Assembly (NCBI RefSeq): GCF_021462505.1
Contig: NZ_JAKEDV010000001.1
Location: forward strand, 310,439 to 374,438
Length of the DNA: 64,000 nt
Source: Thermus brockianus
GTDB taxonomy: Bacteria; Deinococcota; Deinococci; Deinococcales; Thermaceae
Direction of reading: 5' to 3'
Shown here: one piece after another, positions 1 through 64,000 of the stretch
How the letters are laid out: every line of letters begins with the position of its first letter
Numbering within the stretch: position 1 is the first letter of the stretch
The notes under the pieces: model-generated
What the model was told of the DNA's origin: nothing
Seen by the model: only the letters and a program-made list of their open reading frames with translations
Database searches by the model: none
Program-made: the position numbers and the translations under genes

Positions 1-1064
1 GGCGTGGGGAGGCCCAAGGCCCTATACCCCCCTCGGGTTAGGGCCCGGACCAGGAGGCGGGGGTCCGCCTTGCCCCAGAGGAAAAGGGCCTCCTGGCGCA
101 CGTCCAGGTCGGGGCTGCTCGCCCGGGAGTCCGTGCCCAGGGCGAGCTCCACCCCGTACCGGGCGTAGAGGGGGATGGGCGCCTCGCCCACCGCCAGGTT
201 CTGGTTGGAGCGGGGGCAGAGCACCACCTTGGTCCCGGTTTCGGCGAGGAGGGCCACCTCCTCCTCGTCCACCTGGACCCCGTGCACGAGAAGGGTGGTG
301 GGGCCGAGGACCCCCAGTGCGTGGAGGAGCCGCACCGGGGTGAGGCCTGGGGGCGTGAAGGGGGCTTGGCTAAAGCGGCGGTGCACCTCGGCCAAGGGGC
401 CCGTTCCCTCCCGGAGGAAGGCCACCTCCTCCGGGCTTTCCGCCGCATGGACCATGAGGGGGATGCCCTCGGCCTGGGCGTACTGGGCGAGCCGCTTGAG
501 GAGGGGCAGGCTCACGGAGTAGGGGGCGTGGGGGGAAAGCCCCACCTTCACCCTCCCCTCCCGCTTCCGCCACGCCGCCACCTTGGCCTTCACCCGGGCG
601 AAGACCTCCTCCGCCTCCAGGGGGTCCGGGGCGAAGACCTCGTAGAAGGCCACGCCGGGAAGCGGGCTTTCCAGGAGGAGGAAGTCCATCACCTCGTCCT
701 TGAAGACGATGTCGGCGAAGGCGCCCACCCCGGTGGCCAGAAGCTCCTCTAGCCCCCACCTCGCCCCCAAAAGCCCCCGGCTTTCCCGGTGGGCCACCAC
801 GTGGGAGAGAAAGCCGGCAAAAGGCCCTCGGTAAAGGGGCAGGAGGCTTAGGTCCAGGTGGGTGTGGGCGTTCACGGGCGGGGGGAGGAGGGCCTTGCCT
901 TTGGCCACCACGGGTGCCTCGGGAAAGCGGGCCTTAAGCTCCGCCAGGCTTCCCACCCCCACCACGTGCCCTCCCTGCACCGCCAAGGCCCCCCGGAGCA
1001 TGGGGGTGCCGAAGCCGGCGTAGACCACCTCAGCGGTCCAAAGCTCCGTCTTTAGCCAGGACAT
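1..1064 (-). CDS. TRZ/ATZ-type amidohydrolase, possibly aminodeoxyfutalosine deaminase (3' end outside window)
   Basis: Metal-dependent amidohydrolase. Read from the ATG at 1064, the frame stays open to the window edge, so the C-terminus is missing. Visible are a short N-terminal beta segment, the metal-binding VNAHTHLDLS motif, SPHAPYS, a histidine in LVHGVQ, and the late Asp in LALGTDSRASSPDLD, the usual order for cytosine-deaminase-like hydrolases. Thermus is known to make menaquinone by the futalosine route, which needs an aminodeoxyfutalosine deaminase of this family. That is the most attractive assignment, but another deaminase or chlorohydrolase cannot be excluded. The start lies inside the end of the GNAT gene (35-bp overlap), so it is probably the last visible gene of a leftward operon and translationally coupled. 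Confidence 0.75.
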   Translation of the reverse strand, partial: MSWLKTELWTAEVVYAGFGTPMLRGALAVQGGHVVGVGSLAELKARFPEAPVVAKGKALLPPPVNAHTHLDLSLLPLYRGPFAGFLSHVVAHRESRGLLGARWGLEELLATGVGAFADIVFKDEVMDFLLLESPLPGVAFYEVFAPDPLEAEEVFARVKAKVAAWRKREGRVKVGLSPHAPYSVSLPLLKRLAQYAQAEGIPLMVHAAESPEEVAFLREGTGPLAEVHRRFSQAPFTPPGLTPVRLLHALGVLGPTTLLVHGVQVDEEEVALLAETGTKVVLCPRSNQNLAVGEAPIPLYARYGVELALGTDSRASSPDLDVRQEALFLWGKADPRLLVRALTRGGYRALGLPT

Positions 1065-1799
1065 AGCGGTTCGGGTGGCGCAGGAAGTCCACCGCCACAA
1101 AGCCTCGGGCGAAGTAGTGGCCGAGGACCAGGCGGCTATGCTCCCGCCACGTTAGGGCCAAGGCGGGGTCCTCCCGCAGGATCCGCCCCCAGTCCTCGGG
1201 GATCTGGAAGAGAAGCCTTGGGGCCTCGAGGTCCAGGCGGGCTTCCACGGGCACGTCCCCTTCCACCCGGTTCGCCTGGGGAAGGCCTTCCCCCGTTGGC
1301 GTGGGGGGCGGGGCGTAGATCCTTTGGTAGACCCTCGGGGCGAGGAGGTCCCACTCGGCGAGAAGCCGGTCCGAAGGGGCCCCGGCGTTGATGCCGGTCA
1401 TGGGGCCGTAGTGGTCCGGGAGGTAGGTCCTGGCGGTGGCCCCGAGCTTCCGCAGGTTGAAGTTGGCGTTCACCCCCCTCAAGGGGTCAAAGGTCCAGAC
1501 CACCTGCCGCACGCCCCGGACCAGGCACCAGTCCCGTTGGAAGCGTTTTAGGAGAAGGGCCGCCCCCGTGCCCCGGTGGGCCTCCAGGACTCCCAGCATG
1601 TGGGAGTGGTGCCGGGTTGGGTCCGCCGTGGGGAAGCCGAAGACGAAGCCCACCATCCTTCCCCCGAGGAAAGCCCCCGCCACCAGACCCCCCTCGTCCT
1701 GGGCGGCGATGAGGAGGCCCCGGGGGACCAGGTCCCGGGCGTCCCGCCCCCAGATGGCCTCCTGGAGGGCCACCACCTCCTCCATCTCCTCCCAGCCCT

Positions 1800-1827
<28 letters not shown>
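1030..1827 (-). CDS. GNAT-family N-acyltransferase (COG3375-like), partner of NSAR
   Basis: A 265-residue acetyltransferase-fold protein. The N-terminal half carries the GNAT core (MVGFVFGFPT, then HSHMLGVLEAHRGTGAALLLKRFQ, split here only for reading, as the acyl-CoA binding turn), and residues about 100-130 contain WTFDPLRGVNANFNLRKLG, typical of COG3375. The chosen ATG follows the family N-terminus; a longer upstream frame only reads through the racemase gene. It starts 28 bp inside the preceding racemase gene. In other bacteria such GNAT proteins beside NSAR succinylate D-amino acids so that NSAR can racemise them. That role is inferred here from neighbourhood and family. Confidence 0.8.
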
Positions 1828-4449
<2,622 letters not shown>

Positions 4450-4450
4450 T

Positions 4451-5194
4451 CTACGTCAGGAGGTCGGCGAGCCACCACACGAGGGGGGCAAGGAGGAGGG
4501 CGGGGAGGAAGGAGCCCACCCGCACCTTGGTGAGCCCAAGAAGGTTAACGCCTACCCCGAGGACCATGAGCCCCCCCACCCCCGTGGTGAGGAGGACCCG
4601 GGGGTCCTGGGCGGGGTCGGGGAGGGCCTGGCTTAGGGTCCCCGCCAGGAGGGCCACCCCTCCCTGGTAGAGGAGGATAACCAGGGTGCTAAACCCCACC
4701 CCAATCCCGAAGGAGCTCGTCAGGGCGATGGCGCTCATGCCGTCCAGGGTGGCCTTGAGGAGGAGGAGGCTCGCATCCCCGGTGAGGCCGTTTTGGATGG
4801 AGCCGAGGAGGGTCATGGGCCCCACGCAGAAGAGGAGGCTCGCCGCCACGAAGCCCTCGGTGAAGCTTCCGCCCCCCCGCACCGCCTGTTTGATCTTTTC
4901 CCCTACGTTCTCCAGCCCGTCCTCCAGCCGGGCCCACTCCCCCAAAAGCCCCCCCGCCACCAGGGCGAGGAGCCCCAGGACCACCCCGTCTATATTCCCC
5001 CCCTTGGCCCGGCCCAGGGCCTGGGCCATGGAGAGCCCGATGAAGAGGGTGGTGAGCCCCACCCCCTGGACCATGATGCGGGCCATGCGCTCGGGAAGCC
5101 GGCCGCGGAGGAGGAGCCCAAGCCCCGTGCCCAGGACCACGGTGAGGGCGTTCACCAGGGTTCCGGAAAGCTTCTGCCAAAGGCTAAGCTCCAT
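4451..5194 (-). CDS. DUF554 family multi-pass membrane protein
   Basis: A 247-residue hydrophobic protein with about seven membrane helices, starting LSGTLVNALTVVLGTGLGLLL and containing the glycine-rich stretches and FCVGPMTLLGSIQNGL seen in DUF554 (YdfK/YqgA-like) proteins. The molecular function of this family is not established. It is first in the gatC-serS-NSAR-GNAT-amidohydrolase operon and its ATG lies about 6 nt after a TAGAAT -10 element, so the operon mRNA is probably leaderless. Confidence 0.85.
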   Translation of the reverse strand: MELSLWQKLSGTLVNALTVVLGTGLGLLLRGRLPERMARIMVQGVGLTTLFIGLSMAQALGRAKGGNIDGVVLGLLALVAGGLLGEWARLEDGLENVGEKIKQAVRGGGSFTEGFVAASLLFCVGPMTLLGSIQNGLTGDASLLLLKATLDGMSAIALTSSFGIGVGFSTLVILLYQGGVALLAGTLSQALPDPAQDPRVLLTTGVGGLMVLGVGVNLLGLTKVRVGSFLPALLLAPLVWWLADLLT

Positions 5195-5212
5195 GGGGGT
5201 ATTCTATCCAGG
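5195..5212. promoter_or_regulatory. Divergent promoter with overlapping -10 elements (both mRNAs probably leaderless)
   Basis: The 18-bp gap between two divergent genes holds TATTCT on the plus strand (5200-5205), 7 nt before the mnmD ATG. On the minus strand TAGAAT (5206 down to 5201) lies 6 nt before the DUF554 ATG. The two -10 boxes are almost the same bases read on opposite strands. No Shine-Dalgarno sequence fits between box and start codon on either side. Confidence 0.6.
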
Positions 5213-5866
5213 ATGGAGCGCTTCCTCACGGCGGACGGGACCCCTACCCTGTACCACCCCCGCTACCGGGAGGCCTACCACCCTCGGCAGGGGGCCCTCC
5301 TGCAGGCCCGCAGGCTCTACGTGGAGAAGACCCTGACCCACCTCCACCCCGCCCCTAGGGTCCTCGAGGTGGGCTTCGGCCTCGGGGTGAACTTCCGGGC
5401 GGCCCTGGAAAGCGCCCTGGAGCGGGGGGTGCGGCTTCGCTACCTGGCGGTGGAGAAGGAGCCTTTGCCGAAGGAGGTGCTTGCGGGGCTCGCCCTTCCC
5501 CTCTCCCGGGCGGAAAGGGTGTTTAGGGAGATCCTCGAGGCCTGGCCCGCCGAGCGCTTCGTGGGGCCTTGGGGGGAGCTACGCCTGCTTTTTGGGGACA
5601 TACGGGAGGTGCGCCTCCCCCGGGCCTGGGCCACGGCGGTGTTTCTGGACCCCTTTAGCCCCAAGGCCAACCCCGAGGCCTGGGAGCTCCCCGTGCTCCT
5701 TGGGCTTCGGCAGGCCCTCAGGCCCAGGGGGCGGCTTGCCACCTACTCAGCGCAAGGGGCCTTCCGCCGGGCCCTGAAGCGGGCGGGGTTTAGGGTTCAC
5801 CGCCTTCCGGGCCTGGGGAAGCGGGAGTGGACGGTGGGTATCGCCGTAAAAGCTCCTCCCGGGTGA
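5213..5866 (+). CDS. mnmD: Standalone MnmC-N/MnmD-type tRNA (mnm5s2U34) methyltransferase
   Basis: A 217-residue SAM-dependent methyltransferase of the DUF752/MnmC N-terminal family. The start LTADGTPTLYHPRYREAYH is family-typical, the SAM loop is LEVGFGLGVNF, and the late FLDPFSPKANPEAW motif is diagnostic. It should methylate nm5(s2)U34 to mnm5(s2)U34 in tRNA. As in Aquifex, there is no fused FAD oxidase domain. The ATG at 5213 is chosen because upstream frame extension runs over the promoter and the divergent gene. Its last 77 bp overlap the convergent deacetylase gene. Confidence 0.85.
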   Translation: MERFLTADGTPTLYHPRYREAYHPRQGALLQARRLYVEKTLTHLHPAPRVLEVGFGLGVNFRAALESALERGVRLRYLAVEKEPLPKEVLAGLALPLSRAERVFREILEAWPAERFVGPWGELRLLFGDIREVRLPRAWATAVFLDPFSPKANPEAWELPVLLGLRQALRPRGRLATYSAQGAFRRALKRAGFRVHRLPGLGKREWTVGIAVKAPPG

Positions 5867-6956
5867 GGTAGGCGAGGCTTGCGCAAAGGTTCTCCCGCTT
5901 GGGGAGTTCCCCCCGGTAAAGCCAGTAGAACCAGGCGCTGGCCAGGCTCGCCACCAGGCGGGGGAGGGGGGGGAGGGGGGCGGTGGCAAAACCGAAGAGC
6001 CTGCTGCCGGGGGCTAAGGAGGTGTAGCCGTACACGAGCCGCACCTCGGGGTCCTGGGCCACGCGCAGGGCCACCTTCTTAAGGCTTTCCCGGGTGTAGC
6101 GGATGGCCTCCAAAGGGGATAGCTCCATGGCCCTCTGGCTTTCCAGGTGGAGCTCCAGGGCGGGGGTCCCTTGGGGCAGGCCCGGGAGGCTCGGCCCGGG
6201 GAAAGGCTTTTTCTCCACCCGGAAGAGGTCAAAGGGGCCAAGCCCCGCCCGTTCCACCCGGTGGCGGAGGTTGTAGCGCTCCTCAAACCCCTGGAGGCCC
6301 CGGATGAGGGCGAGCCTGGGGGTGAGGGGAAGGGGGTTTAGCTCGTCCAGGGTTACAGGCCGGTAACCCAGGGCGAGCATCTTGGGCAAGGCGGTTTCCA
6401 AAAGCCTTAGGGTGCGCTCGGGGCCATCGTGGAGGAGGACCACCGAGCCTGGACGCAGGTAGTAAAGGAGCCTTTCCGCCAGGGCCTCGGGGGGGAGGGG
6501 AAGCCAGTCCTTGCCTTCCAGGTCCCAAAGGGCGATGCGCTTGCCCAGGGCCCTGGCGAAGAGCCGGGTGAAGGGGGTATGGAGGCCGTGGGGCGGGCGG
6601 TAGTACCGGGCGGGGGTTTGCGCCATGTGCCGCCACTCCACCCATGGGATGAGGAGCGCCCAGGCCCGGTGGTACGCCCCGTGGTCCTCCACCTGGTGCC
6701 CATCCTTCCGGATGGCCTCCACCAGGTGGGGAAAAGCCCTCGCCCTTTCCCCCGTGAGGAAGAAGGTGGCCTTTACCCCGTGGCGGCGGAGGAGGGCGAG
6801 AAGGGCCTCGGTCCTTTCCGAGGGGCCATCGTCAAAGGTCAGGGCCACCTTGGGCTCGCGCCGGCTTCCGTGGGCGTAGGCCCCAAGGCCCAGGAAGCGG
6901 AAGAGGAGGTCGGAAAGCCCGTAAAGGAGGAGGACGAGGCCAAGGGCTAGGTCCAT
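5790..6956 (-). CDS. NodB-type polysaccharide deacetylase family protein with C-terminal YkoP-like region
   Basis: A 388-residue protein with one N-terminal membrane segment (MDLALGLVLLLYGLSDLLFR), which probably anchors it facing the outside. The NodB domain spans about residues 35-210: LTFDDGPSERT, HGVKATFFLTG, RPPHG and VVLLHDGPER. The usual H-(S/T)-x-x-H metal motif appears as DHGAYHRAW, slightly atypical but keeping both His. The remaining 170 residues resemble the YkoP-like extension of some deacetylases and have no assigned role. It overlaps the MFS gene start by 10 bp, so the two are one operon, and it overlaps mnmD tail to tail. Confidence 0.8.
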   Translation of the reverse strand: MDLALGLVLLLYGLSDLLFRFLGLGAYAHGSRREPKVALTFDDGPSERTEALLALLRRHGVKATFFLTGERARAFPHLVEAIRKDGHQVEDHGAYHRAWALLIPWVEWRHMAQTPARYYRPPHGLHTPFTRLFARALGKRIALWDLEGKDWLPLPPEALAERLLYYLRPGSVVLLHDGPERTLRLLETALPKMLALGYRPVTLDELNPLPLTPRLALIRGLQGFEERYNLRHRVERAGLGPFDLFRVEKKPFPGPSLPGLPQGTPALELHLESQRAMELSPLEAIRYTRESLKKVALRVAQDPEVRLVYGYTSLAPGSRLFGFATAPLPPLPRLVASLASAWFYWLYRGELPKRENLCASLAYLTREELLRRYPPSTPASPGPEGGEP

Positions 6957-8113
6957 CGTTCCCTCCTTAGAACGAGAGCGTAAAAGACCCCCAAGGCGAG
7001 GAAGGTGGCGCCGCCCGCAAGGAAAGGCGCTTGCGGGCCAAAGGCTTCCCAAAGGAGGCCTCCCACCGCCGGCCCCAAGGCCACCCCAAGCCCCTCCACG
7101 GTCATGAGCCCGCCCCAGACGGCGGCCCGGTTCTCCTCGGGGAGGTTTTTGGCCAAGAAGCCGTTCCAACCGGGCAGGAAGAGGCTATAGCCCATGCCCC
7201 CTAGGACGGCGAGGAGGGCCACCTCGGGCAAGCTTTTGGCGCTGGAGAGGCGCAACATGACCAGGGCGAGGAGGAAAAGCCCTCCCAAAAGGGCCAAACG
7301 GTAGCCCCGGCGGTCCACCAACCGGCCGGTGAAGGGAAGGAGGCCAAAGGCGAGCCCCCCTCCCAGGAGGAGAAACCCCCCCAGGGCCAGGGGCTCGAGG
7401 CCAAGCCGCTCCTTGGCGTACCGGAGGAGGAAGAGGGAGACCAAAGCGGGGGCGAAGGTCTGGCCGAAGGCGGCGGGAAGGAAAAGGAGAAGGCGGCCCC
7501 AAGGGTACGCCTCCCGCTTAGGAGGGGGCAGGGGGATGCGGAAGCCAAGGAGGCTTAGGGTGAGGAGGAAGGCCGCTCCCTGGGCCAGGAGGAGGAGGGT
7601 GAGGGCCGCCTCGGCGTGACGTTGGGCCACCTGCCCCACCCCCACGAGGCCGATGCCCGCCCAGGGCAGGACCAGGGTGAGGGTGAAGGAAAGCGCCCGG
7701 GCCTCCCGCCCAGGCACGGCGATGCGGCTCGCCAGGGTCATGAGCCCCGGGTAAAGGGTGGAGAGGGAAAGGCCCCAGAGGATGGCAAGGGCCCAGAGGA
7801 TCCAGGCGGCTTCCGCTTGCGGCGTGAGGAGGAGGACCAAAAGCCCCACCCCTCCCGCCAGGGTGGCGCTCTTGCCGAAGCCCACCCGCTCCGCCAGGAG
7901 GCCCCCGAAGCTTTTGGAGAGGTTTTCCGCCAGTTGGTGGAGGGTGTAGGCCAGGGTGAAGACCCCGGGGCCCAGGTGGAGGCGGTCGGGGGCGTAGAAG
8001 GGCAAAAGCCCGGCGAAAAACCCGCTCCTTACCCCCTCCATGAGGCCCACGGCCAAGACGAGGCGAAGGAAGACGAACAGGCCTTCCCTGGCCCACGGCA
8101 AGAGGCGAAACAC
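6947..8113 (-). CDS. Major facilitator superfamily transporter
   Basis: A 388-residue protein with roughly twelve hydrophobic segments in two halves and small/glycine-rich helices typical of MFS carriers. The cytoplasmic loop signature is reduced (LLAERVGFGKSAT after helix 2, GRLVDRRGYRLALLGG in the second half). The substrate cannot be told; drug or sugar efflux are both possible. Start is the GTG at 8113, 5 nt downstream of a TATACT -10 element on the minus strand. The deacetylase gene follows with a 10-bp overlap. Confidence 0.8.
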   Translation of the reverse strand: MFRLLPWAREGLFVFLRLVLAVGLMEGVRSGFFAGLLPFYAPDRLHLGPGVFTLAYTLHQLAENLSKSFGGLLAERVGFGKSATLAGGVGLLVLLLTPQAEAAWILWALAILWGLSLSTLYPGLMTLASRIAVPGREARALSFTLTLVLPWAGIGLVGVGQVAQRHAEAALTLLLLAQGAAFLLTLSLLGFRIPLPPPKREAYPWGRLLLFLPAAFGQTFAPALVSLFLLRYAKERLGLEPLALGGFLLLGGGLAFGLLPFTGRLVDRRGYRLALLGGLFLLALVMLRLSSAKSLPEVALLAVLGGMGYSLFLPGWNGFLAKNLPEENRAAVWGGLMTVEGLGVALGPAVGGLLWEAFGPQAPFLAGGATFLALGVFYALVLRRERWT

Positions 8114-8127
8114 GCTAGAGTATACCC
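8114..8127. promoter_or_regulatory. Divergent promoter, overlapping -10 elements between MFS and GT2 genes
   Basis: Only 14 bp separate two GTG starts. Plus strand: TAGAGT at 8116-8121, 6 nt before the GT2 GTG. Minus strand: TATACT from 8124 down to 8119, 5 nt before the MFS GTG. The boxes share bases, so transcription both ways is probably leaderless and mutually exclusive. Confidence 0.55.
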
Positions 8128-8811
8128 GTGCGCATCAGCGTGGTGATCCCCGCCCACAACGAGGAGGCCTACCTGGCCGGGGCCCTCGAGGCCGTCTTGG
8201 GGCAAGCCCTTCCCCCTTTTGAGGTCATCGTGGTGGACAACGCCTCCACCGACCGCACCCGGGAGGTGGCGGAGGGTTTTGGGGTGCGGGTGGTCCACTG
8301 CGCCCGCAAAGGGGTGGCCTATGCCCGCCAGGCGGGGCTTCTCGCCGCCCGGGGGGAGTGGGTGGCCATGACGGATGCGGACTCCAGGCCCTTACCCCAC
8401 TGGCTCGCCGCCCTTTCGCGCCGGGCGGAGGGCGCTTTGGCCCTCTACGGGCCTTTGCGCTTCTACGGCGTTTCCCCTTGGGAGGCCGCTTTTTCCGAGT
8501 GGGGGTACCGGGCCTTTCTGCGCCTCATGGCCCTCTTGGGAAGGCCCAACCTGGCGGGGGCCAACATGATGGTTCTCAAGGAGGCCGCCCTTCGGGTGGG
8601 CGGCTTTCCCGAGGTGGAGGCCCGGGAGGACGTGCTTTTGGGTTACCAACTCGCCCGGCTTGGCTCCGTGCGCTACGTGCCCGAGGCCTTGGTCCTCACC
8701 TCGGCCCGGAGGCTAAAGGGAGGGTGGGGGAGGTTTCTCCTGAGGCAAGCTAGAAACCTCCTGGGCGATCCTCGAGGCTACTTCGGGGAAGGCGGGGAAA
8801 GGGAAAGATGA
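8128..8811 (+). CDS. Family 2 glycosyltransferase
   Basis: A 227-residue GT-A fold enzyme: [20 protein letters not shown] at the N-terminus, VDNASTDRT nucleotide-binding loop, and [13 protein letters not shown] as the DxD metal site. It transfers a sugar from a nucleotide donor to an unknown acceptor; no membrane helix is evident, so it is probably cytoplasmic or peripheral. The GTG start follows a -10 box directly. Its last 62 bp overlap the convergent GT4 gene, so the two ends constrain each other. Confidence 0.85.
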
Positions 8812-9961
8812 GCCGCCTGGGCTCGGCCCGCAGGATCTCGCTCGCCTCGTCGTAGACCGCCACAATCCTTTCGGCAATGCGCTCCGCCGAGCGCTCCATG
8901 GCCCAGGCACGGGCCTGGAGGGCCATGGCCTGCCGTTTGGCCTCGTCCCTTAGGAGCGCTAGGGCCTTCTCCGCCAGGGCCCGGTAATCCCCGGGGGGAA
9001 CCAGGTAGCCCGTCCTGCCGTCCTCCACCCCCTCCAACACCCCTTCCGCCCCCACCGCCACCACCGGGACCCCCATGGCCTGGGCCTCCCAGATGACGAG
9101 GCCCTGGGTTTCGGTCTCGCTGGCGAAAAGGAAGAGCTCCGCCAGGCGGTAGTAGCCCCCGATGCGGTGGTAGGGCACAGGGCCCAGGAAGCGCACCCGC
9201 TCGGCGATGCCCAGCCCGTGGGCCAAGGCCTCGAGGGCAGGCAACTCGGGCCCTTCGCCGATATGGACCAGGTAGACGTCCGCCTCCCGGCTCAGCTCCG
9301 CCACGGCCTTCAGCACCACGTCAAAGGACTTCTCCTTGCCCAGGCGTCCCACGGTGATGAGGCGGCGCTTGCCCTCGGGCCAGGAGGAGGGGGAGGGGAG
9401 GGGGGCTTCCTCCAAAAGCCGCGTGTCAATCCCCGTGGGGATGACCCGGATGGGCCTTTCTATGCCGTAGCTTTCCGCCAGGCGTTTCACCGGCTCCGTG
9501 GGGGCGATCACCACCTCCACCCGGTTGTAAAAGGCCTTGGCCAGGCGGGGGACGATCCCCGTGTACTTGTCCAGGATGGCCAGGCCCGGCACGTAGTGGG
9601 CGTACTTCTCGTAGTGGGTGTGGAAGGTGGACACGTGGGGTAGGCCCTTGTTGCGGGCGATGCGAAGCCCCCAGACCCCTAGGGTTAGGGGGGTGTGGGT
9701 GTGGATGAGCTCAAACTCCGTGGGCAGGTACTTGGCGGAAGGCAGGGCGATCTGCTGGCCCTCGTAAAAGGGGTAGGCCACCGAGGGCACCCGCACCACC
9801 CCTTCCTCCTGAGCCGGGGCCTCGGGGTGCCTGGGGGCGATGACCCAAGCCTCGTGCCCCATGCGGCGAAGTTCCCGCAGGAGGAGGTAGACGCTCGTGG
9901 TAACCCCATTGGGGTTGGGGAAGTAGACGTCGGTGAAGAGGCCCACGCGGTAAAGGCGCAT
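8750..9961 (-). CDS. GT4 glycosyltransferase, diacylglycerol glucosyltransferase-like
   Basis: A 403-residue GT-B enzyme. The N-terminal domain begins [20 protein letters not shown], with [10 protein letters not shown] and [16 protein letters not shown], which recall the 1,2-diacylglycerol 3-glucosyltransferase branch (glycolipid synthesis). The C-terminal donor domain has [16 protein letters not shown] and the [21 protein letters not shown]7E motif. Membrane glycolipids are abundant in Thermus, so a role in glycolipid assembly is likely but the acceptor is inferred. Its codon use is normal for Thermus, unlike the two GT4 genes upstream of it. The start codon overlaps the stop of the preceding GT4 gene (TAATG). 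Confidence 0.85.
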
Positions 9962-11034
9962 TAGCTAGATTGTAATGCCAGGCGCTCTAGTTCCTGGGCC
10001 AGGACCTTAGCGCTTAGGGCGCTCGTCCTTTCCTTTAAAATGCGCGCTCTTCCGTTTTTGCCCATGCGCTTAGCCTCCAGGGGATTGTCCATGAGCCAGC
10101 GTACTGCCTCAGCGATAGCCCGTGGGGAAGGTTCAATGAGTATGCCTTCGCTAGGTGAAAGAACCTCCTTTTGTGGGGGATGGGCGCTGGCGATGACAGG
10201 AAGGCCCGAGGCCATGCCTTCCAGGATGACGAGGCCTGGATTGTCTGCGAGGGTGGGGAAGAGGACGGCATCCACGGCTCGGTAGAGTTCTGGGATATCG
10301 TTTCGGTTTCCCAAAAAGCGCACGTTGGATGCCCTCAGGGCTTGGGCAAGCCAGCGGAGGGGATATGCCCAAGTGCCTTCACCCGCCAGGAGAAAGTCGG
10401 CTTCCACGTGAAGGGCTGCGAGCACGATGGCGAGTTGGTTTTTCTCAGGCGTGAAGCGCGCCGGCGTGAGGAGCGTGAAGCGCGTGAGTCCAAGTTTCCT
10501 CCGTAAGGAGGCACGTTCTTCTGGACTGGGAGGATGAAAGCGGTTGGGATCAACGCCTACGGGAATCACGTGAGCCTCTAGGCCAAAATGACGGCGTACA
10601 TAGTCGGCTGCCCAATGCGTGCCCACAAAGATGCGGTCCGCTAAGGCCACCTTGCGTGCTTTGGTCATTCGGTACACAAAGCGATATAACCCCTTCAGGC
10701 CCAAGGGATAGTGGTACTCCAATTGATCGTGGAGAAACACGCTCCTCGGGCGGGATATGTGGGCCAGAAGTCCATAGGTGGAGGGGAACCAGGCCTGGAT
10801 TACTCGTACATGGGCTTCCTGGGTAGAGGAAACGAGTTCTTTCAGGCGGGTGTACGTGGTGGTGGGTATGCCCTTTTCGTTTAGCGCCTGGACCAAAAAC
10901 CGAAGCTTCGGGTTATGGGGTAGGTAAAGGATGGGCCGGATCCCGTAAGCGGTTAAGTGGGGAAGGGTTTCAAGCAACCATATTTCGCTCCCCGCAACCC
11001 GAGGAGCATCCGTTAAAAACGCGACCCTAAGCAT
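9961..11034 (-). CDS. GT4 glycosyltransferase, lower-GC paralogue A
   Basis: A 357-residue GT-B glycosyltransferase: MLRVAFLTDAPRVAGSEIWL at the N-terminus, VGVDPNRFHPP, ARFTPEKNQLAIVLAAL and NPGLVILEGMASGLPVIAS in the donor domain. It is clearly related to the next gene upstream (same HDQLEYHYPLGLKGLYRFVYR / HDQIEIFYPLGGRYLYRLGYR block), so the two are probably a duplicated pair. Third codon positions are less GC-rich than in neighbouring genes, suggesting acquisition. Substrate unknown; surface polysaccharide or S-layer glycan synthesis is plausible. It overlaps paralogue B by 8 bp. Confidence 0.8.
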   Translation of the reverse strand: MLRVAFLTDAPRVAGSEIWLLETLPHLTAYGIRPILYLPHNPKLRFLVQALNEKGIPTTTYTRLKELVSSTQEAHVRVIQAWFPSTYGLLAHISRPRSVFLHDQLEYHYPLGLKGLYRFVYRMTKARKVALADRIFVGTHWAADYVRRHFGLEAHVIPVGVDPNRFHPPSPEERASLRRKLGLTRFTLLTPARFTPEKNQLAIVLAALHVEADFLLAGEGTWAYPLRWLAQALRASNVRFLGNRNDIPELYRAVDAVLFPTLADNPGLVILEGMASGLPVIASAHPPQKEVLSPSEGILIEPSPRAIAEAVRWLMDNPLEAKRMGKNGRARILKERTSALSAKVLAQELERLALQSS

Positions 11035-12079
11035 GGGCTATCTCCGAAAGAACGTTCTTTAGACGCGCTGCGGCCTCAGGGAGAGTATGCTCCCTTAGGA
11101 CCCGCTTGCGTCCGTTCACTCCAAGTTCTGGGCTTGCCAGGGCTTGGGTCAGGGCGCGGGCAAGGTGGCAAGGGGAGGTGGGGACGGTGAACCCCTCTAC
11201 CCCATTTTTAAGGAGTTCCTTTTGGGCAGGAATAGGGCTGGTGACCACGGGAAGCCCCGAGGCCATGGCCTCGAGGGTAGCCAGGGATTGGTTTTCCCCC
11301 AGGGTGGGGAGAAGCATGGCGTCGGCAACCCGATAAAGCTCGGGCATATCCTCTCTCCGCCCGAGAAAAAACACGTTTTGGAGGTTGAGGGCCCGGGCAA
11401 AGCTTCGCCATACCGTAAGGAGCTCCCCGGTACCCACCAGGAGAAAGGTGACCTGGGGAAGCAGCCGAGCGGTCAGGAGCACAGCGAGGTGGTTCTTTTC
11501 CGGGCTCATTCGTGCGGGGACCAAAACCACCGGGCCTTGAAGGTTGTAACGTGTTCGTAGATATTCCTTTTCCCCCGGAAGGGGCGGTCGGAAACGGTGC
11601 GTGTCCACCCCGTTGGGCACAGGGTAAACTCGCTTCACGCTGTGGACATCTCTTAACCAACGCGCAGCCCAGTTGGAAACGGTGATGACCGCACGTGCCC
11701 GCCGAAGGTTAGGGGCTTGAAGTAGGCGGTACCCGAGCCTGTAGAGGTAGCGGCCTCCCAACGGGTAAAAGATTTCTATTTGGTCGTGCACCAGAGGGAC
11801 GAAATCCGGGAAGCGTGCATGAAAAGCGCGGTAACTATGGGGGTACCAGGCTGAAGCCACCACCAGGTCAAAGGTTCGGGGCAGTTCGTTGAGGCGGGTA
11901 TAGGCATAAATGGGAATGCCTGCTTGCGCTAAGGACTGACGGATGGGCAGGTTGCCTGGCGCAGAGGGTAGGGCGGCCTCGGGGCGAAGGCCCAGGTCTC
12001 TAAGCCGGGGCAACATTTCCCGCAGATAAACCTCACTTCCGCCGATCGTTAGAGCATCGGTAAGGAAGAGCACCCTCAC
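11027..12079 (-). CDS. GT4 glycosyltransferase, lower-GC paralogue B
   Basis: A 350-residue GT-B enzyme beginning MRVLFLTDALTIGGSEVYLR, with VPNGVDTHRFRPP, PARMSPEKNHLAVLLTA and the EX7E-type ENQSLATLEAMASGLPVVT. It has the same layout and many shared blocks as the neighbouring paralogue A, with lower GC than flanking genes. It overlaps the pcp stop by 4 bp (ATGA type), so it is transcribed from the pcp promoter. Acceptor and donor sugars cannot be read from the sequence. Confidence 0.8.
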   Translation of the reverse strand: MRVLFLTDALTIGGSEVYLREMLPRLRDLGLRPEAALPSAPGNLPIRQSLAQAGIPIYAYTRLNELPRTFDLVVASAWYPHSYRAFHARFPDFVPLVHDQIEIFYPLGGRYLYRLGYRLLQAPNLRRARAVITVSNWAARWLRDVHSVKRVYPVPNGVDTHRFRPPLPGEKEYLRTRYNLQGPVVLVPARMSPEKNHLAVLLTARLLPQVTFLLVGTGELLTVWRSFARALNLQNVFFLGRREDMPELYRVADAMLLPTLGENQSLATLEAMASGLPVVTSPIPAQKELLKNGVEGFTVPTSPCHLARALTQALASPELGVNGRKRVLREHTLPEAAARLKNVLSEIAHA

Positions 12080-12654
12080 AGCATCTCCAAAAGAAGATGT
12101 ACGGCTCGGGCCTGCTCCCGTAGGGGTACGTAGGGTCCTCCCCGTTTCAAGGCCAGCGCCTCATCGGGAGGCAGGTGGACGAAGGCCACGGGGACGCTTG
12201 GCGGCAGGTGGTAAAGGGAGAGGTAAAAGGCCTGGTTGCACAGGTAGCTTCCTGCGGAGAGGCTTATCCGGGCGGGGATGCCCGCTTCGCGAAGCCGCCG
12301 CACGCCCTCCTTGACGGGAAAGCGGGCGGGGAGGGCCAGAGGTCCCCCTGGCACCACCGCTTCGTCCTCCTTGAGGACGCCCCTGTTGTCCGGCCGCTCA
12401 AAGTCCAGGAGGTTGACCGCCAAGCGTTCTAAGGTGAGGAGGGGGCGGTTTTCCGCTAGGCCAAGGTGCAGGACGGCTTGGGGGTTTCGGGCGTGAAGGG
12501 CCCGCAAGGCTTCCGGGAGCGCTTCGGTGTCCACAGGGAGAAGGGCCGTCTGGATGGGCCTACCCCCTACGCCTTCTGGAAGGAGGGCGAGGAGGGCGGC
12601 GGAGGGGTTGTGGTCTAGGCCGCCGAAGGGTTCAAAACCGGTCACGAGAAGCAT
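12076..12654 (-). CDS. pcp: Pyrrolidone-carboxylate peptidase
   Basis: A 192-residue C15 cysteine peptidase that removes N-terminal pyroglutamate. The start MLLVTGFEPFGGLDHNPSA is highly characteristic. The catalytic Glu lies in the central region (NLLDFERPDNRG), the Cys in SYLCNQAFY and the His in FVHLPPDE. The ATG at 12654 is preferred over an upstream one because family members start here. A perfect TATAAT lies on the minus strand (12679 down to 12674), about 20 nt upstream. It is first in an operon with three glycosyltransferase genes, with no obvious functional link. Confidence 0.92.
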   Translation of the reverse strand: MLLVTGFEPFGGLDHNPSAALLALLPEGVGGRPIQTALLPVDTEALPEALRALHARNPQAVLHLGLAENRPLLTLERLAVNLLDFERPDNRGVLKEDEAVVPGGPLALPARFPVKEGVRRLREAGIPARISLSAGSYLCNQAFYLSLYHLPPSVPVAFVHLPPDEALALKRGGPYVPLREQARAVHLLLEML

Positions 12655-12689
12655 GGAACAACCCGAGGCGCCATTATAGCCCATAACCT

Positions 12690-12704
12690 TTTGACCCAGT
12701 ATAA
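12690..12704 (+). promoter_or_regulatory. FadR-like operator over the degV -10 element
   Basis: TTTGACCCAGTATAA is an imperfect palindrome centred at 12697. It fits the recalled T. thermophilus FadR consensus TTRNACYNRGTNYAA at 14 of 15 positions (T at position 3 is the mismatch). It covers the TATAAG -10 hexamer at 12700-12705 that serves the degV start at 12715. No convincing -35 is visible. Because the pcp promoter is 11 bp away on the other strand, binding here could also affect pcp. The FadR assignment is from memory of the consensus. Confidence 0.6.
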
Positions 12705-12714
12705 GATAGGGGGC

Positions 12715-13551
12715 GTGGAACTGGGCCTCGTGACCGACACGGCGGCGGACCTATCGCCCAAGGTCCTCCAGGAAGAAGCGGTGGGCCTTGTGCCCATTTA
12801 CGTCCACCTGGCCGGGCGCAGGTACAAGGACTGGCAAGAGCTCACCCCGGATGCCCTTTACCAGGCCATGCGGGCGGGGGCTGAGCCCGTCACCGAGCCC
12901 CCCAGTGTGGAGGATTTCGCTGAGGTGTATGAGCGGCACCTTCAGGTATATGATCGCCTCCTTTCCATCCACGTGTCCGGGGAGCTTTCCAAGACCGTGG
13001 AACGGGCCCGGGAGGCGGCCTTGAAGGTGGCTCCTACCCGGATCCGGGTGGTGGACTCGGGCATGGTGTCCGCCGGGCTTGGGGCCATGGTGCTCCGGGC
13101 GGTGGAGATGCTGAAAGGCGGGGCAGAGGAAGAGGAGGTGGTGCGGGAGCTAGAGAGGCTTAAGCGTTCCAGCCTCTACTTCAGCGTGGCGGACCTCTCC
13201 CACCTGGCCCGCAACGGCCGCTTGCCCCGCTTCGGCGAGGTGGTGGGGAACCTTTTGGGCCTTCGGCCCATCCTGCGCATTGAGAAGGGGCATATCCGCT
13301 TCCTGAGGGTAGCGCGGGAAAACGCCGTGCCCGAGGTGTTAGCCCGGTTGGTCCTGGACGAGTTTAGGGGGCGTGCGGCCCGCATCACCATCGCCCACAC
13401 CGATGCCAAGAGCGAATGGATTGAGGGGCTAAAGAAAGCCTTGGAAAGCGCTTTGCGGCTGGAACGGGGCCGCATTACCCGTTCGGGGGCCACCATCGCC
13501 GCTAACGTGGGGCTTGGCGCTTTGGCCGTGCACGCCTATTCGGTAGAATGA
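12715..13551 (+). CDS. DegV family fatty-acid-binding protein (FakB-like)
   Basis: DegV-fold protein of 278 residues from the GTG at 12715. It begins [17 protein letters not shown], with [23 protein letters not shown] and [21 protein letters not shown], the standard ligand pocket and EDD-fold blocks. DegV/FakB proteins bind one fatty acid and, in Firmicutes, present it to the kinase FakA; no FakA is in this window. An alternative TTG start at 12691 would place the promoter box inside the coding sequence and is therefore disfavoured. The FadR-like operator at its promoter agrees with a fatty-acid role. The mfd frame opens in the overlapping ATGA. Confidence 0.85.
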
Positions 13552-13574
13552 CGGGTGGCCCTTTGGGCCAGCCC

Positions 13575-16511
13575 ATGGATACCCTTCTCCATACCCTCTA
13601 TGGCCACCGCTTAAGCCTGCCCCAGGTGGCGGCGGCTTGGCTTTTTGCCCGGGAAACACCCCCGGCGGTCCTCTTGGCTCCGGAGGAGCGCTTGAAGCGC
13701 TACCAAGATCTTTCCGCCTTTGGGGTACCTGTCTACGTGAACCCAGGCCTCGAGGCTCTGGAGGAGAAGGCCCTTTTTCTCTTCTCCTACGAGGAGGCCC
13801 TGGCCCCCTTTCCCGAAAACCCCGAGGCCTGGCGCTTAGTCCTGGAAGTGGGGCGGCGTTACCCGCGGGAAGCCCTCCTTTCCCGCCTCCTCCAGATGGG
13901 CTACGCCCGGGACGAGGACTACCGGGTCCTGGGGGAGGTGTTGGAGCTCGGGGAGGTGCGGCTGGAGTTCTTTGGGGACGAGCTGGAAAGGCTCTTGGTG
14001 GCGGGGACGGAAAAGCGCCGCCACGTCCTCCTGCCCAAGCCGGGGAAAGCGGAAACCTTCTCAAGCCACAAGATCCGCCACTTCCCGGGGCCCGTCTACC
14101 TGGACACCCCTGCCCTGGCCCCCAAGGCCCTCTGGCCCCTCCTGGAGGGGCGGCCCCTGGTGGCCTTGGGGAGCGGGGTGGAGCTACCCCCCATGGAGCT
14201 TGGGGTGCGCCCCCTCTCCCCCTACCGGGGAAGCCTGAAGGCCTTGGAGAAGGACCTGGCCCGCTGGCTTGCGGAGGGCAAGCGGGTCCACCTCTTCGTG
14301 GGCCATGCCCGCACCTTGGAGTTCTTGAGTAGACGCTTTGGGGCCTTTAGGCCCCAGGTGGTGGAGCAGTTTCCGGGTCCCAAGGGGCGTCTCTCCCTCC
14401 TCCCAGGGGCCTTTGAGGGAGGGGCGGAGTGGGGGGAGCATGTTCTCCTCACCGAAGCCTTGGTCTTCGCCACGGGAGGTGTGCGGGCGAGGTTGCGCAA
14501 AGGGGAAGGCCTGGCCGACCCTGGGGCCCTTACCCCGGGGGACTACCTCATCCACCCCGAGTACGGCATCGGCCAGTTCTTGGGCTTGGAAACCCGGGAG
14601 GTTCTCCGGGCCAAGCGGGACTACTTGGTCCTGCGCTACAAGGGAGAGGGGCGGCTTTACCTTCCCGTGGAGCAGCTACCCCTCCTCCGGCGCCACCCCG
14701 GCACCACGGATGACCCTCCGGAGCTCTCCTCCCTTGGCAAAAACGAGTGGCAACGGGTCAAGGAAAGGGCGAGGAAGGACGTGGAGGAGCTGGCGGGGCG
14801 CCTCCTGGTCCTTCAGGCCAAGCGCAAGGCCACCCCAGGCCGGGCCTTTCCTCCCTTGCCCGAGTGGGATCCCCTCATAGAGGGCGGGTTCCCCTACCAG
14901 CTCACCCCTGACCAGAAGCGGGCCCTCGAGGAGGTTCTAAGGGACCTGGAAAGCCCCCACCCCATGGACCGCCTGGTTTCGGGGGACGTGGGCTTTGGCA
15001 AGACGGAGGTGGCCCTAAGGGCGGCCCACCGGGTGGTGGGACACGGGGCCCAGGTGGCTTTCCTGGTTCCCACCACCCTGCTCGCCGAACAGCACGGCAA
15101 GACCTTCCGCGAGCGCTACCAAGGGCTTCCCGTGCGGGTGGCGGTGCTTTCCCGCTTTACCCCGGAGAAGGAGGAGGCAGAAATCCTCAAGGGCTTGGCG
15201 GAGGGCACGGTGGACATCGTCATCGGCACCCACCGCCTCCTGCAGCCGGACGTGCGCTTCAAGGACCTGGGCCTCCTCATCGTGGACGAGGAGCACCGCT
15301 TCGGGGTGGCTCAGAAGGAGAGGATCCGGGAGCTCAAGGCGGAGGTGGACACCCTTTACCTCTCCGCCACGCCCATCCCCCGGACCCTCTACAGCGCCTT
15401 GGTGGGCCTAAAGGACCTCTCCAGCATCCAGACCCCGCCCCCGGGGCGGAAACCCATCCGCACCTTTCTTGCCCCCTTTGACCCCCTCCTCGTGCGGGAG
15501 GCCATCCTTCAGGAGTTGGAAAGGGGCGGCAAGGTCTTCTACGTTCACGACCGGGTGGCCTCCATTGAGGCCAGGCGGCGCTACCTGGAAAACCTCGTCC
15601 CCGAGGCCCGCATCGGGGTGGTCCACGGGCAGATGCCGGAAAGCCTCATTGAGGAGACGATGCTCCTCTTCGCCGAAGGGGCTTACGATGTGCTCTTGGC
15701 CACCACCATCATTGAGTCGGGCCTGGACGTGCCCGAGGCCAACACCATCCTCATTGAGCGGGCGGACCGGCTGGGCCTGGCCACCCTTTACCAGCTCCGG
15801 GGCCGGGTGGGCCGCCGGGACCAGGAGGCCTACGCCTACCTCTTCCACCCGCCCAGGCTCACGGAGGCGGCGGAGAAGCGCCTTAGCGCCATCGCCGACC
15901 TCTCCGACCTGGGCTCGGGCCACCTCCTGGCGGAGAAGGACATGGAGATCCGGGGGGTGGGGAACCTCCTGGGCCCCGAACAGCACGGGCACATCCGGGC
16001 CCTCTCCCTGGAGGTCTATACCGAGCTTCTGGAGGAGGCCATCCGCAAGCTCAAGGGGGAGGTGAAGGAGGAAAGGCCCCACGTCACCCTGGACCTGGCC
16101 CTTTCCGCCCGCCTGCCGGCGGAATACGTGGGGAGCCTCGAGGCGCGGAGCCGCTATTATGGCCGCTTCGCCGAGGCGAGGAGTTTGGCGGAGCTCTCCC
16201 GGCTGGTGCGGGAGCTCAAGGAGCGCTATGGCCCCTTGCCCGAGGAGGCGGAGAACTTCGTGAACCTGGCCCGGCTCCGCCTGGTGGCCGAGCGCAAAGG
16301 GGTGGTCTCCATCACGGAGGACCTCACCCATCTCCAGGCCATCTTCGCCCAATGGCCCTTGGACTACGATGCCCGGGGGCTTAAAGGCCTTCCCTTCCGC
16401 GTGGAGATGACCCAGTACCCCCCCGGCTTCCGCCTGGAAAAGAAAGGTTTAAGGCCCCGGGACTATCCGGAGGCCTTAATGGAAACGCTGTTTCTTTTCG
16501 CAGACCGTTAG
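13575..16511 (+). CDS. mfd: Transcription-repair coupling factor
   Basis: About 978 residues, the length of Thermus Mfd. The N-terminal UvrB-like module is followed by the RNA-polymerase-interacting domain ([17 protein letters not shown]) near residues 320-400. A superfamily 2 translocase follows, with [16 protein letters not shown] (Walker A), DEEH (Walker B), [12 protein letters not shown], the helicase motif [11 protein letters not shown] and [13 protein letters not shown], then a TRG region. It releases RNA polymerase stalled at DNA damage and recruits UvrA. An earlier ATG at 13548 overlaps the degV stop (ATGA); the internal Met at [10 protein letters not shown] matches relatives. Its stop TAG interlocks with the stop of the convergent aldehyde dehydrogenase gene. 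Confidence 0.95.
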
Positions 16512-17986
16512 CTCAAGTTTAGCCAAATGCTTTTCACTTCCGTATAGTGTTCTAGGGCATAGCGGCCCATTTCCCTACCCAGCCCACTTTCCTTGAAGCC
16601 ACCCCACGGGCTGGTGGCATCTAGGAGAAGGTAGCCGTTGACCCAAACGGTGCCAGCCTTTAGGCTGTGCGCTACGCGGATCGCTTGCTTTAGATCTTCG
16701 CCCCAGACGCCTGCAGCCAGGCCATAACGGGTTGCGTTGGCCCGCTGAACGGCTTCAGTTAAATTCTCGTAGGGGAGAATGGTGAGAACAGGTCCGAAGA
16801 TTTCTTCCTGCGCGATCGTGTGGTGATCCTCAGCCAGGAAAACCGTGGGTTTGACGTAGAATCCCTTAAGCGAATGGTTGGGTTCCCCACCCAATAGAAG
16901 CTCAGCGCCTTCCTCCTTTCCTTTCCGAATATAGGAGAGTACCCGTTCTCTATGTTCCTCGCTGATTAACGGTCCCATTTGGGTAGCCGGATCTAGCGGG
17001 TGTCCCTGGCGGATGTTTTTAACTGCATCCAGGAATGTGTTCATGAAGGTGTCCAGGTAGCTTTTGGGTACAAAAAGGCGGCTACCAGCAGCGCAGACTT
17101 CGCCCTGGTTAAAGAAGGCGGCAAAAAGTACGCCACGGACTACTTTTTGTGGATCCGCATCTTCCAATACAATGTTGGGCGACTTTCCCCCAAGTTCTAG
17201 GGTAACACGCTTTAGGTGCTCTGCTGACTTTTTGAGGATAGACTTGCCAACCTCAGGCGAACCAGTGAAGGATATTTTCGCAACCCTTGGATGCAGAACA
17301 AGCGCCTCTCCTGCTTCTGGACCGAAACCCGGTACGATGTTTACTACTCCCTTGGGGAAGCCAGCTGCTTCGATGAGTTCAGCAAGGTACAAGGCGGTAA
17401 GGGGGGTAAGTTCAGAAGGCTTTAACACCACGGTGTTCCCTGCAGCAAGGGCGGGGGCTAACTTCCAGCTCGTAATGAGGAGGGGGAAGTTCCAAGGGGT
17501 AATTGCTCCGATCACGCCTAAGGGTTCGCGCCGGGTGTAGGCAAGGTAGTTTCCTGGGAGAGAGACCGGGAGAACTTCCCCTGACCATTTGGTACTCCAT
17601 CCGGCAAAATAGCGAAAGTGTTGTGCAGCCAGGGGAATATCTGCGGTCCGAGCCTCAATATAGGGCTTGCCGACGTTAAGGGCTTCCAGAATGGCGAGGG
17701 CTTCGGCGTGCTCCTCTATAAGCTCCGCGAGCCGGAAAAGCAAGCGGCCCCTTTCGTCGGGGCTTGTCCGTCCCCATGAGCCCTGAAGGGCCCTTTCAGC
17801 AGCGAGAACAGCCTGGTCTACATCGGGAGCTTTGGCCCGCGCTACCCAGGCGAGGACCTCCTTCGTAGCTGGGTTGAGGACAGGGAAGCGCTCCCCGTCC
17901 TCAGCTTCTACGAACCTACCCCCAATGTAAAGCGGTCCAACGCGCTTCAGGAACTCGTCAATTTGACGCGGGACGTTGATGACCAT
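16508..17986 (-). CDS. NAD(P)-dependent aldehyde dehydrogenase of the R2lox operon
   Basis: A 492-residue class 1/2-type aldehyde dehydrogenase: ITPWNFPLL, the catalytic E264 in [11 protein letters not shown], nucleophile C298 in [11 protein letters not shown], and EEIFGPVL near the C-terminus. It oxidises an aldehyde to the acid in the cytoplasm. Fourth in the SCP2-ADH-R2lox-ALDH operon, only 3 bp after R2lox, it would be the final step turning an alcohol or aldehyde made upstream into a carboxylic acid for CoA activation. GC and codon choice are lower than in mfd next door. The substrate is inferred from context only. Confidence 0.9.
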
Positions 17987-17989
17987 GGT

Positions 17990-18892
17990 TTAAGCTTCTC
18001 CTTCCTCCATTTCTAAGGCAATTTGTTCAATCTCTTTTAGGCTCTGGTTGCGAGCCAGCTCCAATCGCCGGTAGCGCTTTTGGAACTGGCCCATGGCATA
18101 GTTGACGAACTCCCCGACTTCTAGTTGAAGGGGAAACCCCTGCGGGTAGGCGCGGAAAATGTCTTGAACGACGCCGAGGGCGTAGGGAAGAAGGTAGTTC
18201 ATTCGGCGCTCCACGATCTCCCACAAGGATGGGTTTTCTGCGAGCAACCGGGAAAGGAGGTAAATGCCGTAGGCGATATGGCGAGACTCGTCGCGCTGGA
18301 CATGGCGAATACCCTCTATCGTTCCGGGAAGCTTCACGCCCCGTTGACCTAAGAGTTCAGCGGCGCGATAATAGGCGTAGTAGCCTGTTTCCGCCAAAAC
18401 GCCCTCAACGATCATGTTGTACGTAACTGCGGCTTCTGCTTGCGCTTCCGGGGAGGGATCGTCCAAAAGCCGCCCCATTGCTTTCGGAAGTTCCTCGTAG
18501 AAGATCTTTTTGTAGTTATTGCTATGGAACCGCTCTAGATTAGTTTCTCGGGCCACCTCCCGAATGAGGAGATCAAAGAATTCTACGTGTTTGGCTTCGT
18601 CCACGAGGAAGGTGGTTAGGTACATCTCTTCTTCCAATCGCCCCTCACGAGCGATCACCTGAACCAAGGGAAGCAGGTCAAGGGTTACAGCTTCTTCCCC
18701 GGACACAAAGAGGGAAGCCAAGTGGAGCGAAGCTTCTTTCTGCCCTTCGTTCAGCGCAGCAAAGCTCTCTTTGTCAACCGAGAAGTCAATGGCTTTAGGG
18801 TCCCAGAAATACTTTTTCGCCTTATGGTAAAGTTGGAGAGGAAAGGAATCCTTTAAGCCTTCCCGTGCTGTCTGGAAACCTTCGCGCAACAT
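17990..18892 (-). CDS. R2-like ligand-binding oxidase (R2lox, Mn/Fe)
   Basis: A 300-residue ferritin-like protein related to ribonucleotide reductase R2 but in the R2lox group (M. tuberculosis Rv0233 and Geobacillus homologues). By motif the metal ligands are E66 (SGEEAVTLD), E99/H102 (DEAKHVEFF), E163 (IVEGVLAETG) and E202/H205 (RDESRHIAYG). V69 and Y158 sit where the family forms a Val-Tyr ether crosslink, three residues after the first Glu ligand and five before the fourth. The Val and Tyr placement separates it from true R2. Known R2lox structures hold a long-chain fatty acid and a Mn/Fe site; their natural substrate is unknown. It lies between the alcohol and aldehyde dehydrogenases, 4 bp and 3 bp apart. 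Confidence 0.9.
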   Translation of the reverse strand: MLREGFQTAREGLKDSFPLQLYHKAKKYFWDPKAIDFSVDKESFAALNEGQKEASLHLASLFVSGEEAVTLDLLPLVQVIAREGRLEEEMYLTTFLVDEAKHVEFFDLLIREVARETNLERFHSNNYKKIFYEELPKAMGRLLDDPSPEAQAEAAVTYNMIVEGVLAETGYYAYYRAAELLGQRGVKLPGTIEGIRHVQRDESRHIAYGIYLLSRLLAENPSLWEIVERRMNYLLPYALGVVQDIFRAYPQGFPLQLEVGEFVNYAMGQFQKRYRRLELARNQSLKEIEQIALEMEEGEA

Positions 18893-18896
18893 CTTT

Positions 18897-19940
18897 TCAC
18901 CCCCTAACTACCAAAAGCACTTTGAGCGCCTCTTTGCGGTCAAACAGCTCGTATCCCCGAGGAGCTTCTTCTAGAGGAAGATAATGGGAAACGATCTTCT
19001 CCGGTTTTAGCCGCCCGCTTGCCAGGAGAGCCAGAACGGTATCAATGTACAAATGGACGTTGGCTAGCCCTATTCGGAAGGTTAGGTCCTTGACTAGCCC
19101 AGAAGCCAAGGGAAAGGGGAAGGAGGGTGCGTTGTCCACGCCGACAGCTGATACCCTTCCACCCGGCCGTACCATCTCTATGGCTAGGCTAAGAGTGGTT
19201 GGCCCGCCCACGGCCTCGAGGACCAGATCAGGTCCTTCATCATTGGTTTCAGAACGAGCGCGGCGGACCGGATTTTCTCGCTCAGCATTTATAGGAATGG
19301 CGCCGAGAGCGGCAGCACGTTCCAAGCGCTCGGGAATACGGTCAATGGCCAGAACTTTGCTCGCGCCTAACGCCTGTGCCACTTCGATGGCCATCAATCC
19401 CACAGGCCCAGTTCCGATGACTGCTACGCTGTCCCCGGGACGGAACTGGCCCTGAATAAGGCCCCCGTACGCCGTGGAAAGTATGTCGCCGGCAAAGATG
19501 GCCCTCTCAGGGCTGAGGTTTGGGGGCAGTTTGCGAAGATTGACGTGGGCAAAAGGTACCCGTAGCAGTTCTGTTTGGGCACCCTGGAGGTTGCCGAACA
19601 TGGGGCCGTAACCGTAGACGCCCCCTCGCTCGCATAGGTTGTACTGTTGCCTCCTACAGTAGGTGCAGGTGCCACATGCGATGTGGAAGGGCCCTACAAC
19701 CCAATCACCCGGCCTGAGGTTCGGGATACCCTCACCTACCGCCTCTACCTGGCCCACGAATTCGTGACCCAGAATGCTTCCTGGGAGTACGGGGATTTTG
19801 CCGTGGTAAAGGTGCAGGTCGGAACCGCAAATCCCAGCTAAATGCACCCGTACCAGAGCATCTAACGGGTGTTGGAGGCTAGGGGGGTCCACCCTTTTGA
19901 CTGCGATTCGTTCCTTGCCTTCAAAAACAACCGCACGCAT
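18897..19940 (-). CDS. Zinc-dependent medium-chain alcohol dehydrogenase
   Basis: A 347-residue MDR enzyme: catalytic zinc Cys in AGICGSDLHLYHG, GHEFVGQV, the structural zinc set CGTCTYCRRQQYNLC, and the NAD-binding loop GTGPVGLMAIEVAQ with an acidic residue (LAIDR) at the end of beta 2, which favours NAD over NADP. It should interconvert an alcohol and an aldehyde or ketone. Within the operon it follows the SCP2 gene by 2 bp and precedes R2lox by 4 bp, matching a chain oxidase -> alcohol -> aldehyde -> acid. Substrate specificity is not readable. Confidence 0.9.
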   Translation of the reverse strand: MRAVVFEGKERIAVKRVDPPSLQHPLDALVRVHLAGICGSDLHLYHGKIPVLPGSILGHEFVGQVEAVGEGIPNLRPGDWVVGPFHIACGTCTYCRRQQYNLCERGGVYGYGPMFGNLQGAQTELLRVPFAHVNLRKLPPNLSPERAIFAGDILSTAYGGLIQGQFRPGDSVAVIGTGPVGLMAIEVAQALGASKVLAIDRIPERLERAAALGAIPINAERENPVRRARSETNDEGPDLVLEAVGGPTTLSLAIEMVRPGGRVSAVGVDNAPSFPFPLASGLVKDLTFRIGLANVHLYIDTVLALLASGRLKPEKIVSHYLPLEEAPRGYELFDRKEALKVLLVVRG

Positions 19941-19942
19941 GG

Positions 19943-20365
19943 TTAGAGCCCTTCTGGATACTGGGTGGGGACTTGTTTTGCCGTATTGGTGAGCTCTAGG
20001 GCTGCCATCATGTACTGGCTGAGCGCGGCAAGGTCCCCCTTTTCGAGCTTTACTTTCCCCCGCATGAGTGCGGATACGGGGTCCAGTTCTCCCTCAATGA
20101 TTTGCTTCCATGTACGGGCATCAGCGGTAATGATGTATGGTGCTTCCTCAAAATCCTGCGCAGTAGCTTGTCGTGCACCTCGGCATTCACCGTGGTAAAG
20201 ATCCAGGTAAATGCCCCGCTTTTCTTCCAGGCCAAAGGCGGGATCCGGCTCTACCGCCAAGATTAGCGCCCCTTCCCATGTCGCTGCGGCCTGGCGATAG
20301 GCGGAATTGCCGTTCAGTGCTTCGCAGTATGCTTTGGCCCATTCGTCGGAAAAAGGTTCGTACAT
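19943..20365 (-). CDS. SCP2 sterol-carrier/lipid-binding domain protein
   Basis: A 140-residue single-domain protein. The middle and C-terminal parts (GALILAVEPDP, IYLDLYHGECRGAR, YIITADARTWKQIIEGELDP, SALMRGKVKLEKGDL) follow the SCP2 fold, a small tunnel that carries acyl chains, sterols or prenyl lipids. It has no signal peptide, so it probably acts in the cytoplasm as substrate carrier for the oxidoreductases encoded after it. It is first in the SCP2-ADH-R2lox-ALDH operon, with GGGAGGTGA spaced well before its ATG. Lower GC than the Thermus norm. Confidence 0.85.
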   Translation of the reverse strand: MYEPFSDEWAKAYCEALNGNSAYRQAAATWEGALILAVEPDPAFGLEEKRGIYLDLYHGECRGARQATAQDFEEAPYIITADARTWKQIIEGELDPVSALMRGKVKLEKGDLAALSQYMMAALELTNTAKQVPTQYPEGL

Positions 20366-20400
20366 AGGTTTGTCACCTCCCGTTTGGGAATGCAGTTATC

Positions 20401-20429
20401 ACCTTAGACCGGGTCAAGGCTTCTGTCAA
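20401..20429 (-). promoter_or_regulatory. Promoter of the SCP2-ADH-R2lox-ALDH operon with FadR-like operator
   Basis: On the minus strand there is a perfect -35 TTGACA (20429 down to 20424), a 17-bp spacer, then TAAGGT as -10 (20406 down to 20401). A palindrome TNGACCnGGTCNA lies between and over the -10; in plus-strand coordinates the 15-bp element is 20404-20418 and fits the recalled FadR consensus at 13 of 15 positions. The distance to the SCP2 ATG leaves a leader of about 30 nt with a good ribosome site. This is the strongest promoter seen in the window. Confidence 0.7.
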
Positions 20430-20659
20430 GAGCCGTTAAGATGCTTGTACAATTGAGCTAAAAGGCTAGCAATATCAAAGTTTTGCATAATGTATAAAAA
20501 GCGAGACAAAAGACAATATGGACTAAGAGTACGTGTAGTGTTGTTAAAACCGTCCCCGCCCCTTGACGTTCAAGCTTGCCCCCGCCTAATGTAGGCACCA
20601 ACGCTTGCAGCGGATCGCCTTTAGAAGGCGACGGAGCGGTTTGGAGGGGGGCGAAGCAG
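20430..20659 (+). promoter_or_regulatory. AT-rich divergent intergenic region with candidate promoter for the TPR-fadD operon
   Basis: Between the two lipid operons lies the longest gene-free stretch of the island (294 bp in all), with a markedly AT-rich core at about 20434-20550. A candidate plus-strand promoter is TTGACG at 20563-20568, an 18-bp spacer and TAATGT at 20587-20592. The -35 sits within the short palindrome CTTGACGTTCAAG (20562-20574), which could be an operator of another regulator. The ribosome site GGAGGGGGG precedes the ATG at 20660. No RNA gene was recognised. Confidence 0.4.
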
Positions 20660-21478
20660 ATGTTGGTGAGCCTGCGGAAAGCCGTACACGGGGCGGTTAT
20701 TGGTTTGGTTCTGGTTTCTCAGGTTGGGGTGGGCAATCAATCTGAACTTCGGGTTGTTTCCCCACCGGATTTTCCGTCGGACTTGGCTGACCTCGAGGCC
20801 TTGCATGATGCTGGACGTTACCGGGAGGCGTACGAGAAGGCGCTACAGCGTAAGGATGCTTGGGGCTACATTTTGGCTTCCTATAGCGCGACGAATTATG
20901 CCCGCTATCAGGCGCAGGAGGCCGAACGCCAAGACTGGTTTAGGCGAGCTGCGGATGCGGCGCGCGAGGCGATCAAGTTGGCTCCACAAGAGAAGCGGAG
21001 GGCATCCTTTGAGGTGAGCGCTGAAGCCAAGGCGTACTTCGCTTTGGGGCAGGCGTTGGGACGGTATGTTCAGTACGCAGGGCTCTTCACGCAAGCCCTG
21101 TTGGTGAACCAGATACGTTCTGCCTTCAGTAAATCCATAGAACTGGCACCTCACTTTCCCGACCCCTATATCGGCATGGCTTTGTGGCATGCGGAGGGTG
21201 TTTCGCGGAACATATGCTTGATTTTTGGATGTCGGCGGGACCAGGTTCGCGTGTTCCTTGACAAAGCGGAGTCTTTGCGAAGCAACTCCAAGCGGGTCAT
21301 TCTCGGTTATGTAGATGGGGGCTACGCCAACCTGCTAATAGGGGATTTCCAGGAATCCGATCGCGGGTTAAAAACGGCGCTGGCAACTCCCGCCAACACT
21401 GCCGAGGATCAATACGAGCACGAGCGGGCCAGGAAATTGTTGCAGGAGCTAGACCGCAAGAGGGGGGCAGGAAAATGA
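20660..21478 (+). CDS. Exported TPR-like helical repeat protein
   Basis: A 272-residue protein with an N-terminal hydrophobic segment after basic residues (LRKAVHGAVIGLVLVSQVGVG), read as a signal peptide or membrane anchor. The rest is helical with TPR-like units (LEALHDAGRYREAYEKALQR, AKAYFALGQALG, SAFSKSIELAPHFPDPYIGM). No catalytic motif is seen; it probably scaffolds or assists the envelope components encoded after it. The ATG at 20660 is chosen for its ribosome site; an upstream in-frame start would lie over the promoter. It overlaps the acyl-CoA ligase gene by ATGA. Low-GC codon use. Exact function unknown. Confidence 0.75.
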   Translation: MLVSLRKAVHGAVIGLVLVSQVGVGNQSELRVVSPPDFPSDLADLEALHDAGRYREAYEKALQRKDAWGYILASYSATNYARYQAQEAERQDWFRRAADAAREAIKLAPQEKRRASFEVSAEAKAYFALGQALGRYVQYAGLFTQALLVNQIRSAFSKSIELAPHFPDPYIGMALWHAEGVSRNICLIFGCRRDQVRVFLDKAESLRSNSKRVILGYVDGGYANLLIGDFQESDRGLKTALATPANTAEDQYEHERARKLLQELDRKRGAGK

Positions 21479-23181
21479 CCCGTGCGCAAGAAAAGCCCTG
21501 GCTGAAGTTTTACGACCCGGGAGTGCCGTGGCAGCTTGAGTACCCTGAGGTCCCTGTACATGCTCTCTTGGAGGAGTCAGCTCGTAAGTGGCATTCAAAG
21601 GAAGCCCTTTTCTTTTACGGCACGAAGGTGACGTATGGCGAGCTTCTTGCTTTGACGCAGAGGGTTGCGGCAAATTTGCAGCACTTGGGTCTTCGGAAGG
21701 GGGATCGGGTAGCATTGATGCTTCCCAATACTCCCCAGTACGTGATGGCCTACTACGGGGTGTTGATGGCGGGAGGGGTTGTCGTCAACATGAGCCCCCT
21801 GTATACGCCCCGGGAGATGCGGGCGATTCTTGAGGATACAGAAGCCCGCTTTCTCATCATGATAGACTTCGCCTTCCCCCGCTACCTGGAAATAGAGGCG
21901 GAAACCCCTGTAGAGGTGGTGTTCACGGCGGGAATCCAGGATTATCTTCCTCCTCCGCTTAATGTCTTGTACTTGGCAAAGGCCAAACAAGAAGGGATCT
22001 GGCAGGAGTTGCCGGAACATCCTAAGCGGAGGGATTTCAGCGCCCTCTTACAGGAAGGAAAACCCGCTCCGGTGGAGGTGGCTCCTGATGATCTGGCACT
22101 TTTGCAATATACGGGGGGTACTACGGGATCGCCCAAAGGGGCCATGCTCACCCACAGAAACTTGGTGGCGAACGTTTACCAGGTGTGGTCGTGGATGGAG
22201 GCGGGGCGTGTTAGGCAGGACAAGTTCCGCCTCGAGGAGGGCAACGAGGTGGGGCTATGCGCGGTTCCCTTTTTCCATGTGTACGGGATGACAGTAGCCC
22301 TAAACCTCGGCATCAAGGGCGGGGGGAAGCTTATTCTCGTACCCCGGCCCGAACCGAAGGAGCTCGTGGACCACGTGGAGGACCATCGGGTGACGCTTTT
22401 CCCGGGAGTACCCACGATGTACGTGGGCTTTCTTCAGGTGCCCAATTTGGCGAAACGGGATGTTTCCTCCCTTAAGTTCTGCATCTCTGGGGCTGCTCCC
22501 CTTCCTATAGAGGTGGCCAGGCAGTTTGAGGAGGTTACAGGGGCCAAGCTAGTGGAGGGGTATGGTTTGACGGAGGCAAGCCCTGTTACGCATGCCAATC
22601 CCCTTTTTGGGAAACGGAAGGTGGGCTCCATTGGCTTGCCTCTCCCTGGGGTGGAGGCCAAGGTGGTGGACAGTGAGGGAAGGGAGTTGCCCCCTGGGGA
22701 AGTGGGCGAACTGGTGGTTCGCGGCCCAAACGTCATGAAAGGCTATTGGCGGCGCCCCGAAGAAACGGCCCAGGTTCTGCGGGATGGGTGGCTTTATACG
22801 GGGGATATGGCCCGGATGGACGAAGAGGGTTATTTTTACATTGTAGACCGCAAAAAGGATCTAATCATTGCCGGAGGGTACAACATTTATCCCAGGGAAG
22901 TAGAGGAAGTTCTCTATATGCACCCGGGTGTCTTAGAGGCCGCGGTTGTGGGGGTGCCTGATCCTTACCGGGGGGAGACGGTCAAAGCCTTCGTGGTCTT
23001 GAAGCCAGAAGCGCGTGGGCAGGTTACGGAGGAGGATTTGGAAGCATTCTGCCGCAAACATTTGGCTGCCTACAAGGTGCCCAGAATATGGGAGTTCCGA
23101 GAGGAGTTGCCGAAGAGCTTGGTTGGAAAGGTTCTTCGGCGGGTGTTGCGCGATGAGGCTGGGAGTGGAGGTGGATCGTGA
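21475..23181 (+). CDS. fadD: Long-chain fatty acid-CoA ligase
   Basis: A 568-residue adenylate-forming enzyme. The phosphate loop is YTGGTTGSPKGAML, followed by FFHVYGMTV, EGYGLTEASPVTH, GWLYTGDMARMDEEGYF, the hinge region VDRKKDLIIAGGYNIYPREVE and the C-terminal lysine in PKSLVGKVLRR. It activates long-chain fatty acids to acyl-CoA at the inner membrane. It overlaps the TPR gene (ATGA) and its TGA overlaps the GTG of the lipoprotein gene, so the operon is tightly coupled. It would accept acids delivered by uptake or produced by the divergent SCP2-R2lox operon. Confidence 0.93.
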   Translation: MTRAQEKPWLKFYDPGVPWQLEYPEVPVHALLEESARKWHSKEALFFYGTKVTYGELLALTQRVAANLQHLGLRKGDRVALMLPNTPQYVMAYYGVLMAGGVVVNMSPLYTPREMRAILEDTEARFLIMIDFAFPRYLEIEAETPVEVVFTAGIQDYLPPPLNVLYLAKAKQEGIWQELPEHPKRRDFSALLQEGKPAPVEVAPDDLALLQYTGGTTGSPKGAMLTHRNLVANVYQVWSWMEAGRVRQDKFRLEEGNEVGLCAVPFFHVYGMTVALNLGIKGGGKLILVPRPEPKELVDHVEDHRVTLFPGVPTMYVGFLQVPNLAKRDVSSLKFCISGAAPLPIEVARQFEEVTGAKLVEGYGLTEASPVTHANPLFGKRKVGSIGLPLPGVEAKVVDSEGRELPPGEVGELVVRGPNVMKGYWRRPEETAQVLRDGWLYTGDMARMDEEGYFYIVDRKKDLIIAGGYNIYPREVEEVLYMHPGVLEAAVVGVPDPYRGETVKAFVVLKPEARGQVTEEDLEAFCRKHLAAYKVPRIWEFREELPKSLVGKVLRRVLRDEAGSGGGS

Positions 23182-24437
23182 AGGGGTGGCGTGCCTACGT
23201 TTGGGCGCTATTGGGTGTGTTGTTGGGAGCGTGTGGCCTTCCGAGTCCCGAGCAGGCTAGGAGGAATCTAGCCCCCGAAACTCCACTCACGCCAGAGTAC
23301 CGGGATATCCCTCTGGCGAGGATTCAGCTGGACGTGTGGGATCTCTACGATCTTCTTTTTGGTGAAAGCCCTAACGTCCGCCTGTTTACGGTAAGCGGGG
23401 GTCAGGCAAGAGGCCGTATCCAGCAAGGGGATATGGCCTTGGAGATAGGTGTTCCCGATTTTGGCTTACAGTTTTTCGTTTCTGCGCTAGAGCTTAATCG
23501 GGAGGTTAGGAAGGAGATTACGCTTCCCCGGATTAGTGGCGTGAATGCTGCCTTGCAAAGCCTGCTGCAACAGGCGCAACTTCCCGAGGCGTATCTTTTC
23601 CAAACGCTTACGCTTACCCTGCCTAGAGGGTACGTACGGGCCAGGGATATCGCTGTGTGTACGCAGGGAGCAAGCAGCAAGTGCACGGGAAATTTGATGG
23701 CAGTTAACGGTGGGAGCACGGAATTCCGCTTTAACACAGGGCAACCGGTGGAGGTGGTGGCTGAGGCGAGCGCTTTGCTCAATGCCTTGGGCGTGGCTGT
23801 GTTCTCGGGGGAGGTGCGCGTAGACCTTAGGTTGACGCCATTGGCGGATCTGGAGGACCTCCTGAGGTATGTTGCGCAGGAAGGCTGCAGCGTGTTAGGC
23901 TGCAACATTAGGCAAGTTGTTAGCCAGGCACGGGTGTTAGCCCCCTTCGGGGCTAAGTCTTCAGGCCCTTTTGTTGTTACCACAAAGGCACTTGCCTCAC
24001 CACTAGGAGCGCTTCCCGCAGCTACTGTGGAGGAGCTCCAACGGTATACAGAAACGCTTGGGCTTACCCTGGAGTTGGAATCTGAGCTTCCCACAGAGGT
24101 CTTGGGCGTCACCCTGTGGGCCGGATCGGGGAACGAGCCTCGGTTTGACACGCCTTTGCCCGGGGATTTCGTCTATACGGTATCCGATCCCATACCTGCT
24201 CCTCAGGTAGACGCGGATGGGCGTTCACAGGGTGCAGTTCGTAAGAGGATTGCGGTTGAGCTGCCTCAGGAGGAGGCTAGGCGGTTCTTGGGGCTTCTGG
24301 GTCAAGAGAACGTTCACGTGGCGGCACGCTTGCACCTGCAGGGGCCTGCGGGTAGCCAGGGGGTCTTCCGGTTTAAGGCACAAGATCAGCTACGCATTTT
24401 TGCTAAGGGTACAGCGAGGTTGCGGATCGGGAGGTGA
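23178..24437 (+). CDS. Outer-envelope lipoprotein of unknown function in lipid operon
   Basis: A 419-residue lipoprotein. The N-terminus GWRAYVWALLGVLLGACG has a lipobox with the modified Cys at residue 19. The mature part is beta-rich with no recognised catalytic motif, long polar strands, and Cys pairs (about VCTQGASSKC and GCSVLGC) that could form disulfides outside the cytoplasm. Start is the GTG overlapping the fadD stop. Its position between fadD and a barrel-like gene suggests the two act together on lipid uptake or export across the outer envelope. I do not recognise a named family. Confidence 0.7.
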   Translation: MKGWRAYVWALLGVLLGACGLPSPEQARRNLAPETPLTPEYRDIPLARIQLDVWDLYDLLFGESPNVRLFTVSGGQARGRIQQGDMALEIGVPDFGLQFFVSALELNREVRKEITLPRISGVNAALQSLLQQAQLPEAYLFQTLTLTLPRGYVRARDIAVCTQGASSKCTGNLMAVNGGSTEFRFNTGQPVEVVAEASALLNALGVAVFSGEVRVDLRLTPLADLEDLLRYVAQEGCSVLGCNIRQVVSQARVLAPFGAKSSGPFVVTTKALASPLGALPAATVEELQRYTETLGLTLELESELPTEVLGVTLWAGSGNEPRFDTPLPGDFVYTVSDPIPAPQVDADGRSQGAVRKRIAVELPQEEARRFLGLLGQENVHVAARLHLQGPAGSQGVFRFKAQDQLRIFAKGTARLRIGR

Positions 24438-24440
24438 GGG

Positions 24441-25658
24441 ATGCGCCGTGTTGGCTTGGTTGCGAGCGTTTGCTTGATTTTAGGGTCGGGTGCCTTTGGT
24501 CAGCCTGCCTTGTACCCGGAAGGTCCCCAGGCTCTTCCCTTGGAGGGAGGCTTGGAGATCGGGCTTCCGAGCCTGGGGTTGGATGTGGACAACAACACCC
24601 TGACCCTTGCCGACTTAATAAACGTGGCTGCCCTGTTGCGGGACCCCCAACCCACGGACATCCTCCTCTTGGCAGCTAAGGTACCCAGGGGTTCGGATTC
24701 GGTGGCTACGTTGCGTGGCCTGGGCCAGGTGTTTGCTGTGGCCTGGCCTTTTGGCGTAGACCCGCTAACGGGTTCCGCGGCCTTTAGCCTTGGACTTTCC
24801 TACGGGATTGAAGCTCGAGGTCGGCTTAATATTGGAAAAGATTTAGTTTCCCTGGCACAGGATGGAGCGCAACCGGGTGATGTGCTCGTTTTGGATGGCA
24901 CCCAAGGCACAGGTGTGGTATTTGATCGGCTGACGCTTCAGGCGGCCTTACCGCTCTTGGATGGACTGGTGGTGGCTGGTGCGGAGCTATCGGTGCTTTA
25001 CGCCCGCTTCCTGGGCCAGGCTGGTCTAGGCGGTAGTCTTTACTACGATGCCAACGGTTACGATGGGGTCGCAAGCCTCGAGGCGGTGGAGGGTGGCGGG
25101 GGGTTTGGGTATCAGCTCGGTTTTGGCGTTCGAACCCGCTTGCCTACTGTAGGGGCAGGAATTCGCTTCCGCGTTTTGGGTCAACTCAGCTATACTGGGG
25201 AACGTAGAACGGTAAGCGTGCAGGCCACCGATGCAGCGGCCTTGGACATTGTGGAATGCCTTCGCAATGGTACAGGCAATAGCCAGGTGAGTTGCGCTTC
25301 GCAAACGACTCAGACGGCTGGATCTTTATCTTTGCCCACAGAAATAGATGCCTATGCGTATTATCCTATTTTCCTTGGTCAGGGGGAGCCTTTGTTCCTT
25401 TTGGCTCGGGCACGTGGGGTATTTGGGGGTTTCCTGGACGAGGGGTGGCGGCTAGGTGTGGGCGCCTCGTACCGGTTGTTCACCCGGGTGCCTTTGGGGG
25501 TGGAGCTAGGAATTGGGGGTCCTTCGGGCTTCTCGCTAGGTTTTAGGCTGGGGGTGGAGTTGCCAGGAGCAGAGCTCCGTTTCGGTTTGGCGCAACGGGG
25601 GGGTTTCCTGCTGGGCGCGAAGGGGGCAGAGTTCCGGCTTGCGGCGGTGTTGAAGTAG
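24441..25658 (+). CDS. Outer membrane beta-barrel candidate (FadL-like role)
   Basis: A 405-residue protein with a signal peptide (GLVASVCLILGSGAFGQ) and then many alternating polar/hydrophobic strands separated by Gly/Asp turns. Examples are the strands around SAAFSLGLSYGIEARGRLNI, GGGFGYQLGFGVRTRL and FSLGFRLGVELPGAELRFGL. This is the pattern of an outer membrane barrel. No clear match to FadL itself is seen, but placement after fadD and the lipoprotein suggests a hydrophobic-substrate channel. A strong ribosome site GGAGGTGAGGG precedes the ATG. Function is inference. Confidence 0.65.
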   Translation: MRRVGLVASVCLILGSGAFGQPALYPEGPQALPLEGGLEIGLPSLGLDVDNNTLTLADLINVAALLRDPQPTDILLLAAKVPRGSDSVATLRGLGQVFAVAWPFGVDPLTGSAAFSLGLSYGIEARGRLNIGKDLVSLAQDGAQPGDVLVLDGTQGTGVVFDRLTLQAALPLLDGLVVAGAELSVLYARFLGQAGLGGSLYYDANGYDGVASLEAVEGGGGFGYQLGFGVRTRLPTVGAGIRFRVLGQLSYTGERRTVSVQATDAAALDIVECLRNGTGNSQVSCASQTTQTAGSLSLPTEIDAYAYYPIFLGQGEPLFLLARARGVFGGFLDEGWRLGVGASYRLFTRVPLGVELGIGGPSGFSLGFRLGVELPGAELRFGLAQRGGFLLGAKGAEFRLAAVLK

Positions 25659-25670
25659 GGGGGGATTGCG

Positions 25671-27371
25671 ATGGTGGACTCGGTGCGACGGTACCGCTTA
25701 TCGGAGGAGGAGCGCAGGCGGCTGAAGCAGGAACTAGAGGCTAAGGCGAAGACGATCACGCCTCGTGCCCGCATGCGAGCTGTGGTAAGCACCATGGCCC
25801 GTTATGGATTGTCCCAGCTTCTTGCGGGAGGCCTACCGCGGTCTGAGGAAGGATGGCGGGCACTAGGGCGTCGGGTAAAGCAAGCGTTTCAGGAGCTTGG
25901 GCCCACGTACATCAAATTGGGTCAGGTGTTGGTTACCCGGCAGGAGCTCTTTCCCGACCCATTTACGGACGAGCTTAAAACTCTCCTAGACGAGGTTCCT
26001 CCCATGGCCTTTCCCTACATCGCTTTGGTTTTGGAGGAGGAACTTCCCGAGGGATTGGAAACGTTTAACTGGATTGATCCCCAACCCCTTGCGTCTGCTT
26101 CTGTGGCTCAAGTGTATCGGGCGGAGTTGCGGGATGGGCGTGCTTGTGCGGTTAAGGTGGTGCGCCCGTTGGTGGACCTGTTGTTCCAAACCGACATTGG
26201 CGTGATAAAGCGGATCGCGTCCCGGGTTCAACGACTTTTGCCTCCTCCCATTGCTGCTTCGTTGGATTTGCCCGGTATATTGGAGGACTATTATTCTAGC
26301 GCCATGTCAGAGCTAGACATGCGTCTTGAGGCGCGCAATACCGAAGAGGGGCGCCGGATGGCGGAAGAATTCGCCACCTTGGCTGTTCCAGAGGTGTACT
26401 TGGCAACCCAACGAGTGCTCGTAATGGAGTTTGTAGACGGTTGGAACCTAAAAGATTTTCCGGTAGATTTCTTTACTTTTGAAGAGCGTCTTGAGATCAT
26501 GTTGGACCTAGCCCACATTTACATTAAAACCTTCCTTGAGGGCTTATATCACGCGGATCCCCATGGGGGGAACCTGATGATACACCGGCATAACCGCAAG
26601 TGCTACATCATTGATTGGGGAATGATGGGTCGCATGGACGCTACCCATATAGAGGCGATTTTTCGCACGTTGCTTCATGTGCGGTCGGGCCAAGCAAAGG
26701 ACGCTGCCGAAACGATCATGGAGGTTTACGAACCCACAGCCTTTACGGATCGGGGGAGGCTGCGGGATCAGCTTCGGGCTCTGGGCATCCATTACGTCAA
26801 CACGGAGCAGGGTAGCCTGCGAAATTGGGGCGATTTTCTTATACGGTCTATAAAAATCGCCTTCCAAAATCATTGCCGCATCCCCTCGGGTCTTGCCTTG
26901 TGGGCAAAAGGATGGTCCGCGGCAGAAGGTACAGCGCGTTGGCTTTGCCCGGAGATTAGCTTCCATCATGTAGTGGAGTCTGCGGACATACGGATTATAG
27001 AGAGCTGGCTTAAGCGCCGGTTCAATTATCGCACCAATGCGAGCTTTTTGGCAGAAGGGTTGGAGTTTTTAGCCACGCTTCCCCGAAGGGTTAAGGAGAT
27101 TTTGGAAAACTTAGCCTGGAATGAGTTTAGATTGGTTCTTGAAGGGAGGCTGGCCCACGATCAAGAGCGTCTGATGTCCCGGTTGGTTAACCGGCTCTCG
27201 TTGGGTATGTTAGCGAGCGGGCTCTTTCTCGGGGGATCCATTCTCCTGGCGTTTGGTGGGGATTCCTCCCGCGACCCCTTCCTTGTGCGGTTTGCGGGGC
27301 AGTTGGGGCTTTGGGGTGGCCTGATCCTTTCAGGGTACCTGGCGTATAAGGTTGTGCGGCAGCGCATTTAG
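25671..27371 (+). CDS. UbiB/ABC1/COQ8-family atypical kinase
   Basis: A 566-residue ABC1 kinase. The KxGQ-type motif is YIKLGQVLVTRQ, the Ala-rich nucleotide loop ASASVAQVYRAEL, the VAIK-type lysine AVKVVRP, the catalytic/metal region YHADPHGGNLM, and IDWGMMGRMD in place of the usual IDFG. Two hydrophobic segments near the C-terminus (LGMLASGLFLGGSILLAFGG and LGLWGGLILSGYLAYKVV) anchor it in the membrane. Family members support quinone synthesis and other lipid handling, often through ATPase activity. Here it follows fadD, lipoprotein and barrel genes rather than menaquinone genes, so a role in moving or mobilising lipid is likely. Low-GC codon use. Confidence 0.88.
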   Translation: MVDSVRRYRLSEEERRRLKQELEAKAKTITPRARMRAVVSTMARYGLSQLLAGGLPRSEEGWRALGRRVKQAFQELGPTYIKLGQVLVTRQELFPDPFTDELKTLLDEVPPMAFPYIALVLEEELPEGLETFNWIDPQPLASASVAQVYRAELRDGRACAVKVVRPLVDLLFQTDIGVIKRIASRVQRLLPPPIAASLDLPGILEDYYSSAMSELDMRLEARNTEEGRRMAEEFATLAVPEVYLATQRVLVMEFVDGWNLKDFPVDFFTFEERLEIMLDLAHIYIKTFLEGLYHADPHGGNLMIHRHNRKCYIIDWGMMGRMDATHIEAIFRTLLHVRSGQAKDAAETIMEVYEPTAFTDRGRLRDQLRALGIHYVNTEQGSLRNWGDFLIRSIKIAFQNHCRIPSGLALWAKGWSAAEGTARWLCPEISFHHVVESADIRIIESWLKRRFNYRTNASFLAEGLEFLATLPRRVKEILENLAWNEFRLVLEGRLAHDQERLMSRLVNRLSLGMLASGLFLGGSILLAFGGDSSRDPFLVRFAGQLGLWGGLILSGYLAYKVVRQRI

Positions 27372-27381
27372 GGGGTGTTGA

Positions 27382-27732
27382 ATGGGAAAGAGCGATTTGA
27401 GCATGGAGGAGCGTATACGGGCCTTTTACAGGCAAAGCGGTGGGCCGTTGAACCCCAAGATCCCGGAACTCATAGAGCGGCATCTTCTTTATGGCAAGGA
27501 TCACGGTCCCCCTGGACGCCGTGAGACGCTAGCCGATGCTTTCATGCGCTGGTTGATGGAGGATCCGAGCATGCGCCTGGTGGCGGAATGGTACATGCGC
27601 CGGCAGATGCGGCAAAGCTCGTTGGAGAGCCGGCTAGGACAAGTAGAGAAGGAGTTGGGAGCCTTGCGTGAGGAGGTGCGGGAGCTAAGGCGCGCGTTTC
27701 TGGAGCTTTGTAAGGAGCGACCGGGTAAGTGA
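27382..27732 (+). CDS. Small protein with C-terminal coiled coil, unknown function
   Basis: A 116-residue soluble protein. The first 75 residues are helical and charged (MEERIRAFYRQSGGPLNPK, ADAFMRWLMEDPSMRLVAEW). The last 40 form a clear heptad coiled coil (SLESRLGQVEKELGALREEV). No enzyme motif. It starts 10 bp after the UbiB-like kinase gene, so the two are probably co-transcribed. In E. coli the coiled-coil accessory UbiK works with the SCP2-domain protein UbiJ and UbiB; the resemblance of this trio is architectural only. A phasin-like lipid-surface protein is another possibility. Confidence 0.7.
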   Translation: MGKSDLSMEERIRAFYRQSGGPLNPKIPELIERHLLYGKDHGPPGRRETLADAFMRWLMEDPSMRLVAEWYMRRQMRQSSLESRLGQVEKELGALREEVRELRRAFLELCKERPGK

Positions 27733-27757
27733 GGTGCGATAGGGAGTAGGATACATC

Positions 27758-27801
27758 TTGACGGCAGATGCCTTTGGCATTAAACTTTGACCGAGTATAA
27801 G
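27758..27801 (+). promoter_or_regulatory. Promoter of the beta-oxidation operon with FadR-like operator
   Basis: Two overlapping promoter readings exist: TTGACG (27758-27763) with a 17-bp spacer to TAAACT (27781-27786), or TTGGCA (27774-27779) with a 16-bp spacer to TATAAG (27796-27801). The element TTTGACCGAGTATAA at 27786-27800 fits the recalled FadR consensus at 14 of 15 and covers the second -10. A small inverted repeat ATGCCtttGGCAT lies between (27768-27780). The ribosome site GGGGAGG precedes the ATG at 27817. Confidence 0.65.
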
Positions 27802-27816
27802 TTTGGGGAGGAAAAG

Positions 27817-30111
27817 ATGCGTCGGATCAAAAAGGTTGGGGTCATAGGGGCTGGAACCATGGGCAGTGGGATTGCTGCGTTGGTTATTAGCGCAGGCATC
27901 CCAGTGGTGCTCCTGGATATACCCGGTCAGGATGACCGTAATGGTCCTGCTAAGCAGGGTCTGGAGCGTGCTCTGAAGTCCAAGTTTCCTGCGTTCATGG
28001 ATAAGGATTTGGCAAGCTACATTGATGTGGGCAATATTGAGGATGACCTAGACAAACTGAAGGATTGTGACTGGGTAGTGGAAGCAATTGTGGAAAAGGT
28101 GGAGCCAAAACGGGCCCTTTATGCCCGGCTGGAATCCGTGCTGCATCCGGATGCTATTGTTAGTTCGAACACCAGCAGCATCCCGATGCGGGTTTTGTTG
28201 GAGGGTCGCTCGGAAGGATTTAAGCGCCGCTTCTTGGGGACCCACTTCTTTAACCCGCCCCGGTACCTCCACCTATTGGAGATCATTCCAACACCCGAGA
28301 CGGACTCGGATGTTGTGGCAGCGATGCGGCGTTTTGGCGAACGTATCCTGGGTAAGGGTGTGGTTCTAGCCAAGGATAGCCCGGGATTTATCGCCAACCG
28401 GTTGGGCGTGTATGGAATGGTGCAGGCCATGCGGCTTATGGAAAAGCACGGCCTGACCATTGACGAGGTGGATGCCCTCACGGGCTCCCTCTTGGGGCGT
28501 CCTAATTCGGCTACCTTCCGTACGGCAGACCTTACGGGGTTGGACGTACTGAAGCTGGTGGCGGAAGAGCTTGCAGAGGCTACAGGAGAGGACTTTAAGC
28601 TCCCAGAGTGGTTTTATCAGCTTGTTGAGCGGGGGCTTTTAGGCGATAAGACAGGGGCAGGTTTCTACAAGAAAGTAGATGGGGAACGTTATACCCTGGA
28701 TTACGCCACCCTCGAGTACCGCCCACGCCAGAAGCTAGAGCTTCCGGAGCTGAGTGCCTTGAAGGATAAACCCTTGGAGGAACGGCTTCGGGGAGCTCAG
28801 CAACTACCCGGAAAGTACGGTGTCTTTTTGAAAGAGCTCTTTGCCTTGACGGCCCACTACACCATTTCAAAGGCCCCCGACATCGCCTATGACCTTGTAG
28901 GGGTGGACCAGGCCTTGGAGTGGGGCTTTGGGTGGGAAGAAGGGCCCTTTAAGAACATGGATGCCCTGGGGTTGGATTACGTGCGCCAGGTTTTCCGGGA
29001 GTTTGGGCTTGAGGAACCCGACTGGATTCGGGGGCATGAGCGCTTCTATCTCAACGGGACCTTCCTGGGCTTTGATGGCGTATACCACCCCCTTCCAAGC
29101 CGTCCCGACATCATTCAACTGAAGCCTCTCAAGCGGGAGGGGAGGGTCCTGCATTCTACTTCCGAAGCTTCCATCTTGGACCTGGGCGACGGGGTGCTCT
29201 TGCTGGAGTTCCACAGCAAGATGAATGCCATCGGGGAAGGGGTCCTCCGAACCCTGGAGAAGGCGCTGAGAACGGTGGAAGCGGGGGATTACCTAGGATT
29301 GGTCATTGGTAATGAGGACCCCCGGGCCTTTTCAGCAGGAGCGAACCTCGCCCTCATTCTGTCCTTAGCTCAGGAGGGAGATTGGGCTGAGCTCAAGCGC
29401 GCCACATACTTTTTCCAACAGGCCACTAAGGCGATTCGGTACGCTCCGTTCCCGGTTGTGGTGGCCCCCTTCGGTCTGACCTTGGGTGGGGGAGCTGAGT
29501 TCATGCTCCATGCAGACCATGTGCAGGCGCATGCCGAACTGTATACCGGCCTTGTAGAGGCTGGGGTCGGCTTGTTGCCCGCAGGTGGGGGCACCAAGGA
29601 GATGCTCCTGCGCTTCACGAGGGAACTTTCTGGCTTCGCCCAGGCGGACTTGTTTGAGGGTGTGCGTCGGGCATTTGAGCTTATCGCCACGGCTAAGGTG
29701 GCCACAAGTGCTCTCGAGGCCAAGAAGCTCGGCTTCCTCCGGGATCGCGATGGCATAACGATGAACCGTGACTTCCTCATCGCAGACGCGAAGCGGAAGG
29801 TGCTGGAGCTTGCTGTGGATTACCGTCCTCCCCTTCCTTCCAAAATCACAGTTCTGGGCGATGAGGCCTTGGGCAACTTAAAGTACGCCGTTTGGCAATT
29901 CCGGGAGGCAGGGGAGATCACCGACCACGAGGTCAAAATTGGCCAGGAAATTGCGTGGGTTCTTTCGGGTGGAGGTGGACCGCGACGTGAGGTGACGGAA
30001 GACTTCTTGCTGGAGCTGGAGCGCGAGGCTTTTGTCCGGCTGTTGGGCACGCGGAAAACGCAGGAGCGGATTGCCTACACTTTGAAGACGGGCAAGCCGC
30101 TGCGGAACTAA
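27817..30111 (+). CDS. fadN: 3-hydroxyacyl-CoA dehydrogenase / enoyl-CoA hydratase (FadN/FadB type)
   Basis: A 764-residue bifunctional beta-oxidation enzyme in the order dehydrogenase first, hydratase last, as in B. subtilis FadN. NAD loop [15 protein letters not shown] at the start, SSNTSSIPM, the HFFNPP motif of hydroxyacyl-CoA dehydrogenases, and a crotonase domain from about residue 455 with [11 protein letters not shown] and [16 protein letters not shown]. It hydrates 2-enoyl-CoA and oxidises the 3-hydroxyacyl-CoA. The ATG at 27817 is chosen because the in-frame TTG at 27787 lies inside the promoter/operator. It heads an operon with thiolase and acyl-CoA dehydrogenase. Confidence 0.93.
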
Positions 30112-30133
30112 GGTGGCGCTAGGGGGATGGAAA

Positions 30134-31327
30134 ATGCGTGAGGCAGTCATTGTCAGTGCGGTGAGGAGCCCGGTTGGGCGGGGAAAGCGGGACGGCGCTT
30201 TTGCGAATCTGCACCCAGTGGATCTTTCTGCACAGGTGATGCGCGGGGCTGTGGAGCGCATTGGCTTGGATCCACGGGAGCTGGAGGATGTCCTTTGGGG
30301 TTGTGCGGTTCCAGAAGCGGGACAGGGGCTAAACATCGCACGGTTGGCTCTTTTGAGGGCTGGCTTCCCAATAGAGGTATCGGGTGCCACTGTTAACCGT
30401 TTTTGCTCTTCGGGTCTGCAGACCATTGCCATGGCGGCTCAAGCTGTAATGACAGGGATGGCGGATGGGGTGCTTGCGGGTGGCGTGGAGGTGATGAGTC
30501 AGGTGCCCATGTCTGGGTTTGTAACCCGCTTGCACCCTGAGCTTACCCCCGATACCTGGAGTCCAGAGGCGTACTCCACGTACATCGGCATGGGTTACAC
30601 CGCCGAGCGGGTAGCGGAGCGCTTTGGCATATCCCGGGAAGACCAGGACAAGTGGGCGTATAGAAGCCACCAGCTGGCAGCCAAAGCCCAGCGGGAGGGG
30701 AAGTTCACCGAGATCGTTCCCATTCGCGTACCCAAAGTGACTTTCCAGGGCACCAAGAAGGTGGTAGAGGAAACGGTCGTGGAGAAAGACGAAACTGTTC
30801 GTCCGGACACCACTCTCGAGGCCCTGGCCAAGCTCCGCCCCGCCTTCAAGAAGGGGGGCACGGTGACCGCAGGGAACGCCAGTCCCTACTCCGATGGGGC
30901 GGCGGCGGTCGTTGTCATGAGCCGGGAGAAGGCGGAGGCTCTAGGCCTAAAACCCTTGGCCCGCTTCGTCAGCTTCGCCGTGGCCGGTGTGGAGCCCGAC
31001 ATCATGGGCATTGGACCGGTGAAGGCTATCCCCAAGGCCCTTCAGCGGGCGGGCCTTACCCTGGATCAGATTGACCTCATAGAGTTCAACGAAGCTTTTG
31101 CCGCCCAGGTTTTGGCGGTGATGCGGAGCTTGGGGATGCCGGAGGAGAAGACCAACGTGAACGGGGGGGCCATCGCTCTCGGCCACCCCTTGGGGGCCAC
31201 GGGGGCTAAGCTCACGGCGCAGCTTATTTCCGAGCTTTCCCGGCGCGGTGGGGGGTATGGTCTTGTGACCATGTGCATCGGCGGCGGCATGGGGGCTGCT
31301 GGTGTTTTTGAGGTGTACCCGGCGTAG
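30134..31327 (+). CDS. fadA: Acetyl-CoA acyltransferase (3-ketoacyl-CoA thiolase)
   Basis: A 397-residue thiolase: [19 protein letters not shown], nucleophile C91 in [13 protein letters not shown], the His block [16 protein letters not shown] and the C-terminal active Cys in [12 protein letters not shown]. It cleaves 3-ketoacyl-CoA to acetyl-CoA and a shortened acyl-CoA. It begins 22 bp after the FadN-type gene. The first half has lower GC codons than the second half, which looks like a standard Thermus gene, so the gene may be a recombinant mosaic. Confidence 0.93.
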
Positions 31328-31339
31328 AAGGAGGGGAGT

Positions 31340-33070
31340 ATGGTAGAAGAGAAGAAGCTTTGGCAGAAAGGCGGCGGCTGGCTTTTGGAGGCTCCGGAGC
31401 GCATTTACACCCCAGAGGACTTTGACTCCACGATTCGCGAAATTGCCAAGACAACCCGTACGTTTGCGGAGCGGGAAGTGCTCCCTCTTTTGGAGCGCTT
31501 GGAGCATGGTGAGCTGGAGCTGAACCGCGATTTGCTCCGCAAGGCGGGGGAGTTGGGCCTTTTGGGTGCTGAAACGCCTGAAGCGTACGGGGGCCTGGAC
31601 CTTCCTAAGACAGTTTCCACGGTTATTGCTGAAAATCTCGCGGGATTAGGAGGTTTTGCCGTTACACACGGAGCCCACACCACTTTGGCCATGCTTCCCA
31701 TCATCTACTTTGGCAACGAAGCACAGAAGCAAAAGTATTTGCCGAAGATGGTGACGGGGGAATGGGTGGGCGCTTATTGCCTTACCGAACCTGGGGCCGG
31801 CTCCGATGCGCTTTCAGGGAAGACCCGGGCCACCCTTTCGGAGGATGGGAAGTACTACATTCTCAACGGTGTGAAGCAATGGATCTCCAATGCCGGCTTC
31901 GCTGACGTCTTCATCGTGTTCGCCAAGGTGGATGGGGAGAAGTTCACCGCTTTCATCGTGGAGCGGGGCTTCGGGGTGAAGGTGGGCCCTGAAGAGAAGA
32001 AGATGGGGATTAAGTCCTCCTCCACCAGGCAAGTGATCTTGGAAGACGTCAAGGTGCCCGTGGAGAACGTGCTGGGAGAGATTGGCAAGGGGCACAAGAT
32101 CGCTTTCAACATCTTGAACGTCGGGCGTTACAAGCTGGGTGCGGGCTCCATTGGTGGGGCTAAACTCGCTTTAGAGATTTCCACCAAGTACGCCAAGGAG
32201 CGGGTTCAGTTTGGTAAGCCCATCGCCCAGTTCGGCCTGATCCAGGAGAAATTGGCCGAGATGGCGACGCGGGCCTTTGCCGGGGAAAGTGCCGTTTACC
32301 GCACCATGGGCCTCATTGATGAGGCCATCGGTGACAAGAAGGGCCCGGAAGCGGTAATGGCAGGTATTGAGGAGTACGCAATAGAGGCTAGCATCATCAA
32401 GGTGCTTGGCTCGGAGGTCTTGGCCTACGCTGTGGATGAAGGGGTCCAGATTCACGGGGGTTACGGCTACTCCCAGGAGTACCCCATAGAACGGGCTTAC
32501 CGGGATGCCCGTATCAACCGTATTTTTGAAGGGACCAACGAGATCAACCGGCTTCTCATCCCAGGGATGCTCCTACGGCGGGCCATGAAGGGGGAGTTGC
32601 CCCTGGTTCAGGCGGCTACTAAGCTTCAGGATGAGCTCATGTCCCCCAGCTTTGAGGAACCTGAAGACCAAGAAGCGGCCTTGATCCAAAACTTGAAGAA
32701 GCTCGCCCTCATGCTTTCGGGCCTCGGAGCGATGCGTTTCCAGCAGAGACTAGAGGAGGAGGAGGAGCTCCTTGCCGCTGCTGCCGATCTCCTCATTGAC
32801 ATCTATGCTGCAGAAAGTGCCTTGTTGCGGGCCCGTAGGCTTGGTGGAGTGGCAGAAAAGATGGCCAGGCTCTACCTCTATCAGGCGGCAGACCGGGCGC
32901 AGATGCGAGCCAGCCAGGTGGTGCCTCGGTTAGCCCAGGGGGATGAGCAAAGCTTCATCCTCTCAGCTGTGCGCCGGCTTACAAAGCGCCCAGCGGTGGA
33001 TTTCATTTCTTTGAGGCGGGAGATTGCGGGGGCGGTCCTCGAGGCCGAGGGCTACCCCATCCCCCGCTAG
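31340..33070 (+). CDS. fadE: Acyl-CoA dehydrogenase, long VLCAD-like form
   Basis: A 576-residue acyl-CoA dehydrogenase, about 190 residues longer than the short family members because of a C-terminal helical extension after residue 400. FAD and substrate signatures are [14 protein letters not shown] and [15 protein letters not shown], then [20 protein letters not shown] and the catalytic Glu in [11 protein letters not shown]. The extended architecture is that of VLCAD/ACAD9 and B. subtilis FadE, which prefer long chains and associate with membranes. It performs the first oxidation of beta-oxidation and passes electrons to ETF. Last gene of the operon, followed by a strong terminator. Confidence 0.92.
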
Positions 33071-33085
33071 CCTCCTAGGCTCTTG

Positions 33086-33112
33086 GCCCCCGGGGTATCC
33101 CGGGGGCTTTTT
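33086..33112 (+). terminator. Rho-independent terminator of the beta-oxidation operon
   Basis: A perfect 9-bp GC stem (33086-33094 with 33099-33107) and a 4-nt loop are followed by five T residues. The T tract runs into the stop codon of the convergent cysS gene. On the minus strand there is no T tract, so it acts for the plus-strand operon only. Confidence 0.85.
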
Positions 33113-34556
33113 AGATGAGCTCAAGCCGCCACTTGGGGCCCTCCTTGGTGTCCTCCACGATGACCCCAAGCTCCTTTAGCCGCTCGCGGATGCGGTCGCT
33201 TTGGGCGTAGTCCTTGGCCCTTCTGGCCTCCTCCCGTAGCTCCAGGAGGAGGGCGATGAGCCCTTCCAGAAGGGGCCCGGAAAGCCGGTCCTCCAAGACC
33301 CGTTGGGGGAAAAGCCCCAGGATGCCTTCCCCTAGGGTGTGGAAGAGGGCTTCGGCGCGGGCCAGGCTATCCCCCTTGGCCTCGGGCAGGAGGCGGTTGA
33401 GCTCGGGCAGGAAGGTGAAGAAGGCGGCGAGGGCCTCGGGGGTAGCGAGGTCGTCCTCAATGGCCTGGAAGAAGGCCCTTTCCAGGTCGTCTAGTGCCCG
33501 CTCCAGCCCGGGGGTGGAGCCAGGGGAAGCGGTCTTCCGCCTTTGGCGCACCTCCCGGTAGGCCTGGAGGAGGCGGGCGTAGCCCCGCTTGGCGCTCTCC
33601 AGGCCCTCCCAGGTGAAGTCCATGGGGCTCCGGTAGTGGGTCTGCAGGAGGTAGAAGCGGAGGGCCATGGGCTCGTGGGCCTTCAGGAGGTCGTGGAGTA
33701 GGACCAGGTTCCCCGTGCTCTTGGCCATCTTCTCGCCCTCTAGGAGGACGTGGTTGTGGTGCATCCAGTGCCGGGCGAAGCGGTAGCCCGCCGCCTCCGC
33801 CTGGGCGATCTCGCACTCGTGGTGGGGGAACTGCAGGTCAATGCCCCCGGCGTGGAGGTCAAACCCTTCCCCCAGGTACTTGAGGCTCATGGCGGTGCAC
33901 TCAATGTGCCACCCCGGGTAGCCTTCCCCCCAGGGGCTCTTCCAGCGCATGATGTGCCCGGGCTCGGCCCGCTTCCAAAGGGCGAAGTCCAAAGGGTCTT
34001 CCTTCTCCTCCCGCACCTCCACCCGGGCGCCGGCCCTGAGCTCCTCCAGGCGCTTACCGGAAAGCTTCCCGTACTCGGGGAAGGCCCGCACGCGGAAGTA
34101 GACGCTTCCGTTCCGCTCGTAGGCGTAGCCAAGCCTAAGAAGCCGCTCGGTGAGCTCAATCTGTTCGGGGATGTGGCCGCTTGCCCGAGGGGCGATGGAG
34201 GGGCGGAGGACGTTTAGGGCCTGGATGGCGTCAAAATAGCTCCACATGTACTTCTCCGCCACCTCCATGGGCTCTAGCCTTTCCAGCTTGGCCCTCTTCT
34301 CAATCTTGTCCTCCCCCTGGTCGGCGTCGTCCGTGAGGTGGCCCACGTCGGTGATGTTGGATACAAAGCGCACCTTGTAGCCCTTGTGGAGGAAGTAGCG
34401 GCGGAGAACATCGTAGACCACCGGTCCCCGGGCGTGGCCCAGGTGGGGGTCGGAGTAGACCGTGGGACCGCAGACGTAGATGCCCACGTGCCCGGGGGTG
34501 GCGGGTTCAAAGGGCACCTTTTGCCGCCTTAACGTATCGTAGAGGACAAGGCCCAT
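33111..34556 (-). CDS. cysS: Cysteinyl-tRNA synthetase
   Basis: A 481-residue class I synthetase. The HIGH motif is DPHLGHARG, the KMSKS motif EKMAKSTGN, and zinc ligands are present in [17 protein letters not shown] and the HHECE motif. A helical anticodon-binding domain follows from about residue 300. It charges tRNA-Cys. The ATG at 34556 lies 7 nt after a perfect TATAAT on the same strand, consistent with a leaderless mRNA; longer upstream frames run through the divergent hslO gene. Confidence 0.95.
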
Positions 34557-34593
34557 AAGGAGGATTATAGGTCCCGTGGCATAATGGCGGGGT
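34557..34593. promoter_or_regulatory. Divergent cysS/hslO promoters, leaderless type
   Basis: Minus strand: TATAAT from 34569 down to 34564, 7 nt before the cysS ATG. Plus strand: CATAAT at 34580-34585, 8 nt before the hslO ATG. Both place the transcription start at or next to the start codon. No -35 matching TTGACA is obvious on either side. Confidence 0.55.
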
Positions 34594-35619
34594 ATGGGAA
34601 GGATTCTTCGGGGTTTGGCCGGCGAGGGGAACCTGCGGGTGGTGGCGGCGGAGACCACGGACATCGTGGAGGAAGCGCGGCGCCGCCACGGCCTTTCCCC
34701 CACGGCCACTGCCGCCTTGGGCCGGGCCATGACCGGGGCCCTCCTCCTGGCCCAGCTCCTCCTTAAAACCCCTAAGGAGCGCATCACCTTGCGCATGGAG
34801 GGGACGGGGCCCTTGGGGGGGCTTGTGGTGGAGGCGGATGCCCTGGGAAACGTGCGGGGGTACGTGCAGAACCCCAGGGCGGAGGTTCCCTTGCGGCAGG
34901 ACGGCAAGCTCAACGTGGGCGAGCTTCTGGGGGCCGGGGTTTTGCGGGTGGACCGGAGCCTCCCCAATGGGGAGGTCTACACCAGCACCGTGCCCCTGGT
35001 TTCCGGGGAGATCGCCGAGGACCTGGCCCACTACCTCTGGCAGTCGGAGCAGATCCCCTCCGCGGTGCTCCTGGGTGTGCGGGTGAAGGGGGAAGGGGAG
35101 GTGGAGGTGGCGGGGGGCGTGGCGGTGCAGGTGATGCCGGGGGCTTCGGAGGAGGCGATAGGCCGCCTCGAGGCCAACCTTGCGGGCATCCCGGGCCTCA
35201 CCCCTCTGCTTCGGGAGAAGGGCCTGGAGGGCACCTTGGAGGTGCTCCTCGCCGGGCTTGGCTTCGCCCGCACGGACCTTAGGGCCTTGGGCTTCCTGGC
35301 GGACGAGATCCCTGCCCGCTTCCGGTGCCGTTGCAACCGGGAAAAGGCCCTGGAGGCCCTGGTCTTCTTCACCCCTGAGGAAAGGGAGGACATGATCGTC
35401 AAGGAGGGGGGTGCGGAGGTGGTCTGCCACTGGTGCGGGGAGGTCTACCGCTTCTCCCCCGAGGAGATCCGCACCCTGGTGGCCGAGGTGCGTTGCCCCG
35501 ACTGCGGGGCGCTCTGGCTTTACCCCAAGGCGGACGGCACCGTCTTCCGCATGGAGGGGGAAACCTGCCGTTGCGGCCGCAAGGTGGAGCTTCCCGCCGA
35601 GCGCCGCCCCCAGGCCTAG
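34594..35619 (+). CDS. hslO: Redox-regulated chaperone Hsp33 with extra C-terminal Cys motif
   Basis: A 341-residue protein, about 50 residues longer than usual Hsp33. The N-terminal substrate-binding domain is normal (MEGTGPLGGLVVEADALGNV, QSEQIPSAVLLGV). The redox zinc switch is C245/C247 (FRCRCNRE) with C278/C281 (VVCHWCGEVY). Beyond the normal end lies a further segment with C301/C304 (VRCPDCGALW) and C325/C327 (ETCRCGRK), which would make a second zinc ribbon with the CxC and CxxC in reversed order. It protects unfolded proteins during oxidative heat stress. The extra motif could change redox tuning. Confidence 0.92.
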   Translation: MGRILRGLAGEGNLRVVAAETTDIVEEARRRHGLSPTATAALGRAMTGALLLAQLLLKTPKERITLRMEGTGPLGGLVVEADALGNVRGYVQNPRAEVPLRQDGKLNVGELLGAGVLRVDRSLPNGEVYTSTVPLVSGEIAEDLAHYLWQSEQIPSAVLLGVRVKGEGEVEVAGGVAVQVMPGASEEAIGRLEANLAGIPGLTPLLREKGLEGTLEVLLAGLGFARTDLRALGFLADEIPARFRCRCNREKALEALVFFTPEEREDMIVKEGGAEVVCHWCGEVYRFSPEEIRTLVAEVRCPDCGALWLYPKADGTVFRMEGETCRCGRKVELPAERRPQA

Positions 35620-35636
35620 TGGGGTAAGCTTTAGGC

Positions 35637-36050
35637 ATGTTCAAGACCATCCTTCTCGCCTACGACGGCTCGGAGCACGCCAAGCGGGCGGCGGAGGTGG
35701 CCAAGGCCGAGGCCAAGGCCCACGGGGCCCGGCTTTTGGTGGTTCACGCCTACGAGCCCGTGCCTGACTACCTGGGCGAGCCCTTTTTTGAGGAGGCCCT
35801 GAAGCGCCGCCTGGAGCGGGCGGAGAAGGTCCTGGCGGAGGGGGTGAGCCTGGCCGGGGTTTCCAGGGAGGAAGGCCTCCTCCTGGAAGGGGAGCCTGCC
35901 AGCGCCATCCTCCAAGCGGCCATAGGGGAGAAGGCGGACCTTATCGTCATGGGCACCCGGGGGCTTGGGGCCTTGGGGAGCCTCTTCCTGGGAAGCCAGA
36001 GCCAGAAGGTGGTGGCCGAGGCTCCTTGCCCCGTGCTCCTGGTGCGCTAG
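35637..36050 (+). CDS. Universal stress protein, UspA family
   Basis: A 137-residue single Usp domain starting MFKTILLAYDGSEHAKRAAE and ending with the ATP-binding loop VMGTRGLGALGSLFLGSQS (G-x2-G-x9-G-S/T) and VLLVR. The intact loop indicates an ATP-binding type. It starts 17 bp after hslO, so the chaperone and stress protein are probably co-transcribed; the sulfhydrylase gene follows 9 bp later. Precise role unknown, as for most Usp proteins. Confidence 0.9.
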   Translation: MFKTILLAYDGSEHAKRAAEVAKAEAKAHGARLLVVHAYEPVPDYLGEPFFEEALKRRLERAEKVLAEGVSLAGVSREEGLLLEGEPASAILQAAIGEKADLIVMGTRGLGALGSLFLGSQSQKVVAEAPCPVLLVR

Positions 36051-37298
<1,248 letters not shown>

Positions 37299-37334
37299 GG
37301 GGAGAGCAAAAGCACAAGCGCAAAGTATCGTGAT

Positions 37335-37370
37335 AAAAAGAACAAACCCTGCCCCCCTTGGGGGGCAGGG
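37335..37370 (-). terminator. Rho-independent terminator of the aminopeptidase gene
   Basis: An 11-bp perfect stem (37347-37357 with 37360-37370) with a tiny loop. On the minus strand it is followed by TTTGTTCTTTTT (37346 down to 37335), so it terminates leftward transcription of the aminopeptidase. The strong stem may also help end the rightward metY transcript although no T tract lies on that side. Confidence 0.8.
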
Positions 37371-37384
37371 AAACGCTTGGCCGC

Positions 37385-38611
37385 CTAAACCACCCAGACC
37401 CCCCGCCGCATGAGGGGTATGCGGGTGCCGTCCTCCAGGAGGCCGTCCACGTCCACCTCCTCCGAGCCGATCATCCAGTCAATGTGCACCAGGCTCTCGT
37501 TGCCGCCCCGTTTCCGGAATTCCTCCCCGGAGGGACGGCCCTCGAGGTTCTCCGCATAGGCTTGGCCGAAGGCGATGTGGCTTGCGGCGTTCTCGTCAAA
37601 GAGGGTGTCAAAGAAGACCAGGCCCGTCTTGGCGATGGGGTTGTCGGCCGCCACCAGGGCCACCTCCCCGAGGCGCCTTGCCCCCTCGTCCGTGTCCAGG
37701 ACCCTTTTCAACACCTCCTCCCCCTTCGCCGCCCCCACCTCCACGGCCACGCCCCTTTCAAACCGGGCCCAGATGCCCTCCACCAGGGTGCCCCCCAGGG
37801 CGAGGGGCCTCGAGGCCCGCACCACCCCTTCCACCCGCTCCCGGTGGGGGGCGGTGAAGACCTCCTCCGTGGGCAGGTTGGGGTTGCAAAGCCGCCCTTT
37901 CTTCGTGGGCGTGGCGCCTCCTTGCCAAAGGTGCCCCTCGGCCAGGCCCACCACCAGGTCCGTGCCCGGTCCCCGGAAGTGGAGGGCGTGGAAGCGCTTT
38001 GCGTTTAGGTAGGCCACCTTCTCGTGCAGGAAGCGGTTGTGGGCCTCCCAGGCGGCCACGGGGTCTTCCCGGTCCACCCGGGTGGCCTGGAAGATGGCCT
38101 CCCAGAGCTTTCCCACCGCCTCCTCCTCGGGAAGGTGGGGGAAGACCGCCTTGGCCCAGCCCGGGTGGGCGTAGGGCACGATGGTCCAGTTGGTGACGAA
38201 CTCCGTGATGGCCTCCAGGGCCGGCTTGTAGGCCCGGGCGTTGGCCTGTTGCGCCTTCCCGATGCGCTCGGGGGGAAGGCCTTCCAGGGCCTTGGGGTCG
38301 TTGCCGGAAACGGCAAGCCGCGCCGCCCCTTCCCGGAAGGCCTTGGCCATGCCCTCGTAGAGCCAGGCGGGGGCCTTCTCTAAGCCCTCCTCGGGGGCGA
38401 GGGAGAGGCGCTTGCGGGAGAGGGCGTTGTCCCCATAGATCACGGTGAAGAGGCTCGCCCCCTCCCGGTAGGCCTTTTCCGCTAGGAGGCGCACGAAGTC
38501 CAGGGCCTCAATGGGGGCCGTGGCGATGATTTCCTGCCCCCTTTCCAGGTTTAGCCCCACCCGGATGGCCAGTTCGGCGAGCTTTTCTAGGTTCTTCTGA
38601 AAGGCGTCCAC
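37385..38611 (-). CDS. M29 aminopeptidase (aminopeptidase T type)
   Basis: A 408-residue M29 metallopeptidase, matching the length of Thermus aminopeptidase T. It starts at the GTG at 38611 giving MDAFQKNLEKLAELAIRVGLNLE, and has FTAPHRERVEGVV, the metal Glu in EGIWARF, the His of ENAASHIAFGQAY and the HIDWMIGSEEVDVDG block. It is a dinuclear cobalt/zinc exopeptidase with broad specificity. A longer frame upstream runs across a separate small gene and is rejected. A strong leftward terminator follows the stop. Confidence 0.93.
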   Translation of the reverse strand: MDAFQKNLEKLAELAIRVGLNLERGQEIIATAPIEALDFVRLLAEKAYREGASLFTVIYGDNALSRKRLSLAPEEGLEKAPAWLYEGMAKAFREGAARLAVSGNDPKALEGLPPERIGKAQQANARAYKPALEAITEFVTNWTIVPYAHPGWAKAVFPHLPEEEAVGKLWEAIFQATRVDREDPVAAWEAHNRFLHEKVAYLNAKRFHALHFRGPGTDLVVGLAEGHLWQGGATPTKKGRLCNPNLPTEEVFTAPHRERVEGVVRASRPLALGGTLVEGIWARFERGVAVEVGAAKGEEVLKRVLDTDEGARRLGEVALVAADNPIAKTGLVFFDTLFDENAASHIAFGQAYAENLEGRPSGEEFRKRGGNESLVHIDWMIGSEEVDVDGLLEDGTRIPLMRRGVWVV

Positions 38612-38642
38612 GCCCCAAGTCTTTTCCCCTTTGGCCTTCCCG

Positions 38643-38783
38643 TCAAGCCCGGGGGCAGGACCGGGGGCGGCCGAGGAGGAGGGTGAGGCCGGCGAGGAGG
38701 AGGAGGGGTGGGCGGTAGGCCTCGAGGAAGACCGCAAAGCCCACCCACAAGAGGGCCAAAGCGTAGCGCAAGAGAGGCGGCAT
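38643..38783 (-). CDS. Small hydrophobic membrane protein (46 residues)
   Basis: A short reading frame with ATG at 38783 just before the aminopeptidase gene on the same strand. It encodes LLRYALALLWVGFAVFLEA, a short loop YRPP, then LLLLAGLTLLLGRPRS, that is, two short membrane segments with a basic tail. No function can be assigned. It is 31 bp upstream of the aminopeptidase GTG and fills what would otherwise be an oddly long leader. Coding status is moderate because short hydrophobic frames arise by chance in GC-rich DNA. Confidence 0.45.
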   Translation of the reverse strand: MPPLLRYALALLWVGFAVFLEAYRPPLLLLAGLTLLLGRPRSCPRA

Positions 38784-38859
38784 GGCCCCATTCTAAGGGA
38801 AGGGGGGCGGGACATTCCTCACCCCCTTCCAGGGCTAAGGTAAGGGCGAGGTGAAGCCT

Positions 38860-41800
38860 ATGCGTCCCATCACCGTGGACGGGAACGAGGCGGTGGCCCG
38901 GGTAGCCTACCGCCTTTCCGAGGTCATCGCCATCTACCCCATCACCCCCTCAAGCCCCATGGCCGAGCTCGCGGACGAGTGGGCGGCCAAGGGGGAGCCC
39001 AACCTCTTCGGCCTGGTGCCGAGGGTGGTGGAGATGCAGTCCGAAGGGGGTGCGGCGGGGGCCTTGCACGGCGCCTTGCAGGAGGGCACTCTGGCCACCA
39101 CCTTCACCGCAAGCCAGGGCCTTCTCCTCATGATCCCCGACATGTACAAGATCGCCGGGCAGGCCTTGCCTGGGGTCATCCACGTGGCCGCTCGGGCCCT
39201 CGCCACCCACGCCCTTTCCATCTTCGGGGACCACCAGGACCTTTACGCCGTGCGCCCCACGGGATGGGGGATTTTGGTGTCCGAGTCGGTCCAGGCGGCC
39301 CAGGACCTGGCGGCCATGGCCCATGCCGTGGCCCTTCAGGCCAGCCTCCCCGTCCTGCACGCCATGGACGGCTTCCGCACCTCCCACGAGGTGCAGAAGA
39401 TCCTGCCCCTCTCCGACAAAGAACTCAAGGCGCTCTTTCCCTTCTCCGCCCTCGAGGCCTTCCGCAAACGGGCCCTGACCCCGGAGGCCCCGGTCATAAG
39501 GGGCACGGCGCAAAACCCGGACCACTACTTCCAAAACCGCGAGGCCATCAACCCCCTCTACCTCCGCTTCCCGGAGGTGGTGGAGAGCACCATGGCCCGG
39601 TTCGCCGAGATTACGGGGCGGCGCTATGCGCCCTACGAGTACTTCGGCCACCCCGAGGCGGAGCGGGTGGTGGTGGTCATGGGCTCCGCTTCCTTGGCGG
39701 TGGAGGAGGCGGTGGCGTACCTCCTCAAGCGGGGGGAAAGGGTGGGGATGGTGCGGGTCCGCCTCTACCGCCCCTTCCACGCCCAGGGCTTCTTGGCGGC
39801 TATTCCCCCAAGCGCCAAGCGGGTGGCCGTCTTGGACCGGGGCAAGGAGCCAGGGGCGGTGGGGGAGCCCCTCTTTCAGGAGGTGGCGGCAGCCTTCGCC
39901 CTCAAGGGGGGAGAGGTACCCCTCCTGGTGGGCGGGCGCTACGGCCTCTCCTCCAAGGAGTTCACCCCGGCCATGGCCCTGGGCCTCTACGAGGCGCTAA
40001 AGGAGGAAAGGCTCCGCCACGGCTTTACTCTGGGCATCCAGGACGACGTGTCCCACACGAGCCTCCCGTACCCGGAGGTGGATTTTGAGGACCCCGCTTC
40101 CGTACGGGCCGTGTTCTTCGCCCTGGGAGCGGACGGCACCGTTTCCGCCAACAAGAACACCATCAAGATCATCGGGGAGGAAACCCCGCTTTACGCCCAA
40201 GGGTATTTTGTTTACGATTCCAAGAAGTCCGGCTCTCGCACCATCAGCCACCTGCGCTTCGGCCCCAACCCCTTGAACAAGCCCTACCTCATCCAGAGGG
40301 CCAACTTCGTGGGCATCCACCAGTGGGGCTTTTTGGAACGCTTCCCCATGCTCGGGATAGCGGAGGAAGGCGCCACCGTGCTCCTCAACAGCCCCTACCC
40401 CAAGGAGGAGGTTTGGGACCGCCTGCCCAAGCCGGTGCAGGAGGAGATCCTTCGCAAAAACCTCAAGGTCTACGTGGTGAACGCCTACGAGCTCGCCCGC
40501 AAGGTGGGGCTTCCGGGCCGCATCAACGTCCTCATGCAGGCGGCCTTCTTCAAGCTCTCGGGGGTCCTGCCCGAGGAGGAGGCCAAGGCCCGCATCAAGA
40601 AGGCCATAGAGAAGAGCTACGGGAAGCGGGGAAGGAGCGTTTTGGAGAAGAACTTCCAGGCGGTGGAGCTGGGCTTCCAGGCGGTGGAACCCCTCCCCAT
40701 CCCCGGGCGCATCACCTCGGAAAAGGGCCTGGTGCCGCCCATGGTGGGGGACCCGCCTCCCTTTGTGAAGGAGGTCCTGGGCCCCATCGCCTTGGGCTTG
40801 GGAGATGCCTTGCCCGTGTCCGCCTTCCCCTTGGACGGCACCTACCCCACGGGCACCGCCCGCTACGAGAAGAGGGGGATCGCCGAGTTCGTCCCCACCT
40901 GGGACCCAGAGGTCTGCGTCCAGTGCGGCAAGTGCGTCCTGGTCTGCCCCCACGCCGTGGTTCGGGCCAAGGTGGTGCCGGAGGAGGCCTTGGCGGGGGC
41001 CCCTCAGGGCTTTCCCCACCGCAAGGCCATGTGGAAGGAGCTTTCCGGGGAGTTCGTCCTCGCCATTAGCGCGGACGACTGCACCGGGTGCTCCTTGTGC
41101 GTGGAGGTCTGCCCGGCCAAGGACAAGCGAAACCCGAGCCGCAAGGCCTTGAACATGGCTCCCCGCCTCCAGGTGCGGGAGGCCATGAACGAGCACTGGG
41201 ACTTCTTCCTCTCCCTCCCCGAACCCCCCCGCCAGGGCCTCAAGCTCCACACGGTCAAGGACGTGCAGCTCCTCACGCCCCTTTTTGAGTTTCCCGGTGC
41301 CTGCGCCGGGTGCGGGGAAACCCCTTACCTGAGGCTTCTTTCCCAGCTCTTCGGTGACCGGCTCATCGTGGCCAACGCCACGGGGTGTAGCTCCATCTAC
41401 GGCGGCAACCTCCCCACCACGCCCTGGAGCAAGAACCGGGAGGGCCGGGGCCCCGCCTGGGCCAACTCCCTCTTTGAGGACAACGCCGAGTTCGGCCTGG
41501 GCATGCGTTTGGCTCTGGACAAGAAGGCGGAGCACGCCAGGAGGCTTTTGCCCGAGTTCCGCCACGTGCTTGGGGAGGAGCTTGTGGCGCGGCTTCTCGC
41601 CGAGGTGGGGCCGGAAGGGGTGGAGGAGAGGCGAAAGGACGTGGCCCTCCTCAGGGAGCGGCTTGAAGGGCTAGAAGACCCCAAGGCCAGGGACCTCCTG
41701 GCGGTGGCGGATGCCCTCATCCCTCACACCGTCTGGATCGTGGGCGGGGATGGCTGGGCCTACGACATCGGCTACGGGGGGCTGGACCACGTGCTGGCCT

Positions 41801-42366
41801 CGGGGGCCAACGTGAAGGTTCTGGTCCTGGACACGGAGGTCTACTCCAACACCGGAGGGCAGGCCTCCAAGGCCACGGGGCTTGGAGCGGTGGCCAAGTT
41901 CGCCATGGCGGGCAAGCCCACCCCCAAGAAGGACCTGGCCTTCATGGCCATGAGCTACGGCCACGTGTACGTGGCCCAGATCGCCATGGGGGCGAACGAT
42001 GCCCATACGGTGCGGGCCTTCCTCGAGGCCGAGGCCCACAAGGGCCCCGCCCTTCTCATCGCCTACAGCCACTGCATCGCCCACGGGATTGACATGGCCA
42101 AGGGCATGGACCACCAGAAGCTGGCGGAGCGCTCGGGGTACTGGCCCCTTTTCCGCTATGTGCCTGGGGAGGGGCTTATCCTGGACTCCAAGCCCCCTAC
42201 CCTCCCCCTCCGGGAGTACCTCTATGCGGAGAACCGCTACCGCCTTCTCCTGCAGACCCACCCCGAGGAGGCCGAGGCCTTCTTGAAGGCGGCGGAGGAG
42301 GCGGTGCGGGCCAGGTGGGAAAGGCTAAAGCGGCTTGCGGGCGAGAAGGCCATCCCGGCGAGCTAG
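38860..42366 (+). CDS. nifJ: Pyruvate:ferredoxin (flavodoxin) oxidoreductase
   Basis: About 1168 residues in the full-length single-chain NifJ arrangement. It has the N-terminal pyrimidine-binding domain (IYPITPSSPMAELADEW), gamma domain (ADGTVSANKNTIKIIGE), two 4Fe-4S motifs (CVQCGKCVLVCPH and CTGCSLCVEVCPAKDK), then CAGCGETPY and the TPP region (NATGCSSIYGGN, GGDGWAYDIGYGGLDHVL). It oxidises pyruvate to acetyl-CoA with reduced ferredoxin. The ATG is preferred to a GTG three codons earlier because of the GGGCGAGGTGAAG ribosome site. The adjacent DHOD-like gene is a common partner. Confidence 0.95.
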   Translation: MRPITVDGNEAVARVAYRLSEVIAIYPITPSSPMAELADEWAAKGEPNLFGLVPRVVEMQSEGGAAGALHGALQEGTLATTFTASQGLLLMIPDMYKIAGQALPGVIHVAARALATHALSIFGDHQDLYAVRPTGWGILVSESVQAAQDLAAMAHAVALQASLPVLHAMDGFRTSHEVQKILPLSDKELKALFPFSALEAFRKRALTPEAPVIRGTAQNPDHYFQNREAINPLYLRFPEVVESTMARFAEITGRRYAPYEYFGHPEAERVVVVMGSASLAVEEAVAYLLKRGERVGMVRVRLYRPFHAQGFLAAIPPSAKRVAVLDRGKEPGAVGEPLFQEVAAAFALKGGEVPLLVGGRYGLSSKEFTPAMALGLYEALKEERLRHGFTLGIQDDVSHTSLPYPEVDFEDPASVRAVFFALGADGTVSANKNTIKIIGEETPLYAQGYFVYDSKKSGSRTISHLRFGPNPLNKPYLIQRANFVGIHQWGFLERFPMLGIAEEGATVLLNSPYPKEEVWDRLPKPVQEEILRKNLKVYVVNAYELARKVGLPGRINVLMQAAFFKLSGVLPEEEAKARIKKAIEKSYGKRGRSVLEKNFQAVELGFQAVEPLPIPGRITSEKGLVPPMVGDPPPFVKEVLGPIALGLGDALPVSAFPLDGTYPTGTARYEKRGIAEFVPTWDPEVCVQCGKCVLVCPHAVVRAKVVPEEALAGAPQGFPHRKAMWKELSGEFVLAISADDCTGCSLCVEVCPAKDKRNPSRKALNMAPRLQVREAMNEHWDFFLSLPEPPRQGLKLHTVKDVQLLTPLFEFPGACAGCGETPYLRLLSQLFGDRLIVANATGCSSIYGGNLPTTPWSKNREGRGPAWANSLFEDNAEFGLGMRLALDKKAEHARRLLPEFRHVLGEELVARLLAEVGPEGVEERRKDVALLRERLEGLEDPKARDLLAVADALIPHTVWIVGGDGWAYDIGYGGLDHVLASGANVKVLVLDTEVYSNTGGQASKATGLGAVAKFAMAGKPTPKKDLAFMAMSYGHVYVAQIAMGANDAHTVRAFLEAEAHKGPALLIAYSHCIAHGIDMAKGMDHQKLAERSGYWPLFRYVPGEGLILDSKPPTLPLREYLYAENRYRLLLQTHPEEAEAFLKAAEEAVRARWERLKRLAGEKAIPAS

Positions 42367-42375
42367 GGGGGCGCC

Positions 42376-43374
42376 ATGGACCTAAGGACCACCTATTTAG
42401 GCTTGGAGCTGGACCACCCTTTGGTGGCCTCCGCTTCTCCCCTCACGGAGAAGCTGGATGGGTTTTTGCGGTTGGAGGACGGCGGGGCGGCGGCCATCGT
42501 CATGCACTCCCTCTTTGAGGAGCAGGTGACCCTCGAGGAGGAGATGCTGGACCACTACCTCCACTATGGCCACGAAAGCTACGCCGAGGCCCTGAGCTAC
42601 TTTCCCCGCGCCCACGAGTACCGCCTCACCCCGGAACGCCACCTGGACCTCCTTTCCCGGGCCAAGGAGCGGGTTTCCGTGCCCATCATCGCAAGCCTCA
42701 ACGGGATTAGCCCCGGGGGTTGGGTGGAGTACGCCCGGCTTTTGGAGGAAGCGGGGGCGGACGCCATTGAGCTCAACCTCTACTACATCCCCACGGACCC
42801 CGCCCTCTCCGGGGAGGAGGTGGAGGCGATGTACCTTTCCACCATCCGGGCCGTGGTGGAGGCGGTGCGGGTGCCCGTGGCGGTGAAGGTGGGGCACGCC
42901 TTTACCGCCTTCGCCCACTTTGCCAAGCGGGTGGAGGGTACGGGGGCCAAGGCCCTGGTGCTTTTCAACCGTTTCTACCAGCCGGACTTTGACCTGGAAA
43001 CCCTTTCCGTGGTGCCCACCCTCTCCCTTTCCCGCCCCTACGAGGCCCTTTTGCGCCTGCACTGGATCGCCCTCCTCCACGGGCGGGTGGACCTGGAGCT
43101 GGCCCTCACCGGGGGGGTGCACACGGGCAAGGAGGCGGCCAAGGGCCTCTTGGCCGGGGCCCAGGTGGTGATGATGACCTCGGCCATCCTGGAGAGGGGG
43201 CCAGGCCACTTCCGCACGGTATTGGCCGAGCTAAAGGCCTTCATGGAGGAAAAGGAATACGCCAGCGTGGCGGAGATGCGGGGGGTCATGAGCTACCAGA
43301 AGGTGGCGGAGCCCGCCGCTTTGGAAAGGGCCAACTACCTCAAGGTTCTGGGCTCGTACCGGCTTCTTCCCTAA
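42376..43374 (+). CDS. Dihydroorotate dehydrogenase-like flavoprotein beside PFOR
   Basis: A 332-residue TIM-barrel protein of the DHOD/PreA group: LRTTYLGLELDHPLVASASP, IASLNGISPGGWVEYARL, AIELNLYYIP, VPVAVKVGHAF, then LALTGGVHTGKEAAKGLLAG as the FMN phosphate site. It lacks the standard Cys/Ser pyrimidine motif of true PyrD in clear form, and genes of this type are often placed directly after nifJ in anaerobes. It starts 9 bp after nifJ. A ferredoxin-linked reductase is a reasonable guess; the reaction is unknown. Confidence 0.8.
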   Translation: MDLRTTYLGLELDHPLVASASPLTEKLDGFLRLEDGGAAAIVMHSLFEEQVTLEEEMLDHYLHYGHESYAEALSYFPRAHEYRLTPERHLDLLSRAKERVSVPIIASLNGISPGGWVEYARLLEEAGADAIELNLYYIPTDPALSGEEVEAMYLSTIRAVVEAVRVPVAVKVGHAFTAFAHFAKRVEGTGAKALVLFNRFYQPDFDLETLSVVPTLSLSRPYEALLRLHWIALLHGRVDLELALTGGVHTGKEAAKGLLAGAQVVMMTSAILERGPGHFRTVLAELKAFMEEKEYASVAEMRGVMSYQKVAEPAALERANYLKVLGSYRLLP

Positions 43375-43588
43375 GGGCGTAAAGCCCGTTCCCTAAGGCC
43401 ACCACGGGGCTTCGCTCCCACCTGGCGAGGGCGGAAAGCCGCACCTTGGCGATCTTTTCGGGCTCCTTTACCCTGGCCCAAAACCCCTCCTCCTTGAGGA
43501 GGCGGCCCACCTCGGTGTAGTGGAGGGGGCGCCCCGCCTCCCTTAGTAGGGCCACCACCCTTTTACGGAACCGGTCCGGCCTGGGCAT
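43340..43588 (-). CDS. Small winged-helix (HARE-HTH-like) protein
   Basis: An 82-residue basic protein with one compact winged-helix-like domain: FRKRVVALLREAGRPLHYTE, VGRLLKEEGFWARVK, VRLSALARWERSP, VVALGNGLYALRE. This is the pattern of HARE-HTH domains found in the RNA polymerase delta subunit and DNA-processing proteins. The ATG lies 8 nt after a TATACT -10, so it is probably leaderless. Its last 35 bp overlap the convergent DHOD-like gene. It is divergent from polX and could regulate or accompany it; the role is not known. Confidence 0.65.
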   Translation of the reverse strand: MPRPDRFRKRVVALLREAGRPLHYTEVGRLLKEEGFWARVKEPEKIAKVRLSALARWERSPVVALGNGLYALREEAGTSPEP

Positions 43589-43618
43589 GGGGTTTCAGTA
43601 TACCCGTATAGTGAGGGC
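43589..43618. promoter_or_regulatory. Divergent polX / HTH promoters, close -10 elements
   Basis: Minus strand: TATACT from 43602 down to 43597, 8 nt before the HTH-protein ATG. Plus strand: TATAGT at 43607-43612, 6 nt before the polX ATG. Both transcripts would start at or close to the first codon. Confidence 0.6.
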
Positions 43619-45346
43619 ATGCGAAACCAGGAGCTTGCCCGCCTCTTTGAGGAGATCGGGCTCATGAGCGAGTTCTTGGGGGACAACCCCTTCCGGGTCC
43701 GGGCCTACTACCAGGCGGCCCGCACCCTCTACGACCTGGACACCCCCATTGAGGAGGTGGCGAAAAGGGGCAAGGAGGCCCTCCTCGCCCTCCCGGGCAT
43801 CGGGCCCGACCTGGCGGAGAAGGTGTTGGAGTTTCTGAACACGGGGAAAATCGCCAAGCACCAAGAGTTGGCGAGGAAGGTGCCCAGGGGGGTCCTCGAG
43901 GTCATGGAGGTGCCCGGGGTGGGGCCCAAGACCGCCCGCCTCCTCTACGAGGCCCTGGGCGTGGACTCCCTGGAAAAGCTCAAGGAAGCCTTGGATAGGG
44001 GAGACCTCCTAAGGCTTAGGGGCTTCGGGCCCAAGAAGGCGGAGCGCATCCGGGAGGGGCTTGCCCTGGCCCAGGCGGCGGGGAAGAGGCGGCCTTTGGG
44101 GGCGGTGCTCTCCTTGGCCCGGAGCCTCCTGGAGGAGATCCGCGCCCTGCCCGGGGTGGAGCGGGCGGAGCTTTGCGGTTCGGCCCGGCGCTACAAGGAC
44201 ACCGTGGGGGACCTGGACTACCTGGTGGCGAGCCTCGAGGCCCCTCGGGTGGTGGCGGGCTTCGTGGCCCTCCCCCAGGTGAAGGAGGTTTACGCCAAGG
44301 GCCCGGAAAGGGCCACGGTGTTTCTAAAGAATGGCCTCCAGGTGGACCTGCGCGTGGTGCCTCCCGAAAGCTATGGCGCAGGCCTCCAGTACCTCACGGG
44401 GAGCAAGGCCCATTCCATCAAGCTTCGCGCCCTGGCCCAGGATATGGGCCTAAAGCTTTCCGAGTACGGGGTCTTCCGGGGGGAGGAGCGCCTGGCGGGG
44501 GAGACGGAGGAAGGGGTGTACGCCGCCTTGGGCCTGCCCTTCATCCCCCCGCCCCTCCGGGAGGACCACGGGGAGATTGAGGCGGCGCAAAGGGGAAAGC
44601 TTCCCAAGCTCCTAGAGCTTTCCCACGTCAAGGGGGACCTCCAGGTCCACTCCACCTACTCCGACGGCAAAAACTCCCTGGAAGAGCTTTGGGAGGCGGC
44701 CAAGGCCCTGGGGTACCAGTACCTGGGGGTCACGGACCACTCCCCGGCGGTGCGGGTGGCGGGGGGGCCGTCCCCGGAGGAGGCCCTAAGGCGCATTGAG
44801 GCCATCCGCCGCTTCAACGAAACCCACGGCCCCCCTTACCTCCTGGCGGGGGCCGAGGTGGACATTCGGCCCGATGGCAGCCTGGACTACCCGGACTGGG
44901 TCCTGCGCGAGTTGGACCTGGTCCTGATCTCCATCCACTCCCAGTTCAAGCTCTCCAAAGCGGAGCAGACGAGGCGCATCCTGAGGGCCCTGGAGAACCC
45001 TTTCGTCCACGTCCTGGCCCACCCCACGGCCCGCCTCCTCGGCCGCCGCCCCCCTATTGAGGCCGACTGGGAGGCCATTTTCCAAAAGGCCAAGGAGCGG
45101 GGCGTGGCCGTGGAGATAGACGGCTACTACGACCGCATGGACCTGCCCGATGACCTCGCCCGCCTGGCCTACGGGATGGGGCTTTGGATAAGCCTTTCCA
45201 CGGACGCCCACCAGACCGAGCACCTCCGCTTCATGGAGCTCGCCGTGGGCACCGCCCAGAGGGCCTGGATTGGCCCGGAAAGGGTGCTCAACGCCCTTTC
45301 CTACGAGGAGCTAACCCGGTGGCTCAAAGCCCGGCGAGGGCTTTAG
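43619..45346 (+). CDS. polX: Family X DNA polymerase with PHP domain
   Basis: A 575-residue PolX as in Thermus. N-terminal HhH domain (LPGIGPDLAEKVLEFLNTGK, VPGVGPKTARLLYEALG), polymerase palm with the metal Asp pair in GSARRYKDTVGDLDYLV, and a C-terminal PHP domain from about residue 335 with KGDLQVHSTYSDGKNSLEEL, VTDHSP, AGAEVDI and STDAHQTEHL. It fills short gaps in base excision repair; the PHP domain gives a metal-dependent 3'-5' exonuclease or phosphatase activity. The ends of polX and the convergent uracil-DNA glycosylase overlap by 23 bp, both being base-excision repair genes. Confidence 0.95.
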   Translation: MRNQELARLFEEIGLMSEFLGDNPFRVRAYYQAARTLYDLDTPIEEVAKRGKEALLALPGIGPDLAEKVLEFLNTGKIAKHQELARKVPRGVLEVMEVPGVGPKTARLLYEALGVDSLEKLKEALDRGDLLRLRGFGPKKAERIREGLALAQAAGKRRPLGAVLSLARSLLEEIRALPGVERAELCGSARRYKDTVGDLDYLVASLEAPRVVAGFVALPQVKEVYAKGPERATVFLKNGLQVDLRVVPPESYGAGLQYLTGSKAHSIKLRALAQDMGLKLSEYGVFRGEERLAGETEEGVYAALGLPFIPPPLREDHGEIEAAQRGKLPKLLELSHVKGDLQVHSTYSDGKNSLEELWEAAKALGYQYLGVTDHSPAVRVAGGPSPEEALRRIEAIRRFNETHGPPYLLAGAEVDIRPDGSLDYPDWVLRELDLVLISIHSQFKLSKAEQTRRILRALENPFVHVLAHPTARLLGRRPPIEADWEAIFQKAKERGVAVEIDGYYDRMDLPDDLARLAYGMGLWISLSTDAHQTEHLRFMELAVGTAQRAWIGPERVLNALSYEELTRWLKARRGL

Positions 45347-45983
45347 CCCTTAGGAGGACCTCCAGGAACATCTCCCGGGTGAGCTTGCCCGTTTGCGTGT
45401 TCTGGCGGGAAACGTGGTAGCTACAGAGGAGGTGCCTCCCCTCGGGCAAGGGGTAGTGGGCCCCGTGGCGGAAGGGGTAGGCGCTCCTTCTCAGGCCCAA
45501 GTGGTCCAGGAGGGCCTCGTGGGCGATCCGCCCCAGGGCCAGGTAAACCTGGGCTTTCCGAAGGAGGCCGAGCTCCACCGCCGTCCAGCGGGCGCACGCC
45601 CTGAGCTCCTCCGGCGTGGGCTTGTTCCCAGGCGGGGCGCACCGCACCGCCGCCGTGAGGTAGACGCCATAGAGCCTTAGGTCATCCCCAGGGTGGCTTT
45701 CGGGCTTGTTGGAAAGCCCCGCCTCGTGGAGGAGGGGGTAGAGGAAGGCTCCCGAGGCGTCCCCGGTGAAGGGCCGGCCCGTGCGGTTGGAGCCGTGGGC
45801 CCCGGGGGCGAGGCCGAAGAGGACGAGGCGCGCCTCGGGGTCCCCGAAGCCGGGCACGGGCCTAGCCCAGTAGGGCTCGTGGCGGAAGGCCCTTTTCCTT
45901 CCCGCCACCCCTTCCCGCCAGGCCACGAGCCGGGGGCAGAGGCGGCAGGCGGTGAGCTCTTGGCGAAAGCTTTCCAGGTCCAT
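45324..45983 (-). CDS. udgB: Uracil-DNA glycosylase, family 5 (UDGb)
   Basis: A 219-residue protein with motif A GLAPGAHGSNRTGRPFTGD and the C-terminal motif HVSRQNTQTGKLT typical of UDGb. The 4Fe-4S cysteines are probably C13/C16 (LTACRLCPRL), C115 and C130. It removes uracil, hypoxanthine and xanthine from DNA, which is important at high temperature where cytosine deaminates quickly. It follows the LuxR-type gene by 6 bp, so the two are likely co-transcribed. Convergent overlap with polX. Confidence 0.93.
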   Translation of the reverse strand: MDLESFRQELTACRLCPRLVAWREGVAGRKRAFRHEPYWARPVPGFGDPEARLVLFGLAPGAHGSNRTGRPFTGDASGAFLYPLLHEAGLSNKPESHPGDDLRLYGVYLTAAVRCAPPGNKPTPEELRACARWTAVELGLLRKAQVYLALGRIAHEALLDHLGLRRSAYPFRHGAHYPLPEGRHLLCSYHVSRQNTQTGKLTREMFLEVLLRAKALAGL

Positions 45984-45989
45984 GGGCTT

Positions 45990-46505
45990 TTAGAGAAACC
46001 TCACGTGGGCCAGCTCGCTTCGCTTCTTGACCCCGAGCTTTTGGAAAACCAGGGAAAGGTGGGCCTTCACCGTCTTCACCGAGATGCCGAGCTCCTTGGC
46101 AATCTCCTCGTTGGAAAGGCCCAAAGCCGCCAAGGCCGCCACCTCCTTTTCCCTGGGCGTGAGGTGGGGGAGGGGTTCCCCCACCAAGGTGGCCACCACC
46201 TTGCGCTCGGCCCAGACCTCGCCCCGGGCCACCGCCTCCAGGGCCTTGGCCAGGACCTCGAGGCCCTGCTCGGGGTAGAGGTAGCCCCGGTACCCCTTTT
46301 TGAGGGCCTGGGGCGCTTGCTCCTTGTCCCGAAGCAGGATCACCGCGGGCACAGGGGGTGGGGCGGGGACCTCGCGGCCCGCCTCCACCAGCCCCACCTG
46401 GGCCTGGAAGGGGTGGGTCACCACCTCGAGGCCCCAAGCCCCAAGCTGGGCTTCCAACGCCTCTTGATAGGCGCGTAGGGGTACCTGGAGCCAAACCTTC
46501 AGCAT
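45990..46505 (-). CDS. LuxR/NarL-type regulator with degenerate receiver
   Basis: A 171-residue protein. The C-terminal 65 residues are a clean LuxR helix-turn-helix (LTPREKEVAALAALGLSNEE, LGISVKTVKAHLSLVFQKLG). The N-terminal 105 residues resemble a receiver in length and layout (VILLRDKEQAPQALKKGYRG) but lack the acidic pocket and the phospho-acceptor Asp, so it is probably not phosphorylated by a histidine kinase. The start at 46505 gives the receiver-like N-terminus; upstream sequence in frame is proline-rich and unlikely. It sits directly before the UDGb gene. Confidence 0.82.
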   Translation of the reverse strand: MLKVWLQVPLRAYQEALEAQLGAWGLEVVTHPFQAQVGLVEAGREVPAPPPVPAVILLRDKEQAPQALKKGYRGYLYPEQGLEVLAKALEAVARGEVWAERKVVATLVGEPLPHLTPREKEVAALAALGLSNEEIAKELGISVKTVKAHLSLVFQKLGVKKRSELAHVRFL

Positions 46506-46582
46506 CTGCTTCCAGTTTACCCAGGCACGCCTCGTGGATGGACTCGGAAGAGCAGGTACCGGCGGGGTTGGGGAGGAGGGGT

Positions 46583-48160
46583 TTAGAGGGGGATATTGTC
46601 GTGCTTCTTGGGTGGCCTCTCCTCCTTCTTGTCCCAAAGCATCCTGAGGTGCAGGTAGAGGAGGCGGCGGGTGTCCTTGGGGTCTATGACGTCGTCAATG
46701 TAGCCCCGGGCCGCCGCCACCCAGGGGTTGTCAAAGGCCTGGCGGTACTCCTCAATCTTCTTGCGGCGGGTTTCCTCGGGGTTGGGGGAGGCCTGGATCT
46801 CCTTGCGGTAGATGATGTTGGCCGCCCCTTCCGCCCCCATCACCGCCACGGAGGCGGTGGGCCAGGCCAGGACCACGTCCGCCCCCATGTCCTTGGAGTT
46901 CATGGCCAGGTAGGCCCCGCCGTAGGCCTTGCGGACGATGAGGGTGATCTTGGGCACCGTGGCCTCGGCGTAGGCGAAGAGCATCTTGGCCCCGTGGCGG
47001 ATGATGCCCCCGTGCTCCTGGGCCACTCCGGGAAGGAAGCCCGTCACGTCCACCAGGGTGAGGAGGGGGATGTTGAAGGCGTCCATGGTGCGGATGAAGC
47101 GGGCGGCCTTGTCCGAGGCGTTGATGTCCAGGGCCCCGGCCATGAACCGGGGGTTGTTGGCGATGACCCCCACGGGGTAGCCGCCAAGCCGCCCCAGGCC
47201 CACGATGATGTTTTTGGCGAAGCCGGGCTGGATTTCCAAAAACTCCCCCTCGTCCAACAGGGTGCGGATTACCTGGTGCATGTTGTAGGGCCTGCGGGCG
47301 TCGGGGTGGACGAGGTCCAGGAGCTCCGGGGTGGGCCGGAAGGGGTCGTCCTTGGGGTCTAGCACCGGGGGCTTTTCCCGGGAGTTTTGCGGCAGGTAGG
47401 CGAGGAGCTTCTTGATGAGGTCCAAGACCTCCTGGTCGCTTTCTCCTTCCAGGTGGGCCACGCCGCTTTTCTCCATGTGCACGTCGGCCCCGCCCAGCTC
47501 CTCAAAGGTCACCTCCTCGCGGGTGACGCTTTTAATAACCTCGGGGCCGGTGATGAACATGTAGCTGGTGCCCCGGCTCATGAGGATGAAGTCGGTCATG
47601 GCGGGGCTGTAGACGGCTCCCCCGGCGCAAGGGCCCAGGATGGCGGAGATCTGGGGCACCACCCCGGAGTAGATGGCGTTGCGGTAGAAGACCTCCCCGT
47701 AGCCGGAGAGGCTATCCACCCCTTCTTGGATGCGGGCCCCGGCGGAGTCGTTGAGGCCGATGATGGGGGCTCCCACCTTGGCGGCCAGGTCCATGAGGCT
47801 TGCGATCTTGCGCCCGTGCATCTTGCCCAAGGAGCCGCCCAGGACGGTGAAGTCCTGGCTGAAGACGAAGACGAGGCGGCCGCCGATGGTGCCGTAGCCC
47901 GTCACCACCCCGTCCGCGGGCGCCTCGAGGCCCTCCATGAGCCCGGTTTCCAGGTGCTCGGCAAAGGGCATGAGCTCCACGAAACTCCCGGGGTCCAGGA
48001 GGTAATCGATCCGCTCCCGAGCGGTGAGCTTGCCCTGCTGGTGCTGCTTTTCTATGCGCTCTTTCCCCCCGCCCAAAAGCACCTTTTTGCGCCTTTCTTC
48101 AAGCTCCGCCAAGAGCTCATCCAGGATGAGCCGGGCATTATCCGCCATACTGGCCGTCAT
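46583..48160 (-). CDS. pccB: Acyl-CoA carboxylase carboxyltransferase (propionyl/methylmalonyl type)
   Basis: A 525-residue carboxyltransferase with paired crotonase-like domains. Seen are KLTARERIDYLLDPGSFVEL, the first acyl-CoA site SQDFTVLGGSLGKMH and NDSAGARIQEGVDSL, and the second site VDVTGFLPGVAQEHGGIIRHGAK with KAYGGAYLAMNSKDMGAD. It transfers carboxyl from carboxybiotin to propionyl-CoA or a similar acyl-CoA. The biotin carboxylase and biotin carrier partners are not in the window. Odd-chain or branched-chain fatty-acid breakdown yields propionyl-CoA, which would link it to the lipid genes. Confidence 0.9.
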   Translation of the reverse strand: MTASMADNARLILDELLAELEERRKKVLLGGGKERIEKQHQQGKLTARERIDYLLDPGSFVELMPFAEHLETGLMEGLEAPADGVVTGYGTIGGRLVFVFSQDFTVLGGSLGKMHGRKIASLMDLAAKVGAPIIGLNDSAGARIQEGVDSLSGYGEVFYRNAIYSGVVPQISAILGPCAGGAVYSPAMTDFILMSRGTSYMFITGPEVIKSVTREEVTFEELGGADVHMEKSGVAHLEGESDQEVLDLIKKLLAYLPQNSREKPPVLDPKDDPFRPTPELLDLVHPDARRPYNMHQVIRTLLDEGEFLEIQPGFAKNIIVGLGRLGGYPVGVIANNPRFMAGALDINASDKAARFIRTMDAFNIPLLTLVDVTGFLPGVAQEHGGIIRHGAKMLFAYAEATVPKITLIVRKAYGGAYLAMNSKDMGADVVLAWPTASVAVMGAEGAANIIYRKEIQASPNPEETRRKKIEEYRQAFDNPWVAAARGYIDDVIDPKDTRRLLYLHLRMLWDKKEERPPKKHDNIPL

Positions 48161-48218
48161 GATACACTAAGAAACCAGGCAGGCTTCCAGGAAAGGCCGC
48201 CTGGGAAGGAGGTGAAGC

Positions 48219-48641
48219 GTGCGAAGGTGGCTTTGGTATCTCTTGGCGCTTATTTTGCTGGGGCTTTTGGCCTGGGGAGGCTATGCGGCCTACGCCAGCT
48301 ACCAAGGCCTGAGGGCCAAGGTGGCGGCCCTGGAGGCCCGGGTAACCGCCCAGGAAGAGGCCATCAAGGGGCTTGCCGAGCGGGTGGGGAAGCTGGAGGA
48401 AGAGGTCTTCCAGGCGCCTACACCGCCCCTCTCCCTGCCCGAGGTACCCGAGGCGGGCGGCGCCCCTGTCTGGCCCTACGCCGTGGGCGTGGTGGTGGCG
48501 GCGGTGCTTCTCTACCTTCTCCTCCGCCTCCTCCGGGGGCAGGAGCCTAAGGCCGAGGCGCCAACCCAAGCTTCTCCCGACCTCGAGGCCTCCCGCATGA
48601 CCGAAGAAGGCGCACCCCCGCCCCCTGGGGAGCGGGGCTAA
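48219..48641 (+). CDS. Small membrane protein with coiled coil, unknown function
   Basis: A 140-residue protein. N-terminal helix RRWLWYLLALILLGLLAWGGY, then a heptad coiled coil (VAALEARVTAQEEAIKGLAE, RVGKLEEEV), a proline-rich linker, a second helix WPYAVGVVVAAVLLYLLLRL, and a disordered Pro/Glu tail. Both helices flank an extracytoplasmic or cytoplasmic coil. The GTG start has a good ribosome site AAGGAGGTGA. It is a lone gene ended by a strong terminator. No family recognised. Confidence 0.7.
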   Translation: MRRWLWYLLALILLGLLAWGGYAAYASYQGLRAKVAALEARVTAQEEAIKGLAERVGKLEEEVFQAPTPPLSLPEVPEAGGAPVWPYAVGVVVAAVLLYLLLRLLRGQEPKAEAPTQASPDLEASRMTEEGAPPPPGERG

Positions 48642-48647
48642 GGGAAA

Positions 48648-48682
48648 GCCCGCCGGGGGAAGCCCCGGCGGGCCTTTTTTTT
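48648..48682 (+). terminator. Rho-independent terminator after the coiled-coil membrane gene
   Basis: An 11-bp perfect GC stem (48648-48658 with 48663-48673), GAAG loop, followed by eight T residues at 48675-48682. It lies immediately before the stop of the convergent etfA gene. Confidence 0.9.
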
Positions 48683-49627
48683 CTAGTCCTTTAGCTTCTT
48701 CACCGCTTCAATCAGGGCGGGGACCACCTGGTGCACGTCCCCCACGATGCCATAGTCGGCGTGCTTGAAGATGGGGGCCTCGGGGTCCTTGTTCACCGCC
48801 ACGATGTACTTGCTCTTGTTCATCCCCGCCAGGTGCTGCACGGCCCCCGACACCCCTAGGGCGATGTAGAGGGAAGGTTGCACCGTCTTGCCCGTCTGGC
48901 CCACCTGCTCGCTGTAGGGCCGCCAGCCGGCGTCCACCACCGCCCGGGTGGCGCCCACGGCCCCGCCCAAGAGGGCGGCGAGCTCCTCCACCAGGCGGAA
49001 GGCCTCGGGGCTCCCCATGCCCCGCCCTCCCGTGACCACGATGTCCGCCTCGGTGAGGGAAACCCCCTTCTTCTCCTCCTGGAGGCGCTCCAGCACCTCC
49101 ACGGTGGGCACAGCCGGCACCTCCAGGGGCCGCACCTCCCCCTGGGCCGCAAGGGGCTCCGCCAGGGGGGTGGTGTTGGGCTTCACCGTGAGGACCACGG
49201 GGAGGGGGGCGCGCACCCTCTGCGTCACCCGGTTCAGGTAGGCGTAGCGGGTGGCCACCACCGCCCCGCCCTCCACCCCGCTTTCCAAGGTGTCCTCCAA
49301 GAGTCCCGCCTTCAGGGCGTAGGCCACCCGGCCCAGGTAGGTGCGGCTTTGCCGGGAGGAGGGGGCCACCACCGCCTGGGCGCCCGCCTCCTGGGCCGCC
49401 GCCAAGACCCCAGCCGCCCACCGTTCGGCCGTATAGGGGCCTAGCGTGGCGGTGTAGAGGGTCTCCACGTAGCTTCGGGCCTCCTCCACCGGGGCCTTGT
49501 CCTCCGCCAGGAGGACCCCAGCCACCCGGGTGCCCAAGGCCTCCGCCAGGGCCCGGGCCCGGGTGAGGGCCTCGAGGCTCCCCTTCCTTAGCTTGTTCCC
49601 ATCGTGGTCCAGAACCACAAGAACCAT
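48683..49627 (-). CDS. etfA: Electron transfer flavoprotein alpha subunit
   Basis: A 314-residue ETF alpha subunit with the C-terminal FAD-binding domain: [89 protein letters not shown]. It accepts electrons from acyl-CoA dehydrogenases and passes them toward the quinone pool. The second Met is taken as start because GGAGGTGGC spaces correctly; nine bases follow the etfB stop. Third gene of the acyl-CoA dehydrogenase - etfB - etfA operon. Confidence 0.95.
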
Positions 49628-49636
49628 AGCCACCTC

Positions 49637-50380
49637 CTAAAGCACCTTGGCCTCTTCGTGGAGAAGCCGCACCAGCTCCTCCGCCGCCGCCACGGGGTCC
49701 TTCCCGTCCAGGATCCTCTGCAGGCGGGCCTTTTCCTGGATGCTCTCCTCGAGGATTTCCACCTTAGGCGTTCCAGTGAAGGCCACCTTCCTTATCTCCT
49801 TCTTCTTGGCCTTCATGATGCCGGGAAGGGTGGGGTAGCGGGGCTCGTTCAGGCCCTGCTGCGTGGTGAAGACGGCGGGAAGCCTTACCCGGACCCACTC
49901 CGCCCCCTCGTCTAGGTCGTGCTTGGCCTTGGCCGTTTCCCCTTCTAGCTCCAAGGCCGTGGTCCAGGACACCACCGGCACCCCCAGGGCCTCCGCCAGG
50001 GCGGCCCCCAGGGCCTGGCTATCCCAGTCCGCTTGCTGCCCCCCGGTGAGGACCAGGGTGGGGGCCTCCTCCCGCACCACGTCCGCCAGGGCTTCGGCCA
50101 CGGTCACGGGGTCGGCGTAGCCCTCGTAAACCACGTGCACCCCCCGGTCGCACCCCATGGCCAAGGCGGTGCGGATGGCCTCTTCCGTGCGCTCGGGGCC
50201 GAAGCCCACCACGATGGCCTCGCCGCCGTGCTTTTCCTTGAGGCGGAGGGCCTCCTCCACGGCGTACTCGTCCATCTGGTCCAGGATGAGGGTGGCCCCG
50301 GAAAGGTCCACCCGGCCGCCTTGGATCTTGAGCCTGCTCTCCCCGTCGGGGACCTGCCTGATAACCGCCACGAACTTCAT
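49637..50380 (-). CDS. etfB: Electron transfer flavoprotein beta subunit
   Basis: A 247-residue ETF beta subunit beginning KFVAVIRQVPDGESRLKI, with LDQMDEYAVEEALRLKEKHG (the recognition region), LTGGQQADWDSQALGAALAE (AMP site) and LPAVFTTQQGLNEPRYPTLP. It binds AMP and forms the dimer with EtfA. The ATG at 50380 has a GGAGG site; the slightly earlier in-frame start would overlap the upstream acyl-CoA dehydrogenase stop. Confidence 0.95.
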   Translation of the reverse strand: MKFVAVIRQVPDGESRLKIQGGRVDLSGATLILDQMDEYAVEEALRLKEKHGGEAIVVGFGPERTEEAIRTALAMGCDRGVHVVYEGYADPVTVAEALADVVREEAPTLVLTGGQQADWDSQALGAALAEALGVPVVSWTTALELEGETAKAKHDLDEGAEWVRVRLPAVFTTQQGLNEPRYPTLPGIMKAKKKEIRKVAFTGTPKVEILEESIQEKARLQRILDGKDPVAAAEELVRLLHEEAKVL

Positions 50381-50391
50381 CCTGCCTCCTT

Positions 50392-51537
<1,146 letters not shown>

Positions 51538-51567
51538 ACCCGACCTCCCCTAGCAAGGGGCCCTCTC

Positions 51568-51604
51568 TTTGACCAAGTCTAAGATTTCACCCTTCCCCTT
51601 GCAA
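51568..51604 (-). promoter_or_regulatory. Promoter of the acyl-CoA dehydrogenase - ETF operon with FadR-like operator
   Basis: Minus strand: TTGCAA as -35 (51604 down to 51599), 17-bp spacer, TAGACT as -10 (51581 down to 51576). The plus-strand element TTTGACCAAGTCTAA at 51568-51582 fits the recalled FadR consensus at 14 of 15 positions and covers the -10. It resembles the operators before degV and the beta-oxidation operon closely, sharing TTTGACCnAGT. Confidence 0.7.
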
Positions 51605-51633
51605 CCCAGGCCCCATGCTACCATTGGAGGCAG

Positions 51634-54525
51634 ATGAGATTGGCCGGGCAACTTGCGGTGTTGGCCCGTTTTCAAAGGGCCCTTCTTAAGGATTTGGAGC
51701 CAGTACAGATTTTGCGCAACCTCCTGGAGGTGGCCACGGAGGAGGGGGTGGAGCGGGCGGCCCTTTTCCTCTATCACCCTTCCACCCGGGAACTGGTGGG
51801 CGAGGTGGCCTCGGGGCGGGGGCGGCACTACACGGTTTCTGCCATCGCCCTGCCCCTTTACAGCAAGGGGCCGGTGCAGGAGGCCTTTTTCGCCGAGGGG
51901 CCCGTTAAGCGGGGCGAGGAGTGGTTGTTGCCCGTGGTGGGGGAGGAGGCCCTTTTTTGCTGGAGCGATCCCGAGGCCCGGTGCCAAGAACGCCCCCGGG
52001 CTACCCGGGAAACCCGGGCCATGGTCTGCCCTTCCTGCTTCCGTTTTGCGGCCAAGGGGGTGCTCAGCCTCGAGGGCGTCCCCCAGGCCCTCCAGCCCAC
52101 CTTGCCCCTCCTCGCCCAGCTCACCGCCCTGGCCCTCAAGAACGGGGAACTCCTCGCCAGCCGCAACGCTGCTTTGGGGAAGCTTTCCCGGCATGTGGAG
52201 GCCCTCTCCCACGTGAGCGCCCTGGCCCGGGAGGTGGCCCGTTCGCTAGAGCCAAGCGCCGTCCTGGAAACCTTAGCCCGGGCGCTATCCGAGCGGTTTG
52301 GCTTTTTCCGGGTCACCGTGGCCTTGGTCAAGGAGGGCCGCTTGGAGGGGCACCTCACCGTCAGGGGCCAGGAGGTGTATTGGACGGAGGGCAGGAGCCG
52401 TATCCAGCTTCTCGTGGAAGTCTCCCCTGATCCCTTGGCCCGGGCGGTGCGGGAGCGGAAAACCCTGGTTTTGGAGCGGGAGAAGCTTCCGGCGGGCGTG
52501 GGCCAAGGCACGGGGCCCACCGTGGCCTACGTGCCTATCCTGGCGGAGGAGGAACCCTTAGGGGTGGTGGCGGTGGACCACGGCCCAGGGGGTCCTCCGG
52601 TGAACCCCGAGGAGGTGGGCTACGTGGAGCTTCTGGCCGGGGTGGCGGGGGTAGCCCTGAAGAACGCCAAGCTCTATCGGGAGAAGACCCAGCTTTCCCT
52701 GGCCCTAGCGGCGGAGCGAAAGCGGCTATCCCAGGTGCTGGAAGACCTTCCCGATGGGGTGGTGGTCCTTTTTGGGGATAGGGGGTTCGCTAACCCGCGG
52801 GCGCGGGAGGCCTTGGGCTTGGGACCTGAGGTGGCCCTGGAGGACCTCCCTACAGCCTTAGGCCCCGCCTTGGAGGGGGGTAGGCTGGAGCTTGCCTTGG
52901 GGGGGCGGAGCTACAGCGTCCGGGGCCGGGTTGTGGGGGAGATGCGCATCTTGGTCCTCCACGACATCAGTGAGCGGGTGCGGATGGAAAGGGCCCTAAG
53001 GGAGCAGGTGGTCTTCACCCAGGCCCTGGTGGACCTGGCCCAGGCGGCGTTGCGGGAGAAGGGGATAAGGGGCTTGGCGGAGGCCATCGTGCGTCGCCTC
53101 TTGGTCCTTTTCGCCGCAGACGAGGGGGTGCTTCTGGCGGAAGGGGAAGTGGTGCTCTTCGCCACCTGCCCCCTGCCGGCTTCCCTGCCCCAACCCAACC
53201 TCCTGGAGCGGGCTTTGGCGGAGGAAAGCCCTTTGGGTGTGGAAGAGCTTCATCCCAGGGAGTGCGGGATCGCCACCTCTTTGGGCCTGCAAAGCGCCTT
53301 GGTGGTGCCCTTTCGTGCCGGGGTGTTCCGGGGGGGGCTCCTTTTGGGTTACCGCAAGGGCCGGCGCTTCGGCGAGCGCCTCTTGGCCCGGCTTGCCCAG
53401 GTGGGGACCCTTTTGGCCTTGGTCCTGGAGAAGGCCCGTTTTCTGGAGCTCTTGGAGGCGGAGGAGGAGCGGCTAAAAGCGCTTATGGAGCACTCCCAGG
53501 ACGTGGTCTACGTTCTGGATGGGAATGGGACGATTCGCTTCGTGAGCGCCAGCGTGCGGGGGGTCTTGGGGTATGACCCCGAGGGGTACAGGCGGGCACC
53601 CGTGAACGGCCTGGACTTCGTCCATCCCGAGGACCGCCCCTTGGCCGAGGCCCTTTTCCGGGAGCTTCTCGCCCACCCCGGGGAGGTGCGTGCGGGAGAG
53701 TTTCGGGTCCTCCACGCCGACGGCACCCCCATTCCCATGGAAGCCTGGGGCCGGAACCTCCTCCACGAGCCCCGGGTGGGCGGGGTGGTGGTGAACCTGA
53801 GGGACCTAAGGCCCCGCCTCGAGGCCGAGCGCCTCAAGGGCGAGTTCATCGCCGCCGTATCCCACGAGCTCCGCACCCCCCTTGCCGTCATCATGGGCCT
53901 GGCGGAGCTCTTGCGGGAGGAGGGGCTTTCGCCGAGCGCCGAGGAGTCCGTGGAGCTCATCCTGGAAAGCGCCTTCCGCCTCAAGACCATGGTGGACAAC
54001 CTCCTGGACACGAGCCGCCTCGAGGCGGGCCGCTTTGAGGTGAACCGGCGGCCCGTGAACCTCAGGCCCCATCTCCTAGACCTGGCCAAAAGCTTCCACG
54101 GGGTGGCGCGGCTTTCCGGGGTGGACTTCCGGGTGGAGGTGGAGGAGCTCCCCGTGGTGGAGGCGGATCCCGAGCGCATGGTCCAGGTGGTGGGGAACCT
54201 CCTCTCCAACGCCTTCAAGTTCACCCCCCAGGGGGGGCGCATCCGGCTTGGGGCCCGGGGGGAGGGGGATGTCCTGGTCTTGGAGGTGGAGGACACCGGC
54301 CCCGGCATCCCCAAGGAGGAGCTCCCCAAGCTCTTCCAGCGCTACGCCCGGGCCAAGAACGCCGGCGCCCGTGGGGTTTCGGGCACCGGGCTTGGGCTTT
54401 ATATCTCCAAGGCCATCGTGGAGGCCCACGGGGGGCGGATTGAGGTGGAGACGGAGGAGGGCAAGGGGAGCCTTTTCCGGGTTATCCTACCCCTATATGG
54501 CCCGCATCCTGCTGGTGGAGGATGA
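51634..54525 (+). CDS. Multi-GAF/PAS sensor histidine kinase with four-Cys N-terminal GAF
   Basis: A 963-residue kinase without membrane helices, therefore cytosolic. Order: GAF-like 1 (about 10-165), GAF-like 2 (about 190-350), PAS-like (about 365-450), GAF-like 3 (about 460-620), PAS (about 625-730, VYVLDGNGTIRFVSASVRGV), then HisKA with AAVSHELRTPLAVIMG and HATPase (NLLSNAFKFTPQGGRIRLG, VEDTGPGIPKEELPKLFQRY, GTGLGLYISKAIVEAHGGRI). The first GAF contains C109, C117, C132 and C135 (LFCWSDPEARC and MVCPSC), which may bind a metal or Fe-S cluster. The receiver gene starts 29 bp before its stop. Signal unknown. Confidence 0.9.
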   Translation: MRLAGQLAVLARFQRALLKDLEPVQILRNLLEVATEEGVERAALFLYHPSTRELVGEVASGRGRHYTVSAIALPLYSKGPVQEAFFAEGPVKRGEEWLLPVVGEEALFCWSDPEARCQERPRATRETRAMVCPSCFRFAAKGVLSLEGVPQALQPTLPLLAQLTALALKNGELLASRNAALGKLSRHVEALSHVSALAREVARSLEPSAVLETLARALSERFGFFRVTVALVKEGRLEGHLTVRGQEVYWTEGRSRIQLLVEVSPDPLARAVRERKTLVLEREKLPAGVGQGTGPTVAYVPILAEEEPLGVVAVDHGPGGPPVNPEEVGYVELLAGVAGVALKNAKLYREKTQLSLALAAERKRLSQVLEDLPDGVVVLFGDRGFANPRAREALGLGPEVALEDLPTALGPALEGGRLELALGGRSYSVRGRVVGEMRILVLHDISERVRMERALREQVVFTQALVDLAQAALREKGIRGLAEAIVRRLLVLFAADEGVLLAEGEVVLFATCPLPASLPQPNLLERALAEESPLGVEELHPRECGIATSLGLQSALVVPFRAGVFRGGLLLGYRKGRRFGERLLARLAQVGTLLALVLEKARFLELLEAEEERLKALMEHSQDVVYVLDGNGTIRFVSASVRGVLGYDPEGYRRAPVNGLDFVHPEDRPLAEALFRELLAHPGEVRAGEFRVLHADGTPIPMEAWGRNLLHEPRVGGVVVNLRDLRPRLEAERLKGEFIAAVSHELRTPLAVIMGLAELLREEGLSPSAEESVELILESAFRLKTMVDNLLDTSRLEAGRFEVNRRPVNLRPHLLDLAKSFHGVARLSGVDFRVEVEELPVVEADPERMVQVVGNLLSNAFKFTPQGGRIRLGARGEGDVLVLEVEDTGPGIPKEELPKLFQRYARAKNAGARGVSGTGLGLYISKAIVEAHGGRIEVETEEGKGSLFRVILPLYGPHPAGGG

Positions 54526-54862
54526 GCCCTTGGTGGCCCACACGGTGCGCCGCATCCTGGAGAGGGCCGGGCACCAGGTGGAGTGGGCGGCCTCGGGCCA
54601 GGCGGCGCTGGCGCGCTTGGGCGCCATGGCCTACGACCTGGTGCTGTGCGACCTGGTGATGCCGGGGGTTTCGGGCCTCGAGGTGATCCAGGAGGTAAAG
54701 CGCCTGGGCGGCCCGCCCGTCCTCGCCCTTTCCGCCAGCGTGTCCACCAAGAGCCAAGAGGAGGCGCTAAGGGCGGGGGCCAAGGCCTTTTTAGGCAAGC
54801 CCTTTGACGCCCAGACGCTTCTTTCCCTGGTGGAGAAGCTTCTGGATCGGGAGGGGGCCTGA
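54497..54862 (+). CDS. Single-domain response regulator
   Basis: A 121-residue receiver with no output domain: LLVEDEPL acidic pocket, phospho-acceptor D52 in LVLCDLVMPG, the Ser in LALSAS and the Lys in LGKPFDAQ. It overlaps the kinase gene end by 29 bp in another frame, so it is surely its partner. Without an effector domain it must act by protein contact, for instance in a phosphorelay, or relay to a regulator elsewhere. The TRAP binding protein gene follows 27 bp later. Confidence 0.9.
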   Translation: MARILLVEDEPLVAHTVRRILERAGHQVEWAASGQAALARLGAMAYDLVLCDLVMPGVSGLEVIQEVKRLGGPPVLALSASVSTKSQEEALRAGAKAFLGKPFDAQTLLSLVEKLLDREGA

Positions 54863-54889
54863 TACACTGGAAAGCCAAAGGGGGAAGGT

Positions 54890-55966
54890 ATGCGGCGGCG
54901 GAGCTTCCTCAAAGCGGTGGGGGTAGGCTTAGCGGCAAGCCTCAGCTACACGGCCCATGCCCAGGCCCAGCCCCAGGTGCGCTGGCGGCTCGTTTCCAGC
55001 TATCCCAAGAGCCTGGACACCCTCTATGGCGGGGCGGAGGACCTGGCCAAGCGGGTTTTTGACCTCACGGGGGGCCGCTTCCAGATCCGGGTCTACCAGG
55101 CGGGGGAGATCGTTCCCGGGGGGCAGGTGCTGGACGCCGTGCAGCAGGGCACGGTGGAGGCGGGGCACACCTATGGGCCCTTCTATGTGGGCAAAAACCC
55201 CGCCCTGGCCTTTGACGGGGGGGTGCCTTTCGGCATGACCTACCGCCAGCACAACGCCTGGATGCTCTTCGGCGGGGGGCTTGAGCTTTTGCGGGAGGTG
55301 TACGCCGACTTCGGCGTCCTCCAGTTCCCTGGGGGAAACACGGGGGCCCAGATGGGGGGGTGGTTCCGCAAGGAGATCCGCACCCTGGCGGATCTAAAGG
55401 GCCTTCGGATGCGCATCCCTGGCCTCGGGGGCCTGGTCATGGGCCGGCTTGGGGTGGTGCCCCAGACCCTGGCCGCCGGGGACATCTACCCCGCCTTGGA
55501 ACGGGGGGCCATTGACGCCACGGAGTTTTCCGGCCCCTACGACGACGAGAAACTAGGCTTTTACAAGGTGGCCCGCTATTACTACTATCCTTCCTTCTGG
55601 GAACCCTCGGCGCAGCTTTCCTTCCTGGTTGCCCAAAGGGAGTGGGCCCGCCTGCCCAAGGAGTTCCAGGAGGCCTTCCAGGTGGCGGCCCAGGAGGTCA
55701 ACCTCACCATGATGGCCAAGTACGACGCCCAAAACCCGCCCGCCCTCCGCCGCCTCCTCGCCGCCGGGGTGCGCCTGAGGCGGTGGCCCACGGAGGTGAT
55801 GAAGAAGGCCCTGGAGGAGGCGAGGGCGCTTTACGAGGAGCAGGCAGCCAAGGATGCCACCTATAAAAAGGTGTACACCGCCTACTGGGCCTTCCGGGAG
55901 GAGGCGTACCGCTGGTTCGCCGTGGCCGAGCTGGCCTACGAGACCTTTGCCTTCCCCACCCTCTAG
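54890..55966 (+). CDS. TRAP transporter solute-binding protein (DctP type), Tat-exported
   Basis: A 358-residue extracytoplasmic binding protein. The N-terminus MRRRSFLKAVGVGLAASLSY is a twin-arginine signal ending near AHAQAQ. The mature part has VSSYPKSLDTLYGGAEDLAK, GGRFQIRVYQAGEIVPG, DLKGLRMRIPGLGGLVM and AIDATEFSGPYDDEKLGFYK. It resembles the Thermus TRAP protein known to bind lactate as its calcium salt, so an alpha-hydroxy or alpha-keto acid ligand is likely. The membrane subunits are not adjacent. Its stop interlocks (CTAG) with the convergent formate dehydrogenase gene stop. Confidence 0.87.
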   Translation: MRRRSFLKAVGVGLAASLSYTAHAQAQPQVRWRLVSSYPKSLDTLYGGAEDLAKRVFDLTGGRFQIRVYQAGEIVPGGQVLDAVQQGTVEAGHTYGPFYVGKNPALAFDGGVPFGMTYRQHNAWMLFGGGLELLREVYADFGVLQFPGGNTGAQMGGWFRKEIRTLADLKGLRMRIPGLGGLVMGRLGVVPQTLAAGDIYPALERGAIDATEFSGPYDDEKLGFYKVARYYYYPSFWEPSAQLSFLVAQREWARLPKEFQEAFQVAAQEVNLTMMAKYDAQNPPALRRLLAAGVRLRRWPTEVMKKALEEARALYEEQAAKDATYKKVYTAYWAFREEAYRWFAVAELAYETFAFPTL

Positions 55967-58002
55967 TCCACCTTTTCTAGCCGCACGGCACTCACCTTGT
56001 ACTCGGGGATGCGGCTCACGGGGTCCAGGGCGTCCAGGGTGAGGCGGTTGGCGGGGGCCTCGGCGAAGTGGAAGGGGGCGTAGACCACCCCTTCGGGGGT
56101 GCGCTCCGTCACCCAGGCCTTGGCGCGGATCCGGCCCCGGCGGCTCACCACGTAGATGGGCTCGCCATCCTGGAGGCCAAGCCTGGCGGCGTCCTTGGGG
56201 TTCACCTCCACCTTGAGCTCGGGGTACGCCTCCTGCAGGCGGCTATTGCGGCTAAGGGTTCCCCCGTGCCAGTGGAAGAGGACCCGGCCCGTGGAGAGGG
56301 TGAAGGGGTAGTCCTCCGAGGGGGGTTCCGCCGGGGGCGCGTAGGGGGCAGGGAAGAAGCGGGCCCGGCCCGAGGGGGTGTTGAAGCGCTCGCGGAAGAG
56401 CACCGCCTCCCCGGGGTGGTCCTCGTGGGGACAGGGCCAACGCACCCCTTCCTCCACCAGGCGGGCGTAGGTGATGCCCCCCATCAGCTCGGGGATGGCC
56501 TGGCGCACCTCCTCCCAGATGCCTTCCGGCCCCGGGTACACCCGCCAAGGCCGGCCCAGGGCTTGGGCCAGGCGCCGGCCCAGTTCCTGGGTAATCCACC
56601 AGTCGGGCCGGGCCTCCCCGGGCGGGTCAAGGAGCCTCCGCACCCGTTGCACCCGGCGGTCGGTGTTGGTGAAGGTGCCCTCCTTTTCCAGGAAGCTGGC
56701 GGCGGGAAGGACCACGTGGGCGAAGGGGGTGGTTTCGTTTTCCAGGATGTCTTGGACGATAAGGAAGGGGAGGCTGGCAAGCTTGGCCTTGAGGTGGTCC
56801 TGGTAGGGCTCGCTGGTCACCGGGTCCTCCCCGATGAGGTAGATGGCTTCCACCTCGGGGATGGCCTCAAAAACCTCGGTCATGCGCAGGCCGGGCTTGG
56901 GGTTGAGGGGCACGCCCCACAGGGCCTCAAAGCGTTTTCTGGCTGCTTCCTCCGCCACCTTGAGGTAGCCGGGGTAGACGTCGGGCAAGGCCCCCATATC
57001 CCCGGCCCCTTGCACGTTGTTCTGGCCCCTTAGGGGGTTCAGGCCCGCCCCCTCCTTGCCCACCTTGCCCGTCAGAAGGGCCAGGTTCACCAGGGCCTGG
57101 GCCGTGGCCGTGCCCTTGGTGTGCTGGGTGACCCCCATGGCCCAGTAGGCCCCGGCCCGCTCCGTGGTGGCGTAAAGCCGGGCAGCCAGGGCGATCTTCT
57201 CCCGCTCCACCCCGGTGATGGCCTCCGCCCTTTCCAGGGTGTATTCCTCCAAGGAGGCCTGCCACTCGGCGAACCCTTCCGTGCGGGCCTCCACGTAGGC
57301 CCGGTCCCAAAGGCCCGCCTCGAGGATGTACCGGGCCATGGCGTTCAGGAGGAACAGGTCCGTCCCGGGGCGGACCCTAAGCCACAAGGTGGCCGCCTCG
57401 GCCATGCCCGTGTAGCGGGGGTCCACCACGACCATCCTCGCCCCCTGGCGCACCCGCTTCTTGATCATGGCGGCGATCACCGGGTGGGTTTCCGTGGTGT
57501 TGGAGCCCACCACCAGGAAGAGGTCCGTTTTCCAGATATCCTCTAGGGGGTTCGTCATGCTAGCCCCACCCAAGGAGCGGGAAAGGGCGGCGGTGGAGGA
57601 GGAGTGGCAAAGCCGGGAGCAGTGGTCCACGTTGTGGGTGCCGAGAAGGGCCCGGGCCAGCTTCTGGGCCAAATAGACCTCCTCGTTGGTGGTCTTGGCC
57701 GAGGGGAAGACGGCGAGGCCTTCGGGGCCCTTGCGCCTTAGGGCCTCCAGGAGTTTTTCCGCAGCGAAGTCTAAGGCCTCTTCCCAGGTGGCCCTGCGGA
57801 AGGGGACGTTCCGGCTTTCCCGCACCATGGGGTAAAGGAGGCGCTTCTTAGAAAAGGGAAAGTCCAGACCAAACCGCCCCTTGACGCAAAGGGCCCCGTG
57901 GTTGGGCGGGATGTCCGGGGCCAGGACCCGGACGATCCGGCCCCCTTGGACCTCGGGCTCCACCTGGCAACCCACGCCGCAGTAGGGGCAAGTGGTGCGC
58001 AT
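55963..58002 (-). CDS. fdhA: Molybdopterin oxidoreductase, formate dehydrogenase alpha-like
   Basis: A 679-residue Mo/W-bisMGD enzyme. N-terminal 4Fe-4S motif CPYCGVGC with CVKGRFG, then NVDHCSRLCHSSST containing the Mo-ligand Cys (no Sec), GSNTTETHPV, RGQNNVQGAGDMGALPDVYP, and the C-terminal MGD domain (LSTGRVLFHWHGGTLSRNSR). It should oxidise formate or a related substrate and pass electrons to the 2Fe-2S/4Fe-4S subunit encoded before it. The start overlaps the preceding stop as TGATG. A periplasmic signal is absent, so the enzyme is cytoplasmic and NAD-linked. Confidence 0.88.
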   Translation of the reverse strand: MRTTCPYCGVGCQVEPEVQGGRIVRVLAPDIPPNHGALCVKGRFGLDFPFSKKRLLYPMVRESRNVPFRRATWEEALDFAAEKLLEALRRKGPEGLAVFPSAKTTNEEVYLAQKLARALLGTHNVDHCSRLCHSSSTAALSRSLGGASMTNPLEDIWKTDLFLVVGSNTTETHPVIAAMIKKRVRQGARMVVVDPRYTGMAEAATLWLRVRPGTDLFLLNAMARYILEAGLWDRAYVEARTEGFAEWQASLEEYTLERAEAITGVEREKIALAARLYATTERAGAYWAMGVTQHTKGTATAQALVNLALLTGKVGKEGAGLNPLRGQNNVQGAGDMGALPDVYPGYLKVAEEAARKRFEALWGVPLNPKPGLRMTEVFEAIPEVEAIYLIGEDPVTSEPYQDHLKAKLASLPFLIVQDILENETTPFAHVVLPAASFLEKEGTFTNTDRRVQRVRRLLDPPGEARPDWWITQELGRRLAQALGRPWRVYPGPEGIWEEVRQAIPELMGGITYARLVEEGVRWPCPHEDHPGEAVLFRERFNTPSGRARFFPAPYAPPAEPPSEDYPFTLSTGRVLFHWHGGTLSRNSRLQEAYPELKVEVNPKDAARLGLQDGEPIYVVSRRGRIRAKAWVTERTPEGVVYAPFHFAEAPANRLTLDALDPVSRIPEYKVSAVRLEKVD

Positions 58003-58604
58003 CACGCCACCTCCAGGGTCAGGGGCCGCAAGGCCCCCGTGGGGCAGACCTGCACGCAGTTGCCGCAGAAGACGCAAGGGGTTTCCGGCAAGGGGCGGCC
58101 CAGGGGGGTGGTGGGATGGGCCAGGAGGCCCCGGTCCTCGAGGGTGAGGGCGTACACCCCCATGATCCCGTCCCCGCAGGCGTCCACGCAGCGGCGGCAG
58201 TTGACGCACTTGGCGTAGTCCCGCAGGAAGAAGGGGTTGTCCTTCAAGGCTTCCCGATCTCCCCGCCCCGCCACCCCCGGCCAGCGGCCAGGCTCGGCCC
58301 CGTAGCGCTCCATGAGGGCGAGGAGCTCCGGTGCCTGGGAGAGGTCGGTGGTGAGGGCAAGCCACTCCAAAAGGGTTTTCCTTAGGCGCCGAAGGGCCTC
58401 GGTTTCCGTCCTCACCTCCATCCCCTCTTGGGCCAAGGTGGCGCAGGCGGGTTGCGGGCGCCCGTTCACCTCCACCAGGCAAAGGCGGCAGAGGCCCTTG
58501 GTTTCCGTGTGGGGGTGGTGGCAGAGGGTGGGTACCCGGGCCACCTGGAGCAAAAGGGTCCCTTCTTGGACCTCCACTTCCTTCCCATCTACCCTAAGCC
58601 GCAC
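58002..58604 (-). CDS. NuoG-like 2Fe-2S/4Fe-4S electron-transfer subunit of formate dehydrogenase
   Basis: A 200-residue iron-sulfur protein. The N-terminal ferredoxin-like domain carries VPTLCHHPHTETKGLCRLC with a later C near QPACAT for a 2Fe-2S centre. His/Cys ligands of the NuoG type are less clear. The C-terminus holds two 4Fe-4S motifs, CVNCRRCVDACG and CVFCGNCVQVCPTG. It connects the molybdenum subunit to the NADH-binding subunit. In many relatives this part is fused to FdhA; here it is a separate gene joined by a TGATG overlap, and overlapping the upstream gene by 11 bp. Confidence 0.85.
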   Translation of the reverse strand: MRLRVDGKEVEVQEGTLLLQVARVPTLCHHPHTETKGLCRLCLVEVNGRPQPACATLAQEGMEVRTETEALRRLRKTLLEWLALTTDLSQAPELLALMERYGAEPGRWPGVAGRGDREALKDNPFFLRDYAKCVNCRRCVDACGDGIMGVYALTLEDRGLLAHPTTPLGRPLPETPCVFCGNCVQVCPTGALRPLTLEVA

Positions 58605-60066
58605 CTTCCACCTCCAAAAGGCTTTGGTAGGCCCAGGAAGCGGACTGGCCTAAGCCGCAGAGGCTTCCTTTTAGGGTTTCCGCCAGGTCCTGCACCAGGG
58701 CCCGGTTCCGCTCGCGCCGCCGCACCATCTCCACCTGCACCGCCGTGCCCAAGGGGCAGGGGAAGCACTTGCCGCAGGACTCCTCCTTGAGGAAGTGGAC
58801 CAGGCCCAGAAGCACCTCCCAGAGGTCCACGGCAGGGCCAAAGGCCACGATGGCCCCAGCCCCCAAGGGAAGCCGCTCTTTAAAGCGCAAGGGGAAGGCG
58901 AAGTCCCGGGTGAAGACCCCCGCCGCTCCCCCCAGGAGCACCGCTTGGAGTTCGCTTGGCTCCCTCCCAGCCCGGCGCAGGGCCTCCCCTAAGGGCGTGC
59001 CTAAGGGGAGCTCGTAAAGCCCAGGGTGGGCCACGTCCCCGCTTATGGAAAAGAGCTTGGGCTCGCGGGCGCGCCAGGTACCGGGACCTTCCCGGAGGAT
59101 GAGGGGGAGGTTGGCCAGGGTTTCCACGTTCTGCACCAGGGTGGGCCTCCCCCAAAGCCCCTTTTCCCCGGGGAAGGGCGGCTTGAGCCGGGGCTCGGCC
59201 CGCTTGCCTTCCATGGACTCTAGAAGGGCGGTCTCCTCGCCGCAGATGTAGAGCCCGCCGCTTCGGAATACTTCCATGGGCACGGGGAGGAGGCCGGCCT
59301 CTTCCAGTTCGCCCAGGGCCTTTTGCAGGCTTTCCTGCGCTGCCTCAAACTCTTCCCGCACGTAGAGGTATACCCTTTCCGCCCCCACGGCCAAGGCGGC
59401 GAGGAGGGCGCCCTCTAGGACCAAGAAGGGGTGGTGTTCCAGGAGGAAGCGGTCCTTGAAGTTGCCGGGCTCGGACTCGTCGGCGTTCACCACCAGGTAC
59501 TTGGGGGCGGCACCCCGGGCCACGGCCCGCATCTTCACGTGGGCGGGGAAGGCGGCCCCGCCCCGGCCCAAAAGCCCCGCCTCCTCCACGGCCCTTAGAA
59601 CCCCTTCGGGGCTAGCCCCTCCCTGGAGGAGGGCCGCGAGGGCCTGGAGCCCTCCCAAGGCCCGGTACTGGGCCAGGGAGAGGATGGGTTCTGGGGGAAG
59701 GAGGTGCTTCCCGCGGCCCAGGTTGAAGGGGAGACGGAAGTCCCTAAAGGATACCAGGCGTCCCTGCCACTCCACGAAGCGCCCCTCCGGGGTGAAGCGG
59801 AGGTAGATGGGGGAGAGGGCCTCGAGGCCCAAGGGGGGGTAGCTTCCGTCCGCCGCTTCCCGTAGCCGGGCGAAGCCCCGGGCCCGGGCCACGGGGTCGT
59901 CCACCAGGAGGCGGCCTTGGGGTAGGCCGCGGTAGCGGGGGTAGTAGCGCACCACCCCCCAGGCCTGGGCCAGGGGTACCCTGGCAAGCCGCGCCGCCTC
60001 GGCCACCTTCTCCTCCGTGAGGGGTAGCCGGGCGTCCAGGAGGGGGAGGAGGCTTGGGTTTTCCAT
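58594..60066 (-). CDS. NuoE/NuoF-like NADH-binding subunit of formate dehydrogenase
   Basis: A 490-residue flavoprotein. Residues about 1-120 look like the helical part of NuoE followed by a linker but have no Cys set for the NuoE 2Fe-2S cluster. The NuoF part has GLLGRGGAAFPAHVKMRAVA (FMN/NADH loop), VVNADESEPGNFKDRFLLEH, YICGEETALLESMEGKRAEP, TLVQNVETLANLP and the 4Fe-4S cysteines ESCGKCFPCPLG with a later LCGLGQ. It exchanges electrons with NAD. The shortened N-terminus suggests loss of the NuoE cluster or a fused remnant. Confidence 0.85.
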   Translation of the reverse strand: MENPSLLPLLDARLPLTEEKVAEAARLARVPLAQAWGVVRYYPRYRGLPQGRLLVDDPVARARGFARLREAADGSYPPLGLEALSPIYLRFTPEGRFVEWQGRLVSFRDFRLPFNLGRGKHLLPPEPILSLAQYRALGGLQALAALLQGGASPEGVLRAVEEAGLLGRGGAAFPAHVKMRAVARGAAPKYLVVNADESEPGNFKDRFLLEHHPFLVLEGALLAALAVGAERVYLYVREEFEAAQESLQKALGELEEAGLLPVPMEVFRSGGLYICGEETALLESMEGKRAEPRLKPPFPGEKGLWGRPTLVQNVETLANLPLILREGPGTWRAREPKLFSISGDVAHPGLYELPLGTPLGEALRRAGREPSELQAVLLGGAAGVFTRDFAFPLRFKERLPLGAGAIVAFGPAVDLWEVLLGLVHFLKEESCGKCFPCPLGTAVQVEMVRRRERNRALVQDLAETLKGSLCGLGQSASWAYQSLLEVEGAA

Positions 60067-60081
60067 GGTTCAAGCTTACCC

Positions 60082-61125
60082 CTACAGGAGGCGAAGCCCG
60101 GGAAAGCGTTGGAGGAGGGCCTGGCGGAAGCTTTCCAGGCCCGTTTCGGGCACCAGGGCCACCACCGCCCCGCCAAAGCCTGCCCCCGTGAGCTTGGCCC
60201 CGTAGGCGCCCGCCTGTAGGGCCGCCTCCACCAGGGCGTCCAGCTCGGGAAGGCTCACCTCGTAGTCCCGGGAGAGGGAGCGGTGGCTTTGCGTCATGAG
60301 CTCGCCAAAGCCCCGGGCGTCCCCCCGCCTTAGGGCCTCTACCCCCCGAAGCACCCGCAGGTTCTCGCTCACGATGTGCCGGGCCCGCTTGTCCAAGGGG
60401 GCGGGGAGGCTTTCCACCAGGCAAAGGTCCTGCACCTGGCGCAAGGAGGGCACCCCAAGCCGCCTGGCCGCCTCCTCCGCCTCCAGGCGCCTCTCGTTGT
60501 ACCCGGCCTCGGCCAGGCGCCGCTTGAGCCCCAGGTCCAGGACCACCACCTGGCTCCCTGGGGGCAGGGGCAGGTTCTCGTGGGCCAGGGTCTTGGTGTC
60601 CAGGAAAAGCGCCTTGCCCACCTCGCCCAGGCTCGCCGCCATCTGGTCCATGAGGCCGCACCGGACCCCCACGTATTCCACCTCCGCCTTTTGCGAAAGG
60701 AGGGCCACCTCCAGGTCGCTCAGGGGCAGGCGGTAAAGGGCCCTAAGGGCTTTTAGGGCCGCCACCTCGAGGGCCGCCGAACTGGAAAGCCCGGCCCCCA
60801 TGGGCACCTGGCTTTTCACGTAGAACCGGGCCCCGGGCACGGGGTGCCCCGCCTCCCTCAGGGCCCAGACCACCCCCAAAAGGTAGTCCAGGAAGTCCCC
60901 CTGGGGGCCGCTTTGGAGGGGTCTGGCGCGGAGCTCCTTGAGGTTTTCGCTGTAGGCCTCCACCCTGCCCTCGGCCCGCCCCGCCTCCACCTGGGTGACG
61001 TAGGGGAGAGGCGTGGGCAGGACGTAGCCCTCCTGGTAGTCCGTGTGCTCGCCGAGAAGGTTCACCCGGCCCGGGGCCTTGGCGCTGGCCTCGGGCAGGA
61101 CGCCGAAGACTTCTTGATAGCCCAT
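60082..61125 (-). CDS. galK: Galactokinase
   Basis: A 347-residue GHMP kinase. The galactokinase signature GRVNLLGEHTDYQEGYVLP is complete, the ATP loop is PMGAGLSSSAALEVAAL, the catalytic Asp lies in GLMDQMAASLG, and the third motif is KLTGAGFGGAVVALVPE. It phosphorylates galactose to galactose 1-phosphate. No other Leloir genes are next to it, and it lies 7 bp after the ZnuA-like gene and 15 bp before the formate dehydrogenase genes, a mixed operon. Confidence 0.95.
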   Translation of the reverse strand: MGYQEVFGVLPEASAKAPGRVNLLGEHTDYQEGYVLPTPLPYVTQVEAGRAEGRVEAYSENLKELRARPLQSGPQGDFLDYLLGVVWALREAGHPVPGARFYVKSQVPMGAGLSSSAALEVAALKALRALYRLPLSDLEVALLSQKAEVEYVGVRCGLMDQMAASLGEVGKALFLDTKTLAHENLPLPPGSQVVVLDLGLKRRLAEAGYNERRLEAEEAARRLGVPSLRQVQDLCLVESLPAPLDKRARHIVSENLRVLRGVEALRRGDARGFGELMTQSHRSLSRDYEVSLPELDALVEAALQAGAYGAKLTGAGFGGAVVALVPETGLESFRQALLQRFPGLRLL

Positions 61126-61132
61126 GCCCCTA

Positions 61133-61975
61133 TTATGGGCAAAGGGCCTTCAGGTTGTGGTCCAGGAGGGCCAGGTAGGTGGGTACCCTGGCGTCCAGGG
61201 TGTCCGTGTAGAGGAGGGCGATCCGGGCCCCTAGGGCCTCCGCCAGGGCTTTTAGGGCGGTGCCCCCGAACTGGGGCTCGGCGAGGAGGAGCTTTACCCC
61301 TTCCCGCTTGGCCTTCTCTAGGAGGGCGAGGAAGCGCCTGCTCCCCACCTCCTGGGTCCCGCTCCCGCTTAGGGTGCCCACCACGACGAGGCCGTAGCGG
61401 CGGGCGAAGTAGCGGAAGGCGTCGTGCTGGGCCACCACCTTGACCCCATTAAGGCCGCAGGCCCGAAAGGCCTGGTCCCGCCTTTCCACCTCCTTTTGGA
61501 AGCGGCGGAGGTTGGCCTCGTAGAGGGCCTTCCCTCCCGGGTCCAGGCGGATAAGCTCCTCTGCGATGCGCTCGGCGTAGCGCAGGGCGTAGGTGGGGTC
61601 TAGCCAGAGGTGCGGGTCGCAGGGGCCGTGGGCGTGTTCGTCGGCGTGGGGCGCTTCCTCGCAGATGAGCCCGGGCATCCCTTCCCCGAGGCGCACCACC
61701 CGCGCCCCCTTGGGGAGGAGGTTTTGGAGCTTGGGCAGGAAGGGCTCGAGGCCGAGGCCGTTGGCGAAAAGGATCCGGCTTCGGGATAGGGCTTTGGCCA
61801 CCGCCGGGGTGGGCTCAAAGGTGTGGGGGTCGGCCCCGGGGGGCACCACCGCCACCACCTCCACCCGCTTGCTCCCCACCTGCCCCACCAGGTCCGCCAG
61901 GATGGGGGTGGTGGCCGCCACCCGCACCTGGGCCAGGGCGGGAGCCAGAAGGAAAAAGGCCCATAGGCGCCACAT
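61133..61975 (-). CDS. znuA: Zinc/manganese ABC transporter substrate-binding protein (ZnuA-like)
   Basis: A 280-residue cluster A-I metal-binding protein. Signal peptide LWAFFLLAPALA, then VRVAATTPILADLVGQVGS, the first metal His in GADPHTFEPTP, a short His-rich loop (HADEHAHGPCDPHLWLDP), VAQHDAFRYFARRYGL as further ligands and the late Asp in YTDTLDARVPTYLALL. The His-rich loop favours zinc. Permease and ATPase genes are not adjacent. The operator-like TGATAACGCAATCTCA upstream would suit Zur control. Confidence 0.88.
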   Translation of the reverse strand: MWRLWAFFLLAPALAQVRVAATTPILADLVGQVGSKRVEVVAVVPPGADPHTFEPTPAVAKALSRSRILFANGLGLEPFLPKLQNLLPKGARVVRLGEGMPGLICEEAPHADEHAHGPCDPHLWLDPTYALRYAERIAEELIRLDPGGKALYEANLRRFQKEVERRDQAFRACGLNGVKVVAQHDAFRYFARRYGLVVVGTLSGSGTQEVGSRRFLALLEKAKREGVKLLLAEPQFGGTALKALAEALGARIALLYTDTLDARVPTYLALLDHNLKALCP

Positions 61976-61983
61976 GCCAAGAA

Positions 61984-61999
61984 TGATAACGCAATCTCA
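61984..61999 (-). promoter_or_regulatory. Imperfect Zur/Fur-like inverted repeat before znuA
   Basis: TGATAACGCAATCTCA (16 bp) has matching ends TGA/TCA and a GC centre, about 10-25 bp before the znuA ATG, within AATGATAAC that looks like half a Fur-family box. The palindrome is imperfect, so the call is tentative. Confidence 0.3.
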
Positions 62000-62034
62000 C
62001 TAGAAGCGCAACGCCCCTGCCGTGGGCGCTAAGG

Positions 62035-62040
62035 TATAAT
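62035..62040 (+). promoter_or_regulatory. -10 element of the aminotransferase gene (leaderless)
   Basis: A perfect TATAAT ends 8 nt before the ATG, which puts the transcription start within a base or two of the start codon. No Shine-Dalgarno sequence lies between. Confidence 0.6.
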
Positions 62041-62048
62041 CCGCACAC

Positions 62049-63371
62049 ATGGACCTTAAGGCCCTTCACAAACGGCATGTCCTCACCCCCTGGGTGGCCC
62101 AGGGTTCCCTGAACCCGCCCTTGGTGGTGCGGGGCGAGGGGGTCTGGCTTTGGGATGCGGAGGGCCACCGCTACCTGGACCTCTCCGCCGGGCTCGTGGC
62201 GGTGAACCTGGGGCACGGCCACCCCAAGGTGGTGAAGGCCATCGCCGAGCAGGCGGCCACCCTGGCCTACGCCGCTCCAAGCCTCTTCCACGACAAGCGG
62301 GCCCTTCTCGCCAAGGCGCTTTCCGACCTCGCCCCGTGGCCGGAAGGGGCCAGGGTCTTCTTCACCCCCTCGGGGGCGGAGGCCAACGAGGACGCCCTCA
62401 AGTTCGTCCGCCACCTCACGGGGCGGTTTAAGGTCCTCGCCGCCTACCGCTCCTTCCACGGGGCCACCCATGGGGCGGCGAGCCTCACGGGGGAGAACCG
62501 CCGCTTTCCCGCGGAACCGGGCATCCCGGGGGTGGTGCACTTCTTCGCCCCGTACCCCTACCGGAGCCCTTTTTACACGGATGACCCCAAGGAGGAGGTG
62601 CAAAGGGCCTTGGACCACCTGGAAAGGGTCCTCCTCCACGAGGACCCTTACCGGGTAGCCGCCCTCTTCCTGGAGCCCGTGGTGGGCTCCAACGGGGTCA
62701 TCGTCTACCCCGAGGGGTACCTGGAGGGGGTGCGGGCCCTATGCGACCGCTACGGCATCCTCCTGGTCTTTGACGAGGTGATGACGGGCTTCGGCCGGGT
62801 GGGGGCGGCCTTCGCCGCGGAGCGCTTTGGGGTGGTCCCCGACCTCATCACCTTCGCCAAGGGGGTGACCTCCGCCTACGTGCCTTTAGGCGGCGTCCTG
62901 GTGCGGGAGCGCCTGGCGGAGCGCTTTGACGAAACCCCTCTCCCCACGGGGCACACCTACGCCGGCCACCCCCTGGCGGTGGCGGCGGGGCTTGCGGCGG
63001 TGGAGGCCTACCGGGAGGAGGGCCTCTTTGAGCGAGCCCTGGCCCTGGAGGGCTTTTTCCGGGAGGCCCTTTTGGCTCTAAAGGAAAGGCACCCCGTGGT
63101 GGGGGAGGTGCGGGGGCTTGGGGCCTTCTTCGGCCTGGAACTGGTGAGGGACCGGGAAACCAAGACGCCCCTTTCCCCCTGGCACGCCCCTTTTAGCCCG
63201 CCCATGCAACGGCTCCTCCAGGCCCTCTTCCAGGAGGGCGTCTACCTTCTTGCCAAGCACAACATCCTCCTCGTGGCCCCGCCCCTCACCATCCGGGAGG
63301 AGGAGTTCTTGGAAGGCGTAGAGCGGCTTTCCCGCGCCCTGAGGCGGGTGGAGGTGGAGGCCTTGGGGTAG
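62049..63371 (+). CDS. Class III (GABA/ornithine-type) PLP aminotransferase
   Basis: A 440-residue class III aminotransferase: GVWLWDAEGHRYLDLSAGL, FFTPSGAEANEDALKFVR, YRSFHGATHGAASLTGENR, FDEVMTGFGRVGAAFAAERF and the PLP lysine in ITFAKGVTSAYVPLGG, then PTGHTYAGHPLAVAAGLAAV. It moves the amino group of an omega-amino compound to a 2-oxo acid. The pattern fits 4-aminobutyrate, taurine or beta-alanine transaminases as well as others; substrate cannot be fixed from sequence. Divergent from znuA across 73 bp. Confidence 0.88.
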   Translation: MDLKALHKRHVLTPWVAQGSLNPPLVVRGEGVWLWDAEGHRYLDLSAGLVAVNLGHGHPKVVKAIAEQAATLAYAAPSLFHDKRALLAKALSDLAPWPEGARVFFTPSGAEANEDALKFVRHLTGRFKVLAAYRSFHGATHGAASLTGENRRFPAEPGIPGVVHFFAPYPYRSPFYTDDPKEEVQRALDHLERVLLHEDPYRVAALFLEPVVGSNGVIVYPEGYLEGVRALCDRYGILLVFDEVMTGFGRVGAAFAAERFGVVPDLITFAKGVTSAYVPLGGVLVRERLAERFDETPLPTGHTYAGHPLAVAAGLAAVEAYREEGLFERALALEGFFREALLALKERHPVVGEVRGLGAFFGLELVRDRETKTPLSPWHAPFSPPMQRLLQALFQEGVYLLAKHNILLVAPPLTIREEEFLEGVERLSRALRRVEVEALG

Positions 63372-63380
63372 GCTTTAGGG

Positions 63381-64000
63381 GTGCGGCGGCTTGCGGACCT
63401 CTATTCCCTTCTGGCCTCCCTGGAGGGTAAGCCCTACCCCTTTTACAAGGACCTGAAGGGCCTCTGGCAAGGGGAAGGCTTCGCCTTGCGCTTCGTGCAC
63501 GTGCAAGGGGACCCCTTCGCAAGCCCCTCGGTCCTGGAGGTGCGCTACCCCAAAGAGGCCCTGGACCGCCTCCGGGTCTATGGCGTGGCGGCGGGGCGGG
63601 TGGCGGTGGAGGATTTTCTCCTGAGAAGCCTCAAGGAGCGGCTTCGGGCCCTTCCCCCTATTGGCGGCATGGGCCACTCGGGGGAGGTGCGGGTGGAGGT
63701 GGAAAGCCCCAAGGTCCTAAAGCGGGCCGGGGCCCATTTGGGGGAAGAGGGGCTTTTCCTCCGCTTCCGCTTAGGCCTTCCCGCCCAGGGGCGGCGCATC
63801 CTGGGCAAGGAGGCGGCGAGGCTTTTTAGGGCTCTTGCCGAGCACCTCCGGGGCTTTCTCCTGGAGTTGGACGAAAGGGGGCTTCTCCGCCACGTGCACC
63901 AGGCGGAGGACTTCGCCCATATCCAGGAGAGGCTTCCCGAGCGGGGCCTCGTGGCCTTCGTGGGGGAGGGGAGCGTGCTTCCCCGGGAAAGCGGGGTGAG
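63381..64000 (+). CDS. COG3044-type predicted ABC-class ATPase (3' end outside window)
   Basis: The frame runs from the GTG at 63381, 9 bp after the aminotransferase stop, to the window edge without a stop. The 206 visible residues include YPFYKDLKGLWQGEGFALRF, VHVQGDPFASPSVLEVRYP, GRVAVEDFLLRSLKERL, LGLPAQGRRILGKEAARLF and RGLVAFVGEGSVLPRESGV. This is the N-terminal half of the predicted ABC-class ATPase family COG3044; the Walker motifs would lie in the missing part. Function is unknown in the family. Confidence 0.75.
   Translation, partial: MRRLADLYSLLASLEGKPYPFYKDLKGLWQGEGFALRFVHVQGDPFASPSVLEVRYPKEALDRLRVYGVAAGRVAVEDFLLRSLKERLRALPPIGGMGHSGEVRVEVESPKVLKRAGAHLGEEGLFLRFRLGLPAQGRRILGKEAARLFRALAEHLRGFLLELDERGLLRHVHQAEDFAHIQERLPERGLVAFVGEGSVLPRESGV

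What the first reader, a model, noticed from the sequence alone, without database searches (positions are those of the whole stretch)
20660..27732. Envelope lipid-uptake candidate operon: TPR, FadD, lipoprotein, outer-membrane barrel, UbiB-like kinase, coiled-coil protein
Six genes, most overlapping or within about 12 bp, combine an acyl-CoA ligase with an outer-envelope lipoprotein and a barrel-like protein that I cannot place in a named family. Such a set suggests coupled capture, passage and activation of a hydrophobic substrate, as FadL/FadD do in E. coli but with different parts. It is divergent from the R2lox operon and followed by beta-oxidation genes, so the whole island may be one undescribed system for an unusual lipid.
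Basis: inference. Interest (0 to 1): 0.75.

Follow-up and report, generated by a model that had tools for sequence, protein, structure and literature searches.

The report
Transferred alkane-degradation gene island in Thermus
These six genes are the envelope, activation and lipid-handling half of a transferred gene island in a hot-spring Thermus that most likely lets it eat oil-like hydrocarbons through the odd Mn/Fe enzyme R2lox, and they reveal that R2lox often has a faithful two-gene partner (a UbiB-type ATPase/kinase and a small coiled-coil protein).

Summary
The six genes are real, in order and tightly packed. They are not a free-standing lipid-uptake operon. With the divergent SCP2-ADH-R2lox-ALDH operon and the following fadB-A-E genes they form one low-GC island (GC3 0.57-0.71 against 0.85-0.88 outside) between mfd and cysS. 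Many other Thermus have mfd next to fadB. Carriers are not a clade by Mfd, while island FadB is one clade: lateral spread.

Relatives of the UbiB and coiled-coil genes are the key. In 399 Bacilli genomes the pair occurs in exactly the same 30, all carrying R2lox, usually clustered with SCP2, ADH, ALDH, FadD and beta-oxidation genes. Two clusters match the Geobacillus kaustophilus GK2770-GK2782 order, whose R2lox is reported to oxidise alkanes (PMC10867098), and encode peptides of the alkane-induced membrane protein P21 (PMC2676291).

Best reading: an R2lox n-alkane oxidation island; the lipoprotein and barrel-like protein are Thermus-specific envelope parts, probably for uptake. That step is unproven: AlphaFold models failed and no full-length homologues were found outside three Thermus species. 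New: the R2lox-UbiB-coiled-coil link and an undescribed coiled-coil family.

The parts
16508..17986 (-). aldehyde dehydrogenase, last gene of the divergent R2lox operon
   Evidence: 62% identical to the ALDH next to R2lox in Melghirimyces
17990..18892 (-). R2lox (R2-like ligand-binding oxidase I), proposed alkane monooxygenase
   Evidence: NF006202 347 bits, cut-off 315; all six metal ligands (E66, E99, H102, E163, E202, H205) and the Val69/Tyr158 cross-link pair align with GkR2loxI 4hr0
18897..19940 (-). zinc alcohol dehydrogenase
   Evidence: PF08240/PF00107; 54% identical to the R2lox-linked ADH of Melghirimyces
19943..20365 (-). SCP2-domain lipid carrier
   Evidence: PF02036; 54% identical to the R2lox-linked SCP2 of Melghirimyces
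20404..20418 (.). FadR-like operator candidate in the divergent promoter region (TTAGACCGGGTCAAG)
   Evidence: 2 mismatches to the T. thermophilus FadR consensus TTRNACYNRGTNYAA (PMC5597230); same place in G007 and Thermus sp. 2.9. The number of sites in the window is not above chance
20660..21478 (+). exported helical-repeat (TPR-like) protein
   Evidence: N-terminal signal-like hydrophobic stretch; family in 95 of 111 genomes of the phylum, best matches 30-40% identical
21475..23181 (+). FadD-type long-chain acyl-CoA ligase
   Evidence: PF00501, PF13193
23178..24437 (+). lipoprotein of unknown family (lipobox LLGAC)
   Evidence: sequence; only in three Thermus species; beta-rich by pattern
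24441..25658 (+). exported glycine-rich, beta-rich protein, outer-membrane barrel candidate
   Evidence: sequence; three Thermus species; its C-terminal ~86 residues recur in a 116-residue exported protein on another contig of the same genome
25671..27371 (+). UbiB/ABC1-family atypical kinase/ATPase, C-terminal membrane helix
   Evidence: PF03109; KLGQ, VKVV, HADPHGGN and DWG motifs present; subfamily always with R2lox in the Bacilli searched
27382..27732 (+). small coiled-coil protein with conserved RIxAFYxQSGGP...HL...DHG N-terminal domain
   Evidence: no Pfam or NCBIfam family; 18-sequence alignment; same 30 of 399 Bacilli genomes as the UbiB
27786..27800 (.). FadR-like operator candidate just before fadB (TTTGACCGAGTATAA)
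   Evidence: 1 mismatch to the FadR consensus; same place in G007 and Thermus sp. 2.9
27817..30111 (+). FadB/FadN 3-hydroxyacyl-CoA dehydrogenase/enoyl-CoA hydratase, island type
   Evidence: tree outside the main Thermus clade
30131..31327 (+). FadA thiolase
   Evidence: 96-99% identical among carriers
31340..33070 (+). FadE acyl-CoA dehydrogenase
   Evidence: 97% identical among carriers

Best explanation
The six genes are part of a laterally spread n-alkane (long-chain hydrocarbon) oxidation island. The divergent operon makes R2lox, which hydroxylates the alkane, and then ADH and ALDH, which carry the alcohol to the fatty acid; SCP2 is a cytoplasmic carrier for the hydrophobic intermediates. 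In the operon of the finding, FadD activates the fatty acid to acyl-CoA for the following FadB-A-E enzymes. The exported TPR-like protein, the lipoprotein and the barrel-like protein are the envelope part: most likely they bring the hydrocarbon across the Thermus outer membrane and periplasm, in place of the P21-type (DUF6230) envelope proteins that Gram-positive relatives encode in the same cluster. The UbiB-type protein and the coiled-coil protein are a dedicated partner pair of R2lox; by analogy with COQ8/Cqd1, the membrane-anchored UbiB probably uses ATP to make hydrophobic substrate in the membrane available to the soluble enzymes. Shown: gene content, order, co-occurrence, R2lox ligands, foreign composition, lateral spread. 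Inferred: substrate, uptake role, UbiB/coiled-coil mechanism, FadR control.
For: R2lox carries every metal ligand and the Val/Tyr pair of GkR2loxI, which is reported to degrade alkanes (PMC10867098). Melghirimyces has one cluster SCP2-ADH-R2lox-ALDH-UbiB-DUF6230-secreted protein-CC with 45-62% identity to the Thermus proteins. Of 33 UbiB loci in Bacilli, 32 have the CC gene just downstream (in a few with one or two genes between) and 24 have R2lox within about 10 kb. UbiB and CC occur in the identical 30 of 399 genomes (p 8e-46), all 30 with R2lox, against 47 of 369 others (p 2e-24). L178 and L180 reproduce the GK2782-GK2770 order (FadD, FadE, FadE, Ech, x, FadA, UbiB, CC, ADH, x, ALDH, R2lox, DUF6230), and their DUF6230 gene encodes P21 peptides sequenced from the alkane-induced protein. 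Island unity and lateral spread.
Against: The alkane activity of R2lox rests on one study with crude lysates, in which the E202A/H205A mutant lost only part of the activity. No growth data exist for these Thermus. No dedicated electron-transfer partner for R2lox was recognised in the island. The lipoprotein and barrel-like protein gave no usable model, and the lipoprotein is not recognisably related to DUF6230 or to the second secreted protein. Other Thermus carry a lone R2lox without this set, so R2lox alone does not predict the pathway. In Thermus sp. 2.9 R2lox is frameshifted.
Confidence: 0.6

Rival explanations
1. The island handles exogenous lipids other than alkanes (fatty alcohols, wax esters, triglycerides or membrane fatty acids); R2lox modifies a fatty acid or alcohol and the envelope proteins import fatty acids as FadL does in E. 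coli.
For: R2lox proteins purify with C16-C18 (hydroxy) fatty acids (PMC10867098). FadD, SCP2 and FadB-A-E act on any long-chain substrate. FadR-like sites suggest acyl-CoA control (PMC5597230). A second copy of the barrel C-terminal part lies beside a lipoprotein of the alpha/beta-hydrolase fold.
Against: ADH plus ALDH beside an O2-activating oxidase is the layout of alkane pathways; P21 of the homologous Geobacillus cluster is induced by alkanes but not by palmitate or triglycerides.
Confidence: 0.25
2. The lipoprotein, barrel-like and TPR-like proteins are an envelope-maintenance or solvent-tolerance device that protects the membrane from hydrocarbons or exports them, rather than an uptake route.
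For: Only sequence-level features are known; P21 itself was left open as uptake, tolerance or degradation.
Against: The 4-base overlap of the lipoprotein gene with FadD is easier to read as substrate supply.
Confidence: 0.25
3. The UbiB-CC pair serves quinone or redox supply, or maturation of the Mn/Fe cofactor of R2lox, rather than handling the hydrocarbon substrate.
For: UbiB-family proteins are known for quinone biosynthesis and distribution (PMC8346625); R2lox needs electrons and no reductase was recognised in the island.
Against: The protein scores far below the ubiquinone-pathway UbiB cut-offs (244 against 488 bits); many R2lox genomes lack the pair (47 of 77).
Confidence: 0.25
4. The six genes are an ordinary vertically inherited Thermus lipid operon that merely lies beside R2lox.
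For: The order is compact and conserved in carriers.
Against: Absent from most Thermus (3 of 25 genomes); low GC3; the genes lie between genes that are adjacent in many others; carriers not a clade by Mfd; UbiB-CC tied to R2lox in another phylum.
Confidence: 0.03

Closest known systems
Geobacillus kaustophilus HTA426 cluster GK2769-GK2782 (GkR2loxI alkane monooxygenase; PMC10867098)
   Same: R2lox, ADH, ALDH, FadD, acyl-CoA dehydrogenase, thiolase; and, by gene order in matching Bacilli loci L178 and L180, the UbiB and CC genes (inferred to be GK2776 and GK2775)
   Different: Thermus lacks the P21/DUF6230 gene and has a lipoprotein, a barrel-like and a TPR-like protein instead; two divergent operons; a FadN-A-E type beta-oxidation set; R2lox about 40% identical
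E. coli FadL/FadD fatty-acid uptake
   Same: an outer-membrane candidate and an acyl-CoA ligase working together
   Different: no FadL (PF03349) match; the substrate is probably activated only after oxidation
P21/P16 alkane-induced membrane proteins (DUF6230 type), Geobacillus thermoleovorans B23 (PMC2676291)
   Same: envelope proteins encoded in the R2lox cluster
   Different: no detectable homology to the Thermus lipoprotein
COQ8/Cqd/UbiB atypical kinases
   Same: ABC1 kinase-like domain with conserved motifs, membrane helix
   Different: separate subfamily, below UbiB cut-offs, paired with the CC protein and R2lox
ABC1-family protein of PDB entry 5yjz
   Same: nearest solved ABC1-family structure by sequence
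   Different: match covers residues 44-324 only; no CC partner was examined

Membership tests
R2lox (R2-like ligand-binding oxidase I) | family score over the curated cut-off | tested here: met
   NF006202 347.1 bits, cut-off 315
R2lox (R2-like ligand-binding oxidase I) | six metal ligands and the Val/Tyr ether cross-link pair | tested here: met
   aligned with 4hr0: E66, E99, H102, E163, E202, H205; V69, Y158
R2lox (R2-like ligand-binding oxidase I) | Mn/Fe cofactor and alkane oxidation | not testable with these tools
   needs purified protein
G. kaustophilus-type R2lox alkane cluster | R2lox with ADH and ALDH in one cluster | tested here: met
G. kaustophilus-type R2lox alkane cluster | FadD and beta-oxidation genes in the cluster | tested here: met
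G. kaustophilus-type R2lox alkane cluster | P21/DUF6230 membrane protein | tested here: not met
   no DUF6230 hit in the island proteins scanned; profile comparison of the lipoprotein with DUF6230 negative
FadL / OmpP1 transporters | PF03349 match | tested here: not met
   no Pfam hit for the 405-residue protein at E up to 1
outer-membrane beta-barrel | signal peptide and many amphipathic beta strands | tested here: inconclusive
   pattern supports it; structure model has no confident residue
bacterial lipoprotein | N-terminal signal with lipobox cysteine | tested here: met
   MKGWRAYVWALLGVLLGAC; LGAC invariant in three species
UbiB/ABC1 atypical kinase superfamily | ABC1 domain over the gathering score and conserved motifs | tested here: met
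   PF03109 164.2 bits, cut-off 22.9; KLGQ, VKVV, HADPHGGN, DWG in the sequence
ubiquinone-biosynthesis UbiB (equivalog) | score over TIGR01982 / NF003404 cut-offs | tested here: not met
   243.6 against 487.55 and 176.5 against 667

The most novel reading that the evidence does not exclude
The UbiB-type protein and the coiled-coil protein are an ATP-driven hydrocarbon-presentation module dedicated to R2lox: the membrane-anchored UbiB extracts alkane or fatty alcohol from the bilayer and the coiled-coil protein docks it to R2lox/SCP2. In diderm Thermus this module has been joined to a new outer-membrane lipoprotein-plus-barrel hydrocarbon uptake pair unrelated to FadL, AlkL or P21.
Probability: 0.25. 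Interest if true: 0.82.

Novelty: new variant of a known kind. Interest (0 to 1): 0.62.

Why it matters
R2lox has been a structural puzzle (Mn/Fe cofactor, self-made cross-link, bound fatty acid) with one recent claim of alkane oxidation. A two-gene partner found only with R2lox in the Bacilli searched (30 of 30 genomes), inside clusters with alcohol, aldehyde and fatty-acyl steps, gives that claim contextual support and names specific genes to delete. It also gives a UbiB-family protein a metabolic context outside quinones, identifies a small protein family absent from Pfam and NCBIfam, and gives a genetic basis for testing hydrocarbon use in thermophilic Thermus.

Tried and rejected
Sequence search of the lipoprotein and barrel-like protein against Pfam, NCBIfam, PDB, GTDB contigs, plasmids and genomes of the phylum: nothing outside three Thermus species except a short C-terminal paralogue and weak, doubtful hits. 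AlphaFold with two-sequence alignments failed for both, so no fold search was made: it would be meaningless. Remote homology of the lipoprotein to DUF6230, to the second secreted protein of Bacilli, or to the barrel-like protein: negative, though a profile with Neff 1.2 has little power. R2lox as a strict marker of the six-gene set: rejected, because most Thermus R2lox genes stand alone. A first FadB tree was discarded because minus-strand loci were translated on the wrong strand; one search is the corrected one. A first Mfd script stopped on missing rows; one search replaces it. No close UbiB homologue on plasmids. FadR-like sites are not more numerous than chance in the window; only their conserved positions speak for them.
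Full report
OBSERVATION. The six ORFs are at the stated coordinates and as tightly packed as described: overlaps of 4 bases between TPR-like/FadD and FadD/lipoprotein, then gaps of 3, 12 and 10 bases. FadD and the UbiB/ABC1 domain are clear by Pfam. The lipoprotein has a lipobox invariant in three species; the barrel-like protein has a signal peptide. Neither has a convincing relative in Pfam, NCBIfam or the PDB. The coiled-coil protein has none in Pfam or NCBIfam, even when 18 family members are scanned. The first gene has no Pfam TPR hit; it belongs to a family found in 95 of 111 genomes of the phylum.

WHERE IT IS. The window lies in a Thermus genome: one same-genus carrier, G022, is Thermus sp. 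2.9, NZ_JTJB01000043. The segment from ALDH to FadE (about 16.5-33.1 kb) has GC3 0.57-0.71, against 0.85 in mfd and 0.88 in cysS on either side. The lipoprotein is in 3 of 25 same-genus genomes. In 12 other Thermus genomes the 1.5 kb next to mfd already holds fadB, so the alkane genes sit where nothing lies in those relatives. The native fadB appears to have been replaced: carriers have one fadB, 94-97% identical among themselves but about 77% to other Thermus. Island FadB forms one clade outside the main Thermus clade (100/100). Mfd puts G022 with G023 and G013, and G000/G007 with G005; holding the carriers together is rejected (p-AU 3e-84). The island therefore moved between Thermus lineages, presumably by recombination in shared flanks.

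WHAT IT BELONGS TO. A scan of GTDB contigs with the UbiB protein gave two relatives outside Thermus, in Melghirimyces and Alicyclobacillus. In Melghirimyces the order is SCP2 - ADH - R2lox - ALDH - UbiB - DUF6230 protein - secreted protein - CC, with identities of 54, 54, 54, 62, 55 and 45% for the shared genes. So genes on both sides of the Thermus divergent promoter form one cluster in another phylum. A search of 399 Bacilli genomes gave UbiB homologues in 30, CC in exactly the same 30, and R2lox in all 30, against 47 of the 369 others. Of 33 UbiB loci examined, 32 have CC just downstream and 24 have R2lox within about 10 kb; in four more (G175, G190, G204, G226) R2lox lies about 18-23 kb away (coordinates). 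ALDH, SCP2, ADH, FadD, FadE, FadA and DUF6230 recur. These counts cover species from one class and are not phylogenetically independent, so the p-values overstate certainty; the physical clustering does not depend on them.

FUNCTION. Loci L178 and L180 have the order FadD - FadE - FadE - Ech - x - FadA - UbiB - CC - ADH - x - ALDH - R2lox - DUF6230. That is the order and content given for GK2782 to GK2770 of G. kaustophilus HTA426 (PMC10867098), a strain that degrades C10-C24 alkanes and whose R2lox was reported to degrade alkanes in lysates. Their DUF6230 gene encodes peptides sequenced from P21, a membrane protein of G. thermoleovorans B23 induced by alkanes but not by palmitate or triglycerides (PMC2676291). 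The window's R2lox has all six metal ligands and the Val/Tyr cross-link pair of GkR2loxI. I therefore read the island as n-alkane -> alcohol (R2lox) -> aldehyde (ADH) -> fatty acid (ALDH) -> acyl-CoA (FadD) -> beta-oxidation (FadB-A-E), with SCP2 as carrier. The claim for R2lox rests on one paper using crude lysates, and its double mutant kept most activity; this caps confidence.

THE ENVELOPE PAIR. The lipoprotein and barrel-like protein show more amphipathic beta stretches than composition predicts and evolve faster than the rest (76-78% identity between G000 and G022, where UbiB is 92% and FadE 97%). AlphaFold with two sequences gave mean pLDDT 36 and 33, so the fold is open. Profile comparison of the lipoprotein with DUF6230 or the second secreted protein was negative, while those two are related to each other (probability 96%). 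My reading, by position and by the different envelope of Thermus, is that Thermus uses unrelated envelope proteins for the job P21-type proteins do in Gram-positives. The C-terminal part of the barrel-like protein also exists as a 116-residue exported protein beside a lipoprotein hydrolase (alpha/beta fold, Peptidase_S15) on another contig with transposase-like genes.

UbiB AND CC. The UbiB-type protein has the superfamily motifs and a C-terminal membrane helix but scores far below the ubiquinone-pathway models. UbiB proteins of yeast are thought to couple ATPase activity to extraction or deposition of a membrane lipid (PMC8346625). CC has a strongly conserved N-terminal block (RIxAFYxQSGGP...HL...DHG) before the coiled coil. 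A dedicated lipid-extraction role for R2lox is the most attractive reading, but inference.

REGULATION. A near match to the T. thermophilus FadR site (PMC5597230) lies at 27786-27800, 16 bases before fadB (start at 27817), and a weaker one at 20404-20418 between the divergent operons; both keep their place in G007 and Thermus sp. 2.9. Numbers are not above chance; suggestive only.

VERDICT. Confirmed observation; interpretation partly right. Known kind (R2lox alkane cluster), new variant (Thermus envelope parts), and a new general finding: an R2lox-linked UbiB plus coiled-coil pair. I found no mention of that link in the papers held, but two key R2lox papers I looked for are not held, so priority is not established.

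Noticed in passing
L114 (Thermus sp. 2.9, G022:C42) 9038-9936: R2lox of Thermus sp. 2.9 is split by an apparent frameshift after residue 219; sequencing error or decay not decided.
   Followed up: no
L013 (G000:C10) 1557-3545: A 116-residue exported protein made of the barrel-like protein's C-terminal part lies just upstream of a lipoprotein of the Peptidase_S15/alpha-beta-hydrolase fold; the contig also carries transposase-like genes.
   Followed up: partly
L101 (G020) 8324-10512 and loci L100-L109: Other Thermus carry a lone R2lox (55-75% identical) without SCP2, ADH or ALDH nearby; in G020 it lies beside a lipase-like alpha/beta hydrolase, a methyltransferase and a CrtI-like oxidoreductase, near ftsZ.
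   Followed up: partly
L116, L117 (G036, G040): Another family of the phylum has SCP2-ADH-R2lox (plus ALDH in G040) without a close UbiB homologue.
   Followed up: no
L098 13116-14375: The second secreted protein of the Melghirimyces R2lox cluster ends in an HPr-like domain (PF00381, E 6.5e-15), odd for an exported protein.
   Followed up: no
L098 4518-5771 and L099 11735-13333: A GAF/LuxR-type regulator lies close to the R2lox cluster in Melghirimyces, and a similar-looking gene next to the UbiB in Alicyclobacillus; possible alkane regulators.
   Followed up: no
L166 (G200) 7561-11140: Two R2lox genes stand in one cluster with SCP2, ADH, ALDH, UbiB, CC, FadD and DUF6230.
   Followed up: no
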